Shown here in pieces: positions 1 to 64,000 of a stretch of 64,000 nt of DNA. This DNA is from Planctomycetota bacterium (GTDB lineage Bacteria > Planctomycetota > UBA1135 > GCA-002686595): NCBI GenBank assembly GCA_029259635.1, contig JAJDEU010000051.1, forward strand, positions 1 through 64,000, read 5' to 3'. A program made the position numbers and the translations under genes. The notes beneath the pieces were generated by a model that was not told where the DNA came from, made no database searches, and saw only the letters and a list, made by a program, of their open reading frames with translations. Every line of letters starts with the position of its first letter. Position 1 is the stretch's first letter.

Positions 1-42
1 ATTCACTCCATAAGCGGCCGATTTTTGGCCAGGTCGGCACCC

Positions 43-71
43 AAAAACCTCCCCGAATCTATGGATTCGGG
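43..71 (-). terminator. Intrinsic terminator of the HAD phosphatase gene
   Basis: On the minus strand an 8-bp stem (CCCGAATC, loop CATA, GATTCGGG) is followed four bases later by a run of five T. It lies about 80 bases past the stop codon of the phosphatase gene. The remaining bases at the left edge of the window (1-153) show no other gene. Confidence 0.6.
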
Positions 72-153
72 TTCGTTTCCGGGCACCAACCCGACTAAAA
101 ATTTGCTGCTCATAGAGCAAAGCACTTTCACCACGGACTGCTAGCCCGCCGCG

Positions 154-879
154 CTACAGAATCGCGTATTGGCTCTTCAGGATCTCGCGAAGCTCGGTGA
201 AGTCGGCGACCGAGTGGTCGGGTTGAATGTCCGTCTCCTCGATGTCGTAGCGGGATGCGCGACTGCTGAAGACGGAGACCATGCCGAGCGCTTTGGCGGG
301 GGCGACGTCGTGACCGGGGCTGTCGCCCACGTACATCACTTCGTTCGCTGTCAGGTCGAGGGCGCGCAACGCGGTCTGGTAGAGCTTTGGGTTCGGCTTG
401 GAGATCCCGATCTGGTCGGAGATAAAGATCGCGTCGGGATCGAGGTGCTCGACCAACTTCAGGCGAATCAGCTTCTCGGCTTGTTTGACGGTCCAGCCGT
501 GCGTGATGATCCCGGTGATGATTCCCGCCGACTGAAGATCGCGGAGTAGGGGGATCACGTCGTCGAAGGGCTTGAGCTCGCTGAACTTCGTGTCGTGGTA
601 GGCCACGACACCGGCGGCGACGATGAGTGCGCGGTTCTGGCCGTGCGTATCGAAATCCAGGCGTTGAATGAGCTTGTCGAAGTGGTGGTCGTAGTTGGAG
701 GAGAACTCCGCGATGACTTCATTCAGCTCTCGAACAACGTCTTCCAACGGGAGCGCAAGACCCGCATCGACCATGGCGGCCGCGGCGTTGCGGCGTGCGA
801 TGGCGGCAAAGGAACTCGTCGCGACCAGGGTGTCATCGATGTCGAAGAGAACGGCGCGCAGGTTGGACATAGCGGTCAA
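154..879 (-). CDS. HAD-superfamily hydrolase (phosphoglycolate phosphatase/haloacid dehalogenase-like)
   Basis: A 241-aa soluble phosphatase-like protein of the haloacid dehalogenase superfamily. Motif I is FDIDDTLV near residue 12, with the nucleophile and acid/base aspartates. The motif III lysine is in ISKPNPKLY, and motif IV is YVGDSPGHD, the Mg2+ ligands. The long helical insert between motifs I and II is a C1-type cap. The substrate cannot be read from sequence; related proteins act on phosphoglycolate, pyrimidine nucleotides or sugar phosphates. A second Met four residues in (870) could be the start, since MSNLRAVLFDID resembles typical family N-termini. The gene is monocistronic, between two terminators. 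Confidence 0.85.
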   Translation of the reverse strand: MTAMSNLRAVLFDIDDTLVATSSFAAIARRNAAAAMVDAGLALPLEDVVRELNEVIAEFSSNYDHHFDKLIQRLDFDTHGQNRALIVAAGVVAYHDTKFSELKPFDDVIPLLRDLQSAGIITGIITHGWTVKQAEKLIRLKLVEHLDPDAIFISDQIGISKPNPKLYQTALRALDLTANEVMYVGDSPGHDVAPAKALGMVSVFSSRASRYDIEETDIQPDHSVADFTELREILKSQYAIL

Positions 880-971
880 GGTAGCGCTCGCCCGGCTCCG
901 GGACCAGGTGGGGGAGGGCTCGCCTCTGGAAACTTCGCGAGGTGAAGGCCGAACCGAACTTAGGCGGCCTT

Positions 972-1025
972 AAAAAGGCAGCCCGGCTCTCCGATCGTGT
1001 CGGAGAGCCGGGCTGTTTGGTTTTT
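972..1025. terminator. Strong bidirectional intrinsic terminator
   Basis: A perfect 15-bp stem (980-994 with 1000-1014) has a 5-base loop. A T-rich tract follows on the plus strand (1015-1025). An A-run precedes it (972-976), which becomes the U-tract for minus-strand transcription. It lies 49 bases beyond the stop of the secretin gene, so it ends the minus-strand envelope gene cluster and insulates the phosphatase gene. Confidence 0.85.
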
Positions 1026-1062
1026 GTCGGCCATCGCCGTCGGAGATGACGGCTGGCTCGAA

Positions 1063-3660
1063 TTACTGCGCGCGGACGTCGGTGATGCGAGCGCGAACCA
1101 TAACCATCAGGCTCGACTTCTCGTCGCTGTAGCCCTCGGTCTTGAACAGGATGCCGACGATCGGGATGTTGGCGAGCCACGGCACTTCCGAGCGGCGCTC
1201 GATTTGGCGGATTCGCGAGAGACCACCGATTAGGATCGTTCCGCCGTCGGGAATCACCACGGTCGTGAAGATGCTCTTCACTTCGAGCTCCGGAAGTTGG
1301 AACTCGACCGGGGAGGTGTTGCTGCCGAGGCCGGTGGAGAAGGCGCGCAAGTTGGCGATCTCCGCGACGGTCGGCTGAAGCTCCAGCGTGAGATACTTGC
1401 GATCCTGGTGAATGGTCGGGCGGACGTCCAGGACGATGCCTTCTTGGAGGACGTTGATCTGCGGGTTGGCGATTGCCTCGAACTGCGCAACCTCCACATC
1501 GAAGTCCTGAATGTAAGCGCGCTGGTTGATCACGGTGACGTGAGCGTGCTGGGTGTTCTGGACACTGAGCAGCTGCTCATTGATCAACTCGATCTGCGAG
1601 CTCTTCTCGATCATGCGCAGAACCATGGAGACCTGAGCGTCGTCGAGGATCGACCACTGTGCGGTCAAACCGCCGATAGAGGAGAGCGCGTCGCCGACGA
1701 CGTTGTCGAGAATGTTCGAGGTGTGGCCCTTGTACTGACCGTCCGCGCCATCGTCGTAGAAGAAGCCTGCGGACGGAGCGCCGGAGGCGTTGTTCACCAC
1801 GCCGGTTCCGCCGTTGTCGATGCCGAGGCTGGCATTGTCCTCGAGACCGTTGGTGACGTCATCGAGATCGGTGAAGGGCGTCGTCGGGTTGTCGAGTCCT
1901 CGGAACTCAACGCCGATCTCTTGAAGCCAGTTGTCTTCGATGGTCATGAACTTGGATTCAATCGTCACCATCGATGAGCTGAACAGGCGCAGGTCTTCGA
2001 GGAACTGCGCGATCTGGCGATGGACCTCGGTGGTCTGCGCGACGATCAGGTTGCCTTCGGCGAGACGAATGTCGACGCCGTCACCTTCCCAGGAGTCCTT
2101 GGCGACGTAGTCGCGCACCAGGGTCTCGAGCGCTTCCACTTCGTAGATCTTGGTGGCTTCGCCGAAGCCGCCGAAGGGGCCGCCGCCGTCGTCATCCTCG
2201 AGGTCTTCGAGCAGGCGAAGGCGATCGATGCGCGGGCCGAGGAAGTCGGCCAGGTTGAAGTTCAGGTCTTGGACGGGGTGGTTGTGCACCACTAGCTCGC
2301 CGCGGACTTTTTCGTTCGTGGTGAAGATGACCGCGTCGTGCTTGATCATCCAGGAGACTTCCTCGCCGGCGTACTGCGCGACCAAATCGAGGACGTTGAT
2401 GAGCGGGAGCGGATTGCTCAGTGCGAAGTTGAAGACGGCTGCTTCATCATCCACGACGGTCTGAGCGGCGGGGTCCACGACCAAGGGTAGGCCGGTCAGC
2501 GTATGCAGAGTGTCGATGACGACCTGCAGGCTCTCCTCTTCGTCAATCAAGAGTCCCGGGATCGAGGTCGCGATCAGTTGCTCACGCAGAGCGACGGCGC
2601 CGCGGTCGGTGTCGCCCGCATCATCAAAAGACGTGCGCATCTCGCGAAGCTTGGTGGTCGCTTCCCAAGTTTGAGCATCCTGGCGAGTGATCAATTCGGT
2701 GTAGGGGATCAGGAGCTCGTCCATCTCCTCGGACCAGCGCGTGTACTGTTCGCGCCGCTTCTGCAGGAACTCCGCGCGGAAGGCCTGACGGCCTGCACGG
2801 AAGGAGCTGTCGCGCAGGTCGGTCGCATTCTCATTTCGCGGATCGAGCTCAAGAGCTTGCTCGGCGTGGTCTTGTGCCGACTCGTAGCGCTCGAGGCGGA
2901 AGTCTTCGAAACCCTTCTTCAGGATTTGAGCAACGCGGGCACCGCGCAGAGCGTTTTCGGCCTGCTCTTGCTTGCGCAGATCGGCGAGCGCTTCCTGCTC
3001 GGCGGCGGCGCGCTTATCCGCTTGGCTCGAGTCGCGCATGCTCTTCGCGATGGCGAGCTGAGACTCCGCTTCTTCCGCGAGTCCACCCCAGTCGAGGGAG
3101 TAGGGCGCCCAACGAATGTGGTCGAGGCACAGGCTGTACTCGGCGACGGCCGCGTCGTAGTCGCCGCGTCCGGAGAGGAGGTTGCCGCGGCGAAGGTATT
3201 CTTCGGCGCCGCTGCGAAGCTCTTGCACGCGGAGCTCGTAGCGCTGCTCCATCTCATGGGAGAGCGCGCCGGGTGCGCGGCTCGAGTCACCGAGAATAGT
3301 GGCGATCTGATTGGAGAGGTCGCGCACTTCTGCGTTGTCCGGATCGAGCTCGCGCGCGCGCGCCACTTCCGTGGCGGCTTCTTCGGCGTAGCCGCGAGCC
3401 ATGAGGTCACGAGCGGAGGTGAGCTGCAGGTCGACGAGCAGAACCTTTTTCTGCTGCTCAAGACTCATGCGTGCAAAATCGGCCTCCATGCTCTCCGAAT
3501 CGGGACCGGAGTCGCCATCCATCCCCGAACCGGAGCTCGCCATTTCGCTCGCCGAGTTTGCGTCGGATTCGAGCGGGCGATCGGTTTCGCTGTCACCTGT
3601 AGAGGTGCAAGCGATCGGGATCAAAAGGGCGAAGGTCAGTGCGGAACCGACATACCTCAT
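1063..3660 (-). CDS. TPR-containing secretin (GspD/PilQ superfamily), probable outer-membrane lipoprotein (copy 1)
   Basis: An 865-aa outer-membrane secretin-type channel. The Met at 3660 begins a short hydrophobic segment ending in IPIAC, a weak lipobox. After an acidic, Ser-rich linker come helical TPR-like repeats with charged coiled-coil segments (to about residue 380). Next is an STN/N0-like domain (LQVVIDTLHTLTGLPLVVD) and an N1-like domain (IYEVEALETLVRDYV). The C-terminal third is the secretin barrel, with VIPDGGTILIGGL and the diagnostic VPWLANIPIVGILF. It is the last gene of a minus-strand series with ExbB/ExbD and TPR genes, 417 bp from the nearest ExbD. An upstream in-frame start at 3834 would remove the signal peptide and is rejected. 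The 890-aa protein at 10870 is a paralog. No T2SS ATPase or pilin genes are present, so the cargo is unknown. Confidence 0.85.
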   Translation of the reverse strand: MRYVGSALTFALLIPIACTSTGDSETDRPLESDANSASEMASSGSGMDGDSGPDSESMEADFARMSLEQQKKVLLVDLQLTSARDLMARGYAEEAATEVARARELDPDNAEVRDLSNQIATILGDSSRAPGALSHEMEQRYELRVQELRSGAEEYLRRGNLLSGRGDYDAAVAEYSLCLDHIRWAPYSLDWGGLAEEAESQLAIAKSMRDSSQADKRAAAEQEALADLRKQEQAENALRGARVAQILKKGFEDFRLERYESAQDHAEQALELDPRNENATDLRDSSFRAGRQAFRAEFLQKRREQYTRWSEEMDELLIPYTELITRQDAQTWEATTKLREMRTSFDDAGDTDRGAVALREQLIATSIPGLLIDEEESLQVVIDTLHTLTGLPLVVDPAAQTVVDDEAAVFNFALSNPLPLINVLDLVAQYAGEEVSWMIKHDAVIFTTNEKVRGELVVHNHPVQDLNFNLADFLGPRIDRLRLLEDLEDDDGGGPFGGFGEATKIYEVEALETLVRDYVAKDSWEGDGVDIRLAEGNLIVAQTTEVHRQIAQFLEDLRLFSSSMVTIESKFMTIEDNWLQEIGVEFRGLDNPTTPFTDLDDVTNGLEDNASLGIDNGGTGVVNNASGAPSAGFFYDDGADGQYKGHTSNILDNVVGDALSSIGGLTAQWSILDDAQVSMVLRMIEKSSQIELINEQLLSVQNTQHAHVTVINQRAYIQDFDVEVAQFEAIANPQINVLQEGIVLDVRPTIHQDRKYLTLELQPTVAEIANLRAFSTGLGSNTSPVEFQLPELEVKSIFTTVVIPDGGTILIGGLSRIRQIERRSEVPWLANIPIVGILFKTEGYSDEKSSLMVMVRARITDVRAQ

Positions 3661-4077
3661 CGGGCGTACCTGTGTGGGGTCTTCGCGGTTGCCCTTGGGA
3701 CAATCCGCGATCGTTGGTGAGAAGCTCGGAGAGCCTCGGAAAGCTTCGGGTCGACAATCGGCCGGAGGCTCCGTTTCCGGGGCTTGAAGGGCTGAAGACG
3801 ATACCAGCAGTTGGGCTTTCTCGTCAAAGCCCAAAGTGAAATCAACTCCCGTCGAGACAATGACTTAGGAGAAGATTCGAACGGGAGATTTGGAGCGTCT
3901 GAGGGGCGCGATCCGAGGAGCTGGGCCCGCGCCGCTCCCAGGTCTCTCAGGGGGCGGTACGAGCGCGATGGGGCGCGGCTCTGGAGGTGGGATGGCGCGA
4001 CGAGCCACGGTTGCCCAGTGGCGTAGCCAGCGCAGTGTCGAGAGCGAAGCGGTTCGATGAACCGGGCCGACTTTTCG
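3661..4077. other. Intergenic region between secretin 1 and the second ExbD gene
   Basis: 417 bases with no convincing gene. It holds a 9-bp hairpin (TTGGGCTTT at 3811-3819, loop of 6, AAAGCCCAA at 3826-3834) without a U-tract on either side. A looser repeat CTCCCGT/ACGGGAG lies within about 3850-3890. The length suggests secretin 1 has its own promoter or a processed leader, but no clear -35/-10 pair is visible. Confidence 0.4.
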
Positions 4078-4578
4078 CTATCGAGCGGCGACAAAGGTGA
4101 TGTCGGTAAAGTCGGTCGCCAAAGCGGCGTCGAGGACACCGACGACGTCGCCATAAACGATGCCCGGTCGTGCGTCGATGGTGCACCCGCGCTCGGGGTC
4201 GGAGGCATGCAGTTTTCTCAGTTGCTGCTCGATCGAAGACAGGTCGGTGGTTTTCTTCGGTCCGACTCGGTACTGGATTAAGCGGCCGGGTCCGAACACA
4301 AAGCGCTCGCCGGAAGCCGCGTCCCAAGGGCCGTCCTCTTCCTTGTTCAGCTTGGCGCCCGGGCTCAGGACCATCAGCTGAATCTCGACCTTTTCCTTCG
4401 GTATGGCTTCGGTCGTGTTCGAGCCGACATCCTTGGGGAGATAAGCCGAGAGCTTGCCCTCGAGGGTTTTGAACTTGATCGTGCACATGAAGAAGATGAG
4501 GAGTAGGAAGGTGACGTCGATCATCGGCGTCATCTCGAGCTTGCTCTCTTCTTGGGCGATATTGGCGAGTGCGGACAT
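4078..4578 (-). CDS. ExbD/TolR family biopolymer transport protein (second copy)
   Basis: A 166-aa inner-membrane protein: a short cytoplasmic N-terminus, one transmembrane helix (about residues 18-40) and a periplasmic domain. The family signature TPMIDVTFLLLIFFM is intact, including the Asp used in proton translocation by ExbD/TolR/MotB. It should pair with the ExbB/TolQ-like channel at 5364 and the other ExbD at 4642. Two ExbD paralogs beside one ExbB is common in planctomycetes and could form heteromeric stators. The gap to the preceding ExbD gene is 63 bases, so they are probably co-transcribed. The periplasmic partner is unknown; the neighbouring TPR proteins and secretins are the obvious candidates. 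Confidence 0.9.
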   Translation of the reverse strand: MSALANIAQEESKLEMTPMIDVTFLLLIFFMCTIKFKTLEGKLSAYLPKDVGSNTTEAIPKEKVEIQLMVLSPGAKLNKEEDGPWDAASGERFVFGPGRLIQYRVGPKKTTDLSSIEQQLRKLHASDPERGCTIDARPGIVYGDVVGVLDAALATDFTDITFVAAR

Positions 4579-4641
4579 GTTGTTACTTCTGGGTTCGCGC
4601 GGCTTCTCTTGAGCGCTATTCGGCTTCTCTGATAAGGCGGC

Positions 4642-5124
4642 TTACTTGTTCTCGGGCTGCGCCGCGGCGATTTCGACTTTCCAAATCGCGATGTCCGGCT
4701 TTCCGCAGAGCTCCATCACTTTCTGGATGTGCTTGAACGGCGTGACCTGGTCGGCGCGAATCAGAATCGGATTGTCCGGCAGGGGCTTCTTCAAAGTCTC
4801 ATCCATCTCTTTGGGCATCAAGCGTGCTTGGTTAGCGAGATAGCCCTCGAGCTTGCGATAGTCGTTCTCTTCGGTGTTGTAGATCGGAACCGCGCGAACG
4901 ATGACCTCGCCGTCCCAGCCGATGTTCAGGATCGGGCGAATCACGCTCGGATCGGGCTCGTCCTTGACCGCTTCCACTGCGACAGGAAGCTCGAGCACTT
5001 CGAGCTCCTTCTGCGAAAGGTCCGTGATGATCATGAAGAAGATGATCAGGAGGAAGACGACGTCGATCATCGGCGTCATGTCCATTTCCATTTCGGTTTC
5101 AGGATCGTGCTTGGAGAGATTCAT
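4642..5124 (-). CDS. ExbD/TolR family biopolymer transport protein (first copy)
   Basis: A 160-aa single-span inner-membrane protein with the signature MTPMIDVVFLLIIFFMI (residues about 15-31), including the conserved channel Asp. The periplasmic part (about 120 residues) is rich in Pro and acidic residues and ends in a mixed alpha/beta fold (ILIRADQVTPFKHIQKVMELC) typical of ExbD/TolR. It belongs to the minus-strand ExbB-ExbD-ExbD set. The 239-base gap to ExbB is unusually long for this family and has no visible gene. Confidence 0.9.
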   Translation of the reverse strand: MNLSKHDPETEMEMDMTPMIDVVFLLIIFFMIITDLSQKELEVLELPVAVEAVKDEPDPSVIRPILNIGWDGEVIVRAVPIYNTEENDYRKLEGYLANQARLMPKEMDETLKKPLPDNPILIRADQVTPFKHIQKVMELCGKPDIAIWKVEIAAAQPENK

Positions 5125-5363
5125 GGCTTCAGGGGAGTGAGCTTCTGGTGAGAGAGCAGGAGCGCCGTCGCGTTGCAGATGAGCTATCGAGTTGCCGGAG
5201 CGAAGTTACCGAAACCCGGTGAGAACCGGTCGCGGGCCTCCTCGGGGGGGCGGGCTCAGCGAGGTGGGGGACTCCCGTGAGCCGCCCCAGTCCTTCCGGA
5301 GAAGGTCTCGCCGGAGGCCGTTCCGGGGCGAGCTGTTTTGCACTCCCCGGAAAGACCGCGGAC

Positions 5364-6200
5364 CTAGGATTCCGGGCGGAAGCGCTCGAACATGTCTTCG
5401 ACGATCGCGCTGACCTCGATCACCGATCGGACCAAGTTGTTGCGCAGGTAGGCGAAGGCACCGGTCACCGGGATGGCGACCACGAGACCGAACATGGTGG
5501 TCAAGAGCGCCTGGGAGATACCGCTCGCGAGCTCGGCCGGTGAGGCCTGGCCGTTGGACGAAGCAATCGTCGAGAACGCGCTCACCATTCCGCCGACTGT
5601 ACCGAGCAGACCCATCATGGGGGCCACGTTCGAGATCAGTGAGAGCCAGCCAATCTTCTGGTGCAGCTTGATCGACTCTTCGTCGCCCATCTCTTCGAGG
5701 GACTTCTCGATGACGTCGAAGGAGTGGCCAATCTTGGCAACACCGGCGCCACACACGCGAGTGAAGTAGCAGGGCTCGTTTTCACAGAGCTCCATCGCGT
5801 CCTGATACTGACCTTCATCGAAGAGCGCTTGGATCTCGTCGATGAGCTCCGGCGGTGCCAGCTTGTCGCGGCGAAGCGAGACGAAGTTCTCGATGACGAG
5901 CGCCAGGGCGACGATCGAAAGGGCGATGATCAACCAACCGATCGTGCCGCCTTTTCGGAAGGTGTCCATCAACGAGTCACCTTGCGGCTCTTCGTCAGCG
6001 GCTTCCTCTGTTGCGGCGGCATCGTCCTGAAGCAAAGGACTAATGGCGCTGGTCGGCTGAAGCGAAGCGTTTGCCAGAGCGGGCTGCGCCGACGGAGCGG
6101 CTGCAAAGCTGGGCAAGTTAGCCGCGCACAGGACGAGAACGGCGGGCATCACACTCAAAAAGAAGAGGCGCGCACGGGAAAGGGCCTGGCTGAATTTCAT
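5364..6200 (-). CDS. MotA/TolQ/ExbB proton channel family protein
   Basis: A 278-aa inner-membrane proton-channel subunit. It begins with a cleavable signal-peptide-like segment ending near SFAAAPS, then an Ala/Glu-rich linker. The three-helix TolQ/ExbB core follows: TM1 at about 88-107 (GWLIIALSIVALALVIENF), TM2 at about 182-205 (GWLSLISNVAPMMGLLGTVGG) and TM3 at about 222-250 (ISQALLTTMFGLVVAIPV). The APMMGLLGTVGGM motif and the TM3 Thr are family hallmarks. The extra N-terminal export signal and linker are common in planctomycete ExbB proteins. With the two ExbD proteins it should convert proton-motive force into work on a periplasmic or outer-membrane partner. A 60-base gap separates it from the upstream TPR gene. 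Confidence 0.92.
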   Translation of the reverse strand: MKFSQALSRARLFFLSVMPAVLVLCAANLPSFAAAPSAQPALANASLQPTSAISPLLQDDAAATEEAADEEPQGDSLMDTFRKGGTIGWLIIALSIVALALVIENFVSLRRDKLAPPELIDEIQALFDEGQYQDAMELCENEPCYFTRVCGAGVAKIGHSFDVIEKSLEEMGDEESIKLHQKIGWLSLISNVAPMMGLLGTVGGMVSAFSTIASSNGQASPAELASGISQALLTTMFGLVVAIPVTGAFAYLRNNLVRSVIEVSAIVEDMFERFRPES

Positions 6201-6260
6201 CCTCGGGGACTCCGGTACTAGTTTTCGATGGGGGGCTTACGAATGGGAAGTAGGTGCTCT

Positions 6261-7403
6261 CTAGAACCCCTCGAGGAGTTCTTGAGCACGCCGGACCCAG
6301 ATCGTGTCGGAATAGTGATCGAGTACGGATTGAAGCCAGACTTTGCCCTGCTGCCGTGCGCCGCTATCGGGCAGGTTGAGGGAGGTCTGAGCCAATCCAA
6401 TCAGTGCACGGGCCGCGCGGGCGCGATCCGTGTGGTCCATGCTGGAGACGGTGGCCAGGTCAAACTGCGCGCGGCGATAGTCGCCTTCAGCGAGATTGAT
6501 GAGCCCGTGGCCGAGCTGGACGCCGAAGCGAAGTGCAGCGGGGCTCTCGGCATCCGTAACTTGTTGGTCGAAGAAGGCGCGGGCCTGACCAATGCTTCCA
6601 GCGGTGAGAAGTGCGAAGCCTTCGCCGAGGCGGGCTTCCGCTTGAACGGCGATCCAGCGAGAGCGCGAGCTGTCCTCTTCGTCGAGTGCCGCGATGACGC
6701 CGGGTAGCTTGGCTTCCAGTGCTTGGTAGATCTCGCGCGCCGCGAGGGTGTCGCTCGCCATCAAGTAAGCGTCGGCGCCGCGCAGTCCGGCCGTAGCGCA
6801 GAACAACGGATCGTATCCCTCGGTGGGTTCGGCGCCGGCGCTCTCGCGGTAGAGAGCGCGGAATAGCTCGGCGGCGGAGGGAAAGTCGCCGGTGGCGAGG
6901 CGAGCGCGAGCTTGGATCATGCGCGCTTGGGGGAGCTCGCGGTTGGTGCTGTGTTCTTCGATGAAACGAGTGGCGGCCGTGTCCGCATCGGCGAAGGCTG
7001 ATGAGTCGATGGCGCCGAGCAACAACAGGGTCTCCGCTGCGCGGAGTCGAGCGGAAGCGCGGACCACTTCGCGCGCGTCCTCGTCAGCTGCGGCCAACTT
7101 GAACTTCGCTGCGGCATTCACCAAGTCCTTGCGCTCGATGAGGAGCAGTCCCTCTCGATAGCTCGCGGGAACGGCGCCAAAGGTCACGCTGCGAACGCGG
7201 CCCGTCTCGTAGGTCTGCTCATCGCCGCCGCGACCGACGAGCAAGACCTCGTCGATGTCATTCTTCATCACCGTGCCCGATGCAGCGACGACTCCGCCGG
7301 AGCGTCTCTCAATCACGAAGACCTGGTCGGGACGAGCTTCCTGCGCCGCGGCGGGGGTCGCGAAGAGCGCGCCTGACAAAAGTGCCAGGGCTAGCCTCTT
7401 CAC
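6261..7403 (-). CDS. Secreted TPR-repeat protein in the ExbB/ExbD-secretin cluster
   Basis: The GTG at 7403 is preferred because it starts directly on a classic signal peptide (VKRLALALLSGALFATPAAAQEA). Starts at 7493 or 7574 would add 30-57 implausible residues. This gives about 380 aa. After the signal comes a beta-rich segment (VFVIERRSGGVVAASGTVMKN) resembling planctomycete proteins that read as a small barrel. At least five degenerate TPR-like helical hairpins follow (AAAKFKLAAADEDAREVV; LARGDFPSAAELFRALY-like; EGDYRRAQFDLATVSS). It is probably periplasmic. Position just before exbB suggests a role analogous to CpoB/YbgF of Tol-Pal or another scaffold. No catalytic motif was seen. Confidence 0.75.
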   Translation of the reverse strand: MKRLALALLSGALFATPAAAQEARPDQVFVIERRSGGVVAASGTVMKNDIDEVLLVGRGGDEQTYETGRVRSVTFGAVPASYREGLLLIERKDLVNAAAKFKLAAADEDAREVVRASARLRAAETLLLLGAIDSSAFADADTAATRFIEEHSTNRELPQARMIQARARLATGDFPSAAELFRALYRESAGAEPTEGYDPLFCATAGLRGADAYLMASDTLAAREIYQALEAKLPGVIAALDEEDSSRSRWIAVQAEARLGEGFALLTAGSIGQARAFFDQQVTDAESPAALRFGVQLGHGLINLAEGDYRRAQFDLATVSSMDHTDRARAARALIGLAQTSLNLPDSGARQQGKVWLQSVLDHYSDTIWVRRAQELLEGF

Positions 7404-7604
7404 AGAGACGCTGCCTGCGGTGGCGCCGACTCGGCCTTTCGGCAGTCGTTGCGTAAAAAAGCGGACGGGCGGGCGGGTGTGCAGGAGACTCATGGAGGGG
7501 GCGACTATTCTAGTGTTCGGCGTGGTGCTCACAACCCGAGGCTTGTGACTCCTCGGGGGGGGCTGGAGGGCCACCGGGGTCGTCGGGTGCGGAGGTAGCG
7601 GGGC

Positions 7605-10553
7605 TTAGAGCTTCTTATCCAGCCAGAGGAAGCGCTGGCGCAGGACATCGTCGCCGCAGGCTTCGCTGATTTCGGCCAGGCCGGGGGAGAGATCCGACTT
7701 GAATTGCTTGAGGATGGCTTGAGCACCGGCGATCCTCTTTCCGTCAACGAGGCTCCACTGGTAGTGGGCGTAGGCCAGCTCGAATTTGAGCTGGTACCAA
7801 TCACAGAGCCATTTTTCCGAGCGGTCCTCAAGCGTTTGAAGCCGGTCGGTGGCCAGCGGGAAGGCTTCCTCGCCGCCCACACCGGGGATCTCAATCATTT
7901 GGCTCTCGTCGCCCTCGACCCAACCGGAGATCGCGCGGGCGTAGTTGCGCTGGGTACGGCTCGACGGCGGCTTCGTCTTATTGCCCATCAGCTCCGTGAG
8001 AAGTTCCGCGGCATCGCGCACCTCTTTCAGCTCGAGCAGTGCGTGGGCCAGGTTGGGCTTCACCGAAGTAGTGAGCGCGTTTTGTACCTCTTGGCTCTCG
8101 TCGGAACCGAACTGATTGAGCGCGCTTCGAAGCAGTCGCTTCACCGTGGGCCACTCGGAGAGTTCGGTCCACAGGCGAGACTCGATCCGAATGTTGTTGA
8201 GCTTCGGCTTGCCCGCGAGCTCGTTGTAGAGCCCGAGGTTGACCGCCATCGAACGGGTCAGTCCCGCGATCGGCCCGGTCTCGTTCTTTTTCAGCGCCTC
8301 TTCGCGCAGGTCGCGGGTGACCTTGTAGATCTCGTAGGCGCCGATACCCGTCCAGCGATCGTCCTTGAACTCTTCGACCAAGCGGTCGCGACGCTTTTCC
8401 GCCGCCTCGAGATCGCCGAGCTTCAGGAAGGAACTCAGAGAGATGAAGATCGTCTTGGGTGCGAAGGTGTTCTGTTCGGAGAAGTCGTCGGCATAGCCGT
8501 CGAGCCACTCGAGCGCCGTCTCGTAGGAGCCACTGCCCGTCTCGGCGGCGTTGTAGTGAATCAGACCGCCGTAGTAGCGAGCGAGTGCCATCGCCTCGGT
8601 GCGACGTTTCTTGCCGCTCTCGGTCGTGGGCGCACGCACGGGATCGGTCACGTAGTCCTGTAGATACGCCTCGAGCTCGGCGAGGGCCTCGTCGGGCTGA
8701 TCCACTTTGCTCAAGCAGACCGCGGCGTAGGCGAGCGCTTTCTCGTACTCGTCCGCATTGCCGGGCACCTGAAGGAAACGCTCGCGCGCATCTTCGTAGT
8801 CCTTCGACTGGTAAGCGCTCTCCGCCTGCGAGTAGAGGATGTTGCCCGCGCCGCCGCCCTTGGCGAACTCGACGACCTGGTCTTGGGATTCGCGGAAGAG
8901 CGCCTCGAGCTGCGCATCTTCTCCAGCGCCGCGTTTGACTGCCTTGATCGAGTTGTGGAACTGCTTGGCGTTCTGCAGGTCGAACTTGGGGTCGCCCACC
9001 CAGCGCGTGTCGAGGGCCATGCGGAAGGCCATCGCCGCTTCGAGATTGCGCGAGGTCTTTTGAAAGCTGCGACCGATGTAGTAGATGACTTCGGGACCGA
9101 CGCGGGTCCGCGTGGCTTGATCGCCGGATTCGAGAACGGAGAGCACGCGCTTGAAGCCTTCAATCGCCTCGGCATAACGCTCCTGATAGAACATGCCCTG
9201 CGCGGCCTCGAACAAAATCTCGGGATCCACGGCGACGCCGCGATCGATGATCTCGGCGATCAAGCCCTGTGCGAGCAGCTGCAGCGAGTTGCCGCGGTTG
9301 TCGCGATTGACCTCTTGCGCAAACTCAAGGGCGAGGTCGATGGCCGCGCGCGAGTTGCGACGATTCTTGAAGCCCGCATCGCGCATCTCTTCACGCGTCT
9401 GGAACCAGACCATCTCGCCCTTGTCTCCGCCGACATAGCCGCCGGAGTTCATCAGGGCTCGGCCCGCAGAGAGTTGCGAGAGGTAGCCGTCGGGCCGGCT
9501 GACGCCAAAGCCGTAGATGTCCTTGCTGTTCTGAAAGTGCAGCGCGTAGCGGCAGGCTTCTTCGATCTCGCCAAAGCCGAGGTAGGCGTCGATCAACGGT
9601 CCGGTGCCTCGGTCGACAAAGGTCCAGAGCGCCTCTTGCGTTCCTGGCGGCAGGTCGTCGAAGCCGTTGTCGACCGCGCGATCCTCGGCGCTCGAAGGCA
9701 CCGAGTTTTCGACGACGTAGTTGAGGTAGTCAGCGCCATCGCTGAACTCGCCCATCTCGATGTAGACGCGTCCCTCGAGGAGGTAGGCCAGGCGTCCCCA
9801 TTCGCTGTCCTCGCTCGCCGAATCGGCGACCTCTTCCAGAGTGGAGATAGCTTGATCGAAGAAGTAGGTCCCGTCATCGGAGACCTGCGCCATGGTCAAT
9901 AACATCTGGCTCGTGTTGAGCATCAGCCGGAACTTCTCGCGTTCGAGCGTATTCGTCGCGCCCTCGAGCTCGCGCTCTTCGTCGATCTCGGCGTCGAGCC
10001 TGGTGGTGAGATCCGACGTGTCCCCGACGGCGTCCGTCAGGACGTCCATGAGGAGCGTGCGCAGCTCGACGGCGCGATCGCCGACGGCTTCGGTGTAGAG
10101 CTCAAAGACTTCCGTGCCGAAATTCTTCGCGAGCGCGACCCGGTTGCGCTTGGCCTGCCCGAGGTTTTCGGCGAACTTGAACTCGTCGATGTATTCGGCA
10201 TAGGAGCGGAGCGCCTTCTCATAGAGCTCAAGCTTGCGCTCTTCCTCCCGTTCGCGACGGGCACTGGTGGCGAAGATTTCACACCGAGTGAGACCGATCT
10301 CCTCTTTGATCGAATCGCTGACATCCTCTTGCTTGATTCCGTCGAGCACGGTCTCGGCCAACTCGACGAACTGCCAATCCTGAGCAAGTCCTCGAGCTAG
10401 TCGAAGCTCCTCGCGAGTTTGACGGTCGGAGTTCTGCCGCGAAGGCGCTGAACAAGCCTTGGCGGGGGACCCGATCAGCAGCACGCTAGCTGTGATGAGG
10501 GCGACGGCCGCGAGAGGCGGGAGAAAGCGAAGCAACGGGCGAGAAGTGTTCAT
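7605..10553 (-). CDS. Large secreted TPR-repeat protein
   Basis: A 982-aa protein with an N-terminal signal peptide (hydrophobic LAAVALITASVLLIGSPAKAC). The Cys after AKA could be lipidated, but the lipobox is atypical. The rest is almost entirely helical tandem repeats of TPR type, for example RLAYLLEGRVYIEMGEFSDG, AAQGMFYQERYAEAIEGFKR and EALAELEAYLQDY. Charged segments are common and no enzyme motif is visible. It is the first gene after the 315-base gap behind secretin 2 and is followed after about 200 bases by the smaller TPR gene and exbB. It probably acts as a periplasmic scaffold for the ExbB/ExbD-secretin assembly; that role is inferred from gene order only. Confidence 0.8.
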   Translation of the reverse strand: MNTSRPLLRFLPPLAAVALITASVLLIGSPAKACSAPSRQNSDRQTREELRLARGLAQDWQFVELAETVLDGIKQEDVSDSIKEEIGLTRCEIFATSARREREEERKLELYEKALRSYAEYIDEFKFAENLGQAKRNRVALAKNFGTEVFELYTEAVGDRAVELRTLLMDVLTDAVGDTSDLTTRLDAEIDEERELEGATNTLEREKFRLMLNTSQMLLTMAQVSDDGTYFFDQAISTLEEVADSASEDSEWGRLAYLLEGRVYIEMGEFSDGADYLNYVVENSVPSSAEDRAVDNGFDDLPPGTQEALWTFVDRGTGPLIDAYLGFGEIEEACRYALHFQNSKDIYGFGVSRPDGYLSQLSAGRALMNSGGYVGGDKGEMVWFQTREEMRDAGFKNRRNSRAAIDLALEFAQEVNRDNRGNSLQLLAQGLIAEIIDRGVAVDPEILFEAAQGMFYQERYAEAIEGFKRVLSVLESGDQATRTRVGPEVIYYIGRSFQKTSRNLEAAMAFRMALDTRWVGDPKFDLQNAKQFHNSIKAVKRGAGEDAQLEALFRESQDQVVEFAKGGGAGNILYSQAESAYQSKDYEDARERFLQVPGNADEYEKALAYAAVCLSKVDQPDEALAELEAYLQDYVTDPVRAPTTESGKKRRTEAMALARYYGGLIHYNAAETGSGSYETALEWLDGYADDFSEQNTFAPKTIFISLSSFLKLGDLEAAEKRRDRLVEEFKDDRWTGIGAYEIYKVTRDLREEALKKNETGPIAGLTRSMAVNLGLYNELAGKPKLNNIRIESRLWTELSEWPTVKRLLRSALNQFGSDESQEVQNALTTSVKPNLAHALLELKEVRDAAELLTELMGNKTKPPSSRTQRNYARAISGWVEGDESQMIEIPGVGGEEAFPLATDRLQTLEDRSEKWLCDWYQLKFELAYAHYQWSLVDGKRIAGAQAILKQFKSDLSPGLAEISEACGDDVLRQRFLWLDKKL

Positions 10554-10869
10554 GGTACTGCCGCGTTTGAGGCATCCGGGTGTGGCGAACCAGGCCCCGC
10601 AAGATTGGGGTGCCGGGACTATCCCAGCTACGTGGAGGAGTTTCGGAGTGTCTTCGAGAGCGAGGCGCTCGACCTCGTTCGGCGCCTTGAGAGCTCGAAG
10701 GCTCGCCGCGGATGGGGCTCAGAGGAGTTCGAGCATCCGCACAAGGGCCAGAGAGGGGTTCCGGCGTTCGCGTGTCAGGAGAAAATTAGCGAGGTCGACT
10801 CGCCGTTGGCAGCGAGTCGACCCACGTTGAGTTGTCTGGCCTAAGAGAGCTGGAACGGATGAGGCCGGT
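10554..10869. other. Intergenic region with a terminator and probable promoter, minus strand
   Basis: 316 bases between the large TPR gene and secretin 2. The right part holds the hairpin annotated separately. The left part (10554-10790) would have to carry the promoter for the TPR-ExbB-ExbD genes, but no consensus pair stands out. A 79-codon plus-strand open frame here (10605-10844) runs into the hairpin and looks spurious. Confidence 0.4.
10780..10822 (-). terminator. Probable terminator of secretin 2
   Basis: On the minus strand an 11-bp perfect stem (10812-10822 with 10793-10803, loop of 8) is followed by a weak T-containing tail (TCGCTAATTTTC). It lies about 48 bases after the secretin 2 stop. 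The poor U-tract makes this only a moderately good intrinsic terminator. Confidence 0.5.
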
Positions 10870-13542
10870 CTAGCCTTGGCCCAATTGGAGGTTCATGTTG
10901 TTCAGCGTCGGCTCTTTTTCCATCGGGATCACGATTTCTGCTTTGAGCAGAATCAAGAGCTTGCGGCTGGTGATGAATTGTCCCTTGCGCTCGAACAGAA
11001 GCGAGACGATCGGGATCTTATTCAGGATCGGGATTCCCGACTGAAGGTTTTCTTCGTCGCGAATACGCAGGCCACCGAGCAGGACGGTCGCGCCGTCCGG
11101 GATCGGTACCGAAGTGCGCACGCGGGAGACTTCGAGCTGCGGCAGCTGAAGCGTCACCGCGGTACCACCACCGAGGCTGGTCGTGAACTCGGGAATCGGT
11201 CGAACCAGCTCGGCGACCGTCGGGCGCATCTCCACCGTGATGAAGCGACGGTCGGCGGAGACGACCGGGCGAACGTCGAGGATGACGCCGTCTTCGATCA
11301 CCGCGACCACCGGATCCGCGATACTGGCGGCCTGAGCGATCTCGACGTCGTAGTCCTGAATATAGGCGACCTGGTTGAGAACCGTGAGGTTCGAACGCGC
11401 CGTGTTGTGGACCAGAATGTGGGGGGCGGTGACCAGCTCGATACGCTCTGATTTGGCGACGGCTCGCAGAATCAGCTCGAGCTCGAGGTCCTGCAAGTAA
11501 GTCCACTGGAAGGAGAGCCCGCCGCTGCCCGTAAGTACGCCTTGGTCACCGAGGTCGGTGTCGTAGAGGTTCTCAAGGCGCGCGCCGGCTTGCCCATTGG
11601 CGCCGTTGTCGAAGAAGGCACCGAGGTCATTGCCCTGGCCAATCGAGTTGCCGAGCTCCGTTTGAGTTGCGGTATCGCCGAAGTCGTTGAAGAACTCGTT
11701 GGTTCCCGTACCGGGCGCTCCCAGTCCGCGGAAGTCCACGCCGATGTCTTCGAGGAAGTTGTCTTCCATCTTCACGAAGCGAGCTTCGATATCGACCATG
11801 ATCGCCGTGGCTTCGCGCAGATCTTCGAGCAGGCTCTCGATCTGCTCGTGAATGGCGGGCGTGTGGTTGACGATCAACGTGCCGCTCTCGGTGACCTGAA
11901 GACCGTTGTTGTCGTCTTCTTCCCAGGACTCGGGGTTGATGAAGTCGCGAATGAGAGCGTCGAGGTCGTCGCCGGTGACGACGAGCGCTTCCTGCGCTTC
12001 GAGGTCTTCTTCCTCGATGTCCGTCCCCTGTGAGGGCCGAACATTGATCTCGCGACCGGGGAAGTTAGCGACCGGATGAATCAGGTCTCGAACATCGTAG
12101 AAGCGCAGCTCCTGGCCACCGGTGAGTTCCTCCGGAAGGACAAAGTTCACGACGCCGTTTTGAATCTTCCAGCGCACGAACTCCGAAGTTGCTGCGATCA
12201 AGTCGAGCAGTTTCTTCACGCTGCGGTCGGGCAAGTTCAGGTTGACCGACGTCTCGTCTTCGTCCTCGTCTTTCAACAAGGAGCTGACCACAAAGTTGAT
12301 TCCGGTGACCCTCTGTAGGTACTCGGCGACGGAGACAAGCGGTGCGCCCTCGCCGTCCGAGCCGAACTTGACCGGGATCTGAGTGCTCTCGAGCTTGCGG
12401 AGAATAGGCGCGATGTCGTTGGCGCCGGAGGCGCTCGCCTTGGAGAAGGCGATGGGGTCGCGCTGTTGGACTTCGTTCCAATACTCGAGGTCGTCGAAGA
12501 CGACGGGCTCGGTCTGCGGGACCGACATGGCTTCGATCTCGGCGAAGGTGCGCAGCCACTGCTCATGCAGATTGCGACGGTTGTCGGTGTCCACTTTCAA
12601 GTGCCGAGCTTCCGACGCCAGGTCGCGCAGGTCGATGGCGTACTCGTTGCCCGGATCGAGGATCAGGAGGTTCTTCGCGAGGCGCCCGGCCTGCTCGTAG
12701 TTCTCGCGTTGGAACGCCGCATTCGCATCGCTGTAGAGGCGGTGGAGGGCGTTCTCGCGATAGCGCTTGGCGTCCTCTTCCTCGCGGGCCGCTTCGGCTA
12801 CCGCTGCGGCTTTCGACTCCATTTCCCGAGCGCTCGCTTGCTCATTCTGCATGTCGAGCGTCGCGCGAATCTTCTGGCCGACGATCGCTTCGTCGATGGA
12901 GTCGTTGGCGGTCAGAGGGTGGTACTGGAGGATGACTTCCGCTTCGCGATAGTTGACCAGCGCCGTGGAGAAGTCGCCTTCGGACCGGGCACGGTCGCCA
13001 TCGAGAACAGCCTGGTCCACCTTCATGCGCATCTGTGCGCGGCGGACGACTTCACGGCTGGCGTCGAGCTCAAAGAAGTCGGCTGCGCTGGAGTAGCCGT
13101 CACCCAGAAGGGCTTTGACGTCGCGCATGCCGGCTCGAGCGGCTTCGTTTTGCGGAGCAAACTGGAGCGCTTCGGCGAATGCGGCCAGGGCGCCGTGCAG
13201 GTCGCCTTGACCCAGCAGAGTCTCGCCTTCACCGACCATGTGCTCGGCCAGGGAAGCGCGTTGTTCTTGTCGTCGCTGGAGCTGAGCGACGTCGTCGTCG
13301 AAGCTCTCGCTGGCCACTTCGTCCTGCGCGACCGGTGCCGCAGCTTCCGCGGTGTTCACCTGTTCGGTTTCCGATGGATTCTCCTCCGCGGGTTCGAACG
13401 GGGTCAGCTCGACGTTGTGCTCGCTCTCCTCGGGTTCTGAGGACTGGCACGCGGTGATCGCAGTTAAAGGGAGTGCAATCGCGACGGCCGCAAGAGCGGT
13501 CGGAAGCATCGGGCTGGAGAATCGGAGAGAGCAGAAGCGCAT
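10870..13542 (-). CDS. TPR-containing secretin (GspD/PilQ superfamily), outer-membrane lipoprotein (copy 2)
   Basis: An 890-aa secretin with an N-terminal lipoprotein signal ending in AITAC (Cys about residue 32). It continues with an acidic linker, a TPR segment (GETLLGQGDLHGALAAFAEALQFAP) and a long Glu/Ala-rich coiled coil. Next are an STN/N0-like domain (VSVAEYLQRVTGINFVVSSLL), N-domains containing YDVRDLIHPVANFPG, and the secretin barrel. The barrel carries VPIPDGATVLLGGLRIRDEE and IPILNKIPIVSLLF. Domain order matches the secretin at 1063, so the two are paralogs, but sequence identity is modest outside the barrel. It lies upstream of the TPR-ExbB-ExbD genes and appears to be a separate transcription unit with its own terminator. 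Partner and substrate are unknown. Confidence 0.85.
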   Translation of the reverse strand: MRFCSLRFSSPMLPTALAAVAIALPLTAITACQSSEPEESEHNVELTPFEPAEENPSETEQVNTAEAAAPVAQDEVASESFDDDVAQLQRRQEQRASLAEHMVGEGETLLGQGDLHGALAAFAEALQFAPQNEAARAGMRDVKALLGDGYSSAADFFELDASREVVRRAQMRMKVDQAVLDGDRARSEGDFSTALVNYREAEVILQYHPLTANDSIDEAIVGQKIRATLDMQNEQASAREMESKAAAVAEAAREEEDAKRYRENALHRLYSDANAAFQRENYEQAGRLAKNLLILDPGNEYAIDLRDLASEARHLKVDTDNRRNLHEQWLRTFAEIEAMSVPQTEPVVFDDLEYWNEVQQRDPIAFSKASASGANDIAPILRKLESTQIPVKFGSDGEGAPLVSVAEYLQRVTGINFVVSSLLKDEDEDETSVNLNLPDRSVKKLLDLIAATSEFVRWKIQNGVVNFVLPEELTGGQELRFYDVRDLIHPVANFPGREINVRPSQGTDIEEEDLEAQEALVVTGDDLDALIRDFINPESWEEDDNNGLQVTESGTLIVNHTPAIHEQIESLLEDLREATAIMVDIEARFVKMEDNFLEDIGVDFRGLGAPGTGTNEFFNDFGDTATQTELGNSIGQGNDLGAFFDNGANGQAGARLENLYDTDLGDQGVLTGSGGLSFQWTYLQDLELELILRAVAKSERIELVTAPHILVHNTARSNLTVLNQVAYIQDYDVEIAQAASIADPVVAVIEDGVILDVRPVVSADRRFITVEMRPTVAELVRPIPEFTTSLGGGTAVTLQLPQLEVSRVRTSVPIPDGATVLLGGLRIRDEENLQSGIPILNKIPIVSLLFERKGQFITSRKLLILLKAEIVIPMEKEPTLNNMNLQLGQG

Positions 13543-14014
13543 GGTGGGAATGGCCTTGTTCCTGGGGGAATCGAGGGGACCCGCCCGATCACAGAAGAGT
13601 GATGGGGCGCCGGCTCCTCGGCAGCACGTCGGTTTTCAGAGAGATGACGAGGTGCATGTCGATGGAGGCGGAAGCGTCGCGGAGAGAAAAGAGCGTGGCG
13701 GAAAAAGAGAGAGGAATGGATCCGGGCAGTAACTACACGCCTAGAAACAATCGACTACCCGTTTTATGCCGGACCGAGGGGCTCGGAGGAGGAAGGAAAC
13801 GGCCACCACGCGGGAGGCCACGGAAACACTTCGGGTACGAAGGCGGGCAACAGTCGGAAGAAGCGCCCGGAAGCCGCTCTCATCGAGAGCGGTAAAATTC
13901 CGCGACTACTTGTCCCTCCAGCGGTTGCAACCGTCGGCCGAGAGCGGTCGAGGAGCATATCCCCGGTCTCCACAGGGGTCAACCAAGGGGGGCAGAGGAG
14001 TTCTCCACGGGCTT
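13543..14014. other. Intergenic region upstream of secretin 2
   Basis: 472 bases without a convincing gene. They should contain the promoter and leader of secretin 2 and the 3' end of the uracil-DNA glycosylase transcript. One compact hairpin is visible: CCGCTCTC (13874-13881), loop ATC, GAGAGCGG (13885-13892). It has a short A/T stretch on the plus-strand side and no U-tract on the minus side. A purine-rich stretch (about 13680-13730) lies between it and the secretin start. Confidence 0.4.
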
Positions 14015-14869
14015 CTAGCCGCGCGGAGGAGGGCTCAGACCGAGCTCGGCCATTCCCAGCTGAATATCCAGCCAGGTCTCCTTCTTCATATTCGGCGAGC
14101 GCAGCAGGAAAGCCGGGTGGTAGGTCGCCAAGACCCGACGCCCCCCGAGCTGAGGGGGGCGATGGATTCGCCCGCGCATTTGACCCATCGACGCTGTGCT
14201 TTGGAGCAGCGCACCGGCGGCGTGGCGGCCGAGCGCGATGATCAGTTCGGGATCGACCAGCTCGATCTGGGCCAAGAGGAAAGGAGCACAGGTCGCTTTC
14301 TCCATGGGAGAGGGGTCGCGATTCTCCGGCGGACGACATTTGAGTGTGTTGGCAATCACTACTTCCGACCGAGAGAGCCCCATCCCTTTTTGGATGATGT
14401 CGGTAAGAAGGGCTCCAGCTTGGCCCACGAAGGGCACCCCCTGCTGGTCTTCGTGGAAGCCGGGCGCTTCCCCGATGAAGAGCACACGGGCGGGCGGATC
14501 GCCATCGGCAAAGACGGTATTCGTGCGCGTCTCGTGGAGTGCGCAAGCTTGGCAAGCCGCCACCTTCTCGCGCAAGCTTCGCCAGGTCTCACTCGGGCTG
14601 CCCGGATTGGGCGGGCTGGCCGGGCTGCGCGGAGGGCTCGGCACTGCGGCCGGTGCCGGAGCCGGCTTCTCTTTCGAGCTCGGTCGGGACTCCACGGCGC
14701 GCTCGGAGGATGCAGCCATCGGTGCCTGGGGGATGAGGGTCACTTCTTGGAGATCGGCGACTCGCCGCTGTCCGCGCCTCTGCTGCCGCACGACATGATG
14801 TCGAAGTGCGCCGGCCAAATGGGCGAGCTCGCCATGGGGGTCGGAGTGAGCTTCGTCCTTCGGCATCAT
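14015..14869 (-). CDS. Uracil-DNA glycosylase, family 4 (4Fe-4S type)
   Basis: A 284-aa DNA repair enzyme that removes uracil from deaminated DNA. Residues 1-95 are a low-complexity, Pro/Ala/Ser-rich extension. The catalytic domain starts near residue 96. Motif I is GEAPGFHEDQQGVPFVGQAG (about 133-152), and the C-terminal HPAFLLR is motif III. Four cysteines placed as in family 4 enzymes (C106, C109, C178, C194) should bind the 4Fe-4S cluster. The ATG at 14869 overlaps the mtaB stop in an ATGA arrangement, so it is translationally coupled to mtaB. The disordered N-terminus resembles that of phage SPO1-type and other bacterial members annotated as DNA polymerase-associated. Confidence 0.9.
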   Translation of the reverse strand: MMPKDEAHSDPHGELAHLAGALRHHVVRQQRRGQRRVADLQEVTLIPQAPMAASSERAVESRPSSKEKPAPAPAAVPSPPRSPASPPNPGSPSETWRSLREKVAACQACALHETRTNTVFADGDPPARVLFIGEAPGFHEDQQGVPFVGQAGALLTDIIQKGMGLSRSEVVIANTLKCRPPENRDPSPMEKATCAPFLLAQIELVDPELIIALGRHAAGALLQSTASMGQMRGRIHRPPQLGGRRVLATYHPAFLLRSPNMKKETWLDIQLGMAELGLSPPPRG

Positions 14870-16188
14870 TGAGACAGCGCCTCCTCCACACCCATCGGCT
14901 TGCCGATCAATCGAGTCTCGTCCGAGTCGTTTCGCTCCACCTCGAGCTCGACCTCGATCATCGCAGGCGGCACCCCCTCGATGTCTTCCGGACGCACGGT
15001 GACTCGTTGGTAGCGACCGGAGAGTCCGGTCCAACCCTCCAATACGACTGTTTCTCGGGCACCATTTAGAGATTCACGATAGATGAGTTCCACCTCGGAA
15101 GCGGCTTGGGAGAGCCGTGCTCTTCGATCGCGAACCTCGGCGGGGCTGGAGAGCGAGCGCGGATTTGCGGCGGCCGTTCCCGGTCGCGGCGAGAAGGGGA
15201 AGACGTGTAGGCGCGCGAATCCGGCCTCGTGCACAGCGTTGAGCGTGTTGACGAAGCGGCTCTCTGTCTCTCCGTCAAAGCCGACCAAGACGTCCGCGGT
15301 GAAGGCCGGGCGATCCAGTTGACCGCGAATGAGATCGCAAGCGGCGAGGTACTCCTTTCGCGTGTACCAGCGATTCATCAGGACCAGGGTCTCGTCATCT
15401 CCCGACTGCAGCGGCATATGAAGGTGGGGAGCGATGCGGTCCGGCGCCTCGGCCATCACGGCCAAGACACTGTCGCCGGTGCCCGAGGGAATGACTTCCG
15501 TCGCCTCGATCGAGGAGAGCCGAAGGCGCCAGGGCCGCGGGCTCCCGTTTTCGTCAAAAACGTCGATATCGACGAGCTTTCGGAGCAAAAAGGCGAGGTT
15601 TTGACCTAAATCGAGGCCCCAGTGACCGATGTGGATGCCGCACAGGACGATCTCGTGAAAGCCGTTGGCAAGGAGGCCGCGAACCTCAACCTCGAGCTCA
15701 TCCGCCGATTTGGAGCGGCTGCGACCGCGCACTTTCGGAATGATGCAGAAGGCGCAGGTTTTGTTGCAGCCATCCTGGATCTTGAGGAAGGCGCGCGTGT
15801 GACCGGCGAACTCGGTAATGCCGGACGGGATTCCCAGCTCTTCGGGATCGACCTCTTCGCCGATCTGCCGCAGGAAGTGAGCCGGGCGCTTGGCTTCCCC
15901 GTTGCCAAGGACCCAATCCACGCCGGGGAGTTCTCGCAGGACTTCGGGCTCGCTCTCCGCGAGGCAACCCGTCACGCAGATTCGGGTCTCCGGGGTCTCT
16001 CGTCCGATGCGCCGAATCAGCTGACGCGCCTTTCGCCCGGCTTCCGCGGTAACGGTGCAGGTATTGATCACGACCAGATCCGCTTCGCGATTCTCGGTCC
16101 AACCGCGCCGGCGCAGAGTTTCGCGCAAGAGTTGGGTGTCGTACTGGTTGGCTTTGCAGCCGAAGGTCACGAATCTCACGGAGCGCAT
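14866..16188 (-). CDS. mtaB: tRNA (N6-L-threonylcarbamoyladenosine(37)-C2)-methylthiotransferase MtaB
   Basis: A 440-aa radical-SAM methylthiotransferase that converts t6A to ms2t6A at position 37 of ANN-decoding tRNAs. The N-terminal UPF0004 domain carries the auxiliary-cluster cysteines in FGCKANQYDT, NTCTVT and VTGC. The radical SAM motif is CNKTCAFC (CX3CX2C) within KIQDGCNKTCAFCIIPKVRG. Downstream LRLSSIEATEV and HLHMPLQSG match the family, and the last about 65 residues are the TRAM-like domain. GCK..NQYDT, NTCTVT and RGRSRS favour MtaB over MiaB or RimO. ATG 16188 is chosen over a TTG five codons upstream. Its stop overlaps the start of the uracil-DNA glycosylase gene. Confidence 0.9.
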   Translation of the reverse strand: MRSVRFVTFGCKANQYDTQLLRETLRRRGWTENREADLVVINTCTVTAEAGRKARQLIRRIGRETPETRICVTGCLAESEPEVLRELPGVDWVLGNGEAKRPAHFLRQIGEEVDPEELGIPSGITEFAGHTRAFLKIQDGCNKTCAFCIIPKVRGRSRSKSADELEVEVRGLLANGFHEIVLCGIHIGHWGLDLGQNLAFLLRKLVDIDVFDENGSPRPWRLRLSSIEATEVIPSGTGDSVLAVMAEAPDRIAPHLHMPLQSGDDETLVLMNRWYTRKEYLAACDLIRGQLDRPAFTADVLVGFDGETESRFVNTLNAVHEAGFARLHVFPFSPRPGTAAANPRSLSSPAEVRDRRARLSQAASEVELIYRESLNGARETVVLEGWTGLSGRYQRVTVRPEDIEGVPPAMIEVELEVERNDSDETRLIGKPMGVEEALSQ

Positions 16189-16221
16189 GGCGAATCCTAG
16201 CAATCCGCAGGGTGAGTGCTG

Positions 16222-16249
16222 GGAACTGACTGGGTTCCGTGTGGAAAGC
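16222..16249 (+). repeat. Left arm of a perfect 28-bp inverted repeat
   Basis: The arm starts GGAACTGACTGGGTTCC and ends GTGGAAAGC. Its exact reverse complement is at 16359-16386. The arms enclose 109 bp of unique sequence. No target-site duplication flanks them. Confidence 0.9.
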
Positions 16250-16358
16250 CTGAGCTAAGTGCCTGCGCGCCAGGATCCTCCAACGGGATTTCAGTTTCGA
16301 GGGCCTGGGCTGCACTGATCTTGACGCAAGCCTTGAGGTCACCACGAGTAATGCGTGA

Positions 16359-16386
16359 GCTTTCCACACGGAACCCAGTCAGTTCC
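16359..16386 (-). repeat. Right arm of the perfect 28-bp inverted repeat
   Basis: Exact reverse complement of 16222-16249 over all 28 positions; pairing stops immediately at both ends. The enclosed 109 bp contains TTGACG at 16321-16326, a possible outward-reading -35 element, with AGTAAT about 20 bases later. Confidence 0.9.
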
Positions 16387-16589
16387 GTTCGGTCCGCCGA
16401 CTTTCGCCGAATCGAGCGCGCGGGTCGGCGGTTCGGCGCGAGTGAGGCGGGCGCCGGGAATCTCGAGGCGTGCCCACAGACTCCCAAGCCGCTGGACGCG
16501 TGGGACCGGAGGGACTTTTTTAGGCGCATCTGATCATTTTTTTTCTCCGCCCCGAACCGCAGCGGGGTGGCGGGGTACAGTCGGGTCCC

Positions 16590-18059
16590 ATGCAAACGCG
16601 ACCCGCTCACAACCCGCCTGCCTTCACCCTACTTATGGTTCTCAGTCTGACGGGAGCTGTTTTCGGGACTTGGAGCTGCTCCAAAAGTGAGCCACCTGTG
16701 GATAACCATGGGCCGGTTTCGACGAATCCTCAGAATTTGCGGGAGTTGGCCCCAGAAATTGTGGAGAACCCGGCCCCGATGAGCACCTCCACTACGGATA
16801 CGACTCTCCTCGCAGGAGACCCCATGCCCGGCGGCACAGCGTCCAAGGACTCTGGTGCCCGTGGACTGGGAACCCGTCTTCCCGCGGTGGCTCGCGCGCT
16901 GGAGCGCGGCCAATTGGAAGAGGCCAAATCCCTGCTCACCCAAGCCGACTACCAACAAATCGAGACTCGGCTCCTCCGTGCTCGGTTGCTCTTCCGCCAG
17001 GGAGATGTGGTGCAAGCCCTGCGCGAAATTGAGCAGGCTCGCGCCGAGGCTCCCTCGGACGGGCGAGTGTACGGCGTCGCCTCCGAAATCTACGTCGGGC
17101 TGGGACGGCTCGATGAGGCGGATCAGGAGCTCCGCCGCGGCTTGAAGGTGGACGGAGCCTGTGCGGCCATGGAGCGCGCACGCGGCGTCTATCTCCTGCA
17201 ACTTCCGGGAGCCGCCCGGACGGCCCGAATTCATCTCCTGCAAGCGCTCGAGCTCGAACCCGATCTGGCTTTCACCGCCCGGCCCCTGGCTGCCGCGCAC
17301 AAGCTCGCCGGTCGCGCCTACCTGCGCGAACAGAATCCGCTCGAAGCCGTTCGCGCCGCTCGCGCAGGACTCGAGCTCTACCCCGACGACTTCGATCTCC
17401 GCGAACTGCACGCCGACGCACTGCTCGCTGTCGGCAGCCTGCGACACGCGGTCGCGATCTTTGAAGAGCTGCTGGCCGAAGGCCACCCCGTCGAGAACGA
17501 CCTCTCTCTCGCTGCATGGCGCGCGGGAATGGGCGAGCTCATCGCTCGCCGTCGCGCGGCCGCACTCGATTACTTCACCCGAGCTCGCGAGCTCGGCATG
17601 TCGGACGAAGGTCTCGGCTCGGCGCTTCACCTGATGAGCCAAGAGTCGATGACTCGCGTCGGAAGGGGTATCGCGGCCTACGGCGAGGACGAACTCGAGC
17701 AGGCGCGCGGGCTCTTTGCCGAAGCCGTGCATCTCGACCCGAACAATCTCGCGGCGATGAACCACCTCGCCGTGACTCACGCGCGACTCGGAATGTCCGA
17801 GCTCGCCATTGAAGGCTGGACGCAGGTTCTCGGCGTGTTCGACGAAGCCGATGGAACTCCGCCCGAACCGATTCATCTCAATCTCGCGCGTACCCTGCTC
17901 GAAGTCGGCGGCTCACAGCGAGCGCGTCAAGTGCTTCAGCAGTATGAGCCGGCGGCCATGCAAGCGCTCGGTGAAGAACCCACCGACGAAGAGTTGGCCG
18001 CTTGTCTCGACCGACTTGAGTCGAGCCACCGTTCGTCGAGCTTGAAGCGCGCGGAATAA
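16590..18059 (+). CDS. TPR-repeat lipoprotein
   Basis: A 489-aa protein with an N-terminal export signal (hydrophobic FTLLMVLSLTGAVFGTWSC). The Cys near residue 30 is a plausible lipidation site although the -1/-3 residues are not ideal. A linker of about 55 residues, rich in Pro/Thr/Ser, is followed by about ten TPR-like hairpins, such as ARALERGQLEEAKSLLTQA, GLGRLDEADQELRRGLKV and ARGLFAEAVHLDPNNLAAMN. No catalytic motif was seen. It converges on the minus-strand TPR gene with only 20 bases between stops. Its neighbours (TPR and FG-GAP/ASPIC proteins) point to a shared envelope function typical of planctomycetes, but nothing more specific. Confidence 0.8.
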   Translation: MQTRPAHNPPAFTLLMVLSLTGAVFGTWSCSKSEPPVDNHGPVSTNPQNLRELAPEIVENPAPMSTSTTDTTLLAGDPMPGGTASKDSGARGLGTRLPAVARALERGQLEEAKSLLTQADYQQIETRLLRARLLFRQGDVVQALREIEQARAEAPSDGRVYGVASEIYVGLGRLDEADQELRRGLKVDGACAAMERARGVYLLQLPGAARTARIHLLQALELEPDLAFTARPLAAAHKLAGRAYLREQNPLEAVRAARAGLELYPDDFDLRELHADALLAVGSLRHAVAIFEELLAEGHPVENDLSLAAWRAGMGELIARRRAAALDYFTRARELGMSDEGLGSALHLMSQESMTRVGRGIAAYGEDELEQARGLFAEAVHLDPNNLAAMNHLAVTHARLGMSELAIEGWTQVLGVFDEADGTPPEPIHLNLARTLLEVGGSQRARQVLQQYEPAAMQALGEEPTDEELAACLDRLESSHRSSSLKRAE

Positions 18060-18079
18060 CCGCCCGCACTCTCCCGAAC

Positions 18080-19234
18080 CTACTCTTTCTGCGCGCGTAA
18101 ACTCTGATAGCGCGCGTTGCTCGCCCGCGCTCGCTCGACGTCTCCGGCGGCCTCGTAGATTTTGGCGAGGTGCATGTGCGCCTCGACAAAGCGCGGATCG
18201 GATTCGACATCTGGAATCGAGACGAGGTACACGAGCGCGCGCTCGGCTTCCTCGAATCGGTTCCCCATGATGTCGAGGATCGCGCGGTTGAACCGCGCGA
18301 GATGTTGCGCGCTGTCGGTCTCGACGGCTCGGCCATAGGCGGTGTAGGCCGACTCCACATCTCCGCTCAATCGGTACGCTTCACCGAGGTGAAACCAGCC
18401 GCGCGAGTAGCCGGGATGCTCGGCGACGAGCGTCTCAAACTCGACCAAGGCGCGGCCGAACGCTCCGACCTGCATCCACGCCATGCCGAGGCCGAGTCGC
18501 GGGAGGGGAGCGGTGGGGTTCCGGCGCAACTGCAGGCGGCGCGCCAAGAGGATCTGGTGCCAACGCTCGAGCTCGCGCGCTCGCTTGAGATAGTCACTCG
18601 CGAGCTCGGGCCTTCGAATCTCGACCGCAGCCGTTGCGAGTAAGTGAAGCGCGCTGGGCGCACCGGGGTGCAGCGGCGCGCGCTTCACAAATTCCTGAGC
18701 GGCGTTCGCGGCTTGCCGAAGATCGCCAGCGCGAGCAAAGGTCCGCGCCAGCAAGAGCCAGGCATCGACCAACTCGGGATGACGCAGGCTTGGCTTAGTG
18801 CCCGCCACGCCGGTCGCTCGGGCCACGGTGAGCAGGCGAAACGCGCTGTCCAGTTGGTCGCTCTCGAGATGCACGCGGACTCGTTCCAGTTCGACCCACG
18901 CACTCTCTGCGGACGATAAGCCCGGCCGATTTAGAGTTTCGAGGGCTTCGGTTTCCTCGCCGGCCGCCCAGAGTGCATGGGCAACGAGAGCACGCGCTTC
19001 TCCGCTCTCTTCGAGCAGCCCGCCACTTGCAATCAGGGCTCGACCTCTCGGAATCAACTCTCGAGCGAGGTCCAGTTCGGCCAGTTCGCGCAACTCCTCG
19101 AGCGCTGCCTCTTGGGTCGCTGCAGCACTAGGCGTCGAATCTTCGGTCTCGACCTGGAACTCCGCGCGCGGCGGAGCGCCGATCGCCAGAACCGAGAAGA
19201 GCAAGCTCGCCAGTATTTGTAGAGTAGTGCTCAC
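18080..19234 (-). CDS. Secreted TPR-repeat protein
   Basis: About 384 aa from the GTG at 19234, which overlaps the stop of the ASPIC gene (GTGA). This start gives a signal peptide (VSTTLQILASLLFSVLAIG) where the longer reading frame would prepend an Arg-rich tail. The mature part is Leu/Ala/Glu-rich and consists of TPR-like helical pairs, with the clearest at GRALVEFETLVAEHPGYSRG and AYRLSGDVESAYTAYGRAVE. It is probably translationally coupled to the upstream FG-GAP/ASPIC lipoprotein gene, suggesting that the two work together. It is a likely binding scaffold with no enzyme motif. Confidence 0.8.
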   Translation of the reverse strand: MSTTLQILASLLFSVLAIGAPPRAEFQVETEDSTPSAAATQEAALEELRELAELDLARELIPRGRALIASGGLLEESGEARALVAHALWAAGEETEALETLNRPGLSSAESAWVELERVRVHLESDQLDSAFRLLTVARATGVAGTKPSLRHPELVDAWLLLARTFARAGDLRQAANAAQEFVKRAPLHPGAPSALHLLATAAVEIRRPELASDYLKRARELERWHQILLARRLQLRRNPTAPLPRLGLGMAWMQVGAFGRALVEFETLVAEHPGYSRGWFHLGEAYRLSGDVESAYTAYGRAVETDSAQHLARFNRAILDIMGNRFEEAERALVYLVSIPDVESDPRFVEAHMHLAKIYEAAGDVERARASNARYQSLRAQKE

Positions 19235-21414
19235 TTGAAGGCCTCCTCGCGAATCACGCCTTCGCCTTCGCGGACCCACAGTGCGCGTCCCGCCGCTCCC
19301 GCGGGCAAGGTCTCAACGCGGCCGGAAGGCCAGCGAATTTCGATGGATGCGTAGCTCTCGCGGAAGCCGAGGCCGAAGTGAAGCCAGGGCGTGCTCGCCG
19401 ATTGATAGCTGCCGGAGGTCTGCACTTCCGCAAGCTGTCGGGGTGCGGCTTCGGCGTTCGGCTTTCCGGCGTCCGTCACGGCAGCCGGTGTCAGAATCAC
19501 GCGCGTGCCGAACGCGTCGAGCGTCGTTCGAAAGTCGCTCGCGTCCGAGCTGGGCTGCTTCGTGCCGAGGCACAACAGGCTGAGTCGATGGGCGCTCCCC
19601 GTCTCGGGTTTCAGTCGGTTGAGCCCGAGGAGCGCGGGACCGTCGATGGTCGTCACGACCAGGTCCGGCGAACCGTCGCGGTCGAAGTCAGCCACCGCGC
19701 TGCCGCGGCTGACGGCGGAGATGGAGAGCATGGACGACTCGCTCGGAAGCTGAACGGGTGCGATCGCGCGTCCCGGCTCTAGGCTCCAGATCGTGTCGGC
19801 TTGAGCGTAGCGCGTGCCGGTGTAGGGCTCGTCGGCCTGGGGATAGACGTGACCGTTGGCGGTGAAGAGGTCCAAGTTCGCGTCGCCGTCGAAGTCGACG
19901 AGGTGCGCGCCCCAGGAGAGCAAGCGACTCGTGAATCGCCCCAGTCCCAGACGGTGGGTCTGCGGTCGAAAGCCGATCTCCGCGCCAAAGTAGAGCTCGG
20001 TCGGTTCGCCAGAAAAGTTGGTGATGGCGAGGTCGAGCCGGCCATCGCGATTGATGTCGCCGAACGCGATGCCCATGCCGGCTTGCGCGAGGCCGTCCTG
20101 ATTGACGGCGACGCCCGAAGAGGTGCCGAAGTCTTGGAAGCGCGCGCGACCGTCGTTGATGAACAGTCGGTTGGCCACGCTGTCGTTCGCAACCAACAAG
20201 TCCGTGTCTCCATCGTTGTCGGCGTCGAAGGCGCCCACGGCAAGGGTGAAGCCCGGCTCGACGGCCGGCAACCACTCGGCTGTCTTGTCCTCGAACTGAC
20301 CGTTGCCGAGTCCGCGCAGAAGTCGATCGGGTTGAGCGACGAGTCCGCGCGGTCCGCAGTAGACCTCCGAGCCTTTCCACGTGCACGGAAACTCGAGGGC
20401 GCCTTCACCGAGCGAACCCAGTGGAAGATCGAGGGGATCGAGGTCGAGGTACTGACCGACGTAGAGGTCCAGCTCGCCGTCGCGGTCAGCGTCGAAGAGC
20501 GCCAGGCTGGTGGCCCACAGCGGAATCTCGCCGACCTCGCGTTTGGCGCCGGGGATCAGCCGCGCGGTTCCTTGCGGTTCGAGTACCGCGCTCTTCGTCC
20601 GCACGAGCTCGCCGGTCTCGTTCTGCAGCAATAAGGCCAGGTCTCCAAAGCCTGCCGCGATGAGATCCGTTGCGCCGTCGCCGTTGAGGTCGCCGGCGGC
20701 GAGGCCAGTCCACCAACCATTGAGTTTCGGAGCCACACCGCCCTGAAAGTTCGCCGCGCCGTCGTTGAGATAGAGCGCGAGGTCCGCGCCGGGGCCGCGC
20801 GTGAGGGCGGACAAGCTCGCGAGGCCTTGGCCAAACGCCAGGTCGAGATCGCCGTCGCTCTCGAGGTCGAGCACGGCCACGCCCGCTCCGCCCGCCTCCA
20901 GGATCGTGGGCTTGTGCGGTTCCCCCGATTGATTGACGTAGCTGAGGCCCAACTCCGCGGCCCGGTTGTCGAAGCTGCCGCGCCAGTTTTGCGCCCCTCT
21001 GCCCTGGTTGTCCGGCAGCGCGAGCGGGGGATTCGAAGGGGACGCGCTCGTCGAGTGGGGGCTAGTGGCCTTCTCTGATGAACTCTCCGAGGCGACGGGA
21101 TCGATTGGGCGCGGATCTGCGGGGTCCTCGGAACATGCGGCCAGCAGGGCGATCGCTGCGAGCGCTGCGGCGAAGAGGGGCCGCGCGGACGGAGCGCTCT
21201 GGGCGTCGATGCTCGGAGCCCGGAGAGGGCTCTGCTGGCGCGCGCTTCGAACTCCCGTTCGCGAGCGCGAGTCGTGGGCAAGCTTCAGTGAAAGGAACCG
21301 GGCGGTTTGAATTCCGCCACAAGTCTTTGCCTGATCCGGGCTCCCGCATCCTCGGACAAGCCGGATGCCCGACGGTTCACGGATCGTCCAATGCGCGCGT
21401 TCTTTGATCGGCAT
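19231..21414 (-). CDS. FG-GAP/VCBS repeat and ASPIC/UnbV domain lipoprotein (CRTAC1 family)
   Basis: About 727 aa from the ATG at 21414. A strong lipobox LLAAC follows a hydrophobic stretch (ARPLFAAALAAIALLAAC) near residue 95, so the true start may lie closer to it at an unrecognised codon. The exported part contains repeated FG-GAP/VCBS calcium-binding motifs (DLESDGDLDLAFG, DADRDGELDLYVG, DADNDGDTDLLVA, DINRDGRLDLAIT, DFDGDANLDLFTA, DFDRDGSPDLVVT) forming a beta-propeller. The C-terminus is an ASPIC/UnbV domain (FGLGFRESYASIEIRWPSGRVE). This CRTAC1-like architecture is abundant in planctomycetes and usually found beside TPR proteins, as here. The function is probably extracellular binding or adhesion; no enzyme activity is evident. 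Confidence 0.85.
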   Translation of the reverse strand: MPIKERAHWTIREPSGIRLVRGCGSPDQAKTCGGIQTARFLSLKLAHDSRSRTGVRSARQQSPLRAPSIDAQSAPSARPLFAAALAAIALLAACSEDPADPRPIDPVASESSSEKATSPHSTSASPSNPPLALPDNQGRGAQNWRGSFDNRAAELGLSYVNQSGEPHKPTILEAGGAGVAVLDLESDGDLDLAFGQGLASLSALTRGPGADLALYLNDGAANFQGGVAPKLNGWWTGLAAGDLNGDGATDLIAAGFGDLALLLQNETGELVRTKSAVLEPQGTARLIPGAKREVGEIPLWATSLALFDADRDGELDLYVGQYLDLDPLDLPLGSLGEGALEFPCTWKGSEVYCGPRGLVAQPDRLLRGLGNGQFEDKTAEWLPAVEPGFTLAVGAFDADNDGDTDLLVANDSVANRLFINDGRARFQDFGTSSGVAVNQDGLAQAGMGIAFGDINRDGRLDLAITNFSGEPTELYFGAEIGFRPQTHRLGLGRFTSRLLSWGAHLVDFDGDANLDLFTANGHVYPQADEPYTGTRYAQADTIWSLEPGRAIAPVQLPSESSMLSISAVSRGSAVADFDRDGSPDLVVTTIDGPALLGLNRLKPETGSAHRLSLLCLGTKQPSSDASDFRTTLDAFGTRVILTPAAVTDAGKPNAEAAPRQLAEVQTSGSYQSASTPWLHFGLGFRESYASIEIRWPSGRVETLPAGAAGRALWVREGEGVIREEAFK

Positions 21415-21431
21415 TCCCCCGACCCTATACT
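21404..21431 (+). promoter_or_regulatory. Sigma-70-like promoter for the SPOR-like gene
   Basis: TTGATC (21404-21409) and TATACT (21426-21431) are separated by 16 bases, matching 4/6 and 5/6 of the consensus. Transcription would start near 21438, leaving a leader of about 49 bases before the ATG at 21487. It overlaps the proposed start of the divergent ASPIC gene. Confidence 0.5.
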
Positions 21432-21486
21432 TCGGGAGCCGGAAACGAAGCCGGAATTGTGCGGCACTTCGCCAAAAAAAATCATC

Positions 21487-22125
21487 ATGGCCCGACACCA
21501 AAAAAGCCTGCTCGAGGCCTTTCAAAAAGCGAATGACGAGCGCGCGGGCGGCGATCCCGCATCCGCCGGTCCCTTCGCCGGAACGCCCACCACCGAACTG
21601 CAGACTGCGGAGCGCCGAAACCTGTTGCCGACGATCTCGGCGCGCGACTCGCGAGTGCTGATCGTCTTTGCGGGCTGGGGGCTGTTGAGCTTTGTGATCG
21701 GAGTCCTGGCGGGTCGCCAATTCGGGGGAGGGGAGAGTCTGGCGAGCGAGTCGGACGTCTCGCTCAACCAAGCGATCACGACCGGCTCTACGGTGTGGGT
21801 CGGCTCCGAATTGACCGCGGGCGAAGAGGTCAACGCCGCCATCGACGATTCGGACAATCTCTACACCGTGATGGCTTTCACTTGCCCGGCATCCGATGAG
21901 CAGGCGGCCTGGGAGCACTACTACAACCTTCGAGATTTGGGCGTCCCCGTCGCCTATCCGCTGCTTCCCGAAGATCAGATCTACCTGCCGGTAGGGGCCG
22001 AAGGCACGAGCGCTGAATTGGCGGACCTCCTGGCCTTCCTTCATTCCGCTGGCGGTCCGGGCGGCGAGAGCTTTGCCTACGCGGAGGCCTACGTGGTCGA
22101 GATCGACCGTCTCATCGAGCGCTAG
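21487..22125 (+). CDS. Single-span membrane protein with a SPOR-like C-terminal region
   Basis: A 212-aa protein. The first 55 residues are cytoplasmic and charged. A transmembrane helix follows (about 58-76, VLIVFAGWGLLSFVIGVLAG), then an exported linker. The C-terminal domain reads NLYTVMAFTCPASDEQAA, LRDLGVPVAYPLL and QIYLPVGAEG. That order (Y-T-V strand, helix, G-x-P-V strand, I-Y-L-x-V-G strand, helix) resembles a SPOR fold, which binds denuded peptidoglycan glycans at division sites, but the match is loose. The in-frame extension to 21307 is rejected because the promoter lies inside it. The gene stands alone, divergent from the ASPIC gene. Confidence 0.6.
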   Translation: MARHQKSLLEAFQKANDERAGGDPASAGPFAGTPTTELQTAERRNLLPTISARDSRVLIVFAGWGLLSFVIGVLAGRQFGGGESLASESDVSLNQAITTGSTVWVGSELTAGEEVNAAIDDSDNLYTVMAFTCPASDEQAAWEHYYNLRDLGVPVAYPLLPEDQIYLPVGAEGTSAELADLLAFLHSAGGPGGESFAYAEAYVVEIDRLIER

Positions 22126-22388
22126 CCCCTAGACTCATTCGGCCTCTCGGGACCCCAGTGGCTCTCGGCGCGGCTAAGACTGTGCGTCCCGGCGGGTAGG
22201 GCCCGACCCTCGACGGACCTGCTGCGGCGTTCCAAAGTGAGCCGTTTTCAGAGAGGGGCTCTGGCGCGCTGCCCAGCGGGTTTCTAGTATGCCCGGCTCG
22301 ATTGTCGCTTCCCTGTTCCGCGGCATGCCCTCGCACCCTCCCCGGGTGCCGAACTCCGCCCCGCAGCCGCTCTCGGCTCCCCCTTATC

Positions 22389-22628
22389 ATGACGATCCAT
22401 CCGAGCCTGAAAGGCGCAGACACCCTGGTGGGTGACCGCAGTGTGCTGACCCGTGTCGAGCGCCTTCAGCAGCTGGCCAAAGAAGGCAAGATCGACACCG
22501 AGTCGAACTCGGCCTACGGGCTTCCGAAAGTTCGCACCAATTTCAAAATCGCCAAGAGCAAGAAAGCTCTGAAGGCGGAAGATGCTGCCTCAGAGAAAGA
22601 GGCGGGCGACGCCGAGGGCGCGGAGTAG
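22389..22628 (+). CDS. Small basic protein of the PVC superphylum (TIGR04137-like)
   Basis: A 79-aa basic protein that opens with MTIHPSLKGADTLVGDRSVL and continues TRVERLQQLAKEGKI to a GLPKVRT motif. This closely follows the family known as the Chlamydia/Verrucomicrobia/Planctomycete small basic protein, thought from its composition to associate with the ribosome. The C-terminal 25 residues are an unusual Lys-then-Glu/Ala-rich tail beyond the typical length of about 50-60 residues. It is the best taxonomic marker in the window. The start at 22389 is fixed by the conserved first residues; upstream in-frame codons are ignored. It is monocistronic, with about 140 bases before queE. Confidence 0.85.
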   Translation: MTIHPSLKGADTLVGDRSVLTRVERLQQLAKEGKIDTESNSAYGLPKVRTNFKIAKSKKALKAEDAASEKEAGDAEGAE

Positions 22629-22766
22629 TCCGCGCACTCGACCTAGCGAGAGTGGTTCCGGTTCGACGCTGAGTCGAAACGGACTCGGCAATCCGTCGAG
22701 CGACTTCGGAACCCTCGTTCAACATCTTCCCCCCGCGCGCCCTCCACGAGAGGGCGCCCATCCGTT

Positions 22767-23588
22767 GTGATCTCCGAGACCCGCCAGGCTACCGAAACTC
22801 CCGTGCTGGAGGTCTTTGCTTCGATCCAGGGCGAGGGGGCTTTCGTCGGCCAGCCCCAAGTCTTCGTTCGCTTGCGCGGTTGTCCGCTGCGATGTTCCTG
22901 GTGCGACACGCCTCACTCGTGGGCAGTTCCGAAGGACGCACGCGCCGAGATCGAAAAGCGCGACGATGTGACCGAAGGGATCGAGCGCGTCGAGGAGCCC
23001 GCAAACTCAACGCCCTTCCAGGTCCTGTGTTTCGTCGCCGCTGCCGAGGGCGGGCGCCCGAAGACGATCTCGGTTACCGGCGGAGAGCCGCTGCTCTATC
23101 CGGACTTTATCGTGGAGCTCGCGCGCCTCGCCGGAGAACGACACATTCATCTCGAGACCGCAGGCGCGCATCCCGAGAGTCTCTCGCGCGTGCTGGATTC
23201 CGTGGATCACTTCAGCATCGACCTGAAGCTGCCGTCGACGATGCGCGCTCCGGTCGAGCTGAGCGCCGACCCGGTCGAACCGAGTCCGGTTACGGCAGAG
23301 GACTGGCGCGATGTCAGGCGGCGAACGATGAAGCTGGTCCGATCGCGCGATGCGTGCTTCAAGCTCGTGTTGCCGGCGGGCGTGGCGCTCTCCGAAGTCG
23401 AGGAACTCTTCGACGATGTGGCGAACTTCGCCTCCGAACACGTGGTCTACCTGCAACCCGCGACAGCGGTTGCCGGAACGGCTGCACCGAGCCTCACCGA
23501 GATCGAGCTGTGCGTCGACGCGGCACTCGAGAGGGGACTGACGCTGCGCGTCCTTCCTCAGGTTCACCCGGTCTTGGGGGTGCGCTAG
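22767..23588 (+). CDS. queE: 7-carboxy-7-deazaguanine synthase QueE (radical SAM)
   Basis: A 273-aa enzyme that contracts 6-carboxy-tetrahydropterin to CDG in queuosine/preQ0 synthesis. It starts with GTG at 22767. Substrate-loop residues are in FASIQGEGAFVGQPQVFVRL, the radical SAM cluster is C39-x3-C43-x2-C46 in GCPLRCSWCDT, and SVTGGEPLLYP binds SAM. A conserved HIHLETAG and FSIDLKLPS follow. It is somewhat longer than the usual 210-250 aa because of an insert after the cluster (residues about 55-85). No other queuosine genes are nearby. der begins three bases after the stop, so the two are probably co-transcribed. Confidence 0.9.
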   Translation: MISETRQATETPVLEVFASIQGEGAFVGQPQVFVRLRGCPLRCSWCDTPHSWAVPKDARAEIEKRDDVTEGIERVEEPANSTPFQVLCFVAAAEGGRPKTISVTGGEPLLYPDFIVELARLAGERHIHLETAGAHPESLSRVLDSVDHFSIDLKLPSTMRAPVELSADPVEPSPVTAEDWRDVRRRTMKLVRSRDACFKLVLPAGVALSEVEELFDDVANFASEHVVYLQPATAVAGTAAPSLTEIELCVDAALERGLTLRVLPQVHPVLGVR

Positions 23589-23590
23589 CC

Positions 23591-24934
23591 ATGCCCACTC
23601 TCGCCATTGTCGGACGCCCGAACGTGGGCAAGTCGACGCTGCTCAACCGCATGGTGAATAGCCGTGTCTCGATCGTCGAGCCGACCGAAGGCGTGACGCG
23701 CGATCGCGTCACCGTCGGTTGTCGATTGCCCTGCAGCTACGGCGAGCGCTACATCCAAGTTATCGACACCGGCGGCATCGGAATCGTCGACCGCGACGAT
23801 CTGGGGCCGCACGTCGAAGAGCAGGTGCGCGCTGCATTGATCGCCGCCGACGTGGTCGTGTTCATGGTCGACGTGCGCGACGGCGTGACGCCACTGGATC
23901 GCGAGGTTGCGAAGCGGTTGCGCATGACCGAGCTGCCGGTGGTCTTGGTCGTCAATAAAGTCGAGAGCGATCAGTACGTCTGGGACGCCGAGACTTTTCG
24001 TACGCTCGGTTTGCCCGATGAACTGTTCTTGATCAGCGCGCAAAACGGCGAAGGCCTGACCCCGCTGTACGAACGCATCGGGGACCTCTTGCCGAATGCG
24101 GAGGCGGACGAAGGCCCGACGAAGCCCTCGCTCAAGTTGGCCGTCGTCGGACGTCGGAATGCTGGCAAGTCCACATTGGTCAATGCGCTCGCTCGCGAGG
24201 AACGCGTGATCGTGTCGGAGATTCCCGGAACGACACGCGACTCGGTCGATGTGCTGTTCAAGCAGGACGGCAAAGACTTTGTCGTGATCGATACGGCCGG
24301 CATTCGTCGCAAGAAGAGCATTCAAGACGCGATCGAGTTCTATTCGGATGCTCGCAGTCACCGGGCGATCAGGCGTGCGGACGTTGTGCTCTTGCTGGTG
24401 GATGCGATGGCCGAGATCAGCTCGATTGAAAAGCGTCTGGCGCGCTACGTCGTCGATCACTACAAGCCAGTCATCCTGGTCGCGAACAAGTGGGACAAGG
24501 CCGAAAACTTCGAGCCCGAAGAGCTGTCGAAGTATCTCGTCGACCGACTGCCCGGACTGTCCTGGGCGCCGATGGTCGCGATGTCCGCAAAGACCGGCTT
24601 CGGTGTCCCCGAGACCGTTGAGCTGGCGGAGGAGCTGATGGAGGAGTCGCGCAAGCGGGTTTCCACGGGAGCTCTGAACCGCGTGATCGCCAAGGCCACC
24701 GAATCGCGCTCGCCTTCGTGGAAGGGCCAGATGGTCAAGATCCTGTACGCTACGCAGGCGGACACGGTGCCGCCGACCTTTGTCTTGTTCGCGAAGAACG
24801 AGAAGATGATCGGAAAGGACTACCTGCGCTATCTTGAGAACCGTCTGCGGGAAGAGCTCGGACTCGAGTCCGTTCCGCTGCGCTTCGTCATCCGACCGCA
24901 CACGAAGGACGACGAGTACGACGAGTTCGACTGA
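23591..24934 (+). CDS. der: Ribosome biogenesis GTPase Der (EngA)
   Basis: A 447-aa double GTPase required for 50S subunit assembly. G domain 1 has GRPNVGKS at the N-terminus, DTGG, and NKVE in the NKxD position. G domain 2 has GRRNAGKS, DTAG and NKWD. The C-terminal KH-like domain binds RNA (KGQMVKILYATQADTVPPTF). The second P-loop has Ala where Val is usual. The Glu in NKVE instead of NKVD also differs from the most common form but occurs in the family. ATG 23591 is chosen. A longer in-frame reading that overlaps queE is noise. Confidence 0.95.
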   Translation: MPTLAIVGRPNVGKSTLLNRMVNSRVSIVEPTEGVTRDRVTVGCRLPCSYGERYIQVIDTGGIGIVDRDDLGPHVEEQVRAALIAADVVVFMVDVRDGVTPLDREVAKRLRMTELPVVLVVNKVESDQYVWDAETFRTLGLPDELFLISAQNGEGLTPLYERIGDLLPNAEADEGPTKPSLKLAVVGRRNAGKSTLVNALAREERVIVSEIPGTTRDSVDVLFKQDGKDFVVIDTAGIRRKKSIQDAIEFYSDARSHRAIRRADVVLLLVDAMAEISSIEKRLARYVVDHYKPVILVANKWDKAENFEPEELSKYLVDRLPGLSWAPMVAMSAKTGFGVPETVELAEELMEESRKRVSTGALNRVIAKATESRSPSWKGQMVKILYATQADTVPPTFVLFAKNEKMIGKDYLRYLENRLREELGLESVPLRFVIRPHTKDDEYDEFD

Positions 24935-24986
24935 GCGGCGCGGCGCGGCGTTCAGATATAGGCTCCTTGAGTTTGAAGGTTTTGTC

Positions 24987-25460
24987 ATGAAGCACGCTGT
25001 ACTCCTCGCGATGGTTCTTCTCCTTGCGCCCCTCTTCGGGAGCTGCCAGTTGCTCGGAGAGAGCGCTCCCGATCCGGACTGGATCGAGCGCGAGGTCTCC
25101 GCCCCGAGCGAGAACGTGGTCTGGCAAGTTGTTCGTCGCAGCCTCGAGGTTCGGCACTTTCCGATCGGCGGAGGGCTGGATCCCGATCGCTTGGTTGCGG
25201 AGTCGGGGTGGCTGCGCTCGCTCGCTCCGTTCAAGGGGCGGGGCTATCAAATTCGCGCGGTGGTCGAGATCGTTCCGCTGGGAGCGGATCGCTACAACAT
25301 TCGCATTCACGTGCAGCGGCAGAACAACGATGCGCTCGTGAACCCCGCCGATGCGCGCTACGCCGAGTGGAAGTGGGTTGCGGACGACAAGGTCGAGGCG
25401 AAGATCCTCATGGGGCACATCCGGACCTACCTCGACAATCAGATGGAGCTCGGCAGCTAG
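24987..25460 (+). CDS. Small hypothetical lipoprotein
   Basis: A 157-aa protein. MKHAVLLAMVLLLAPLFGSC is a textbook lipoprotein signal with lipobox LFGSC. The mature part is a mixed alpha/beta domain rich in Trp/Arg (VVWQVVRRSLEVRHFPIG, GYQIRAVVEIVPLG, YNIRIHVQRQNN). It resembles short outer-membrane lipoproteins of planctomycetes but matches no family I can name. It lies 52 bases after der; a TATAGG-like box upstream hints at its own promoter. The function is unknown. Confidence 0.7.
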   Translation: MKHAVLLAMVLLLAPLFGSCQLLGESAPDPDWIEREVSAPSENVVWQVVRRSLEVRHFPIGGGLDPDRLVAESGWLRSLAPFKGRGYQIRAVVEIVPLGADRYNIRIHVQRQNNDALVNPADARYAEWKWVADDKVEAKILMGHIRTYLDNQMELGS

Positions 25461-25715
25461 CCCGGATCGAAGGAAGTCGTAATCGAGCCTCGAAGCCTGG
25501 CTTTGCGACTGCTCGACGGGGGCGGGAGAGGCTAGAGTAGGTCGGTTCGGTGCGGCCTTGGCTCGTTCGATCTCTCCACGGGAGGATCGGACGGGGAATA
25601 ACCCTCCCCTCGGGGTTCAGGACCGACCTGTCCGCGCCGAAATACACTCTGGCGCTTCCTTTAGGCTCGCTCTCCTCTCGAGCGACCTCGCTGACTCCTC
25701 TTCGACCCCCTGCCT

Positions 25716-26738
25716 ATGTCCTCTGACTCTCCCGACCCCAGCCGTTCGGGACTCCACTCCGAGTCCGCGACGCTCGGCGACGCGAGCCCGATCTTGGACT
25801 CCGGGTCTCATCAGGTCGAGGGCTGGGTGACGGCTTCACCTCCCAAGTTTCTGGAGGTGCTGCAGCACGTCTTCTCCTTTCCGAAGCTCCTCGTTCGCCA
25901 TCGCGACCTGATCACGACAAGCGTGCGGCGCGAGCTCGCGGCGCGCTTCAGCGGAACTCTGCTCGGCTGGGCCTGGCCGCTGGTGACGCCGATTCTGATG
26001 TTCGCGATCTACTTCTTCATCTTCACGCAGCTCTTGTCCGTCAAGTTCGGCGACCTCCCTGAAGATCAAAAGTCGGCAATGGGCGTCTTCATGTTTGTCG
26101 GCATCCTGATTTGGACGGCCTTCGGCGAGAGCGTGGTGCGCTGTACCGGAGTGATCGTCGACAACGGCAACCTGATCAAGAAGGTCGCCTTCCCGACCGA
26201 AGTTCTGCCGCTCAACCAAGTCCTCGTGGCTCTCGTAAGTATGGTCTTCGGGGTCGTCGCGTACATCGCAGTGACGTGGATTACGCCGCTCTTCGGACTG
26301 CACATCTGGGAGCCTCCGCAGTGGACAGCACTCTTGTGGGCGCTCGTTCTCATGCCGCTCCAGGTGATGTTTACCTATGGTTTCGGATTGATGCTTGGAA
26401 CCCTGCAGGTCTACCTCCGCGACACGCTGCAGGTCGTTACCGTCGGTATTACGGTCTGGATGTTCGCGACGCCGATCTTCTGGACGCCGGAGTTGATCAT
26501 CCGCGAAGACGGCACTCGCGGTCTTCCCGATCAGTGGGCTTGGGTCCTCGATGCGAACCCGATGTATCACCTGGTCTACTCCTGGCGCGACGTGTTGATG
26601 AGCCGCGAACCCGCGATGGTCTTTCATCAGCCCATCGAGACGTCGATCATCACTTTCGCCTACTGGGCGGTCGGCAGCTTTGTCGTCGGCTACACGTTCT
26701 TCCTTCTCGCACGCCGCCGTTTCGCGGATGAGGTTTAA
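25716..26738 (+). CDS. ABC-2 type polysaccharide exporter permease (Wzm/TagG-like)
   Basis: A 340-aa inner-membrane permease. An N-terminal cytoplasmic tail of about 60 residues precedes an amphipathic helix and six transmembrane segments, beginning GTLLGWAWPLVTPILMFAIYFFIFTQLL. The loop NGNLIKKVAFPTEVLPLNQ is the typical Wzm/TagG coupling region. It pairs with the ATPase that begins three bases after its stop. Together they should export an undecaprenyl-linked glycan, such as an O-antigen or capsule-like polymer, assembled by the neighbouring glycosyltransferases. This is the first gene of the polysaccharide locus and follows a 255-base gap. Confidence 0.9.
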   Translation: MSSDSPDPSRSGLHSESATLGDASPILDSGSHQVEGWVTASPPKFLEVLQHVFSFPKLLVRHRDLITTSVRRELAARFSGTLLGWAWPLVTPILMFAIYFFIFTQLLSVKFGDLPEDQKSAMGVFMFVGILIWTAFGESVVRCTGVIVDNGNLIKKVAFPTEVLPLNQVLVALVSMVFGVVAYIAVTWITPLFGLHIWEPPQWTALLWALVLMPLQVMFTYGFGLMLGTLQVYLRDTLQVVTVGITVWMFATPIFWTPELIIREDGTRGLPDQWAWVLDANPMYHLVYSWRDVLMSREPAMVFHQPIETSIITFAYWAVGSFVVGYTFFLLARRRFADEV

Positions 26739-26741
26739 GTC

Positions 26742-28076
26742 GTGAGTCAGAACGCCATCGAAGCCGAGGGGCTCGGCAAGTGTTACCGGGTCTACGGGGG
26801 TCCGATGCAGCGCATCGCCGAGGGGCTGAGCTTCGGCACCTATACGGGCCACCGCCAGTTCTGGGCCTTGCGCAATGTGAACTTCGGTCTGAAGCCCGGT
26901 GGCTCGCTCGGCCTGTGCGGACCCAATGGAGCGGGCAAGTCCACTCTGCTCAAGATGCTCGCCGGAACAACGACGCCGACCGAGGGTCGCTTTCGCGTAG
27001 GTGGTCGCGTCTCGTCACTCTTGGAGCTCGGCGCTGGTTTTCACCCGGACTTCACCGGGCGCGACAACATCCTGATGAACGGCATCATGATGGGCTACAG
27101 CAAGCGCGAGATGGTTGCGCGAACCGAGGAGATCATCGACTTCGCGGAGCTCGGCGAGTACATCGACGAGCCGGTGCGCGTCTACTCCTCCGGCATGGGA
27201 CTGAGGCTTGGCTTCAGCGTGGCGATGGCGGTCGAGCCCGATGTGATGATCATCGATGAGGTCTTCGCTGTCGGCGACATGTACTTCCAGAAGAAGTGCG
27301 TGGACAAGGTCTACGAGCTTAAGAAGAACAACAAGACGGTGCTGTTTTGCAGCCACAGTCTCTACGACGTGCGGCAGCTGTGCGACGAAGCGCTCTGGAT
27401 TCAGGACGGGGCGCCGGCACAGATCGGTGACTCGGTCGATGTGACCAACAGCTATTCGTCCTTCCAGCGAACGCACATCGCGGAAGTGAAGCACGAGCAC
27501 GAAGAGGAGCAGGCGGCCGACGATAAGGCCGCGGCGAAGATCGGGAGTGCGAGCTCGCAGATTCTCCCTCGCGTGCTCGACGCCCGCATCTACATCCCCG
27601 GCACGGATGAGGAGCTCTATCAGGTCGGAACCGGCGAGTCGATGGAGGTCCGCATCTGGTGGGTCAATCCCACGCCGGACCTGACGCCGATTCAATTGGG
27701 CGTCGGCTTCTTTCGTCCGGACACGACCACGGTTGCGGGCGTCGGCTCGCATATCGACGGACATCCGGTGACGGGCGAATCGGGTTGCACCAGCATTACG
27801 ATCGAGAACGTCGCGTTCCTGTCGGACCAGTTTCTCATCGCCGTGATTCTGTTTGGTGGGGAGGGCACCCACCAGTACCAGCAGTATTTGATGCGCGAGA
27901 ACTTGGTCGTGACGCACAAGACCAAAGACGTCGGGATGTTCATGCTGCAACGCACGTGGAAAGACCGCTCGGAATTGCCAGTGCCTGACGATGCTCCGGC
28001 CATTCGCGAGGGCACCGTTGGAAGCCAGGCCGATGTCCCGGTCAGCAACAGTGACGATGAAGGCGGAGTGGAGTGA
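26742..28076 (+). CDS. Polysaccharide ABC exporter ATPase with C-terminal carbohydrate-binding domain (Wzt-like)
   Basis: A 444-aa protein with a GTG start. Residues 1-245 form the nucleotide-binding domain: Walker A GPNGAGKST, a signature read as YSSGMGLRLGFS, Walker B VMIIDEVFAVGD and a switch His in CSHSL. After a Glu/Lys-rich linker comes a beta-sandwich C-terminal domain (about residues 285-420). That domain is found in Wzt proteins that recognise the terminal modification of the glycan and so set chain length and specificity. The stop overlaps the next glycosyltransferase start (GTGA). Partner permease is immediately upstream. Confidence 0.92.
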   Translation: MSQNAIEAEGLGKCYRVYGGPMQRIAEGLSFGTYTGHRQFWALRNVNFGLKPGGSLGLCGPNGAGKSTLLKMLAGTTTPTEGRFRVGGRVSSLLELGAGFHPDFTGRDNILMNGIMMGYSKREMVARTEEIIDFAELGEYIDEPVRVYSSGMGLRLGFSVAMAVEPDVMIIDEVFAVGDMYFQKKCVDKVYELKKNNKTVLFCSHSLYDVRQLCDEALWIQDGAPAQIGDSVDVTNSYSSFQRTHIAEVKHEHEEEQAADDKAAAKIGSASSQILPRVLDARIYIPGTDEELYQVGTGESMEVRIWWVNPTPDLTPIQLGVGFFRPDTTTVAGVGSHIDGHPVTGESGCTSITIENVAFLSDQFLIAVILFGGEGTHQYQQYLMRENLVVTHKTKDVGMFMLQRTWKDRSELPVPDDAPAIREGTVGSQADVPVSNSDDEGGVE

Positions 28077-29311
28077 GCCGGAGAGACGTGCGACTCTCGG
28101 CGCTGGTCGTTAACTACAACTCCGGTGCGTTTGCGGTTCGCTGCGTCGAGACTTTGATCGCCGACTGGCTGCGGGACGGTCGCGCGCGCGAGGACCTGGA
28201 GATCATCGTGGTCGACAACGCGTCGCCGCAAGATCAAGAGCCGTGGATGAAGCGGCTCGAGGAACTCGGCGCGACCGCGATTCGGCACGGCGAGAACGGC
28301 GGCTACGCAAAGGGCATGAACCTGGCCTACGCGAAGAGTTCGGGCGGGCCGGACGACGTTGTGGCGATCTTGAATCCCGACTTGTACTTCTGGCCCGGCG
28401 CGCTCACCGAGTTGATGGACTACATCCTCGAGCACAAAGACTGCGGCGTTGTCGCACCGAAGGCCTATATCGATCAGGGGCAGGTTCTGCAGCTTCCGCG
28501 CAACAACCTGCCGACCTTGACCGATCACTTCCGGACGGCGATCGCACAAATTAGCCGTGCGGCCTGTCGCGCCTACAGTCGTCGACGGCTGAAGGACGCG
28601 CTGCCCTGGTGGGAGAGCGATGGGCCGCTGGACACCGACATGCTCTCCGGCTGTTGTTTGTTGATGCGGCGCGAGGTCGTCGATGAATTGCCGCAGCTGA
28701 TGGACGAGCGCTATCCGCTCTACTACGAAGACACCGACCTGATGCGCGAGCTCACCAAGCGCGGCTACCGCCTGGTCTGCCTCGGCTCGGCGAAGCTCCT
28801 GCATCACTGGTCGCGCTCTGCCGGTATCGGCAACGCCGAAGACTGCGAGCCGACGATTCGCTATCGCATCTCGCAGCTCAAATACTTCCAGAAGTTCAAT
28901 GGTTCGCTCGGAGTGATGATCGCGAAGGCGGTGATCTGGCTGACCGGGCGTTGGCCCGTGAAGTACTCCTTCCGGCCGATGCATCCGATCACTCATCTCG
29001 GCGACTTTCACGATCCGGTCGTGATTCCGCTGCCGCGTTCCTGCGACTACTTGATCGAACTCTCGATGGGGCCGACCTGGCTGCTCGCGGTCGGAATTCT
29101 CGGCGAGGGCAAGGAGTGGGTCTGCCCGGCGGAGACTTGGGAGTGGTTTTTCAAAGCGCAGTACTTCATGCGCGCCATCGATCGCAAGACCGGCGAGTTC
29201 TTGGGTGCGTGGACCTTTATGAAGACGGTCGAAGGACGCTTCGAACCGCTCGAGCTCAGGAATGCCGAGCTCGAGATTCTGAACGCCGAGATTGAAGAGG
29301 CCAGGTCTTGA
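28073..29311 (+). CDS. Glycosyltransferase family 2
   Basis: A 412-aa cytoplasmic or membrane-associated GT-A enzyme, GTG start. It has LSALVVNYNSGAFAVRCVET at the N-terminus, a nucleotide-sugar site IIVVDNASP, and the metal-binding region ILNPDLYFWPGA. The acceptor-side motif is YPLYYEDTDLMRELTKRGYR. This resembles rhamnosyl/galactofuranosyl-type GT2 proteins. A C-terminal extension of about 110 residues (after PVKYSFRPMHP) is unlike standard members and may be an additional domain. It overlaps both the Wzt-like gene and the following PIG-L gene by four bases. The sugar donor is not predictable. Confidence 0.85.
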   Translation: MSRRDVRLSALVVNYNSGAFAVRCVETLIADWLRDGRAREDLEIIVVDNASPQDQEPWMKRLEELGATAIRHGENGGYAKGMNLAYAKSSGGPDDVVAILNPDLYFWPGALTELMDYILEHKDCGVVAPKAYIDQGQVLQLPRNNLPTLTDHFRTAIAQISRAACRAYSRRRLKDALPWWESDGPLDTDMLSGCCLLMRREVVDELPQLMDERYPLYYEDTDLMRELTKRGYRLVCLGSAKLLHHWSRSAGIGNAEDCEPTIRYRISQLKYFQKFNGSLGVMIAKAVIWLTGRWPVKYSFRPMHPITHLGDFHDPVVIPLPRSCDYLIELSMGPTWLLAVGILGEGKEWVCPAETWEWFFKAQYFMRAIDRKTGEFLGAWTFMKTVEGRFEPLELRNAELEILNAEIEEARS

Positions 29312-30036
29312 ACAGCCGAGCGCCTTTGCCCGAGGCGCTGGCGGGGCCGCGTCGCGGGAGAGCGCTCGTCCTCGTTCCGCATCCGGATGACGATGTGATT
29401 GGTTGTGGCGGCACGGCCAGCCTGCACGCGCTGCAGGGAGATCCGGTTCGGATCGTGGTGGTCTACGACGGCGCGGCGGGCGATCCCGACGGCAAGTTCG
29501 GCGCAGAGCTGGACGGGCAGAGCCTGGTCGAGCGGCGGCAGAGTGAGGCTCGCGCGGGCGGAGTCTGCTTGGGGTTGTCGGACTATGAGTTTTGGGGTTA
29601 TCCCGAAGGGCACGAGCCGGACGATGCCATGTTTCGCGCGGGGGCCGAGCGCATCGCGGCGCTGGTTCGCGAGTGGAAGCCGGACTTTGTCTACGCGCCC
29701 TGGATTGGCGAACAGCACCTCGACCACCACATCCTGGCGCGAATCGCGCGCGTGGGAGTGAGGCTGGCCGGGTTCGAGGGCCGCGCGTTCGGCTATGAGG
29801 TCTGGACGCCGCTGATCGCCACCGAGATCGTGGACGTGACAAAGGTCTACGCGATGAAGGTTCAGGCTCTGAAGAAGCACGAGTCGCAGGTGAGCTACGG
29901 CGACCCGACGCACTACGGGCTTGGCCTGAACGCGCACCGCAGTATTTACCTGCCGGAGGGCGCGCACTTTGGCGAGGGCTTCGCGCCGCTCGGCGAGCCC
30001 TCCGACGAGGACTGGGCGAAAGTGAGGGGCTCGTGA
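29308..30036 (+). CDS. PIG-L/LmbE family N-deacetylase
   Basis: A 242-aa zinc-dependent deacetylase-like protein, TTG start overlapping the previous stop. The metal motif PHPDDD (H25, D28) and the second ligand block EQHLDHH are intact, as is GCGGTASLHA. The family removes acetyl groups from GlcNAc-type sugars (MshB, BshB, PIG-L). Within this operon it probably de-N-acetylates a sugar residue in the exported glycan or its lipid-linked precursor. The next glycosyltransferase overlaps its stop codon. Confidence 0.88.
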   Translation: MNSRAPLPEALAGPRRGRALVLVPHPDDDVIGCGGTASLHALQGDPVRIVVVYDGAAGDPDGKFGAELDGQSLVERRQSEARAGGVCLGLSDYEFWGYPEGHEPDDAMFRAGAERIAALVREWKPDFVYAPWIGEQHLDHHILARIARVGVRLAGFEGRAFGYEVWTPLIATEIVDVTKVYAMKVQALKKHESQVSYGDPTHYGLGLNAHRSIYLPEGAHFGEGFAPLGEPSDEDWAKVRGS

Positions 30037-31247
30037 AGATCGCGCTGGTCACGAGCAACTACCCGCCGCATTTTGAAGGCGGAACGGAGCGCGTGGTTCG
30101 CGCACAGGCACGCGAATTGAGCGCGCTCGGTCACGAAGTTTCGATCATCGCCGGGACAGAGTTTCTTCATCGCGGCGAGGACGTCGAGCGCGAGGAAGTC
30201 GATGGACTTCCGGTTCATTTCCTTCCGCGACGCGAGTCCGAGTACTACGACATTTACTACACGAGGCCACGCCTGGTAGAGCTCGTCCTTCAGGAGGCGA
30301 CCGGCGCGGACTGGGTTCACGTCCACCACTGGTTTGGATTTGGATTTGAGCTCGTGCGCTCCCTCGCAAATCACCACCGCGTCGCGATCACGGCTCACGA
30401 TCTGTTCGCGACCTGCCCGCGCTTCTTTCGCGCTTCGCCGGTCGAAGGCTTGCGCTGTCCCGAACGCGGCAACGTCGAGGCTTGCCTGGAGTGCGTCGCG
30501 GGCGAGATTCCGGACGGGCGCTCCGAAGCTCTGCTAAGAGCCGACTTCATGCAGCGCAGCATTGCTCTGGATGCGGAGTGCCGCGCAGCCGAGGTGCTCA
30601 TCGCTCCGAGCGCGTCCCACGCGCTGCGCTTTGAAGAGCTGCTCGGCCTCGCGCCCCACAGCGTCGAAGTCGTGGGGCACGGCCTGTGCGACGAGCTCGT
30701 GCGCTGTTCGCGGCTGTCGCCGTGGGACGGCTCGCGCCCGCTGGTCGTCCTGCACCCCGGCCATCGCACGCGCGCGAAGGGGACCCTCGACCTCGTGCGC
30801 GCTTTGGCTGCGCTGCGCCCCACACAGGTTGAGCTCGTTCTCGCCGGGTCCGAAGTCGAGCCGGGCTTCGACGCCGAGCTCGATCGAGCCGCCGGCGAAC
30901 TCTCGATTCGGCGCGTGCCGACCTACCTCCCCGAAGAGCTCCCCGCGGTGTTTGCGAGCGCCGACCTGGTCGCGCTGCCCTCGCGAGCTGAGGAGAGCTA
31001 CGGCCTGGTCCTCGACGAGGCTCTGGCGGTGGGCCTACCGGTGTGGTGCTCCGATCGCGGCGCGCTCTCCGAACGAGTGGGCTCGGCCGGGCGTGTGCTC
31101 CCGGCAGAGAATCCGAGCGCGTGGACCGTCGCTTTCGAAGAACTCCTCGGAGATCCCGCGCAATACGCTCGCGAACTGGCGGCACTTCCCGAAACTATGC
31201 CGACTGCGAAACAGGCCGCGTTACGCTTGGTCGCGCTCTTCCAGTAA
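30033..31247 (+). CDS. Glycosyltransferase family 4 (GT-B), Cys-motif type
   Basis: A 404-aa GT-B enzyme with a GTG start. The N-terminal domain opens MKIALVTSNYPPHFEGGTERV and is followed by the acceptor-side TAHDLFATCPRFF and then spaced cysteines ending CLEC. The C-terminal donor domain has PLVVLHPGHRTRAKGTLDLV and the E-x7-E-like motif ALPSRAEESYGLVLDEA, which binds the nucleotide-sugar ribose and phosphates. It is one of four GT4 paralogs in this locus that share the Cys-rich insertion. The sugar donor is not predictable. Confidence 0.88.
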   Translation: MKIALVTSNYPPHFEGGTERVVRAQARELSALGHEVSIIAGTEFLHRGEDVEREEVDGLPVHFLPRRESEYYDIYYTRPRLVELVLQEATGADWVHVHHWFGFGFELVRSLANHHRVAITAHDLFATCPRFFRASPVEGLRCPERGNVEACLECVAGEIPDGRSEALLRADFMQRSIALDAECRAAEVLIAPSASHALRFEELLGLAPHSVEVVGHGLCDELVRCSRLSPWDGSRPLVVLHPGHRTRAKGTLDLVRALAALRPTQVELVLAGSEVEPGFDAELDRAAGELSIRRVPTYLPEELPAVFASADLVALPSRAEESYGLVLDEALAVGLPVWCSDRGALSERVGSAGRVLPAENPSAWTVAFEELLGDPAQYARELAALPETMPTAKQAALRLVALFQ

Positions 31248-31280
31248 TCCCGCTTCTAGAACTCCAGCCGCGAACCCGAC

Positions 31281-33023
31281 GTGAAGGCCCTCTACCCGCC
31301 GCTCTCCGATCCCAATCTCCTGCCGACGCGCGTGCTGTGCGTGGCGCCGCACGCCGACGACGAGGTCTTTGGTTGCGGTGGCATGCTGGCCTTTCACGCA
31401 GCGCGAGGCGATGAGATCCGCGTTGTTATCTTGACCGATGGGGCCGCCGGCGATCCGGATGAGACCGAGGATGATATTTGCCGAGCGCGCCGCCGGGAAT
31501 CCGAGCGAGCGGGCGAAGCGCTGGGGGAGGGCAGGATCGACCACCGCTTCTTGGGCCTGCCCGACGGTGGCCTCTCGGGTTTGCCTCAGCTAGTCGAGAC
31601 GATCCGAACGGAAGTCGAGGACTTTAGCCCGCAGCTGATCTACGCACCTTCGCCGCAGGAGATGCACCCCGATCATCGCGCGACGAGCCACGCGGTCGTC
31701 GCCGCACTGGCGAATGGCGAGCGCCGTCGCGTCTTTTTGTACGGCGTGAATTCGCAGGTGCAGGCCGGCATTCTGTTCGACACGACGCGCTTCTGGGAGC
31801 GCAAAGCGGCGGCCACGCGGTGCTTTGAGAGTCAGCTGCGCTATCACGATCTGATGACGAAGGCCGACGCGGTCGATCGTTCTCGGACGGTCAACATCGA
31901 AGACTCGGCGGTTCACTACGTCGAGGGTTTTGCGGATCTCTCGAGCGACGATCTATTTCAGTACGAGGGCAAGGTCGCCGCGCTGCTCGACTCGATCGCC
32001 GGGCCGGGACATGGTTTGGTGGCTGGAGGGGCGAACGCCGAGGCGAACGGTCGGGCGCTCTTGCCGGCACCGGGAGCACAGACCAGCCGGACACGCACGG
32101 ACCTACCGGCGGCAACTGCCGTGATCTGTACTTGGAACAAGGCCGAGGAGCTGCGCCCCAACCTCGAAGCTCTGCGCGCTCAGACTCTGCCGTTCGAGTC
32201 CGTGATTGTCGTCGACAACGCGAGCGGCGACGGGACCGGGCGCATGGTCGCCGAAGAGTTTCCCGAAGTGCGGCTGATCACCATGCCGCACTCGAACTAC
32301 GGTGCCTGCGAGACTTTCAACATCGGCTTTGCGAGCGCGGAGACTCCGCTGATCGCGATCCTGGATGACGACATTGTGCTCCCGCCGGAGTGGCTCGAGA
32401 AGACCACCGAACGCATTGCGCGCGAGCCGGAGAGCACCGCTGTCGTCTCGACCAAAATTGTCGAGCCGGGAATTCCCGAGGCTTTCGCCAACGCCGAGTC
32501 GGTCAACCGCGAGCGCTACATGAGCACCTTCCGAGGTTGCGGAAGTTTGGCGCGCCGGGCGGCGATCATGGAGGCCGGCGGCTACGACGAGCGGCTCTAC
32601 ATCTACGGCAACGAGCGCGACCTGACTTGCCGGCTGCTCAACCTCGGCTTCCGGGTGCTTCAGTATCCGGATGTCGAGACCTTCCACCGTCAGCCGTTCG
32701 GGATCCAGATGGGCAAGCGGAGTCTCTATTTCCACGCGCGCAATGCGTGGATTGGAATGCTGAAGTACGCACCGCTCGAAGACCTGATGCGCATGCCGTT
32801 CCTCGTGCTGACCAAAGTGCTGTTGCGCGGCGGATCCGGAGAGTCGGCGGGAGAGGTGACCGACGCGACCGGCACGATTGGAATCGGCAAGTCGCTCAAG
32901 CAGACGCCGGGAGCGGGCTGGATCTTGGTGAAGGCTCTGGCGAGCGTCGTCTACAACATTCCCTACTGCCTGGCGCGGCGGGAGCCCTGTACGCATCAAG
33001 ACTTCGAGCTCCCGCTCCAGTAG
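31281..33023 (+). CDS. Bifunctional PIG-L deacetylase-GT2 glycosyltransferase fusion
   Basis: A 580-aa two-domain protein, GTG start. Residues about 16-240 are a PIG-L/LmbE deacetylase: metal ligands in PHADDEVFGCGG (H24, D27) and EMHPDHRA. A Gly/Ala-rich linker (about 240-275) leads to a GT2 domain (about 277-520): TAVICTWNKAEELRPNLEAL, VIVVDNASGDGTGRM, LDDDIVLPPEW and IYGNERDLTCRLLNLGFR. The C-terminal 60 residues are hydrophobic and may be membrane-associated. Fusion implies that deacetylation and transfer act on the same glycan intermediate. A stand-alone PIG-L paralog and two GT2 genes lie in the same operon. Confidence 0.85.
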   Translation: MKALYPPLSDPNLLPTRVLCVAPHADDEVFGCGGMLAFHAARGDEIRVVILTDGAAGDPDETEDDICRARRRESERAGEALGEGRIDHRFLGLPDGGLSGLPQLVETIRTEVEDFSPQLIYAPSPQEMHPDHRATSHAVVAALANGERRRVFLYGVNSQVQAGILFDTTRFWERKAAATRCFESQLRYHDLMTKADAVDRSRTVNIEDSAVHYVEGFADLSSDDLFQYEGKVAALLDSIAGPGHGLVAGGANAEANGRALLPAPGAQTSRTRTDLPAATAVICTWNKAEELRPNLEALRAQTLPFESVIVVDNASGDGTGRMVAEEFPEVRLITMPHSNYGACETFNIGFASAETPLIAILDDDIVLPPEWLEKTTERIAREPESTAVVSTKIVEPGIPEAFANAESVNRERYMSTFRGCGSLARRAAIMEAGGYDERLYIYGNERDLTCRLLNLGFRVLQYPDVETFHRQPFGIQMGKRSLYFHARNAWIGMLKYAPLEDLMRMPFLVLTKVLLRGGSGESAGEVTDATGTIGIGKSLKQTPGAGWILVKALASVVYNIPYCLARREPCTHQDFELPLQ

Positions 33024-33040
33024 TACCTCTGTCGTTTTGT

Positions 33041-34138
33041 ATGCAAACCGAGGATAGGAATGCCGAGTGGCGCAGCGGGCCGGTCAGCGCGGTCGTCTGC
33101 AACTTCAACGGCGAGCGCTATCTGCCCGAGTGCCTTGACGCACTGCTCGCGCTCGAGCCGGGGCCGGCAGAAATTCTCGTCGTGGATGACGGATCCACGG
33201 ACGGGAGCGTCGAGCTTCTGCGTTCCAAGTTTGAGAGTGTGCGGGTGCTTGAGCTTGGCGCGAATCGCGGTCCTTGTGCTGCGCGAAACGCGGGCTTGGC
33301 AGCGGCCGAACACCGCGCTGTCCTCTGTGTCGACAACGATGTAGTCCTGCGTCCGGATGTCCTCGCGAAGTTGAGCGAGGCCTTTGCGAGCGAGCCGGAG
33401 TCCGCGGCGATCCAGGTGCGCAGTGTGGTCTACGACGAGCCGGAGATCGTTCACTATGACGGCGCGAACCTGCACTTCGCCGGTCTGCTCGCGCTGCGGA
33501 ACTTTTATAAGCCGCTCGAGAGCGCGGAAGGTTCGGGCGTGGTGGAGGTCAATGGACTCATCGCGCTCACGATGTTGCTCGATCGCGAGGCCGTCGGGGA
33601 AGTGGGGGGCTTTGACGAGACTCTGTTCTACCTGATGGAGGACTATGACCTCGCGCTGCGTCTGCGGCTCTACGGCTATCGATTGTTTGTCCACGAGGAA
33701 GCCATCGTGCTTCACAAGGGCGGGACTCCCGGACTCTCCTTTCGCGAGGGTGTTCACTATCCCGGGCGCCGCGCCTATTTTCACTCGCGCAATCGGCTGA
33801 TGATTCTCTTGAAGAGCTACCACTGGCGCACGCTCCTCTTTTGCTCGCCCGCGCTGCTCCTCTATGAGTTCGTATGGCTCGGCTTCTCGTTGCTGAAGGG
33901 CAACTTCATGCCGACGGCGCGCGGCAAGCTGGCCGTACTCGTTCGCTTACTACCGCTCATGGAGATGCGTCGCCGGGTTCAGGACGAGCGCCGTGTCCAT
34001 GACCGAGACATCTTCGTGGGCGGACCGCTCACTCTGACCCCCCAGCTTCTGGGCAAGCCGGCTGCACGAGCGGCGGCCAAGTTGCTGGATCGTTTCCTGC
34101 GTGGCTGGTGGGTTTTGGTGAGGCCTTTCTGCGGCTAA
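33041..34138 (+). CDS. Glycosyltransferase family 2
   Basis: A 365-aa GT-A enzyme starting ATG 33041, 17 bases after the fusion gene. It has VSAVVCNFNGERYLPECLDAL, VVDDGSTDGSVELL, CVDNDVVLRPDVL (DxD-like) and FYLMEDYDLALRLRLYGYR. The C-terminal part contains a hydrophobic stretch TLLFCSPALLLYEFVWLGFSLL, likely a membrane segment. A longer in-frame reading back into the fusion gene is rejected. It ends the first half of the polysaccharide operon; the next gene, a histidine kinase, follows about 215 bases later. Confidence 0.88.
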   Translation: MQTEDRNAEWRSGPVSAVVCNFNGERYLPECLDALLALEPGPAEILVVDDGSTDGSVELLRSKFESVRVLELGANRGPCAARNAGLAAAEHRAVLCVDNDVVLRPDVLAKLSEAFASEPESAAIQVRSVVYDEPEIVHYDGANLHFAGLLALRNFYKPLESAEGSGVVEVNGLIALTMLLDREAVGEVGGFDETLFYLMEDYDLALRLRLYGYRLFVHEEAIVLHKGGTPGLSFREGVHYPGRRAYFHSRNRLMILLKSYHWRTLLFCSPALLLYEFVWLGFSLLKGNFMPTARGKLAVLVRLLPLMEMRRRVQDERRVHDRDIFVGGPLTLTPQLLGKPAARAAAKLLDRFLRGWWVLVRPFCG

Positions 34139-34353
34139 AGCGGCCGGTGAGTCGTCTCCGGCTAGGTGCGGGCGCGAAAGACGAGCAAAGAATTGTTTTC
34201 CAGGACTGCTTATTGGCGTAGCTCTTCCAATTCTCCCAGGCGCGGAGCTAGGAGAAATACTCCAGGAAACCCGCAGCTCACAGTGATCTGCCTTTAGTGG
34301 CGTTGCTCCAGGGTGCGATCTATCGGTGTTGCCCCACAACCCTGAGAGTCCTC

Positions 34354-36243
34354 TTGAACACGCCCACCACTGAGTACGCCAGCCTGAAGGAACGGTCAAA
34401 CCCACGACCCGCCTTCATTGCCACGGCGGTTTTAACTCTGGTCATGTTTGCTGCTCTCGTGGTGCATAGCTTCGATAGCAAAGACGTTAGTCGCGAGATT
34501 CAGACCAAATCAGTTCAGATCGAGAAGCTGTGCGGCCAGATCATTCATTACGACGAAGTGCTGACGATGTCGGCAGATATGTACGCGGCCACTGGGCGCG
34601 AGACATGGAAGGCGCGGTACAACGAGTTTGTGCCCCTGCTCGACGGCGCTATCGCGCGAGCGCATCAAATCGCACTTGATGCCATCGGAAACACGGGGGG
34701 CGAATTAACAAGCTCAGCCAATGCCAAGCTGATCGCACTCGAGTCGGACGCGTTCGCGTTGGCCGACGAGGGCAAGCAAGCAGAGGCTCTTGGCGTCTTG
34801 TCGAGTCCGGAATACGAAGCCAACAAGCGTATCTATCTTGCGGGAACCGAGGCTCTCATCAACCGCCTGCAGGCGAGCGCCAACGAAGAGAACGCACGTC
34901 TGAGAAGCGCCGAGCAGCGAACCATGATTGGAACTGGCGCCGCCATGCTGGTGCTGGTCGGTCTTTGGATTCGAGTTTGCCGCTCGCTGCGTCGTCACGA
35001 TCGAGTTCGTGATGAGTTTGAGGGCCAGCTCTCGGAAAACGCAAACGAGTTGGAGAACGCGAACCATGAGCTAAGCCTCGCTCGCGCCGCAGCCGAAGAG
35101 GCCAACCAAGCAAAGAGCGAGTTCGTGGCGACGGTGAGTCACGAGCTTCGCACTCCGATCAATGGAGTGATTGGTTGTTCGAGTCTGCTAGCCGATTCCG
35201 AGCTGACCGACGAGCAACTCGAGTACGTCAGTGGAATTCAGACCTCTGGTAAGGCTCTGCTCGCCTTGATCAACGACGTGCTCGACTTCTCTAAAATTGA
35301 AGCGGGCAAGATGACGCTCGAGCTGCTGGCCCATTCGCCGAGTGAGCTCGTGACGACGGTGCACACGATGTTGAGTCCCTCGGCAAGAATGAAGGGGCTC
35401 GGATTCATCTTCCACGTCTCCAGCGAATTGCCAGCGACGGTGATGATGGATCCGATGCGACTCTCACAGGTCCTCAACAATCTCGTCGGCAACGCGATCA
35501 AGTTCACCGAAGAGGGCGAGATCGTCATTCACCTCGATTGTCGTGAGTTGGGTGAAGGTCGAGTTGAGCTCCAATTCCGAGTTCAGGACTCGGGCATCGG
35601 AATCGCGCCGGAAAAGCTCGCGGGCTTGTTTCAGGAATTCGAACAGGCCGACAGAGCGACGAGTCGGCGGTTCGGCGGGACGGGGCTCGGCTTGGCGATC
35701 AGCAGCCGGCTAGCACAGCTCATGGATGGCGGTATCGAAGTCGAGAGTGAGCTCGGTGTCGGGTCGGTCTTCACGGTTACGATTCCGGCCGAGGTCGCCG
35801 TCGAGAGAGCTTCGACGCCTAAAGTCATCAATGCAGTCGCGGCTCCGATTCAAGCGCGAGTGATGTTGGTCGAAGACAATCTGATCAACCAGATGGTCGC
35901 GAGTCGAATGTTGATCAGCTTGGGGTGTGAAGTGACGATCGCTTCTGACGGTCTCGACTGTCTCTCCAAATTGAAGGTTCAGTCCTATGACTTGATCTTC
36001 ATGGATTGCCAAATGCCGCTGATGAACGGTTTCGATGCGACGCGCGCCATCCGCTCTGGGGAGATCGCGAATTCGGAGGTTCCCATTATCGCCCTTACGG
36101 CGAACATGGAGGAGAGCGTTCGCGAGTCTTGTTTCGAAGCCGGAATGAATGACTATCTGTCGAAGCCCGTGCAGTGCCAAGAGCTGCGTGAAGCGATCGA
36201 GCGAACCCTTCCCTCCATTGTCGGTCAGAAGCTCGCCGCCTAG
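34354..36243 (+). CDS. Hybrid sensor histidine kinase with C-terminal receiver domain
   Basis: About 629 aa from the TTG at 34354, which has GAGAG five bases upstream; a GTG at 34297 would add 19 odd residues. TM1 is at about 19-38 and TM2 at about 191-209. They flank a helical periplasmic sensor of about 150 residues with no recognisable fold. No HAMP domain is seen; a short coiled coil follows. HisKA has H263 in [11 protein letters not shown]. The ATPase domain has [20 protein letters not shown] and [11 protein letters not shown]. The receiver has the phospho-acceptor D551 (MDCQMP) and conserved Lys in LSKPVQ. No response regulator or phosphotransfer protein is adjacent. It sits between two halves of the glycan locus and may control it. 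Confidence 0.9.
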
Positions 36244-36635
36244 CGGCCCGGCGCGTTGCGCATGCACTCCTCTCGATAGGTCTGGTCGCGTTCACTGGGT
36301 GGGGGCGCTTGGAGTGCGGCGACGGCCACACCTCGGGGCAGCTGGGCTCGGCGAGCTGGATGCGCCCGCTCTCCACTCGTGGTCCGTTGACCGCCGAGCT
36401 GTTGCGGACAGCGCGGGCCGGACGAGCGCCAGAAGCGCGATCCGAACGAGCTCGCTGACGGAGGCCGCGCCGAAGGAGGCTTCGAATCGAAATTGTTCAT
36501 TCTGCCGGCAAACGGGAAAGCGTATGTTGTTGGAAGATCACAGGATCGCTCGAAGCTCCACCGGCGGCTCCTCTGTTGATCGCGAGCGAGAAGCCCAAAC
36601 GGAATCAGCTCGGCTTCCGTACCTTCTCCGGCCCC
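36244..36635 (+). other. Intergenic region between the histidine kinase and a GT4 gene
   Basis: 392 bases without a convincing gene. The second half turns A/T-richer (about 36480-36545, including TTGTTC and TATGTT boxes 24 bases apart), which may reflect a promoter for the downstream GT4 genes. Spacing is not canonical. Confidence 0.35.
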
Positions 36636-38081
36636 ATGCGTATTCTCTTCGTTCTCCACGACTTTCTTCCGAAGCATCCTGCCGGAACGGAGATCTATAC
36701 CTTTGAGGTCGCGAAAGAGCTGCAGCGCCGCGGGCACGACGTCCATATTTTTGCCGCCGAGAAAGATATCGGTCTGCCCAACCTCTCGGTCCACTTCCGC
36801 GAGTACGAAGGCCTGCCCGTCCATGAGCTGACGAACAATCTGTTCTACAGCGATTTTCGCGAGACCTGGGACTACCCGCACGTCGTGAAGTCGTTCGCTC
36901 TCTTCTTGGACGACCTGAAGCCCGACATGGTGCACTTCATGCACCTCTTGTATCTCTCCGTCGGATGCGTCGAAGAGGTTGCGCGGCGCGGAATTCCGGT
37001 GGTCTATACCCTGCACGACTACTGGCTTCAGTGTGCGCGGTACGGGCAGCGCATTCAGTCGAACGGAGCGATCTGCCACGAGATTGTTCCCGAGGTCTGT
37101 GGCGAGTGCTTGTTGGATCTCAAGTTCAAGCAGTCACGGGTAGAGCGTGCCATGGCGAAGGGCATCGCTGGCTTGAAAGAGCGCACCGGCCTTAACCTGG
37201 CGTCGCCCGCGCGCGCGATCGGCGACATCTTGAAGGGGCGCGGCAACCAGGCCGCTTCGGACGCTGAGCCACAAGCGACCTCACTGAGTCCCGACCAAGC
37301 TGCGCAGGCCAAATCAATTACTGCGCTGATTCGAGAGCGCGATGTCGTCTTGCGAGAGCGGCTCCTGCCGGTGGTCTACCGGTTCCTGGCCCCGAGCAAT
37401 TTCCTGCGCGACCGCTTCCTCGACTGGGGCATCCCGCCCGAACAAATCGACTTCTGCCGCACCGGCATCAAATTGGATTCCTTCGAGGGTGTCACGCGCA
37501 CCGAGTCGGAGTCGCTCCGCGTGGCCTTTATCGGGACGCCCGCTCCGCACAAAGGCGTTCACGTTTTGCTCGAGGCTTGGGGCAAGTTGGATGCCGACAA
37601 GCGCGGAGAAGGCACGCTGCAAATCTTCGGTGGGCTCGATCACAATCCCGCCTACATCCGTCGCATTCAGCAATTGTCGGAACAGGTTGGGGCGAGCTTG
37701 ATGGGGCCGCTCAAGCGTTCTGAAGTTGCGGGCAGACTCGCACAGACCGACGTGCTGGTGATTCCGAGTATTTGGTATGAGAACTCGCCTCTGATCATTC
37801 TCGAAGCGATCGCAACCAAGACACCGATCCTCGTCTCCGACTTGGGCGGCATGGCGGAACTGGTCGAGCCCGGTGTGACCGGCTACCGCTTCAAGGTCGA
37901 CGACTCCGATGATCTCGCCCGAGTCTTGGCGCGGCTGCTCGACAATCCCGAAGAGCTGCGCGCGCTCTATCCGGATGAGTTGGTGGTCAAGCCCGTCTCG
38001 CGCGACGGCGAGATCCTCGAAGAGCTCTACGCCGAAGCGATAGCGACTCTCGCCTCCAAGCCGCCGGTTTCCGCGCCTTGA
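36636..38081 (+). CDS. Glycosyltransferase family 4 (GT-B), Cys-motif type
   Basis: A 481-aa GT-B enzyme starting at ATG 36636 (MRILFVLHDFLPKHPAGTE). The acceptor domain has VVYTLHDYWLQCARYG followed by C-x7-C-x2-C (ICHEIVPEVCGEC). It is longer than its paralogs owing to an insert of about 90 residues (about 185-275) rich in Lys/Arg then Ala/Ser. The donor domain has VAFIGTPAPHKGVHVLLEAW and VLVIPSIWYENSPLIILEA, with Glu-x7-Glu-type nucleotide-sugar ligands. It is followed by two more GT4 genes in close overlap. Confidence 0.88.
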   Translation: MRILFVLHDFLPKHPAGTEIYTFEVAKELQRRGHDVHIFAAEKDIGLPNLSVHFREYEGLPVHELTNNLFYSDFRETWDYPHVVKSFALFLDDLKPDMVHFMHLLYLSVGCVEEVARRGIPVVYTLHDYWLQCARYGQRIQSNGAICHEIVPEVCGECLLDLKFKQSRVERAMAKGIAGLKERTGLNLASPARAIGDILKGRGNQAASDAEPQATSLSPDQAAQAKSITALIRERDVVLRERLLPVVYRFLAPSNFLRDRFLDWGIPPEQIDFCRTGIKLDSFEGVTRTESESLRVAFIGTPAPHKGVHVLLEAWGKLDADKRGEGTLQIFGGLDHNPAYIRRIQQLSEQVGASLMGPLKRSEVAGRLAQTDVLVIPSIWYENSPLIILEAIATKTPILVSDLGGMAELVEPGVTGYRFKVDDSDDLARVLARLLDNPEELRALYPDELVVKPVSRDGEILEELYAEAIATLASKPPVSAP

Positions 38082-39508
38082 AAGTTCTCTTCGCGCTTCA
38101 CGGCTATCCGCCCGAGCTGATGGGGGGGACCGAGAATACGGTGCGTGCACAAGCGCGTGCGCTGGTCGCTCGCGGTCACGAGGTTGTGGTTGTCGCGGGC
38201 AGTATGAACTGGCAGTCGGAGTCGCTGACATCGCGCGATACCGACACCGATCCGACCACGGGCACCAGCTATCCGATCTATCGCATCCATCGAACGGATC
38301 TCTATTTCGATCATTGGCAGAAGAGCGCTTCGCCCAAGGCCTCGCGCGCCTTTCGCAAGATCCTGCGCGAGGAAACTCCCGACCTCGTGCACGTCCAACA
38401 CTGGATTCGGCTCTCGCGCGACCTGGTGGCTGTCGCCGCACAGGAGGGAATCCCCGCGGTCGTGACCCTTCACGATCTCTGGACGACCTGCCTCTTGACC
38501 TTTCGCGTCCGCCCGAATGCCGAGGCGCTCTGCGAGGAGAAGCTCGGCATCTCGCCCTGCATTCGCTGCGCGGGGGAGATTCCGCCGAAGACGCCCTGGG
38601 TCACGCGCGAGGCGGCGGCGATCGCTTTCGCCGAGCGGCAGTCCGATGTCTTCCGGGAGCTCGAGCTCGCTCGCGCGATCGTGACGCCCAGCCGCGCTCA
38701 CGCGCAGGCCATCGAGACCTTCCTCGGCCGAGCCGCGGACTCGCTCGAGGCCGAAGTGATTCCACCCGGTCGCGAGTTCGAGTCGGACCTTGCATCCGCA
38801 CAGCCCGCGCTCTCCGATCCTGCGGCGAACGGGGGACAGCTCATCCTCGGTGCATGGGGCCACCTCGACCCGATCAAGGGTTTGGACTTGGTGCTCGACG
38901 CCATCTCGCAGTTGGACGACCCCGCACGGGTTACGCTTCACGTCGCGGGCGCCGAAGTGAATCCGGCTTTTGCCGACGCGATCCACCGGCGAGCGGAAGG
39001 ACTCGACGTTCACTTTCACGGTGCTTTCGAAGTGTCCGACCTCGCGACTCATCCGGTGTCGCGGGTGCACGCGATGGTCAGCGGCTCTCGCGCGCACGAG
39101 TCGTGGGGCCTCGTCCTCGATGAGGCTTGGCACCTCGGTCTGCCGGCGCTGCTCCCGAATCGCGGAGCCTTTCGCGATCGTCTGGAAGGGGAGCGCGGTG
39201 GCTTCACCTTCGAATCGGGTGATTCAGCCTCGCTCTCGCATGGCATCACGCGCCTGCTCGGCGAACCCGGGCTGCTGAACAAACTGCGCGCGAGTATTCC
39301 GCCGGCCGGAGAGATCGCACCCACGCTCGATCAAATGGTCACTCGGCTCGAAGAGGTGTATACGCGAGCTGTTGCGGCCGGTGCGCCGCCGGCTCCCGAA
39401 GATCAGAGTATGCAAGACCTCGTTCGAGCGCGCGCTCTCGAGGAGTGGGATAAGTCGCTCTCGCGCCGTTCGTCGGTCGAGCTCGGTTTCGAGGAGGAGC
39501 AGTCGTGA
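38078..39508 (+). CDS. Glycosyltransferase family 4 (GT-B), Cys-motif type
   Basis: A 476-aa GT-B enzyme, TTG start overlapping the previous stop by four bases. The N-terminus is MKVLFALHGYPPELMGGTEN. The Cys-rich insertion is VVTLHDLWTTCLLTF then C...C-x2-C (CEEKLGISPCIRC). The donor site includes QLILGAWGHLDPIKGLDLV and SWGLVLDEAWHLGLPALLPN. A C-terminal tail of about 60 charged residues extends past the usual GT4 end. It is co-translated with the flanking GT4 genes. Confidence 0.87.
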   Translation: MKVLFALHGYPPELMGGTENTVRAQARALVARGHEVVVVAGSMNWQSESLTSRDTDTDPTTGTSYPIYRIHRTDLYFDHWQKSASPKASRAFRKILREETPDLVHVQHWIRLSRDLVAVAAQEGIPAVVTLHDLWTTCLLTFRVRPNAEALCEEKLGISPCIRCAGEIPPKTPWVTREAAAIAFAERQSDVFRELELARAIVTPSRAHAQAIETFLGRAADSLEAEVIPPGREFESDLASAQPALSDPAANGGQLILGAWGHLDPIKGLDLVLDAISQLDDPARVTLHVAGAEVNPAFADAIHRRAEGLDVHFHGAFEVSDLATHPVSRVHAMVSGSRAHESWGLVLDEAWHLGLPALLPNRGAFRDRLEGERGGFTFESGDSASLSHGITRLLGEPGLLNKLRASIPPAGEIAPTLDQMVTRLEEVYTRAVAAGAPPAPEDQSMQDLVRARALEEWDKSLSRRSSVELGFEEEQS

Positions 39509-40746
39509 AGATCCTCGTCGTCGTTCACGACTATTTGCCCTTTCACATCGCCGGGACGGAGCTGCACGCCCATCAGTCGGGTGCCGAGCTTGTTCGGCGC
39601 GGACATGATGTGACTGCGCTGTTCACCGAGCGCGACCTCTCGCGCGAGGTCGGCTCGGAGCGCCGCGGAGTCTTGGACGGTGTGAAGACGATTGAGGTTG
39701 TGCACCAGCGCGAGTACGCGGATGTGCGCGAGACCTATCTCGAAGAGGGCTCCGCCCGAATCTTCAAGAAGCTGCTCGACGAGCTCCGACCGGACGTCGT
39801 GCACTTTCATCACTTTGCGTTCTGGGGCGCGAGCTGCGCTCGTATTGCGCGCGAGGCCGGCTGTCGTGTCGTGGCGACTCTGCACGACTACCACTTGCTG
39901 TGCGACAACTCGGTTCTGCTTTGCAAAGACGGGAGTCTGTGTACGGACGGTCCGCGCGGCGACTGCTTCGAATGTCTCCAGCGACATCCCCTGTATCCCG
40001 ATCGCGCGGCCGAGGAGTCTCGCGAGACGGCTTTTGCCAAGGCCATGACCGAGCGGCGTGAGCTGCACCGAGAAGCGCTCGGCCAAGTTCACCGCGTGGT
40101 CTGCCCCTCGCATTTTTTGGCGGGCCTCTTCCGCGAGGCCGGCTGGCTGCAGGACGAGCAAATCGCCGTGATGAAGGCGGGCTATCCCGGACCCCGTCGG
40201 GGGCCCAGACGCTCGGACGCCGCGCAGCCACTGCGTGTCGGCTTTGTGGGAGGCGTCTATCCCTCGAAGGGTGTCCACATCTTGGTCGAGGCTTTTTCGA
40301 AGCTGGAGAGCGCGCCCGTTTCGCTCTCCATTCACGGTGCGCTCGACTGGTTTCCGGACTACGTCGGTGGGCTTCGAGCTGCGGCCGAGGGTTTCGCGGT
40401 CTCCTTCCCTGGACGCTTCGAACCGGACCAGCTCGACGCGGTCTTGGCCGAGCTCGATCTCTTGGTGGTCCCGTCGATTTGGTACGAGAATATGCCCATC
40501 ACGCTACAGGAGGCTTTTCGGAATTCGATTCCCGTCGTGGCTTCCGACCTGGGCGGAATGACCGAAGCGGTCGAGGACGCGGTCTCGGGTCTCTTGGTCG
40601 CTCCCGGCGATTCGACAGCATTGGCGGCAGCTATTCGCCGATTAGCGGAAGACCGGGAGCTGCTCTTTGCCTTGGCCTCCCAGACACCCGATCCTCCGAC
40701 TCTGGAGCAGGTCGCCAGCGAATTGGAATCTCTCTACCGAGAGTAG
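39505..40746 (+). CDS. Glycosyltransferase family 4 (GT-B), Cys-motif type
   Basis: A 413-aa GT-B enzyme, GTG start overlapping the previous stop by four bases. It opens MKILVVVHDYLPFHIAGTEL. The Cys-rich insertion is VATLHDYHLLCDNSVLLC, CTDG, CFEC. The donor domain has VGFVGGVYPSKGVHILVEAF and VVPSIWYENMPITLQEAF. It is the fourth GT4 in the locus and most like the enzyme at 36636 in its N- and C-terminal motifs. It ends the polysaccharide locus. Confidence 0.88.
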   Translation: MKILVVVHDYLPFHIAGTELHAHQSGAELVRRGHDVTALFTERDLSREVGSERRGVLDGVKTIEVVHQREYADVRETYLEEGSARIFKKLLDELRPDVVHFHHFAFWGASCARIAREAGCRVVATLHDYHLLCDNSVLLCKDGSLCTDGPRGDCFECLQRHPLYPDRAAEESRETAFAKAMTERRELHREALGQVHRVVCPSHFLAGLFREAGWLQDEQIAVMKAGYPGPRRGPRRSDAAQPLRVGFVGGVYPSKGVHILVEAFSKLESAPVSLSIHGALDWFPDYVGGLRAAAEGFAVSFPGRFEPDQLDAVLAELDLLVVPSIWYENMPITLQEAFRNSIPVVASDLGGMTEAVEDAVSGLLVAPGDSTALAAAIRRLAEDRELLFALASQTPDPPTLEQVASELESLYRE

Positions 40747-40817
40747 GTGAGCGTGAAGCTCTTCTCGCTAGGGGAGGGGTTCTTCGCAATTCCGATCAAG
40801 GACTGGTGCGGTGGGCC

Positions 40818-40845
40818 TTGTTCCCGGTTTTCGCTCGGCTAGAAT
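40818..40845 (+). promoter_or_regulatory. Candidate promoter for a leaderless transcript of the zinc-ribbon gene
   Basis: TTGTTC (40818-40823) and TAGAAT (40840-40845) are 16 bases apart. The ATG at 40853 is seven bases after the -10 box, so transcription would begin at or next to the start codon. The -35 match is weak (3/6), the -10 match good (5/6). Confidence 0.4.
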
Positions 40846-40852
40846 CCGGCCC

Positions 40853-41581
40853 ATGTCTGACTGGAAATTCGGGCGCCGTCAAGGCGGGTGCGTGCTCTGT
40901 GATCGTGAGTTTCTCGAGCAGGAACCGCACGTGTCTTTGCTCCTGATCGATGAGCTCGAGTTGGGGCGGAAGGACATCTGCCGCGAGTGCTTCGCCAAGT
41001 CCGAGTCGGAGGTCAGCGAAGAGTTAGTCGAGAAGGACCCGACTCGCGTCTGGTGGCGCACTCGCCATACCGTGGCGGAGAAGAAGGGCGTCCAGCTCGA
41101 TCTCGAATCGCTCCAGGCTCTCTTCGACGCGCTTCTGGAAAAGGACGAGCTCGGTTGGCAGGAGCTGCGCTACTTGTTGTGCTTGATCCTGATGCGCAAG
41201 CGTCGTCTCAAAGTGCTCTCCGTGAAGCGCATTGAGGGTCTAGAGGTCTTTATCGTTCGAAAGCCGCGCACGGAAATCGAACAGACCGTTCGCATCTTCG
41301 ACTTCACTCCCGAGCGCCAGGAAGAGCTGCGCGCGACCCTGACTGCCATCTTCGAAGGGGCGGACCTGGCCGAGCTCGATCCGAATGCGCCGGTCGTCGT
41401 GGAGGGCTCGGAAGCTGACGAGTCTCCGACCGACGAGACGAGCGGTGAGGCATCGGACCCAGAGGCCGATTCGGTCGACGGCGAGACGGTGGACGAGACG
41501 GAGGACGAGGAAGGAACGGGCGACGATTCCGAGTCGATTCGGGAGAACGGGACCGCGGATGCGGACCCCGTGAAGGCCTAG
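40853..41581 (+). CDS. Zinc-ribbon protein with acidic tail, unknown function
   Basis: A 242-aa soluble protein. Two CxxC pairs (CVLC near residue 13 and CREC near residue 43) should form a zinc ribbon. The central part (about 55-160) is helical and basic: WWRTRHTVAEKKGVQLDLESL and LLCLILMRKRRLKVLSVKRI. The last 65 residues are strongly acidic and low-complexity (Asp/Glu/Ser). Similar short zinc-ribbon proteins occur in planctomycetes, but I know no assigned function. It stands alone between the glycan locus and the dcw cluster. Confidence 0.65.
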   Translation: MSDWKFGRRQGGCVLCDREFLEQEPHVSLLLIDELELGRKDICRECFAKSESEVSEELVEKDPTRVWWRTRHTVAEKKGVQLDLESLQALFDALLEKDELGWQELRYLLCLILMRKRRLKVLSVKRIEGLEVFIVRKPRTEIEQTVRIFDFTPERQEELRATLTAIFEGADLAELDPNAPVVVEGSEADESPTDETSGEASDPEADSVDGETVDETEDEEGTGDDSESIRENGTADADPVKA

Positions 41582-42032
41582 CCGGGCCGGAATCGGTCGA
41601 ACCGAGCGGGTCCGGGTGGCACGCGGAGCGACCGGAGATTAGGGAGCAGGGGGGCGGAATTCGGCTCCGGTGGCAGGCTCTCCCAGGACGCCTCCCGGTT
41701 TCCAGAGGGCCCAGCGAGCGCCCGGGTTCCGAGACCCCACTTGTGCTGACTTTCTCGCAGGGCAGGGAGCAGATTTGGGCCCGATCGTGCATCTCGACGC
41801 GACCACTACATCTAGTGGAGCGCATCGGGATGTGCGCCGATCCCTGGTAGAACGTGCTTTTTGGGCGCCGGGCAGCTCGGGCGGGTGAGTTCGCCGAAGG
41901 GCGGAGCGGGCTTCAAATTTCAGAAAACGACACCCGTTTAGCGGTGCTCGCCCATATCATCCCGTTATGTGGCAGGGAGTGGCATGAAGGGGCATTGGGG
42001 CAGATCGCATCCCAACAGGGCGGGAGGCACTC
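41582..42032 (+). other. Upstream region of the dcw cluster
   Basis: 451 bases with no gene. A small hairpin (CCACTA/TAGTGG, loop CATC, 41803-41818) is the only clear stem. A TATCAT box (41955-41960) may be the -10 element for mraZ, but no -35 lies at the right distance. The 10-bp periodic repeats next to it are annotated separately. Confidence 0.4.
41970..41994 (+). promoter_or_regulatory. Candidate MraZ operator: three GGCA boxes at 10-bp spacing
   Basis: TGGCA, TGGCA and GGGCA start at 41970, 41980 and 41990, exactly one helical turn apart, about 40 bases before the mraZ start. MraZ autoregulates the dcw operon through a few G-rich boxes spaced 10 bp apart, so the arrangement fits, although the box sequence differs from the E. 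coli TGGGN form. Confidence 0.45.
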
Positions 42033-42500
42033 GTGTTTGAGGGCCAATCCACCCATGTCCTCGATGCGAAGGGGCGACTTTGTATCCCGAAGCGGATTCA
42101 AGAGCAACTGACTCGGACGGAGACCGGGCAAGTGCTCTGCGTCGTCACCCGCGGCTTCGACGGTTGCCTGAACCTGTTCGCCAAAGAGGAGTTCGATCGG
42201 GTTCGCTCCAAGCTGGACACCGACCCCTTCGTCAAGCCGCGCGAGCGAAGAATGCAGCGGCTCGTCTTCCCGAGCACCGTGACGGCCCAGCTCGATAGCT
42301 CCGGACGTCTGATGATTCCGGAGAAGCTGAAGCGTCTGGCCGGGCTGGAACGGGATGTCGTGATCGTCGGTGTCGCCGACCGCGCTGAGATCTGGGACAC
42401 GGAGCGCTGGGAGCGCTTCGAAGCTGAGTTTGAAAAAGAGTTTGACGAGTTGGATGGCGTGCTCGGTTCGGGCGCGGACAAGGACGAGGACGAGCTTTGA
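42033..42500 (+). CDS. mraZ: Transcriptional regulator MraZ
   Basis: A 155-aa protein, GTG start. It has two SpoVT-AbrB-fold halves. The first carries STHVLDAKGRLCIPKRIQEQL and the second TVTAQLDSSGRLMIPEKLK; each has the conserved D-x-K/S-G-R core. C-terminal residues are acidic. MraZ forms rings that bind repeats upstream of mraZ and represses or tunes the dcw operon. Its place at the head of the cluster, followed by rsmH, is the standard arrangement. Confidence 0.95.
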   Translation: MFEGQSTHVLDAKGRLCIPKRIQEQLTRTETGQVLCVVTRGFDGCLNLFAKEEFDRVRSKLDTDPFVKPRERRMQRLVFPSTVTAQLDSSGRLMIPEKLKRLAGLERDVVIVGVADRAEIWDTERWERFEAEFEKEFDELDGVLGSGADKDEDEL

Positions 42501-42561
42501 CTCGGATCGAGTAGACCCATGAATCACCCAATCGCGCAGACGGAAAGCCAATTCTAAGGAG

Positions 42562-43536
42562 ATGAAAGTCCTGGGGGGGATGACAGTGACCGGCAAGAAG
42601 AATGATGTTCACAAGCCCGTGCTCTTGCGCGAGGTGATGGAGCTGCTCGGCAGCGAGGATCGACTCGCAGCGGGTGGCTGGATTGTGGACGGAACTCTTG
42701 GCGCTGCTGGACACGCGAGTTCAGCGCTCGAAGCCTTTGGAGAAGCCAAGCTCTTCGGCATCGATCAAGATCCCGAAATCCTGGAGATCGCTCGCGAGAA
42801 CTTGGCGAGCTTCGGCGATCGCGCACGAGTAACTCGCGGTCGTATCTCCGATCTATCGACTCTGCTCGGCGAAGCGAACATCGGGCAGCCGCTCGGCATG
42901 TTGTTCGACCTCGGCGTTTCGTCGCTCCAACTCGATCAAGCCGAACGCGGATTCTCATTCGCCGCTGACGGACCGCTCGACATGCGCATGGATCCCGAGC
43001 GCGAGCGAACGGCAGCGGACATCATCAACCAGTGGGACGAGGCGGATCTCGCGGATCTCTTCTACTACGAGGGGGACGAGTCGCGGTCGCGTTCGATCGC
43101 AAAGTCCATTGTGCAGTCGCGACGTCGCGCGCCCTTCCTGCGGACTTCGGCACTGGCCGAGCTGATTGCCGGAACCGCTGGAGGTTCGCGTGGCGGCAAG
43201 ATTCATCCGGCGACGCGGTGCTTTCAAGCGCTGAGGCGGGCGGTCAATGAAGAGGGCGAGGAGCTGCTCGCCGGAATGGCTGCCGCCGAAGAGTGGCTGG
43301 CGGACGGCGGCGTGCTCGTGGTGATCAGCTTTCACTCCGGCGAAGACCGCGCGGTGAAACACTTCTTTAGCGAGGGTGCGCGCGAAGGTCGTTGGCGAGT
43401 CCTCACCAAGAAGCCGCTGGCGGCGGACCGTCAAGAGTGTCGAACCAATCGCCGTGCGCGTTCCGCGCGCGTTCGCGCTGCCGTTCGGATGCGCGGTGAA
43501 GATCAGGGCAACCAGAGCGAGGAGGTTCGAGCATGA
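42562..43536 (+). CDS. rsmH: 16S rRNA (cytosine(1402)-N4)-methyltransferase RsmH (MraW)
   Basis: A 324-aa SAM-dependent methyltransferase modifying C1402 in the decoding centre. It has KPVLLREVMELL, the SAM site DGTLGAAGHAS, LFDLGVSSLQLD, the inserted helical domain, and SFHSGEDRAVKHFF (usually SFHSLEDR). The start is ambiguous: TAAGGAG abuts the ATG at 42562, and a second ATG at 42580 follows a run of G. The stop overlaps the next small gene (ATGA). Confidence 0.95.
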   Translation: MKVLGGMTVTGKKNDVHKPVLLREVMELLGSEDRLAAGGWIVDGTLGAAGHASSALEAFGEAKLFGIDQDPEILEIARENLASFGDRARVTRGRISDLSTLLGEANIGQPLGMLFDLGVSSLQLDQAERGFSFAADGPLDMRMDPERERTAADIINQWDEADLADLFYYEGDESRSRSIAKSIVQSRRRAPFLRTSALAELIAGTAGGSRGGKIHPATRCFQALRRAVNEEGEELLAGMAAAEEWLADGGVLVVISFHSGEDRAVKHFFSEGAREGRWRVLTKKPLAADRQECRTNRRARSARVRAAVRMRGEDQGNQSEEVRA

Positions 43537-43754
43537 AGCGTGGTGTGCTTACGACTCTGTTGGCGACGTCGTGCCTCGTGCTGGGAGTTGGCACTCTGGC
43601 GATTTGCTCGAAGAACTGCGCGCGTGCAGAGCGCTTGGACTCCCTGCACCGCAGCTGCCAGGATTTGATCCTTCGCAACGCGCACTCGCGCGCGAAGGTC
43701 GCCGGACATCAGCCCGGCAACTTGGACCTCGAAGGCGTGGAGGTCTCCGAGTAA
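43533..43754 (+). CDS. Small single-span protein at the ftsL position
   Basis: A 73-aa protein with one N-terminal hydrophobic segment (VLTTLLATSCLVLGVGTLAIC) and a short, charged, probably periplasmic tail. ATG overlaps the rsmH stop and its own stop overlaps the ftsI start (TAATG), so it is tightly coupled to both. Size and position between rsmH and ftsI match FtsL/LtsL of other bacteria, which bind FtsB and FtsQ in the divisome. Sequence gives no independent proof: no clear leucine-zipper heptads, and three Cys residues are unusual. Confidence 0.6.
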   Translation: MKRGVLTTLLATSCLVLGVGTLAICSKNCARAERLDSLHRSCQDLILRNAHSRAKVAGHQPGNLDLEGVEVSE

Positions 43755-46045
43755 TGCGTACGCCGGATCTCACTTCGGAATCGGGGCTGCGTCCGCTGAG
43801 CGCGATTGTTGTGATCGCGTTTGTTGTCTTCGTGGTGATGCTGCGCGTCACCTATCTCGCGCTCGGTGAATCGGTCGGAACGCGCAAGCTCGCCGTTCTT
43901 CGAGAGACCGGGATGAAACCCGCTTACAGCATCGAAGATCGGCGCGGCACTCCGCTGGCGGTCTTCCTCGAGCGACTCGACCTCGTGATGTCTCCACAGA
44001 GCATGTGGCAGGCGCACACGCCGGACTACATGGCCGTTGAGCTCGCGAATCAGCTCGGCCCCGATGTGCACCCGAGCGAACTGCTCGCGCTGATGTTGCC
44101 CGACGCCAAAGATGGCGTGATTCGGGTGGATCGTTGGGAGATCGACGCGGCTGCGGCCGAGCGCATCGATCGGTGGATTCGCGGAGAACACGAGTGGGAG
44201 CGCGACGCTGTCGGCTCACTTCCCGGCATCGGATTCGAATTGTCCCCCGGCGGCGATCCGCAGCTTTTGTGGAAGCCGGTCGAGCTCCTCAGTCGTGAGA
44301 CTCGCAAGACTTTTGGCCAGACGACGAGCCCACAGCTCTGGACGCGCAAGATCGCCGACTCGCTCGGCAGCGCGCTGTTCGGACCACTCGACGAAACTGC
44401 AACGGACGCGGATCGCAAGAATCGTCGCCGCGAGATCTGGTCGGGATTGATGCCGACTCAGTTTTGCCGCGCAGCGCTTTCGATCTCACCGGAGCGTTCG
44501 CTCCCGCTCTCGACACTTCTCCGGCGCGAGGGCGTCGAGCCGGTACAGATGAGCTTGGCCTCGACACGCGCTCGTGAATATCCCTCCGGCGACTTTCCCG
44601 TTCTGGGACAGTGGGGCTTCACCCAAGACGGTCAGCTCGAAGCGGAACCCTATGGCGGGCTCGAGAGCCTGTGCGACGACATCTTGTCCGATGGCGCTTG
44701 GTCCTGGCTCGAACCCATTCCGGGGAGCTACGACTATCGGCGCGAACGCCCGGCTCGATTGAAGCTGCGCCCGTACTACTTGGGGCGAGCGGAAGGCACG
44801 GGCGCGCCGGCGGTGCGCGTGACCATGGATGTCTCGTTGCAGAGGTTTTTGCGCAGGCGACTCGAACGCGTCATGGTCGAGAACGAGCCCGCGGTCGCGA
44901 TGGCAATCGCCGTGGATCTCGCCAGCGGAGAAGTGCTGGCCGCCGATGGTATTCACACCTATGGCATGGCGGCCTTCGCTCCGGTGAAGCACCAGTTCAT
45001 GCCCGGCTCGACCTTCAAGCTGGTGACGATGGCGACGGCGCTTGACGCCGGCGTCGTTCAGCCTTCGGACACCTTTCAGGTGGACAACGGCGAGTGGGTG
45101 CTCTGGGTCGACGGCAAGAGCCGCGTAATTCACGAAGCGGAGGGCAGTAAGCACGGCTTGATCACGGCGGAAGAAGGCCTGGCCTATTCGGTCAATGCGG
45201 CTCTGGTTCAGATCGGTCTCAAGATACCGGCTGAGCTCTTCTCCGACCGATTGAAGAGCCTCGGTTATGGGCAAAGGGTCGACGCGAACCTCGGTGGCGA
45301 AGAGTCCGGGCTGGTTCCACAGCTACCCTGGTCCCGTCGTTTCGCGCATGCCTCCGTGTGCTATGGCTACGAGATTTCGACCACGCTCTGGCAGCATATG
45401 CAAGCGCTGACCACGATTCTGCGCGGCGGTGTCTACAAGCCGCTCAGGATCGCCGACTCGGTCGTGCACGACGGACAACGTTATCCGCTCGAGAAGAGCG
45501 AACCAATCCGTGTGTTTGAATCCGAGACTTGCCGCACCGTGCGCGGCATGATGGAGCTCGGCGCGAGGGAGGGGACCGGTCGGGACCTCTATCGCGACGA
45601 CATCGTGATGGGCACCAAGACGGGTACGGCGGAACGGGTGAAGACAGAAGTCTGTCTGCATGTCTTTGGACGTGCGGCGGCGGCGCTTCGTGAGGCGGGA
45701 AAACCCGTTCCGAATAGTCTGTATCGCCAGCTTCGCGGCGTGCGCGAAGAGCACTCGCGCTGCCACACTTCGTCCATTGTCGCGGTCGGCAAACTGCCCG
45801 GCGACGACCGTGAAGTGGCTGTCTTTGTCGTGGTGGACGAGCCGCGTGTCGGCGGACACTTTGGCTCAAAGGTTGCCGGACCGGCGGCCATGGACATCCT
45901 CGTAGAGGCGCTCGGCATAACGCGCGGTGGGACGGAAACGAAGCGTGACCTCTTGCCGGGTTTCGCGGCTTCGATCGTGGATCCCGGACCGCGCATGAGC
46001 GACGAAGCTCGCGAACAACCGTGGAAAGCGAGGGCTGGCTGGTGA
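43754..46045 (+). CDS. ftsI: FtsI/PBP2-family peptidoglycan transpeptidase (class B penicillin-binding protein)
   Basis: A 763-aa class B PBP, ATG overlapping the stop of the small gene. An N-terminal transmembrane helix (about 16-36, LSAIVVIAFVVFVVMLRVTYL) precedes a pedestal domain with YSIEDRRGTPLAV. The transpeptidase triad is intact: S419-T-F-K422 (active-site Ser), S479-V-N481 and K622-T-G-T. It is about 150 residues longer than typical FtsI, mainly from inserts in the pedestal region (about 110-330). No PASTA domains. It cross-links septal peptidoglycan, working with FtsW at 50185. The C-terminus overlaps the murE start. Confidence 0.92.
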   Translation: MRTPDLTSESGLRPLSAIVVIAFVVFVVMLRVTYLALGESVGTRKLAVLRETGMKPAYSIEDRRGTPLAVFLERLDLVMSPQSMWQAHTPDYMAVELANQLGPDVHPSELLALMLPDAKDGVIRVDRWEIDAAAAERIDRWIRGEHEWERDAVGSLPGIGFELSPGGDPQLLWKPVELLSRETRKTFGQTTSPQLWTRKIADSLGSALFGPLDETATDADRKNRRREIWSGLMPTQFCRAALSISPERSLPLSTLLRREGVEPVQMSLASTRAREYPSGDFPVLGQWGFTQDGQLEAEPYGGLESLCDDILSDGAWSWLEPIPGSYDYRRERPARLKLRPYYLGRAEGTGAPAVRVTMDVSLQRFLRRRLERVMVENEPAVAMAIAVDLASGEVLAADGIHTYGMAAFAPVKHQFMPGSTFKLVTMATALDAGVVQPSDTFQVDNGEWVLWVDGKSRVIHEAEGSKHGLITAEEGLAYSVNAALVQIGLKIPAELFSDRLKSLGYGQRVDANLGGEESGLVPQLPWSRRFAHASVCYGYEISTTLWQHMQALTTILRGGVYKPLRIADSVVHDGQRYPLEKSEPIRVFESETCRTVRGMMELGAREGTGRDLYRDDIVMGTKTGTAERVKTEVCLHVFGRAAAALREAGKPVPNSLYRQLRGVREEHSRCHTSSIVAVGKLPGDDREVAVFVVVDEPRVGGHFGSKVAGPAAMDILVEALGITRGGTETKRDLLPGFAASIVDPGPRMSDEAREQPWKARAGW

Positions 46046-47577
46046 GCTCGCTCGCGGATCTGAAGGAGCGCTTCGGCGGAGAGCTCTTGTCGTCGTCACC
46101 GGCGACGATGAGCGCGGTGCGCGGAGTCACGCTCGATAGCCGGACGGCGGCGGCGGAGGTCTTGTTCGCCGCGCTGCCCGGAAAGCTCCAAGACGGTTCA
46201 AAGTTTATCGACAGCGCGATCGAGAAGGGCGCCAGCGCCATACTGACGACGCCCACGCAAGCGGAGCTGATCGCGGCGCGAGGAACGCTTCGAGTTCCGC
46301 TCTGGATTCATCCCGAAGCTCGCGAGGTTGTCGGACATGCGGCGGCCATGATCTCCGGCGAAGCGACACGGGATCTCAAGGTCGTGGCCATTACGGGAAC
46401 GAACGGCAAGACCTCCGTCGCGCACTTTGCGGCGCAGCTCTTGGAAGCTGGCGGTTTGTCTACTGCAGAAATTGGAACCGTTGGAGTTCGAGTTTCGGGA
46501 GCAGAAGATCGTCCCGCGACTCATACCACGCCGGACGCGCCGACTCTTCAGCGACTCTTCGCCGAGCATCGCGAAGCGGGCGGCCAAGCGGTCGTGCTGG
46601 AAGCGAGCTCTCACGCGCTCGACCAAGAGCGCCTGGCGGGAACCGAGCTCGACATCGCGGTGTTCACCAATTTGACCCGCGATCATTTGGATTATCACCC
46701 GGACATGGAGAGCTATGCCGGGGCCAAGGAGAAACTCTTTTACTTGTTGGGGGAGGGCGGAGCGGCAGTTGTGAGACTGGACGATCCGTACTCTCGACGC
46801 ATGGCAAAAGCGGCGCGTGAACGCGGCGCACGAGTGATCTCCTATGGCGTTTCGTACGGCGCCGACGCCGAAGCGGATCTGTGCGCGACACACCTTCGTG
46901 TCGAACGAGGGGGTACACGCTTCTCTCTTGACGGGATGGGGATCCCTTCGAGCGAAGTTTGTGTTCCACTGTTCGGGCGATTCAATGTCGAGAACGCACT
47001 GGCTGCTTGTGCTGCGGCGCTACTTTCAGGCGTGAGTGCCTCCGATGTTTTGGAAGCGCTCACTCGACTTCGACCGGCTCCCGGACGGCTGGAAGAAGTC
47101 GGCTCCGGCCGTCGCGATTTCTCGGTTGTCGTGGACTACGCGCATACCGAGAACGCGCTCGAAGAGGTCTTGTGCTGTCTTCGTGAGGTGTTGTCCTCAC
47201 GCGGCCGGGGGCGACTCTTGTGCGTCTTCGGTTGCGGCGGAGATCGGGATCAGGGCAAGCGCGACGCGATGGGGCGCACCGTCGGACGGCTGGCGGATGT
47301 TGCGATCGTGACCAGCGACAATCCTCGCGGTGAGTCGCCGGCGAAGATCGCAGAAGAGATCTGGGCTGGGCTGACTTGCGTCGAGGGACGCGCTGGTCGG
47401 AGAGCCGAACTCTTTAGTGAACTCGATCGCCGCGCGGCGATCGAACTGGCGATCGATTTAGCTCGATCGGATGACGTGGTCTTGATTGCCGGCAAAGGAC
47501 ACGAGACAACACAGGAAGTGGACGGCGTAAAGCTGCCCTTTGACGATCGCCAAGTGGCTCTGGAGGTACTCCGATGA
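46042..47577 (+). CDS. murE: UDP-N-acetylmuramoyl-L-alanyl-D-glutamate--2,6-diaminopimelate ligase MurE
   Basis: A 511-aa ATP-dependent Mur ligase adding the third stem residue. The GTG at 46042 forms a GTGA overlap with ftsI; GTG 46021 is a longer alternative. It has the P-loop ITGTNGKTS, the carbamylated-Lys region DHLDYH and a substrate-binding DNPR in TSDNPRGESP. DNPR indicates meso-diaminopimelate rather than lysine. C-terminal AGKGHETTQEV is a family hallmark. It is followed by murF in an ATGA overlap. Confidence 0.95.
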   Translation: MSSLADLKERFGGELLSSSPATMSAVRGVTLDSRTAAAEVLFAALPGKLQDGSKFIDSAIEKGASAILTTPTQAELIAARGTLRVPLWIHPEAREVVGHAAAMISGEATRDLKVVAITGTNGKTSVAHFAAQLLEAGGLSTAEIGTVGVRVSGAEDRPATHTTPDAPTLQRLFAEHREAGGQAVVLEASSHALDQERLAGTELDIAVFTNLTRDHLDYHPDMESYAGAKEKLFYLLGEGGAAVVRLDDPYSRRMAKAARERGARVISYGVSYGADAEADLCATHLRVERGGTRFSLDGMGIPSSEVCVPLFGRFNVENALAACAAALLSGVSASDVLEALTRLRPAPGRLEEVGSGRRDFSVVVDYAHTENALEEVLCCLREVLSSRGRGRLLCVFGCGGDRDQGKRDAMGRTVGRLADVAIVTSDNPRGESPAKIAEEIWAGLTCVEGRAGRRAELFSELDRRAAIELAIDLARSDDVVLIAGKGHETTQEVDGVKLPFDDRQVALEVLR

Positions 47578-49043
47578 GTGTTTTTCGTCTGAAGAATTTT
47601 GTCGATGCAACCGGCGCGCTTCCGATCTCGGGAGACTTGGAGACCGAGCTCACTGGCGTGTGCACGGACTCGCGCTCGATTCGGCCGGGCGAGTTGTTCG
47701 TCGCGCTCGACGGGCCGAACTTTAAGGGCAATGACTACGCGCGCGCCGCAAGCAAAGCGGGCGCGGGCGCGATTGTGCTGAAGGCCAGCGCTTCGGACGG
47801 TGCGGGATCGTCCGCAGAACTGAGAGAAGGCGATGAGTTCTTCAGTCCCGCGTGTCCGGTGATCTCCCACTCCAATCCGCGTCGCGCACTGGGCGACTTC
47901 GGAGGATGGTATCGATCGACGCTGGAGGCCAAGGTGATTGGCATCACGGGCTCCTGCGGCAAGACCACGACGAAGAGCATCCTCGTCAAGCTGCTGGAAC
48001 CCCTGCTTCCGACTGTCGGCTCGCCGCGCTCCTACAACAATGACATCGGTGTGCCGTTGACGTTGGCGCTCGCACACAAAGATACGCGCGCGCTGGTCGT
48101 CGAGATGGGGACCAATCAGCCGGGCGAGATTGCGAGCCTGTGTCGCATCGCTCGTCCGGACATCGGCTTGATCACGAATATCGGCGCGTCCCACTTGGAG
48201 GGACTCGGCTCGCTGGAAGGCGTCGCTGAGGAGAAGGCCGACCTCGCGCGTTCGCTTCCCGAAGAGGGCTTTCTCGTGATCAACGAGGACTGCCGCTTCT
48301 CCGGTTTTCTGCGCAGTGAAACCAGCGCCGAAGTGCTCAGCTTTAGCATCGACGGCGCCGGCGACCTGAACGCGACCGACGTGTACTTCCACTCGGGCGG
48401 AACCGTATTCCGTCTCAACGGACACGACGTGAGCTTTCCACTGCTCGGCACTCACAACGTTCAGAACTGTCTCGCCGCTCTGTGCGTCGGAATCGGCCTC
48501 GGCTTCGAGCTCGAGGAGCTGCTCTCCGCAGTCTCCTCGCTGACCGGTGGACGTCAGCGTATGGAGCGCTCGGACCTCAATGGCTTGACCGTTTTCGACG
48601 ACAGCTACAACTCGAACCCGGACTCGGCGCGCGCCGCCGTTCGGGTGCTCGCGGGGCTGCACGGCTTCGGCCGACGAGTCTTGGTGCTCGGTGACATGTT
48701 GGAGCTCGGCGAGCATGCTGCCGAGCTGCATAGGGAGATCGGTCGCGAGGCGGTCGCCTCGGGAGTGGACTGTTTGATTGGCGTGGGGGAGTTGGCGGCT
48801 TCGGCCGTCGAGGGCGCGCGCGAAGCGGGCCTTGCCGAAAGTGCGGCGACTCACCTTGCGACGACCGATGATGTTCTGGCGGCATCCGGAGCTCTCCTGA
48901 AAGAGGGCGATGTCGTCTTGGTGAAGGGCAGCCGCGGAATGGCTCTCGAACGTCTGGTCAAACAGCTGCGCAAAGACTGGGGCCTGCGACCCTCATCCTC
49001 AGCTCCTAATCATTCACGTGAGCGAGAAGGAGTGCGCGGGTGA
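47574..49043 (+). CDS. murF: UDP-N-acetylmuramoyl-tripeptide--D-alanyl-D-alanine ligase MurF
   Basis: A 489-aa Mur ligase that attaches D-Ala-D-Ala. It has the N-terminal domain TDSRSIRPGELFVALDG, a P-loop GITGSCGKTTTK, and EMGTNQPGEI. Central DSYNSNPDSA (usually DAYNANP) is the MurF-specific substrate motif, and VLGDMLELG follows. The C-terminal tail of about 20 residues is Ser/Arg-rich. ATG overlaps the murE stop; the stop overlaps the mraY GTG. Confidence 0.95.
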   Translation: MSVFRLKNFVDATGALPISGDLETELTGVCTDSRSIRPGELFVALDGPNFKGNDYARAASKAGAGAIVLKASASDGAGSSAELREGDEFFSPACPVISHSNPRRALGDFGGWYRSTLEAKVIGITGSCGKTTTKSILVKLLEPLLPTVGSPRSYNNDIGVPLTLALAHKDTRALVVEMGTNQPGEIASLCRIARPDIGLITNIGASHLEGLGSLEGVAEEKADLARSLPEEGFLVINEDCRFSGFLRSETSAEVLSFSIDGAGDLNATDVYFHSGGTVFRLNGHDVSFPLLGTHNVQNCLAALCVGIGLGFELEELLSAVSSLTGGRQRMERSDLNGLTVFDDSYNSNPDSARAAVRVLAGLHGFGRRVLVLGDMLELGEHAAELHREIGREAVASGVDCLIGVGELAASAVEGAREAGLAESAATHLATTDDVLAASGALLKEGDVVLVKGSRGMALERLVKQLRKDWGLRPSSSAPNHSREREGVRG

Positions 49044-50185
49044 TTCCCGGCATTCTCGACGAGCTCTTTGGCATCCGCTTGTTCGGATACATCTCGTTCC
49101 GAATGGCGTTGGCTGCGCTGACAGCTTTTGCGCTAGCGCTGTGGTGGGGGCGCCCGACGATCGCATGGCTGCGTAGCCACCGCGTTCAGGAAGACGTCTC
49201 CAAGACGGACGCCTACGAACTGGCGCGTCTCAACAAAGAGAACAAGAAGCACGAGACGACGACGATGGGCGGCAGCTTCCTGATCGCCGCGCTGCTCACG
49301 TCGGTTCTGTTGTGGGCCAGGCTCGACAATATTCACGTGGTTCTCGGCGTGATCTTGGTGGCGGGTTTTGCGGCCGTCGGATTCATCGACGACTTCAAGA
49401 AGCTGACGATTCCCGAATCCAAAGGTCTGTCGCGTCGCTCGAAGATGCTCGGACTCTCGATCGTGACTTTTGGCTGCTTGGGCGCGCTCTGCTACTACGC
49501 GCGGGCTAGCGGCCGGGACACGCTGCTCGAGCTCTATCCGCCGTTGTTCAAGGACTCGGTGATTCCATTGCCCGCCTGGGGATTCGTCGGCATCGCGATC
49601 TTCCTGGCCTTTGAGTGGTTCGTTGTCGTCGGCAGCGCAAACGCGACCAACATCACCGATGGCCTGGACGGCTTGGCCGCCGGTTGTCTGATCATTTCGG
49701 GACTCACGCTCAGCGTCTTCTGCTACGTCACCGGGCGCTACGACTGGACGGCTTATCTCAACCTGCCCCACGTTGTCGCGGCTTCCGAGATGGCCGTCGT
49801 CGGCGGCGCACTGGTCGGCGGATGTCTCGGCTTCCTCTGGTACAACGCCTATCCAGCGCAAGTCTTCATGGGCGACTCCGGCTCGCTTCCGCTCGGCGGA
49901 CTGCTCGCTTGGATGGCACTCGTCAGCAAGCAAGAACTGGTTCTCCCTCTGATCGCTTGCGTCTTCGTGCTCGACCTCGGCTCGAGCTGGCTTCAGACTT
50001 TTTATTACAAGCGCACAAAGAAGCGCGTGTTCACCTGCGCGCCGGTTCACCACGGGCTTCAACTGACCGGCGGCTTCTTCAAGCCCGCGGATAAGCCCTG
50101 GCACGAAGTTCAGATTGTAATTCGTTTTTGGATCGTCGCTGCCTGCGGCGCTATGGCCAGCCTGGCTCTTTTGAAGGTGCGTTGA
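49040..50185 (+). CDS. mraY: Phospho-N-acetylmuramoyl-pentapeptide-transferase MraY
   Basis: A 381-aa polytopic inner-membrane enzyme, GTG start, that makes lipid I from UDP-MurNAc-pentapeptide and undecaprenyl phosphate. About ten transmembrane helices. Diagnostic motifs: TTMGGSFLIAA, GFIDDFKKL (catalytic Asp pair), SANATNITDGLDGLAAG and VFMGDSGSLPLGG. The HxHH-type motif is APVHHGLQ. The TGA overlaps the ftsW ATG by one base. Confidence 0.95.
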   Translation: MIPGILDELFGIRLFGYISFRMALAALTAFALALWWGRPTIAWLRSHRVQEDVSKTDAYELARLNKENKKHETTTMGGSFLIAALLTSVLLWARLDNIHVVLGVILVAGFAAVGFIDDFKKLTIPESKGLSRRSKMLGLSIVTFGCLGALCYYARASGRDTLLELYPPLFKDSVIPLPAWGFVGIAIFLAFEWFVVVGSANATNITDGLDGLAAGCLIISGLTLSVFCYVTGRYDWTAYLNLPHVVAASEMAVVGGALVGGCLGFLWYNAYPAQVFMGDSGSLPLGGLLAWMALVSKQELVLPLIACVFVLDLGSSWLQTFYYKRTKKRVFTCAPVHHGLQLTGGFFKPADKPWHEVQIVIRFWIVAACGAMASLALLKVR

Positions 50186-51393
50186 TGGGAGCGAGAGCAA
50201 GCCGGCGTAAGAACCGAGATCATCCCAGCCAGCTCACCATCGCGGGCTTCTTGGGTGGAATCGCCGCTCGAGCGGAGACACGCGATCCCGGTGTGCCTGC
50301 GATTCGCCTGCTTGGAGTCGTCGTCATCATGATGGGCTTTGGCGCGCTGATTCAGGCCAGCCATGCCGCGACGGTTCACGATCCGCATGGCTTCTCAAGC
50401 ACCGTCATCGAACAGGTCATGTCGCGCGTCGCGGGGCTCGTCGCAATCTTGATCGGTTACCGAATGGGACCCGCCGGCATCCGCCGCTTCCTTCCGCTCA
50501 TGACGGCCGTTGCCCTCGTGATGCTCGTGCTCTGCTACATCGAGCCCTTCGCCGTCGTGCGCAATGGCGCGCGCCGCTGGATCGATCTAGGGGTTCGCTT
50601 TCAGCCCTCGGAAGTCGCGCGCATGGTCATCGTCCTGTGGATCGCCGACCGGTGCGTCCAGCTGGGTTCACGCGTCTCCGAGTTCAAACGCGGCGTCCTG
50701 CCGATGCTCGCGCTGGTCATGGCCTTCTTCGCTCTGGTGCTGGGGGAGACCGACCTCGGTGGTTCGCTCTTGCTCCTGATTTGCGCGCTCTCGACCATGT
50801 GGGTCGGCGGAGCGCGCGCGATTCCCATGGCGGTGTCGATGGCGGCCGTTGGCGGCGGCGCATTCATCGGCGCGACCGCCTTCATTCCCTACATCGGAAA
50901 CCGCATCGGCATGTGGTTCGGCGATGTACAGAACGCTCAAGTCACCGAAGCGGTTCGCGCCATCGGCGGCGGCGGAATGTGGGGGGCGGGACTCGGACAG
51001 GGCACCGCGCGTAGCGCCGGCGTTCCGTATCTGCAGTCCGACTACGTCTTCGCTCAAATCGGCGAGGAGTTTGGGCTGTTCGGCATGCTGCTTGTACTCA
51101 GTCTCATCCTCGCCTTTCTTTGGTTCTCGCTACAGCTGGTGCTCTCGATTCGGAGCCGCTACGAAGCCCTGGCGTCGTTCGGTCTGTTGGTTTCGGTGGG
51201 CATTCAAGCCATGCTTCATGTGCAGGTGGTCTCGGGGTTGGCTCCTCCCAAGGGAACGATCCTGCCGTTCATCTCGGACGGCGGCACCTCACTGGTTGTC
51301 TCTTCTCTCGCTGTGGGATTGGCTCTGGGCTCCGCTCGAAAACGCTCCAAAGCGGCTTCGAAGGAGTCCTGGATCCCAGCTCCCTCTTCCTAG
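50185..51393 (+). CDS. ftsW: FtsW/RodA/SpoVE family peptidoglycan glycosyltransferase
   Basis: A 402-aa SEDS-family polymerase with about ten membrane spans. N-terminal 30 residues are basic and cytoplasmic. Family motifs are present: NGARRWIDLGVRFQPSE, LGETDLGGSLLLL (catalytic Asp), SDYVFAQIGEEFGLFG and APPKGTILPFISDGGTS. Location between mraY and murG and beside ftsI supports FtsW rather than RodA. ATG 50185 is set by overlap with the mraY stop; a longer in-frame start would overlap mraY. Confidence 0.92.
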   Translation: MGARASRRKNRDHPSQLTIAGFLGGIAARAETRDPGVPAIRLLGVVVIMMGFGALIQASHAATVHDPHGFSSTVIEQVMSRVAGLVAILIGYRMGPAGIRRFLPLMTAVALVMLVLCYIEPFAVVRNGARRWIDLGVRFQPSEVARMVIVLWIADRCVQLGSRVSEFKRGVLPMLALVMAFFALVLGETDLGGSLLLLICALSTMWVGGARAIPMAVSMAAVGGGAFIGATAFIPYIGNRIGMWFGDVQNAQVTEAVRAIGGGGMWGAGLGQGTARSAGVPYLQSDYVFAQIGEEFGLFGMLLVLSLILAFLWFSLQLVLSIRSRYEALASFGLLVSVGIQAMLHVQVVSGLAPPKGTILPFISDGGTSLVVSSLAVGLALGSARKRSKAASKESWIPAPSS

Positions 51394-51438
51394 TTCTTCT
51401 CTTCCCTTTTTTTTCAGGCTCGGTACCGGAGTCCACAC

Positions 51439-52443
51439 ATGCAACCCATCGAACGTGTCGGTGTCTTTGCTCTTCTCTTTCTAGTCGTCATGGTCGTAGC
51501 CGTCTGGCTTTTCGATCGCGAACCGGCGGATCTCGCTACGGAGGTTGCCGCGAATGAGCGGGCGCTCCCCGCTGAATCGGCTCGCTCAACGACCTCGACT
51601 CGGGTGCCTCAACTCGGGCAGATGACGGAGAGCTCGCGGCGCAAGACCAGTGCCCCGCAAAAGCCCGCTACGAGCGATTGGAAGTCGCGTAAACAGCTGC
51701 GCGAGTTGGCCCTCGCGGAGCAGGCACAGGCTGCGAAGGCTCCCGCCGGGCTTCCTGTCTCCACGCCTAAGCAAGCGCTGACCGCGGCCCCCAAGCCGAG
51801 CCTCGAGACGCGAACGAATGGCGGTCGCCACATCGCTAGCAATGATCCTTCGAGGACCAGCGCCTCGAAGAAAAAGGCCGAAGTGCTTCAACCCAAAACG
51901 TCCAAAGTCGGGACGGAAAAGGCCAGAAGGAGCCCATCGGAGAGCACGTCTTCGAAGCCCGGGCAGAGCACCCTTAGTACTCGTGAGTACGTGGTTCGGG
52001 CTGGGGATACGCTCAGCGAGATCTCGGAAAGCCAGCTGGGTACCGCTACGCGTTGGAAGGAGCTTGAGGCGCTCAATAACGTCTCGGCCAATCAGCTCAA
52101 GGTCGGAATGAAGCTTCGGCTCCCGAGCAGTAAGACAATCGCCAAGGACGCGACTTCGAAGCCCGCTGTTCTGAAGCCCAAGGCCGCTTCCACGGCGCCG
52201 ACCAAGGCGGGTTCTTACCGTGTGGGGAGCGGGGATAGCCTGTGGTTGATCGCCAAGCGCCAGCTGGGCGACGGCAATCGCTGGTCGGAGATCGCCGCGC
52301 TCAATTCGTCGATCAATCCGGACAAGCTCGTCGTGGGCTCCTCGCTCGTTATGCCGACTGGAGCTGCTCAGCCGAAGGCAACCCAGATCGCGAAGAGTAC
52401 GACGCCCGCCCGTTCGACCTCGAGCAAGCCGCGCGTACGATGA
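51439..52443 (+). CDS. Membrane-anchored protein with two LysM domains
   Basis: A 334-aa protein with one N-terminal transmembrane helix (about 7-24, VGVFALLFLVVMVVAVWLF). A long disordered Ala/Pro/Ser/Lys-rich linker follows. Two LysM domains bind peptidoglycan: about 183-229 (YVVRAGDTLSEISESQLG) and about 259-306 (YRVGSGDSLWLIAKRQLG). No hydrolase or peptidase domain. It is embedded in the dcw cluster between ftsW and murG. The topology resembles a tether between the inner membrane and the cell wall, and so could substitute for a divisome component missing here. That is inference from position. Confidence 0.85.
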   Translation: MQPIERVGVFALLFLVVMVVAVWLFDREPADLATEVAANERALPAESARSTTSTRVPQLGQMTESSRRKTSAPQKPATSDWKSRKQLRELALAEQAQAAKAPAGLPVSTPKQALTAAPKPSLETRTNGGRHIASNDPSRTSASKKKAEVLQPKTSKVGTEKARRSPSESTSSKPGQSTLSTREYVVRAGDTLSEISESQLGTATRWKELEALNNVSANQLKVGMKLRLPSSKTIAKDATSKPAVLKPKAASTAPTKAGSYRVGSGDSLWLIAKRQLGDGNRWSEIAALNSSINPDKLVVGSSLVMPTGAAQPKATQIAKSTTPARSTSSKPRVR

Positions 52444-52691
52444 GCCGCCGATTCCACCAACTGCTGTTCACCGGGTGCCTCTTGATCGGCATCCTTCAAG
52501 CGCCAGCTGCCCTGAGTTCACTCGAAGCGGGTTGGGACGGCGCCTATCCCAGCGAGCCTTCGGGAACCCTCTCGCTGGCGGGGACTCTGAGCGCCCGCGA
52601 AAAACAAGCGGACGCGAAGTCCGATTCCGCGGAGAAAAAATTAGAAGGTTTAGAAGAAACTGCGCCTTCGATTTCACGCGCCGGTTTCTAA
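52440..52691 (+). CDS. Small secreted protein in the dcw cluster
   Basis: An 83-aa protein. The ATG overlaps the LysM gene stop (ATGA). A signal peptide (FHQLLFTGCLLIGILQAPAALS) is followed by a short mature part rich in Gly/Ser then Lys/Glu. No family recognised. Tight coupling to the LysM gene argues that it is expressed and related in function. Confidence 0.55.
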   Translation: MSRRFHQLLFTGCLLIGILQAPAALSSLEAGWDGAYPSEPSGTLSLAGTLSAREKQADAKSDSAEKKLEGLEETAPSISRAGF

Positions 52692-52800
52692 CCAAAGCCG
52701 GATGAAGCTTTTCTAACTCGGGGGGGCGACGGTCCCCGCCACACGCGCAGGCACCTTGTCCACTCTGCACTCAACCCTTTATGCGAAGACGCGCTCTTTG

Positions 52801-53988
52801 ATGGGTGAGCATGGGGAAGCAGGCGCTGCACCGGAATCGGATCGGCGCGTGGGATTGAGATTGGCCCTGGCGGGAGGCGGAACCGGAGGCCACGTCGTTC
52901 CCGGAACCCACCTCCTGCGACATTTGAAGGGCAGTGGGGGGCTCGACTCCTTGCTGTGGTTTGGGGCCGGTCGCACGGCCGAGCGCCGCGCCCTCGATGG
53001 AGTTGAGGCTCACCTGGATGCGGAGGTCTCCTTCACCAAGGTGGACCTGCCGCTGGAGTCACCCGCCGGCGGCGCGCCGCGACTTCGCGATCTCGCGATC
53101 CGGTTCGCGCCGGCCACTCGAAAAGCGAGAGCCGCGCTCCTCGCCGACAAAACCGAGGTCGTGTGCGGGCTCGGCGGATTCACCTGCTTGCCGGTGGTGC
53201 TGGCCGCGCGTTCGCTGCGCTTGCCCACCGCGCTTCTCGAGATCAACGCGGTGAAGGGGAAAGCCACCCGCTGGCTGAGTCCGCTCTGCGAGCGCGTTCT
53301 TCACGCTTGGCCATCCACGATGCCGCCTGCTGAGCGCCTTGATCCAGATGCGGGAAAGCATCGAGTCATTGGTCCGCCGCTCGGACCCGCCTTCACTGCG
53401 CCTCCGCTAGCCGAACAGGCTCGTCGCGCTGCCGTCGAGGCTCTTGGGTTCGATTCGGACCGACTACTGGTGCTCGTTCTCGGCGGGAGCCAAGGAGCGC
53501 AGGCGCTCAACTCCTTGATGCGTGAACGCCATGCGGAATTCGAAGAGCGAGGCTGTGCCGTGCTGCACCAGGTTGGACCGGGCCGTCTGGAGGAAGGCGG
53601 GCAAGCGTCGCGTCACTACTACGCGAGGGAGTACGTCGACGATGTCGCCGGAACTCTGCGCGCGGCGAGTCTAGTGATCTGCCGTGGTGGCGCGTCGACC
53701 TTGGCCGAAGTTGCCGCCGCGGGAACCCCGGCCGTGGTGGTTCCGTATCCCCATCATCGCGACGGACACCAGCGAGCGAACGCCGAAGCCCTTGGCAATG
53801 GGGTTGTCCTCGTTGAGGAGAGCCGCGGACAGACGGCAATCTTGAATGCCGCGCTCGATCTACTCGGCCAAGAGTCCGAGCTCGAGCGACGCGGGCAGAC
53901 TCTTCGAGACGCCATTCCTAAGACTGGGGCAAGTCGCCTTTTCAAAGAGTTGAGCCTTCTTTCGACCTCTCGCGTTTCGCACGATTAG
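52801..53988 (+). CDS. murG: UDP-N-acetylglucosamine--N-acetylmuramyl-(pentapeptide) pyrophosphoryl-undecaprenol GlcNAc transferase MurG
   Basis: About 395 aa from ATG 52801; a TTG at 52756 would add 15 residues. Peripheral GT-B (family GT28) enzyme making lipid II. It has LALAGGGTGGHVVPG (first G-loop), VCGLGGFTCLPVVLAA, LVLGGSQGAQALN and CRGGASTLAEVAAAGTPAVVVPYPHHRDGHQ (donor binding), all as expected for MurG. Confidence 0.93.
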   Translation: MGEHGEAGAAPESDRRVGLRLALAGGGTGGHVVPGTHLLRHLKGSGGLDSLLWFGAGRTAERRALDGVEAHLDAEVSFTKVDLPLESPAGGAPRLRDLAIRFAPATRKARAALLADKTEVVCGLGGFTCLPVVLAARSLRLPTALLEINAVKGKATRWLSPLCERVLHAWPSTMPPAERLDPDAGKHRVIGPPLGPAFTAPPLAEQARRAAVEALGFDSDRLLVLVLGGSQGAQALNSLMRERHAEFEERGCAVLHQVGPGRLEEGGQASRHYYAREYVDDVAGTLRAASLVICRGGASTLAEVAAAGTPAVVVPYPHHRDGHQRANAEALGNGVVLVEESRGQTAILNAALDLLGQESELERRGQTLRDAIPKTGASRLFKELSLLSTSRVSHD

Positions 53989-54079
53989 CAGGTCGGCGAT
54001 CGAGAGAGGCCCCTTGCTCGGTCGCGCAACGACTCGGAAAACCACGAGCTTCTTTCCTCCTCTATTCTTTGCCCGCCAC

Positions 54080-55594
54080 ATGAATGACGACCACGGCTTC
54101 GAACAGACTTCTGCCGAACAGGCCAGCTCAGAAAAGGCCTGCAACTTGCTGCCCGGGCTTCCCACGCGCATTCACCTGCTCGGGATAGGGGGAGCCGGTC
54201 TCTCCGCGGCGGCCCGAATCCTCGAAGCGCGCGGACACGAGGTCAGCGGACACGACCGCGAGGCCAGCGTCGCGCTCGCGCGCATGACCGAGCTCGGCAT
54301 TTCCGTTCGAATCTCCGATTCAGCAGCGGAGGACCTACCCAGCGACGCGGCCCTGGTGGTCCACTCGGCCGCCATCGCGCGCACCGATCCGCAAATCCTG
54401 CGCGCGCTGGAGCGCGGCTTGCCGGTCATCAAATACGCCGAGCTCCTGGCACGCCTCGCTCCGCCCCAGCGGACACTGGCCGTCGCCGGCACGCATGGCA
54501 AGACGACCAGCGCCTGGATGCTGTGGTTTGCGCTCGAGGGAGTGCGTGGCGACGACGGCAGGGGGCCAGCACCTGGATCTCTGATCGGCGGAACCTCGCG
54601 CGACCTCGGAGTGAACGCCATCCCGGGTGACTCAGATGGTTGGTTTGCCGTCGAAGCCTGCGAGTACGACCGCAGCTTCCTGAAGCTCTCTCCCTTCGGC
54701 GCCATCGTGACCAATGTCGAGGGCGATCACCTCGACTACTACGGATCGGAAGCGGCGATCGAAGAAGCCTTCGCGCGCTTCTGTTCTCGTGTGGATTCGC
54801 GCGGCCTGCTCGTGCTCGGCCGCGATGTACCCGAGTGCGTCGAGCACGCGTCGAGTTGTACGGTCTGGCGTCTCGGCCGCGAGCTCGAGGTCGACCTGTT
54901 GGGTGAGCGCAAAGGCTACTTCCGCTTCCGCTTGCGTGGACCGGGTTGGAGCATCCCCGAAGTTGCGCTCGAAGTCCCCGGCGAGTTCAACGTCGACAAT
55001 GCCGCTCTCGCGCTGGCCCTCTCCATCGGTGTCGGTATGCCCGGAGCGGGACTGCCGGCCAAGCCGGACCCGCTCAGCGATCCCGGCCGCGGTATCGAGA
55101 TGTTCACCGGAGTCGGGCGCCGTTTCGAGTACTGGGGTGACGAAGAGGACATCGTCGTCGTGCACGACTACGCTCATCACCCGACCGAGGTCCGCGTCAC
55201 GCTCGAGACCGCGCGACGCACTATGCCGGGCGTGCCGCTGCACGTCTTGTTTCAACCGCACCAGCACAGCCGGACGGCGCGCTTCCTCGATGAGTTCTGC
55301 GAGAGCTTGCGCTCGGCCGATCGGGTGGTCGTCGCCGACGTCTTTGGCGCTCGCTCGCATATCGACGGCGAGCGCTTCGCCGGCGCCGAGGCGATCGTCG
55401 CCGGCCTGCGCGCGCGCCTGGTCGACGCCGAATACGGGGGCGATCTAGCCAGCAGCACTCAAATATTCGAGAGCGGGCTGCCTTCTTCCTGTGCGGCACT
55501 GGTGCTCGGCGCCGGTGACATTGACAATGTTCGCGATGAACTCCTCGACAACTTGGCCCTGCGCGGCGCTGGCGAACGCAAGTCTATCCAGTAG
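54080..55594 (+). CDS. murC: UDP-N-acetylmuramate--L-alanine ligase MurC
   Basis: About 504 aa from ATG 54080; a TTG at 54014 has a better Shine-Dalgarno (GAGAGAGG) but adds an odd 22 residues. MurC adds L-Ala to UDP-MurNAc. It has HLLGIGGAGLSAAARIL, the P-loop VAGTHGKTTSAWML, VEACEYDRSF, NVEGDHLDYYG and YAHHPTEVRVTLE, all family motifs. It ends within the overlapping start region of murB. Confidence 0.92.
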   Translation: MNDDHGFEQTSAEQASSEKACNLLPGLPTRIHLLGIGGAGLSAAARILEARGHEVSGHDREASVALARMTELGISVRISDSAAEDLPSDAALVVHSAAIARTDPQILRALERGLPVIKYAELLARLAPPQRTLAVAGTHGKTTSAWMLWFALEGVRGDDGRGPAPGSLIGGTSRDLGVNAIPGDSDGWFAVEACEYDRSFLKLSPFGAIVTNVEGDHLDYYGSEAAIEEAFARFCSRVDSRGLLVLGRDVPECVEHASSCTVWRLGRELEVDLLGERKGYFRFRLRGPGWSIPEVALEVPGEFNVDNAALALALSIGVGMPGAGLPAKPDPLSDPGRGIEMFTGVGRRFEYWGDEEDIVVVHDYAHHPTEVRVTLETARRTMPGVPLHVLFQPHQHSRTARFLDEFCESLRSADRVVVADVFGARSHIDGERFAGAEAIVAGLRARLVDAEYGGDLASSTQIFESGLPSSCAALVLGAGDIDNVRDELLDNLALRGAGERKSIQ

Positions 55595-56504
55595 AACCAC
55601 GCTCAAGATCGGTGGGGAGGTCGAGGTCTTGCTCGAGCCCACCGATCCCGAAGAGCTGCGCTTGGCCTGGATGGCCGCGCATGAAGCCGGGGTTCCGGTT
55701 CGCTTGCTCGGGGGCGGCGCCAACCTCTTGATCGAGGATGGAGTCTTGCCCGGTGTCGTCATCGCCACCGCGCGCATGCGCAGGATCTTTCGACTCGGCG
55801 ATCGCTGGGAAGGCGATCCCTACATGCTGGATGAAGAGGGGGGAGCTGAGCCCGCGCCCGAAAAAACGACGGGCCTCGTCGCGTGGTGTGGCGCGACTCT
55901 GCCCGCGCTGGTGCGCACGGCCTACGACCTCGGCTGGACGGGCCTGGAGGGACTGATCGGAGTGCCGGGGCATCTCGGCGGCGGTGTGCGAATGAACGCC
56001 GGTGGAAAGTGGGGCGAACTGTGGGACGTGATCGAGAGCGTGCGAGTTATCGGAAAGGGTGGCGAAGTCTTCGATCTCGATCGCAAGGACTGCTCACCCA
56101 GCTACCGCAATGGCAACCTCGGCGATCAGATCGTGACGGGAGCCGTCTTGCGGCTCGAGCCCGCGCCGAAGCCCGAAGTCTTTGAGCGCATGAAGGCCTA
56201 CCTCGCGGAGAAGAAGGCGGCACAGCCGGTGACGGAATCGTCGTCGGGCTGCATTTTCAAGAACCCCGATCCGGAGCTCTCCGAAGGGCGCTCGGCCGGA
56301 CTCCTGGTGGAGCAAGCGGGAGCGAAGGGGCTCACTCGCGGGGGAGCCATCGTCAGCCCGCTGCACGGGAACTTCATTCTCAATCGAGGCGGCGCGAAAG
56401 CCGCCGACGTGTTGGGCCTGATCGATGAGGTGGTCGAGCGCGTGGCCGACAAGACCGGGATTCCGTTGGAGCGGGAAGTCGAGATCTGGCGGAACGAAGG
56501 CTAG
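55527..56504 (+). CDS. murB: UDP-N-acetylenolpyruvoylglucosamine reductase MurB
   Basis: About 325 aa. FAD-dependent enzyme reducing enolpyruvyl-UDP-GlcNAc to UDP-MurNAc. It has NASLSSRTTLKIGG near the N-terminus, LGGGANLLI, GLIGVPGHLGGGVRMNAGG (FAD site), SSGCIFKNP with the catalytic Ser, and QAGAKGLTRGGAIVSPLHGNFILN. The catalytic Glu is in REVEIW. The start must lie before 55594 because the conserved NASL segment is inside murC, so the genes overlap by about 60-68 bases (ATG 55527 or 55536). Confidence 0.92.
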   Translation: MFAMNSSTTWPCAALANASLSSRTTLKIGGEVEVLLEPTDPEELRLAWMAAHEAGVPVRLLGGGANLLIEDGVLPGVVIATARMRRIFRLGDRWEGDPYMLDEEGGAEPAPEKTTGLVAWCGATLPALVRTAYDLGWTGLEGLIGVPGHLGGGVRMNAGGKWGELWDVIESVRVIGKGGEVFDLDRKDCSPSYRNGNLGDQIVTGAVLRLEPAPKPEVFERMKAYLAEKKAAQPVTESSSGCIFKNPDPELSEGRSAGLLVEQAGAKGLTRGGAIVSPLHGNFILNRGGAKAADVLGLIDEVVERVADKTGIPLEREVEIWRNEG

Positions 56505-56936
56505 CCGTTCTTCCACTACGGACTGCTCGGTAGGTCCAAATTCGGGTCGAACCGGAAAAATTGTCGGGGCCGGCGAGCAGGGGTGGGAGTTCGATCCCAC
56601 TCGATTCAAAAAAGCGCTTGTGCGAAATTGGAACCGGACCGATACCACAATTTAGATAGCGGTAACCGGAGCCTTCATTAAGAAGTCACCACGCGAAGCC
56701 CTTCCCTACCTTCCCCTTCCCCTCGGGACCGTTTCCCCAAGCGATCCCCAATGCTTTGCGAAGGCAGACCTAGTCGAAGGTTCCGGTTGCCTCTATCTAT
56801 TTTTTTCGCCTGCCGGTTGGTCCGAGGAGACTTGTCGATTAGAACGGTAGGTGAAGGTTGATCCGCACCGGGGCGGGCGCCCCGACTTGAGGTTCCAGGT
56901 AGGAGCACGAGTCGTTTTATCCCCGCGAGCGACACC
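56505..56936 (+). other. Intergenic region between murB and thrS
   Basis: 432 bases with no gene and no aminoacyl-tRNA synthetase-type T-box recognised. It includes the terminator at 56762-56806 and a GC hairpin (CGGGGC/GCCCCG at 56869-56884) about 50 bases before thrS. A TTCGA-containing hairpin at about 56583-56602 resembles a T-arm but no tRNA can be folded. Confidence 0.4.
56762..56806 (+). terminator. Probable terminator at the end of the dcw operon
   Basis: An imperfect stem (AGGCAGACC with GGTTGCCT) is closely followed by CTATCTATTTTTTT. It lies 258 bases after murB and before thrS, so read-through beyond it is possible. Confidence 0.45.
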
Positions 56937-58727
56937 ATGTCGAACTCTGACTCTCCTCAGGTAGAGGAGCCCTTTCCCCTTTCGACCCTGCGCCACTCCG
57001 TCTCGCATTTGATGGCTTCGGCTATCCAGCGACTGTTTCCGGATGCCAAGTTTGGCTTCGGTCCGTCGATCGAGCACGGTTTCTACTACGACTTCGATCT
57101 CTCCGAGCCGCTTGAGAATAAGCACCTCAAGAAGATCGAGAAGGAGATGCGGCGGATCGCCAAGAAGGCCGGTCCGATGGAGTGCGCGGAATACACGCGC
57201 GACGAAGCTCGTGCTCGACTCATGGAACGAGGTCAGAGCTACAAAGCCGAGGCGCTTGACTCGATTCCGGAGGACGAAAAAATCACCTTCTACAGCCACG
57301 GTGGCTGGGAAGATCTCTGTGAAGGTCCGCACCTCGACACGCTTGAGCGCAAGTTCTTCTTCAAGCTACAGAGCGTGGCCGGCGCTTATTGGCGCGGCGA
57401 CGAGACTCGTCCGATGCTTCAACGCGTCTACGGCACCGCTTTCTGGAGTCAGGAAGCGCTCGACGAACATCTCGAGTGGCTGGAAGACGTCAAGCTGCGC
57501 GACCATCGACGGTTGGGAGCGGAGCTCGATCTGTTCAGCACTCACGAATCGGCCGGCGCGGGTTTTGTCTTCTGGCATCCCAAGCTCGGCATCGTGCGCC
57601 GCGAGATCGAAGACTTCTGGTGGCGCGAGCACCAGCGCCGTGGCTATCAGCCGGTCTACACTCCGCACATCTCGCGCGAGTCGCTCTTCGCCGTCTCGGG
57701 CCACCTCGAGAACTACGGCGAGATGATGTACGCGCCGATGGAGCTCGACAAAATGCCCTATCGCGTCAAACCGATGAATTGTCCGGGGCACATTCTGATC
57801 TACCAGGCGAACCAGCACAGCTACCGCGATCTGCCGCTGCGCTGGTCCGAGCTCGGCACGGTCTACCGCTACGAAAAGTCGGGGGTCGTTCACGGCATGC
57901 TGCGAGTGCGCGGCTTCACTCAGGACGACAGCCACATCTTCTGCACCCCCGAGCAGCTGGAAGAGGAGATCGCCGGGGTGCTCGAGCTGGTGGCCTTCAT
58001 TCTGTCGGCCTTTGACTTCGAGTACACCGCCTATCTCGCCACTCGTCCGGCGGACAAGACCATCGGCGACGACGAGAGCTGGGAGCGCGCGACCAAGTCG
58101 CTCTCGGACGGTGCTGCACGCATCGGCATGGAGCTGGAGCTCGACGAAGGCGGCGGCGCTTTCTACGGCCCGAAGATCGACTTTAAGATCAAGGATGCGC
58201 TCGGCCGCGAGTGGCAGAACTCGACGGTGCAGTGCGACTTCAACCTGCCCGACCGTTTCGACCTGACCTACACCGACTCCGACGGAGGGCGCAAGCGTCC
58301 GATCATGGTGCACCGCGCCATCCTCGGAAGTTTTGAGCGCTTTGTCGGCGGCTTGATCGAGCACTACGGCGGACGCTTCCCGTTCTGGTTGGCGCCGGCG
58401 CAAGTCGCGGTTATTCCGATTCGCGAGGAGCACGCGGACTACTGCCGCGGGTTGGCCGAGCGCATGGAAGGCGAGCTCTTTCGCGTCGACTGCATGGACG
58501 ATCCGGGTCACATGAACAAGAAGATCAAGCAGGCCCAGCACGACCAAGTGCCGTACATGTTGATCGCGGGGGATCGCGAGCGCGAAGAGGGGACCGTGGC
58601 GATTCGTCGCCGTGGAACTCGCGAGCAGGTCGTGATTCCGTTCGACAAGTTCCTGGAGTCGATTCGCACCGAGCGGGCAACGCGCGCGAGCCATCTGACC
58701 GAGTGGACGGAAGAGGCGGCGGTCTAG
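56937..58727 (+). CDS. thrS: Threonyl-tRNA synthetase lacking the N-terminal TGS domain
   Basis: A 596-aa class II synthetase. The TGS domain (about 60 residues) normally at the N-terminus is missing. The protein starts almost directly at the editing domain, with RHSVSHLMASAI (zinc-type HxxxH, H20 and H24). The catalytic domain follows: KPMNCPGHILIYQ (Zn ligand Cys), RVRGFTQDDSHIFC (class II motif 2), PIMVHRAILGSFERF (motif 3 region). The anticodon-binding domain is C-terminal (PAQVAVIPIREEHADYC). Editing and catalytic motifs are complete, so it should be functional. No ribosome-leader regulation is evident. Confidence 0.93.
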   Translation: MSNSDSPQVEEPFPLSTLRHSVSHLMASAIQRLFPDAKFGFGPSIEHGFYYDFDLSEPLENKHLKKIEKEMRRIAKKAGPMECAEYTRDEARARLMERGQSYKAEALDSIPEDEKITFYSHGGWEDLCEGPHLDTLERKFFFKLQSVAGAYWRGDETRPMLQRVYGTAFWSQEALDEHLEWLEDVKLRDHRRLGAELDLFSTHESAGAGFVFWHPKLGIVRREIEDFWWREHQRRGYQPVYTPHISRESLFAVSGHLENYGEMMYAPMELDKMPYRVKPMNCPGHILIYQANQHSYRDLPLRWSELGTVYRYEKSGVVHGMLRVRGFTQDDSHIFCTPEQLEEEIAGVLELVAFILSAFDFEYTAYLATRPADKTIGDDESWERATKSLSDGAARIGMELELDEGGGAFYGPKIDFKIKDALGREWQNSTVQCDFNLPDRFDLTYTDSDGGRKRPIMVHRAILGSFERFVGGLIEHYGGRFPFWLAPAQVAVIPIREEHADYCRGLAERMEGELFRVDCMDDPGHMNKKIKQAQHDQVPYMLIAGDREREEGTVAIRRRGTREQVVIPFDKFLESIRTERATRASHLTEWTEEAAV

Positions 58728-58753
58728 GCTAGCCCGCATTATTCATCTCTACG

Positions 58754-59470
58754 ATGAGTCGCATCCTCCTGCTGCAAGTCGGATCCACGGTCCCCGGTCT
58801 CATCGAGAGGCGCGGAGACTTCGACGACTGGTTTCGAGCGGGCTTTGGCGCGGTGGATGTCGAGGTGCGCCGCCCGCATCTGGGAGATGCGCTTCCGGAG
58901 CACGGGCAGTTTGGCGGGATCGCGGTCACCGGGGCGAGCGGAATGGTGACGGACGAAGAGCCCTGGAGCCTAGCGGTCGAGGCCTGGCTCGAGGCCGAGG
59001 TCCACGGCGGAGCAGCCGTACTCGGAGTTTGCTACGGGCACCAACTCTTGGCGCGCGCTCTCGGCGGGGAAGTGGGCTGGAATAGCCGCGGTCGCGAGAT
59101 CGGAACGGTGGACTTGAGCCTGACCAAGGAGGCGAAGGGTGATGAGCTCTTCGTCGATCTGCCCAAGGCCATCGTTGTGCAAGAGTCGCACTCGCAGTCG
59201 GTGCTCGTCCTGCCTCCCGGCGCACGCAGACTCGCGTTCAACTCACACGACGACAACCAGGCCTTCGCCTTTGGCAATCGAGCCTGGGGCATGCAATTCC
59301 ACCCGGAGTTCGATGCCGACATCATCCGCGGCTACATCGACGGTCGGGCGGACGAGCTGCGCTCGGAAGGTCTCGACCCGGACGCACTTCGCGCCGCGAC
59401 CCGAGACAGCGACGCGGGCGATCACATTCTCGGTCGCTTCGCAGCGTCGATAGCGCCGCGGAAGGTGTAA
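58754..59470 (+). CDS. Class-I glutamine amidotransferase (GMP synthase-type domain, stand-alone)
   Basis: A 238-aa protein. Triad: nucleophile C93 in VLGVCYGHQ, H183 and E185 in GMQFHPEFD. Related stand-alone proteins (YfeJ-like) are annotated as probable glutamine amidotransferases; the ammonia acceptor is unknown. It follows thrS by 26 bases. Its TAA lies inside the 111-bp palindrome shared with oleD. Its last residues may have been rewritten by that duplication. Confidence 0.85.
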   Translation: MSRILLLQVGSTVPGLIERRGDFDDWFRAGFGAVDVEVRRPHLGDALPEHGQFGGIAVTGASGMVTDEEPWSLAVEAWLEAEVHGGAAVLGVCYGHQLLARALGGEVGWNSRGREIGTVDLSLTKEAKGDELFVDLPKAIVVQESHSQSVLVLPPGARRLAFNSHDDNQAFAFGNRAWGMQFHPEFDADIIRGYIDGRADELRSEGLDPDALRAATRDSDAGDHILGRFAASIAPRKV

Positions 59471-59568
59471 TACCGAACCCGGTTCAGATCTAAACTTTAG
59501 GGCGTAGGGGCTCCGCCCCTACGCCCTAAAGTTTAGATCTGAACCGGGTTCGGTATTACACCTTCCGC
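59458..59568. repeat. 111-bp near-perfect palindrome spanning two convergent stop codons
   Basis: 53 bp (59458-59510) are exactly repeated in inverted order (59516-59568); a further C-G pair leaves a 3-base loop (TCC), 54 + 3 + 54 bases. It covers the stop of the amidotransferase (59468-59470) and of oleD (59533-59535). The tip contains GGGCGTAGGGG/CCCCTACGCCC, strong enough for a bidirectional terminator, flanked by AAACTTTA/TAAAGTTT. Confidence 0.9.
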
Positions 59569-60588
59569 AATTCGCGACGTGAGTTCGGCGAGCGTCACGC
59601 GCTCCGAGTACGCGAGGTCGCGCCGGATCGGTTCGAGACTGTAGGAGTGCGAGGTCGACATCTGCATGGCGACGAAGCGCGTCATCGGCGGTTCACCCTT
59701 GAGGGGGAGCGCGCGCCAGATCGCTTCGCAAAAGGCGCCGATGAAATAGGCGGTCCGCCGCGAGACGTGGCGGTTCGGCGCCGGAACGCCGAGCTGCTCA
59801 AAGAGGCTCGCGACCCACTCCCAGATGAGAACCGGCTGCTCTTGCCCGACGAAGTAAGCCCGACCGGCACAGGCGGCTCCGGGTCCGAGCGCACGCGCTG
59901 CGCAGAGGTGAGCGTGCGCCGCATTCTCGACATCGGTGACGCTGACTTCGTTCTTTCCGTCGCCGATGATCATCAAGCGCCCTTGGCGCGCGCGCTCGAT
60001 CAAGCGCGGCATGATGTGAGGATCACCGGGGCCGACGATGAGATGCGGGCGCAAGGCGCAGGTCGAGAGCGTCGTACCGCTTGCGCTCACGCTTCCATTG
60101 GCCGCCAACATCTCGCGCTCGGCGATCGCTTTCGTCTCGGCGTAGGCGCATAAGAACCGCGTGGCGAGCGGAAGGTCATTACCGGCATTGACGTGATCGC
60201 CGCCGTCGAAGCAGACGCTCGGCGAGCTCGTGTGAATGAGACGCGGGACTCCGTTTGCCAGCGCCGCCGCGATCACGTTGCGCGTGCCGATGACGTTCGC
60301 GTTGTAGAAGTCTTCGCGCTTGCCCCAGACACCGGCGAGCGCGGCGACGTGAAAGATCGCGTCCATGCCGACGGCTGCCGACGCCAGCGCGGCGGCGTCG
60401 GCGAGGTCGAGCGAGATCGCGCGGACGCCCGCGGGCAGCTGCGCGCGCTCGGCAGAGCGGCTGGCGACGGTGACCTCGACGCCCTCACCGAGCAGCTGGC
60501 GGACAATGGCGGACCCGAGGAAGCCGGCGCCTCCCGTTACCAGTGCGCGTCGCAACCCGAGTCCCATCGTCCGCTCGCTCGTGCTCAT
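59533..60588 (-). CDS. oleD: OleD-like NAD(P)-dependent oxidoreductase (SDR, 3-beta-HSD type)
   Basis: A 351-aa extended SDR. Rossmann motif GGAGFLG (19-25), catalytic Y149-x3-K153 (YAETK). Resembles OleD, which reduces the 2-alkyl-3-ketoacid made by OleA to the beta-hydroxy acid in long-chain olefin synthesis. The ATG overlaps the oleC stop (ATGA), supporting co-expression. The last 10-12 codons lie in the palindrome. Confidence 0.8.
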   Translation of the reverse strand: MSTSERTMGLGLRRALVTGGAGFLGSAIVRQLLGEGVEVTVASRSAERAQLPAGVRAISLDLADAAALASAAVGMDAIFHVAALAGVWGKREDFYNANVIGTRNVIAAALANGVPRLIHTSSPSVCFDGGDHVNAGNDLPLATRFLCAYAETKAIAEREMLAANGSVSASGTTLSTCALRPHLIVGPGDPHIMPRLIERARQGRLMIIGDGKNEVSVTDVENAAHAHLCAARALGPGAACAGRAYFVGQEQPVLIWEWVASLFEQLGVPAPNRHVSRRTAYFIGAFCEAIWRALPLKGEPPMTRFVAMQMSTSHSYSLEPIRRDLAYSERVTLAELTSRIAEGVIPNPVQI

Positions 60589-62237
60589 CGCACGCGGGTC
60601 GTCGCCCATGCTTTGAGCTCGCCGCGATGGATCTTGGCGTTGTGGCGGACGTCGACGGGGAAGTCCGAGCGGAAGAGCACCTCGCGGAGCTCGACGCGAT
60701 TCGAAAGCTGCGCTTGATGATCGGCGATTTCGCGAGCGAGCGCTGTGCGTTCGCGTCCGCTCGGCGGCTTGACGGGCTCGACCACCAGTACGGGCAACTC
60801 TTCGCCGGGCTCGCCCACACCGACCAAGGCACTGCGCCGAACCGCCGGATGCGTGTTGAAGATGTTCTCCTGCGGAACGGGCAGAACCGTGCCGCTCTCG
60901 GTCTGTAGACGATGCGATTTGCGTCCGTAGAACCACAGGCGGCCTTCGCGGTCGAATTTGCCGATGTCTCCGATGCGGTGCCAGACCGCTTCGCCGTCCG
61001 GGATCTTCGACAGCCGGTTGTGCTCGGGCTCGAACTTGTAAGAGCGAGTGACCGCCGGACCGCGAACGACAATCTCGCCCGCTTCACCCGGCTCGACTTC
61101 GAGCTCGTCCGACCAACTCTCGATTGCATCGTCGGTGATGCGAATCAATCGACAGTCGATGCCCGGCGCGAGCGCGCCGACGCAGGTTCCGGAGCCGGAC
61201 TCGGCCGCCTCACGTCGCTCCAAAATCTCGCGACCCGAGATCGATGCGACCGGAAGAGACTCGGTCGCGCCGTACGGCGTGAACACATCGGCTTCACCTT
61301 CGAGCACTCGGTGGAAACCCTCGACGAGCGCGGGCGGAACCGGAGCGCCGGCGATCAAGACGCGCTTGAGGCTGGGCAGTTTTTCGTTGCGCTCGATCAA
61401 CCACGGAACGACCCGTCGCCAGATCGCGGGCGAGCCGAAGGTTAGAGTCGCGTTGTTCTCAGTGATGGCGCGCGCGATATTTTTCGGCTCGCAGCGACCC
61501 GGGTGCGACGGGTCGATGTCGGGGAACACGCTGGTCATGCCGAGCGCGGTATCGAACAGCGCGAACAGCGGAAAGCAAACGACGTCGACTTCGCCCGGCC
61601 GAAAGTCGTACAGCGCGCGCAGCGCTTCGAGCTGGGCACGGAAGGTCTGGTAGGTGTAGACGACGCCCTTCGCGGGGCCGGTGCTTCCGGACGTGAAGAG
61701 GATGGCTGCTTCGTCATCGAGAGCGGGACTCGCGAGCTCGAAGGGCGCAGCCCCGGCGAGGTTGCGCCCGAGCTTGCCCGAGCGCGGAACCAAGAAGCTT
61801 CTCTTGACGCTTCGAAAGGCACTCCGAAAGACGGAGCGCGCGATTAGTGCGGCTCGAATTCCGACCAGACCGCTCGGCTGAATTCGTTCGACGCACCCGA
61901 GCAGCTGCTTGCGACCCATACCCGGATCGATCAAGACCGGAATGGCGCCGAGCTTGAAGAGCGCGTAGGTGACGGCGATCAGCTCGATGCCCGCTCGGAC
62001 AAACACACACACGCGATCGCCTTGCCCGAACCCGCGTTCGGTAAGCGCGTAGGCCAACGCATCGCTCTCCGTCTCGATGCCCGCAAAGCTAATCTCGCGC
62101 CAATTACCTCCGCGCGCGGGAACTCGAACGGCGATCCCCTTCGGGTTCGCGCTGGCTTGCTCGCGCAAATCGACGGCGACGCTCGGGTTGGCGGGCGGTG
62201 TGCCAAAAACCTCGAAGGGGTCGAGCGCGGGCTTCAC
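60585..62237 (-). CDS. oleC: OleC-like AMP-binding enzyme (beta-lactone synthetase)
   Basis: A 550-aa ANL-family adenylating enzyme, GTG start overlapping oleB. A3 motif LFTSGSTGPAKGVVYT, A5 YGATESLPVAS and A7/A8 region HRIGDIGKFDREGRLWFYGRKSHR are present. The C-terminal Lys is in HNAKIHRGEL. OleC converts beta-hydroxy acids to beta-lactones. Order oleB-oleC-oleD agrees with known ole clusters. Confidence 0.82.
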   Translation of the reverse strand: MKPALDPFEVFGTPPANPSVAVDLREQASANPKGIAVRVPARGGNWREISFAGIETESDALAYALTERGFGQGDRVCVFVRAGIELIAVTYALFKLGAIPVLIDPGMGRKQLLGCVERIQPSGLVGIRAALIARSVFRSAFRSVKRSFLVPRSGKLGRNLAGAAPFELASPALDDEAAILFTSGSTGPAKGVVYTYQTFRAQLEALRALYDFRPGEVDVVCFPLFALFDTALGMTSVFPDIDPSHPGRCEPKNIARAITENNATLTFGSPAIWRRVVPWLIERNEKLPSLKRVLIAGAPVPPALVEGFHRVLEGEADVFTPYGATESLPVASISGREILERREAAESGSGTCVGALAPGIDCRLIRITDDAIESWSDELEVEPGEAGEIVVRGPAVTRSYKFEPEHNRLSKIPDGEAVWHRIGDIGKFDREGRLWFYGRKSHRLQTESGTVLPVPQENIFNTHPAVRRSALVGVGEPGEELPVLVVEPVKPPSGRERTALAREIADHQAQLSNRVELREVLFRSDFPVDVRHNAKIHRGELKAWATTRVR

Positions 62238-63205
62238 TCGCCGCTCTCGGGAGTGTCCTGAAGGAACCGCGAGATCCAGCGCAGGACTTTTGGCCCTTCA
62301 TCTTCGAGAATCCAGTGGCCAGCGTCGGGAACGGTGTGGACGCGAGCCCCTTCGAACCGCCGCTCCCACTCCTCGCGAAACTCCGGCGTAAAGCACCAGT
62401 CGCGATCACCCCAGATGATGCACATGGGCGTGTCCTTGAACTCTCGCAGGGCACCGTCGGTGGCGGCGAGCTCGTCGAAGGAAGGGTGGGAAGGTGCGAG
62501 CGGGATATCGCGCACGAAAGCCATCGTCGCGACGCGGTTGTGCCAGTCGCCGTAAGGAGCGAGATAGCCGCGGCGAACCTCGTCAGTGATGTTCTCGGGG
62601 CGCTCGGTGGCCATCGAGAGAGCGGCCAGCGAGAAGGCGCCAAAGCCGCGCACTGCCAGAGGGCCGACGATGGGCCAGCGACAGACGGAGATGCGCAGCG
62701 GAATCGAGGTCGAGCAAAAGGCCGCCGTGTTCATGACGACGATGCGAGCGATGCGCTCCGGGTGACGGCGAGCGAAGCCCATTCCGATTGCGCCGCCCCA
62801 GTCGTGCAGCACGAGCGTGATGTTCTTGAGGTCGAGCTCAAGGACGAGGCGTTCAATATTGAGCGAGTGCTGTTCGAGTGTGTAGTTGTAGTCCTGCGGC
62901 TTGTCGGAAATCCCACAGCCCATGTGGTCGGGCGCGACGACGCGATAGTGAGTCGAGAGTCCGCTAATTAAGCCGCGGAAATAGAACGACCAGGTCGGGT
63001 TGCCGTGGAGACACAAGACCGGAGCGGCGGTTGGTGAACCCTCGTCGACGTAGTGCATGAACTGCTCGTCGCCTACGTCGAGGAAGTTCGGCTCGAAGGG
63101 GTAGAGCGTGCGGAAGGAGGCGACGAACTCGGCGGCTTCGTCGCGTCGTGCGCGGCTGGCGAACTCTTCGCGAACCGTCGGCGGAGTCGAGGAGGTGGCA
63201 TTCAT
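62234..63205 (-). CDS. oleB: OleB-like alpha/beta hydrolase (beta-lactone decarboxylase)
   Basis: A 323-aa alpha/beta hydrolase of the haloalkane dehalogenase type. HGNPTWSFYFRGLI is the oxyanion and halide-site-like region. Nucleophile D135 in LVLHDWGGAIG, H297 in VPDAGHWILEDEGP. Asp rather than Ser as nucleophile is the OleB/haloalkane dehalogenase signature. OleB turns the beta-lactone into the cis-olefin with loss of CO2. ATG 63205 overlaps the phosphopantetheinyl transferase stop; a longer start at 63271 is less likely. Confidence 0.82.
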   Translation of the reverse strand: MNATSSTPPTVREEFASRARRDEAAEFVASFRTLYPFEPNFLDVGDEQFMHYVDEGSPTAAPVLCLHGNPTWSFYFRGLISGLSTHYRVVAPDHMGCGISDKPQDYNYTLEQHSLNIERLVLELDLKNITLVLHDWGGAIGMGFARRHPERIARIVVMNTAAFCSTSIPLRISVCRWPIVGPLAVRGFGAFSLAALSMATERPENITDEVRRGYLAPYGDWHNRVATMAFVRDIPLAPSHPSFDELAATDGALREFKDTPMCIIWGDRDWCFTPEFREEWERRFEGARVHTVPDAGHWILEDEGPKVLRWISRFLQDTPESGE

Positions 63206-63792
63206 GCGGGCGATTCCTCGAGCTTGACTCGAATGGGCAACACGTCTTCGAGAGAGCAGCTGGAGAGCCAATACTCACCAATTCGTTGAGAGACGACTTC
63301 GTGCCGAGTGCCGTCGAAGTCGAACAGGAGCTGTCCAGCTCCGCTCGATGCGACCAGGCGGCAGCGCGAGATTCCGGTCAGGCCGAGCCCCAACTTTTTT
63401 AAGACGGCTTCTTTGCCGGTCCATAAGAGAACGACTGTCGAGGCGTTCGCATCGTTCGCCGCGCCCAAGAGGGCGAGCTCCTCCCGCGAAGCGCACTCCT
63501 TGGCGGCGCGCAAGCGCGGACGATGAATACACTCCGCGTCGATGCCGATCGGCGCGCGCGAGATCGCGGCGGCGGCAAAGCCCTCGGTGTGCGTCTTCGA
63601 GACGTGCCAGCCCACAGGAGCCTCCGGAGCGCCGAGCGGTGTCGAACTGATCTCAAATGCCGGGGCACCGACTCGCGCGATGGCATCTTGCAGCGCGACT
63701 CTTGAGAGCGAGCGGAGCAGCTCGATGCCCGGCCGGCCGAGCAGGGCGGGTTCGCGCGGAATCGTGACGTAGCTGAGCGCGGCGGAATTCAT
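63202..63792 (-). CDS. 4'-phosphopantetheinyl transferase (Sfp/AcpT-type)
   Basis: A 196-aa enzyme. Motifs: [25 protein letters not shown] (Mg2+ ligands) and [15 protein letters not shown] (W-x3-E-x2-K-x-G-x-G). It charges acyl carrier proteins, including carriers of polyketide and PUFA synthases. ATG 63792 overlaps the stop of the SDR gene (TCATGA); a longer start would extend over that gene. Position next to oleBCD suggests the pathway uses its own carrier protein, probably encoded to the right of the window. Confidence 0.8.
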
Positions 63793-64000
63793 GACTCCAC
63801 TCGTGTGGCGCGTTTCACCACGTCGCTGTCGAAATAGTTGACACCCATGCCCGCGTCGGCGACGAGGCCTTGAGCGTTGATGCCGCTCGAGCGCTCGGAC
63901 AAGAGAAAGAGCGCGAGGTCCGCGACTTCGCGCGTTCCGAGCCCGCGCTTTCGCAAGGTGCACGACTCGGCGTAGAGGTAGCTCTCGAGATAGCCCGGAA
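63789..64000 (-). CDS. SDR/enoyl-ACP-reductase-like protein, C-terminal part only
   Basis: The gene runs off the right edge; about 70 C-terminal residues are visible. [20 protein letters not shown] and [14 protein letters not shown] match the C-terminus of FabG/FabI-type SDRs (the usual segment is A-x2-FL-x-SDxxxxITGx2-x-VDGG). It has DAG in place of DGG. Because only the tail is visible, an SDR of other function cannot be excluded. Confidence 0.7.

Follow-up and report, generated by a model that had tools for sequence, protein, structure and literature searches.

The right end of the DNA analysed here, a 64,000-nucleotide stretch of a Planctomycetota contig (the window), enters an operon that quite likely encodes a PUFA-type synthase of the dissociated (type II) kind, which would pass its chains to OleABCD, with C31:9/C31:8 hydrocarbons as the probable products. 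The analysis established its gene content and operon structure, its conserved residues and cross-phylum conservation, its co-occurrence with OleA, the exclusion of PfaA and a split among OleA proteins. Within the window, five minus-strand genes, recognised in an earlier note on this DNA as overlapping by 3-4 bases, follow one another with successive 4-bp overlaps: ENR, a 273-aa FabI-like enoyl-ACP reductase (63789..64610, with its 3' part, 63789..64000, in the window); a 196-aa Sfp-type phosphopantetheinyl transferase (PPTase; 63202..63792); oleB, a 323-aa beta-lactone decarboxylase-like alpha/beta hydrolase (62234..63205); oleC, a 550-aa beta-lactone synthetase-like AMP-ligase (60585..62237); and oleD, a 351-aa 2-alkyl-3-oxoalkanoate reductase-like protein (59533..60588). 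The ENR stop at 63789 overlaps the PPTase ATG at 63792, the PPTase stop at 63202 the OleB ATG at 63205, the OleB stop at 62234 the OleC GTG at 62237, and the OleC stop at 60585 the OleD ATG at 60588; OleD ends at 59533.

The operon extends 7.7 kb past the right edge of the window on the same contig, the numbering of which is continued here beyond 64000. This part, also on the minus strand, comprises a FabZ-like dehydratase (DH; 64607-65125), two CrtI-like flavoproteins, FAD2 (65122-66603) and FAD1 (66603-68033), an acyl carrier protein (ACP; 68080-68352), a FabF-like ketosynthase (KS; 68376-69611), a regulator (69608-70333) and oleA (70619-71659), so that the complete order is oleA, regulator, KS, ACP, FAD1, FAD2, DH, ENR, PPTase, oleB, oleC, oleD, with a 4-bp overlap at most junctions. 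The earlier note had anticipated oleA, a ketosynthase and carrier proteins in this direction, and all three lie there. Its proposal of a carrier-based synthase that serves the ole enzymes is supported; the iterative PfaA/polyketide-like type that it envisaged gives way to a dissociated type II system with two CrtI-like flavoproteins. Neither a KR nor a malonyltransferase gene is present at this locus, and the operon contains no chain-length-factor partner KS.

As in the OleABCD pathway of Xanthomonas, Micrococcus and Shewanella, OleA to OleD are all present, with the checked OleA and OleB residues retained. OleA scores 418 bits (cut-off 285), is the only OleA over the cut-off among the matches listed for this genome, and upon alignment to 3row possesses Cys143, His285, Asn315 and Glu117 (X. 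campestris numbering), all four of which are kept in 62 of 62 aligned OleAs. OleB, which matches haloalkane-dehalogenase-family models, has Asp135 and His297 in all 57 orthologs. The clustered OleC exceeds the cut-off of NF006754 (596 versus 478 bits); the olefin-specific OleC and OleD models, named after the Xanthomonas and Shewanella enzymes, stay below theirs, with olefin beta-lactone synthetase models giving 509 and 449 bits for OleC (NF045786, 509 against 900) and NF042422, the 2-alkyl-3-oxoalkanoate reductase model, 362 bits for OleD (cut-off 580). The predicted product type of such a set is an internal olefin built from two acyl chains.

The PPTase belongs to the Sfp/ACPS superfamily (PF01648, 40.9 bits), with GIDxE and WTGKEA motifs visible in its sequence. 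The enoyl-reductase-like character that the earlier note had assigned to the SDR holds: ENR matches adh_short_C2 (PF13561) with 181 bits, and NCBIfam FabI models with 173 bits, under their cut-off of 370. Canonical FabI is defined by Tyr146 and Tyr156 (E. coli) plus Lys163; in the module ENRs, Tyr159 and Lys166 are kept in 67 of 67 sequences and the first FabI tyrosine is replaced by isoleucine in all 67, and on these residues the module ENR is a distinct FabI-like subfamily. KS likewise scores under the FabF cut-off, and its motifs were judged from alignment columns. Overall, the checked catalytic residues of the module are fully conserved.

The operon arrangement is not a matter of chance, because gene order is maintained in most of 20 family loci at 31-79% protein identity. 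A core module, KS-ACP-FAD1-FAD2-(KR)-DH-(ENR), is found repeatedly next to ole genes in Planctomycetota, Desulfobulbales, Verrucomicrobiota, Bdellovibrionota and Chloroflexota. Other planctomycete families keep the module order with ole genes variously divergent, upstream or downstream, and Desulfobulbales carry a colinear KS-ACP-FAD1-FAD2-KR-DH-ENR-OleABCD. Sister loci include a dedicated KR between FAD2 and DH, and a dedicated ENR is retained in most intact loci. The ole genes are not adjacent to the module in some families (f32 and many Desulfocapsaceae), and the sampled Nitrospinota loci showed no ole gene within the stretch read. In the loci of family f39, the conserved neighbours of FAD2 are chaperone and helicase genes, outside the pathway; in Desulfosediminicola, TolQ/TonB/TolB-type genes lie between DH and oleDC, with no radical SAM gene there.

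Across 392 planctomycete genomes, OleA was present in 96 of the 98 that encode FAD2 (FAD2/OleA co-occurrence table, 96:2:50:244). We then called PfaA, the type I PUFA synthase, by the TIGR02813 cut-off of 1010 bits: it was found in none of the 96 genomes with both module and OleA, in 27 of 32 with OleA and no module, and in 1 of 60 with neither, an exclusion between module and PfaA with a P-value of 5e-23 when kinship is ignored. Swaps between module and PfaA occur inside families f32 and f52, and where the module is absent, OleA and PfaA are ~7 kb apart in 13 of the 15 measured cases. Across related bacteria, the module takes the place of Pfa, the giant omega-3 synthase, and nearly every sampled planctomycete OleA pairs with either Pfa or the module, never clearly with both. 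The OleA tree follows the same division: a branch with an SH-aLRT support of 100 separates module OleAs, adjacent or not and including 18 of 18 unlinked ones, from 21 of the 22 module-free OleAs; the X. campestris OleA and L253, an OleA from a Pfa-positive planctomycete, are long-branched and unsurely placed. A PfaA-like megasynthase as partner was rejected for the window's own genome, which has no PfaA over the TIGR02813 cut-off, its two type I PKSs scoring 306 and 288 bits against 1010.

In Shewanella, C31:9 derives from Pfa-made 16:4n-3 via OleA (PMC6463001), and there, as predicted here, a dedicated PUFA-type synthase passes polyunsaturated chains to OleABCD. Pfa and the module take up the same position beside the ole genes of planctomycetes. 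However, the Pfa megasynthase (PfaA-D) is of type I and has FabA-like isomerase domains, in place of which the operon has two CrtI-like flavoproteins among its small, separately encoded proteins. The operon also supplies its own synthase, and its OleA represents a different lineage from the OleAs that partner Pfa within the phylum. The Pfa DH-FabA domains catalyse 2,2- and 2,3-isomerisation (PMC9702510). A further counterpart comes from Desulfotalea psychrophila, which produces C31:8 and C31:9 and has clusters of the module's make-up and no PKS (Rattray 2009, PMC2649909). That paper proposed FASII and phytoene-dehydrogenase-like clusters of D. psychrophila and Kuenenia, with FabF paralogues, ACP, FabZ, CrtI-like proteins and also FabG, as an oxygen-independent PUFA route; in the sections considered, it made no link to ole genes such as the operon contains. 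The operon further differs in having, as judged from gene content and family assignment, no gene of the radical SAM, methyltransferase or glycosyltransferase type. All four gene types (FabF, ACP, phytoene-dehydrogenase-like and FabZ) occur together in the operon, and Desulfobulbaceae/Desulfocapsaceae loci (e.g. L128-L133 and L137) show the same ordered set plus KR; equating the D. psychrophila cluster with the module rests on these close relatives and on the paper. No later paper joining FASII/CrtI-like clusters to ole genes was found in the open-licence literature. Membership in the ladderane FASII of anammox bacteria was rejected: the operon lacks radical SAM genes, and the sampled anammox genomes have neither FAD2 orthologs nor OleA over the cut-off, only distant CrtI-like matches of at most 107 bits.

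We infer the following chemistry and end product. The PPTase would arm the operon's own ACP, malonyl units would come from housekeeping FabD, and keto reduction would be performed by housekeeping FabG or, in sister loci, by the dedicated KR, with KS elongating, DH dehydrating and ENR saturating in selected rounds. The cis double bonds would be placed by FAD1 and FAD2; the most economical way would be to shift or flip the trans-2 bond, without consumption of the flavin, in two isomerisations, trans-2 to cis-3 and trans-2 to cis-2. A route to 16:4n-3 would involve 2t-3c at C6, 2t-2c at C8 and saturation at C10, then 2t-3c at C12, 2t-2c at C14 and saturation at C16; such an assembly calls for exactly these activities. 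Two of these chains would be joined head to head by OleA; reduction by OleD, beta-lactone closure by OleC and decarboxylation by OleB would follow and yield a long, polyunsaturated olefin, for which C31:9 (and C31:8) is the likeliest identity. The pattern of Pfa replacement lends good support to the predicted polyunsaturated hydrocarbon product. More tentatively, and at somewhat under even odds, FAD1 and FAD2 may be flavin-dependent, non-oxidative enoyl-ACP isomerases that, with KS, KR, DH and ENR, build methylene-interrupted PUFA with all double bonds cis and no need for oxygen. Such a route would be distinct from desaturases and Pfa, spread over five or more phyla and linked to OleABCD.

The same synthase and product could also involve FAD1 and FAD2 as oxidative desaturases of an ACP-bound saturated or monounsaturated chain, with electrons passed to quinone or another acceptor, which we regard as rather unlikely. 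The two proteins are comparably close to the CrtI-type desaturases 4rep, 4dgk and plant PDS, and their closest solved structures are carotenoid desaturases; this proximity would fit an isomerase or a desaturase alike. We know of no CrtI-type flavin enzyme that desaturates an unactivated saturated chain. The module's own ENR, DH and often KR would be superfluous to a post-synthetic desaturase, and the number of flavoproteins equals that of the isomerisations needed for 16:4n-3. Rattray 2009 suggested such desaturation of ACP-bound chains and read the carbon isotope ratios of D. psychrophila as indicating monounsaturated precursors (PMC2649909), but anammox CrtI-like proteins, only distant relatives, showed no CrtI activity (PMC4790861).

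Type II KS, ACP, DH and KR sets of aryl polyene clusters make conjugated polyenes. The operon resembles these and other highly reducing type II PKS clusters in combining type II KS, ACP, DH and PPTase, and CrtI-like proteins act on conjugated chains, yet a conjugated polyene hydrocarbon or pigment as product is improbable: the operon differs in its dedicated ENR (present in most intact loci), its two CrtI-like proteins, the missing chain length factor and the ole exit, the module replaces PfaA, a maker of methylene-interrupted chains, and D. psychrophila gives C31:8/C31:9 (PMC2649909). We give equally little credence to a module that makes PUFA for membrane lipids beside an OleABCD fed by ordinary acyl-CoAs and linked through shared regulation only. 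Pfa systems do supply phospholipids too, and ole genes are located elsewhere in some families, but a pure membrane role would need no OleA, which accompanies FAD2 almost without exception, and OleA type tracks the module even when unlinked. Finally, although every domain stems from fatty-acid synthesis or carotenoid-type families, ordinary fatty-acid synthesis genes lying by chance beside an ole cluster are extremely unlikely and, being contradicted by the co-occurrence data, were rejected. The module is missing from most of the phylum, tied to OleA and recurrent as a block in several phyla, and the earlier note's own grounds for abandoning the link, ordinary synthesis genes to the right and a separate oleA, did not materialise, the complete housekeeping plsX-fabH-fabD-fabG-acpP-fabF cluster being on another contig.

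The new points are that the module is coupled to Ole, that it replaces Pfa and that FAD1 and FAD2 can be given a testable role as the two double-bond isomerases. The module is probably a little-recognised second oxygen-free way to polyunsaturated chains and bears on a question dating from 2009, the origin of C31:9 in organisms without Pfa genes, such as Desulfotalea and many planctomycetes. The operon names a compact set of ~11 enzymes that could be transferred to a host for testing, predicts which flavoproteins place the double bonds, and may offer biotechnology an oxygen-independent route to PUFA and hydrocarbons. It is also a simpler relative for thinking about anammox ladderane clusters and a possible origin of the C31 polyenes that serve as biomarkers in anoxic water and sediment. 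Within Planctomycetota, the module accounts for the distribution of OleA through its pairing with one synthase or the other.

The operon lies on the planctomycete contig G000:C47 (219,696 bases), the first 64,000 bases of which make up the window. The five overlapping genes described in the earlier note, encoding an enoyl reductase (ENR), a phosphopantetheinyl transferase (PPTase), OleB, OleC and OleD, are real, and every junction between them is a 4-bp overlap (ENR/PPTase, 63789-63792; PPTase/oleB, 63202-63205; oleB/oleC, 62234-62237; oleC/oleD, 60585-60588). Reading the DNA to the right of the window revealed, on the same strand, the oleA, ketosynthase (KS) and acyl carrier protein (ACP) genes anticipated there. 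A FabZ-like dehydratase gene (DH, 64607-65125) overlaps ENR by 4 bp and is followed by two CrtI-like flavoprotein genes, FAD2 (65122-66603, 4-bp overlap with DH) and FAD1 (66603-68033, 1-bp overlap with FAD2), ACP (68080-68352), a FabF-like KS gene (68376-69611), a MarR/GbsR-like regulator gene (69608-70333, 4-bp overlap with KS) and, 285 bp upstream of the regulator, oleA (70619-71659), all on the strand of the ole genes. From the regulator to oleD, the eleven genes form a single run in which no neighbours are more than 46 bp apart. A carrier-bound substrate, as the same note had proposed, is very likely, because ACP, KS and PPTase are all present in the operon.

OleA scored 418 bits (cut-off 285), is the only gene listed above that cut-off in the genome, and aligns end to end with Xanthomonas campestris OleA, with Cys143, His285, Asn315 and Glu117 conserved. 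OleC exceeded the cut-off of NF006754; models of OleC and OleD from Xanthomonas and Shewanella gave strong matches, yet below their own cut-offs. KS, DH and ENR are FabF-, FabZ- and FabI-family proteins that score under those equivalog cut-offs. Catalytic residues are invariant in the ortholog alignments of KS (80/80), OleA (62/62), DH (102/102) and OleB (57/57). All 67 module ENR orthologs retain the Tyr and Lys, and all 67 carry Ile where FabI has its first active-site tyrosine; this substitution marks a subfamily and may reflect altered substrate or chemistry.

The housekeeping plsX-fabH-fabD-fabG-acpP-fabF cluster is located elsewhere in the genome, outside the operon. Locus L103 (G000:C26:70000-86000) contains tandem ketosynthase genes on the minus strand (ORFs 6764-7984 and 7981-9225, 4-bp overlap), perhaps a ketosynthase and its chain-length factor from another cluster of this genome, of the type II polyketide or aryl polyene kind. 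At L102 (G000:C5:630000-645999), proteins of 1984 and 1539 aa make up a hybrid PKS-NRPS that includes NRPS modules and has no relation to the type I PUFA synthase Pfa, and further stand-alone KS and KASIII-like genes occur in L104 (G000:C55:12000-28000) and L008 (G000:C37:2000-21999). Within the window, a plus-strand cell-wall run at 49040-56504 (by eye, mraY-like, ftsW-like, a LysM protein, murG-, murC- and murB-like) is followed downstream by a threonyl-tRNA synthetase-like gene.

FAD2 orthologs were found in 76 of 80 genomes sampled within the window's family; the 71 genomes sampled from the other families of the class had none. The order OleA-Reg-KS-ACP-FAD1-FAD2-DH-ENR-PPT-OleB-OleC-OleD holds in most of 20 loci from this family. 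Other planctomycete families share the core KS-ACP-FAD1-FAD2-DH-ENR, with the ole genes divergent, upstream or downstream, a variability better explained by a functional link than by an inherited arrangement; in 12 of their loci, a FabG-like ketoreductase (KR) gene lies between FAD2 and DH. A GTDB contig scan yielded at least 583 relatives. The 80 best of these, examined here, belong chiefly to Desulfobulbales, with Verrucomicrobiota, Bdellovibrionota, Nitrospinota, Chloroflexota and some planctomycetes also represented. KS, ACP, FAD1, KR and DH were each present in 53-70 of these 80 loci, many of which end at contig edges, and several loci from Desulfobulbales share the colinear order KS-ACP-FAD1-FAD2-KR-DH-ENR-OleA-OleB-OleC-OleD.

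Among 392 planctomycete genomes, FAD2 was detected in 98, OleA above the cut-off in 146 and both in 96; the two remaining FAD2-positive genomes are incomplete assemblies (61% and 80%). PfaA exceeded its cut-off in none of the 96 genomes with module and OleA (top score 647 bits, in G011). Of the 32 OleA-positive, module-free genomes tested, 27 exceeded it and another four gave PfaA scores of 634-892 bits on short open frames; of 60 genomes lacking both module and OleA, one exceeded it. The p-values for these co-occurrences (FAD2/OleA, PfaA) ignore kinship, to which within-family swaps are least sensitive. The distance between OleA and PfaA, measured in 15 module-free genomes, is ~7 kb in 13 of them. 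Families f32 and f52 include some members with Pfa and others with the module. In f32, where G354, G414, G447 and G488 (loci L205-L208) differ from the other members, Pfa accompanies one OleA type and the module its own, a non-orthologous swap within one planctomycete family. PfaA-like genes also occur in two planctomycetes without OleA above the cut-off (G198:C30:62511-65198 and G213:C1116:1228-3879), one of them from f49, a family in which the other members sampled have hydrazine synthase.

The OleA tree splits as module and Pfa do: a branch with support of 100 separates 21 of 22 module-free OleAs from all 60 OleAs that come from loci or genomes bearing the module, 18 of them non-adjacent to it. 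The single exception sits on a long branch together with the OleA of X. campestris.

By fatty-acid arithmetic, building a 16:4n-3 chain requires the trans-2 double bond to be shifted to cis-3 at C6 and C12, flipped to cis-2 at C8 and C14, and saturated at C10 and C16. For this chain, KS, DH and ENR would come from the module, as would KR at some loci, and FAD1 and FAD2 would be exactly the two extra enzymes for the two isomerisations. Both belong to the flavin amine-oxidase superfamily, their best curated matches being carotenoid isomerase and carotenoid desaturases, and the structure closest to the AlphaFold models of FAD1 (pLDDT 90) and a FAD2 ortholog (pLDDT 88) is gamma-carotenoid desaturase 4rep (TM 0.73-0.74). 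The alternative is that they act by oxidative desaturation. As the superfamily includes flavin-dependent isomerases, carotenoid isomerase being the top curated match of FAD1, the best reading is that FAD1 and FAD2 catalyse the trans-2 to cis-3 and trans-2 to cis-2 isomerisations. In bacterial Pfa, FabA-like DH domains also perform 2,2- and 2,3-isomerisation (PMC9702510), and Shewanella C31:9 arises from a chain, predicted to be 16:4n-3, that OleA receives from Pfa (PMC6463001).

The OleABCD half of the operon is already known. According to Rattray et al. 2009 (PMC2649909), Desulfotalea psychrophila makes C31:8 and C31:9 without any PKS, and an anaerobic PUFA pathway was proposed for its FabF/ACP/FabZ/phytoene-dehydrogenase-like clusters, which, as described there, match the synthase half of the operon; a literature search covering open-licence papers found no later work joining these clusters to ole genes. 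Pfa identity was rejected by the PfaA test, and an anammox ladderane set was rejected as well: the operon has no radical SAM gene, and the sampled anammox genomes (hydrazine-synthase-positive members of the same phylum) lack FAD2 orthologs and OleA above the cut-off. Given a known Ole half joined to a Rattray-like synthase that is neither Pfa nor ladderane, we call the operon a type II counterpart of the Pfa-Ole route, and the swap within f32 lends itself to comparative lipid analysis.
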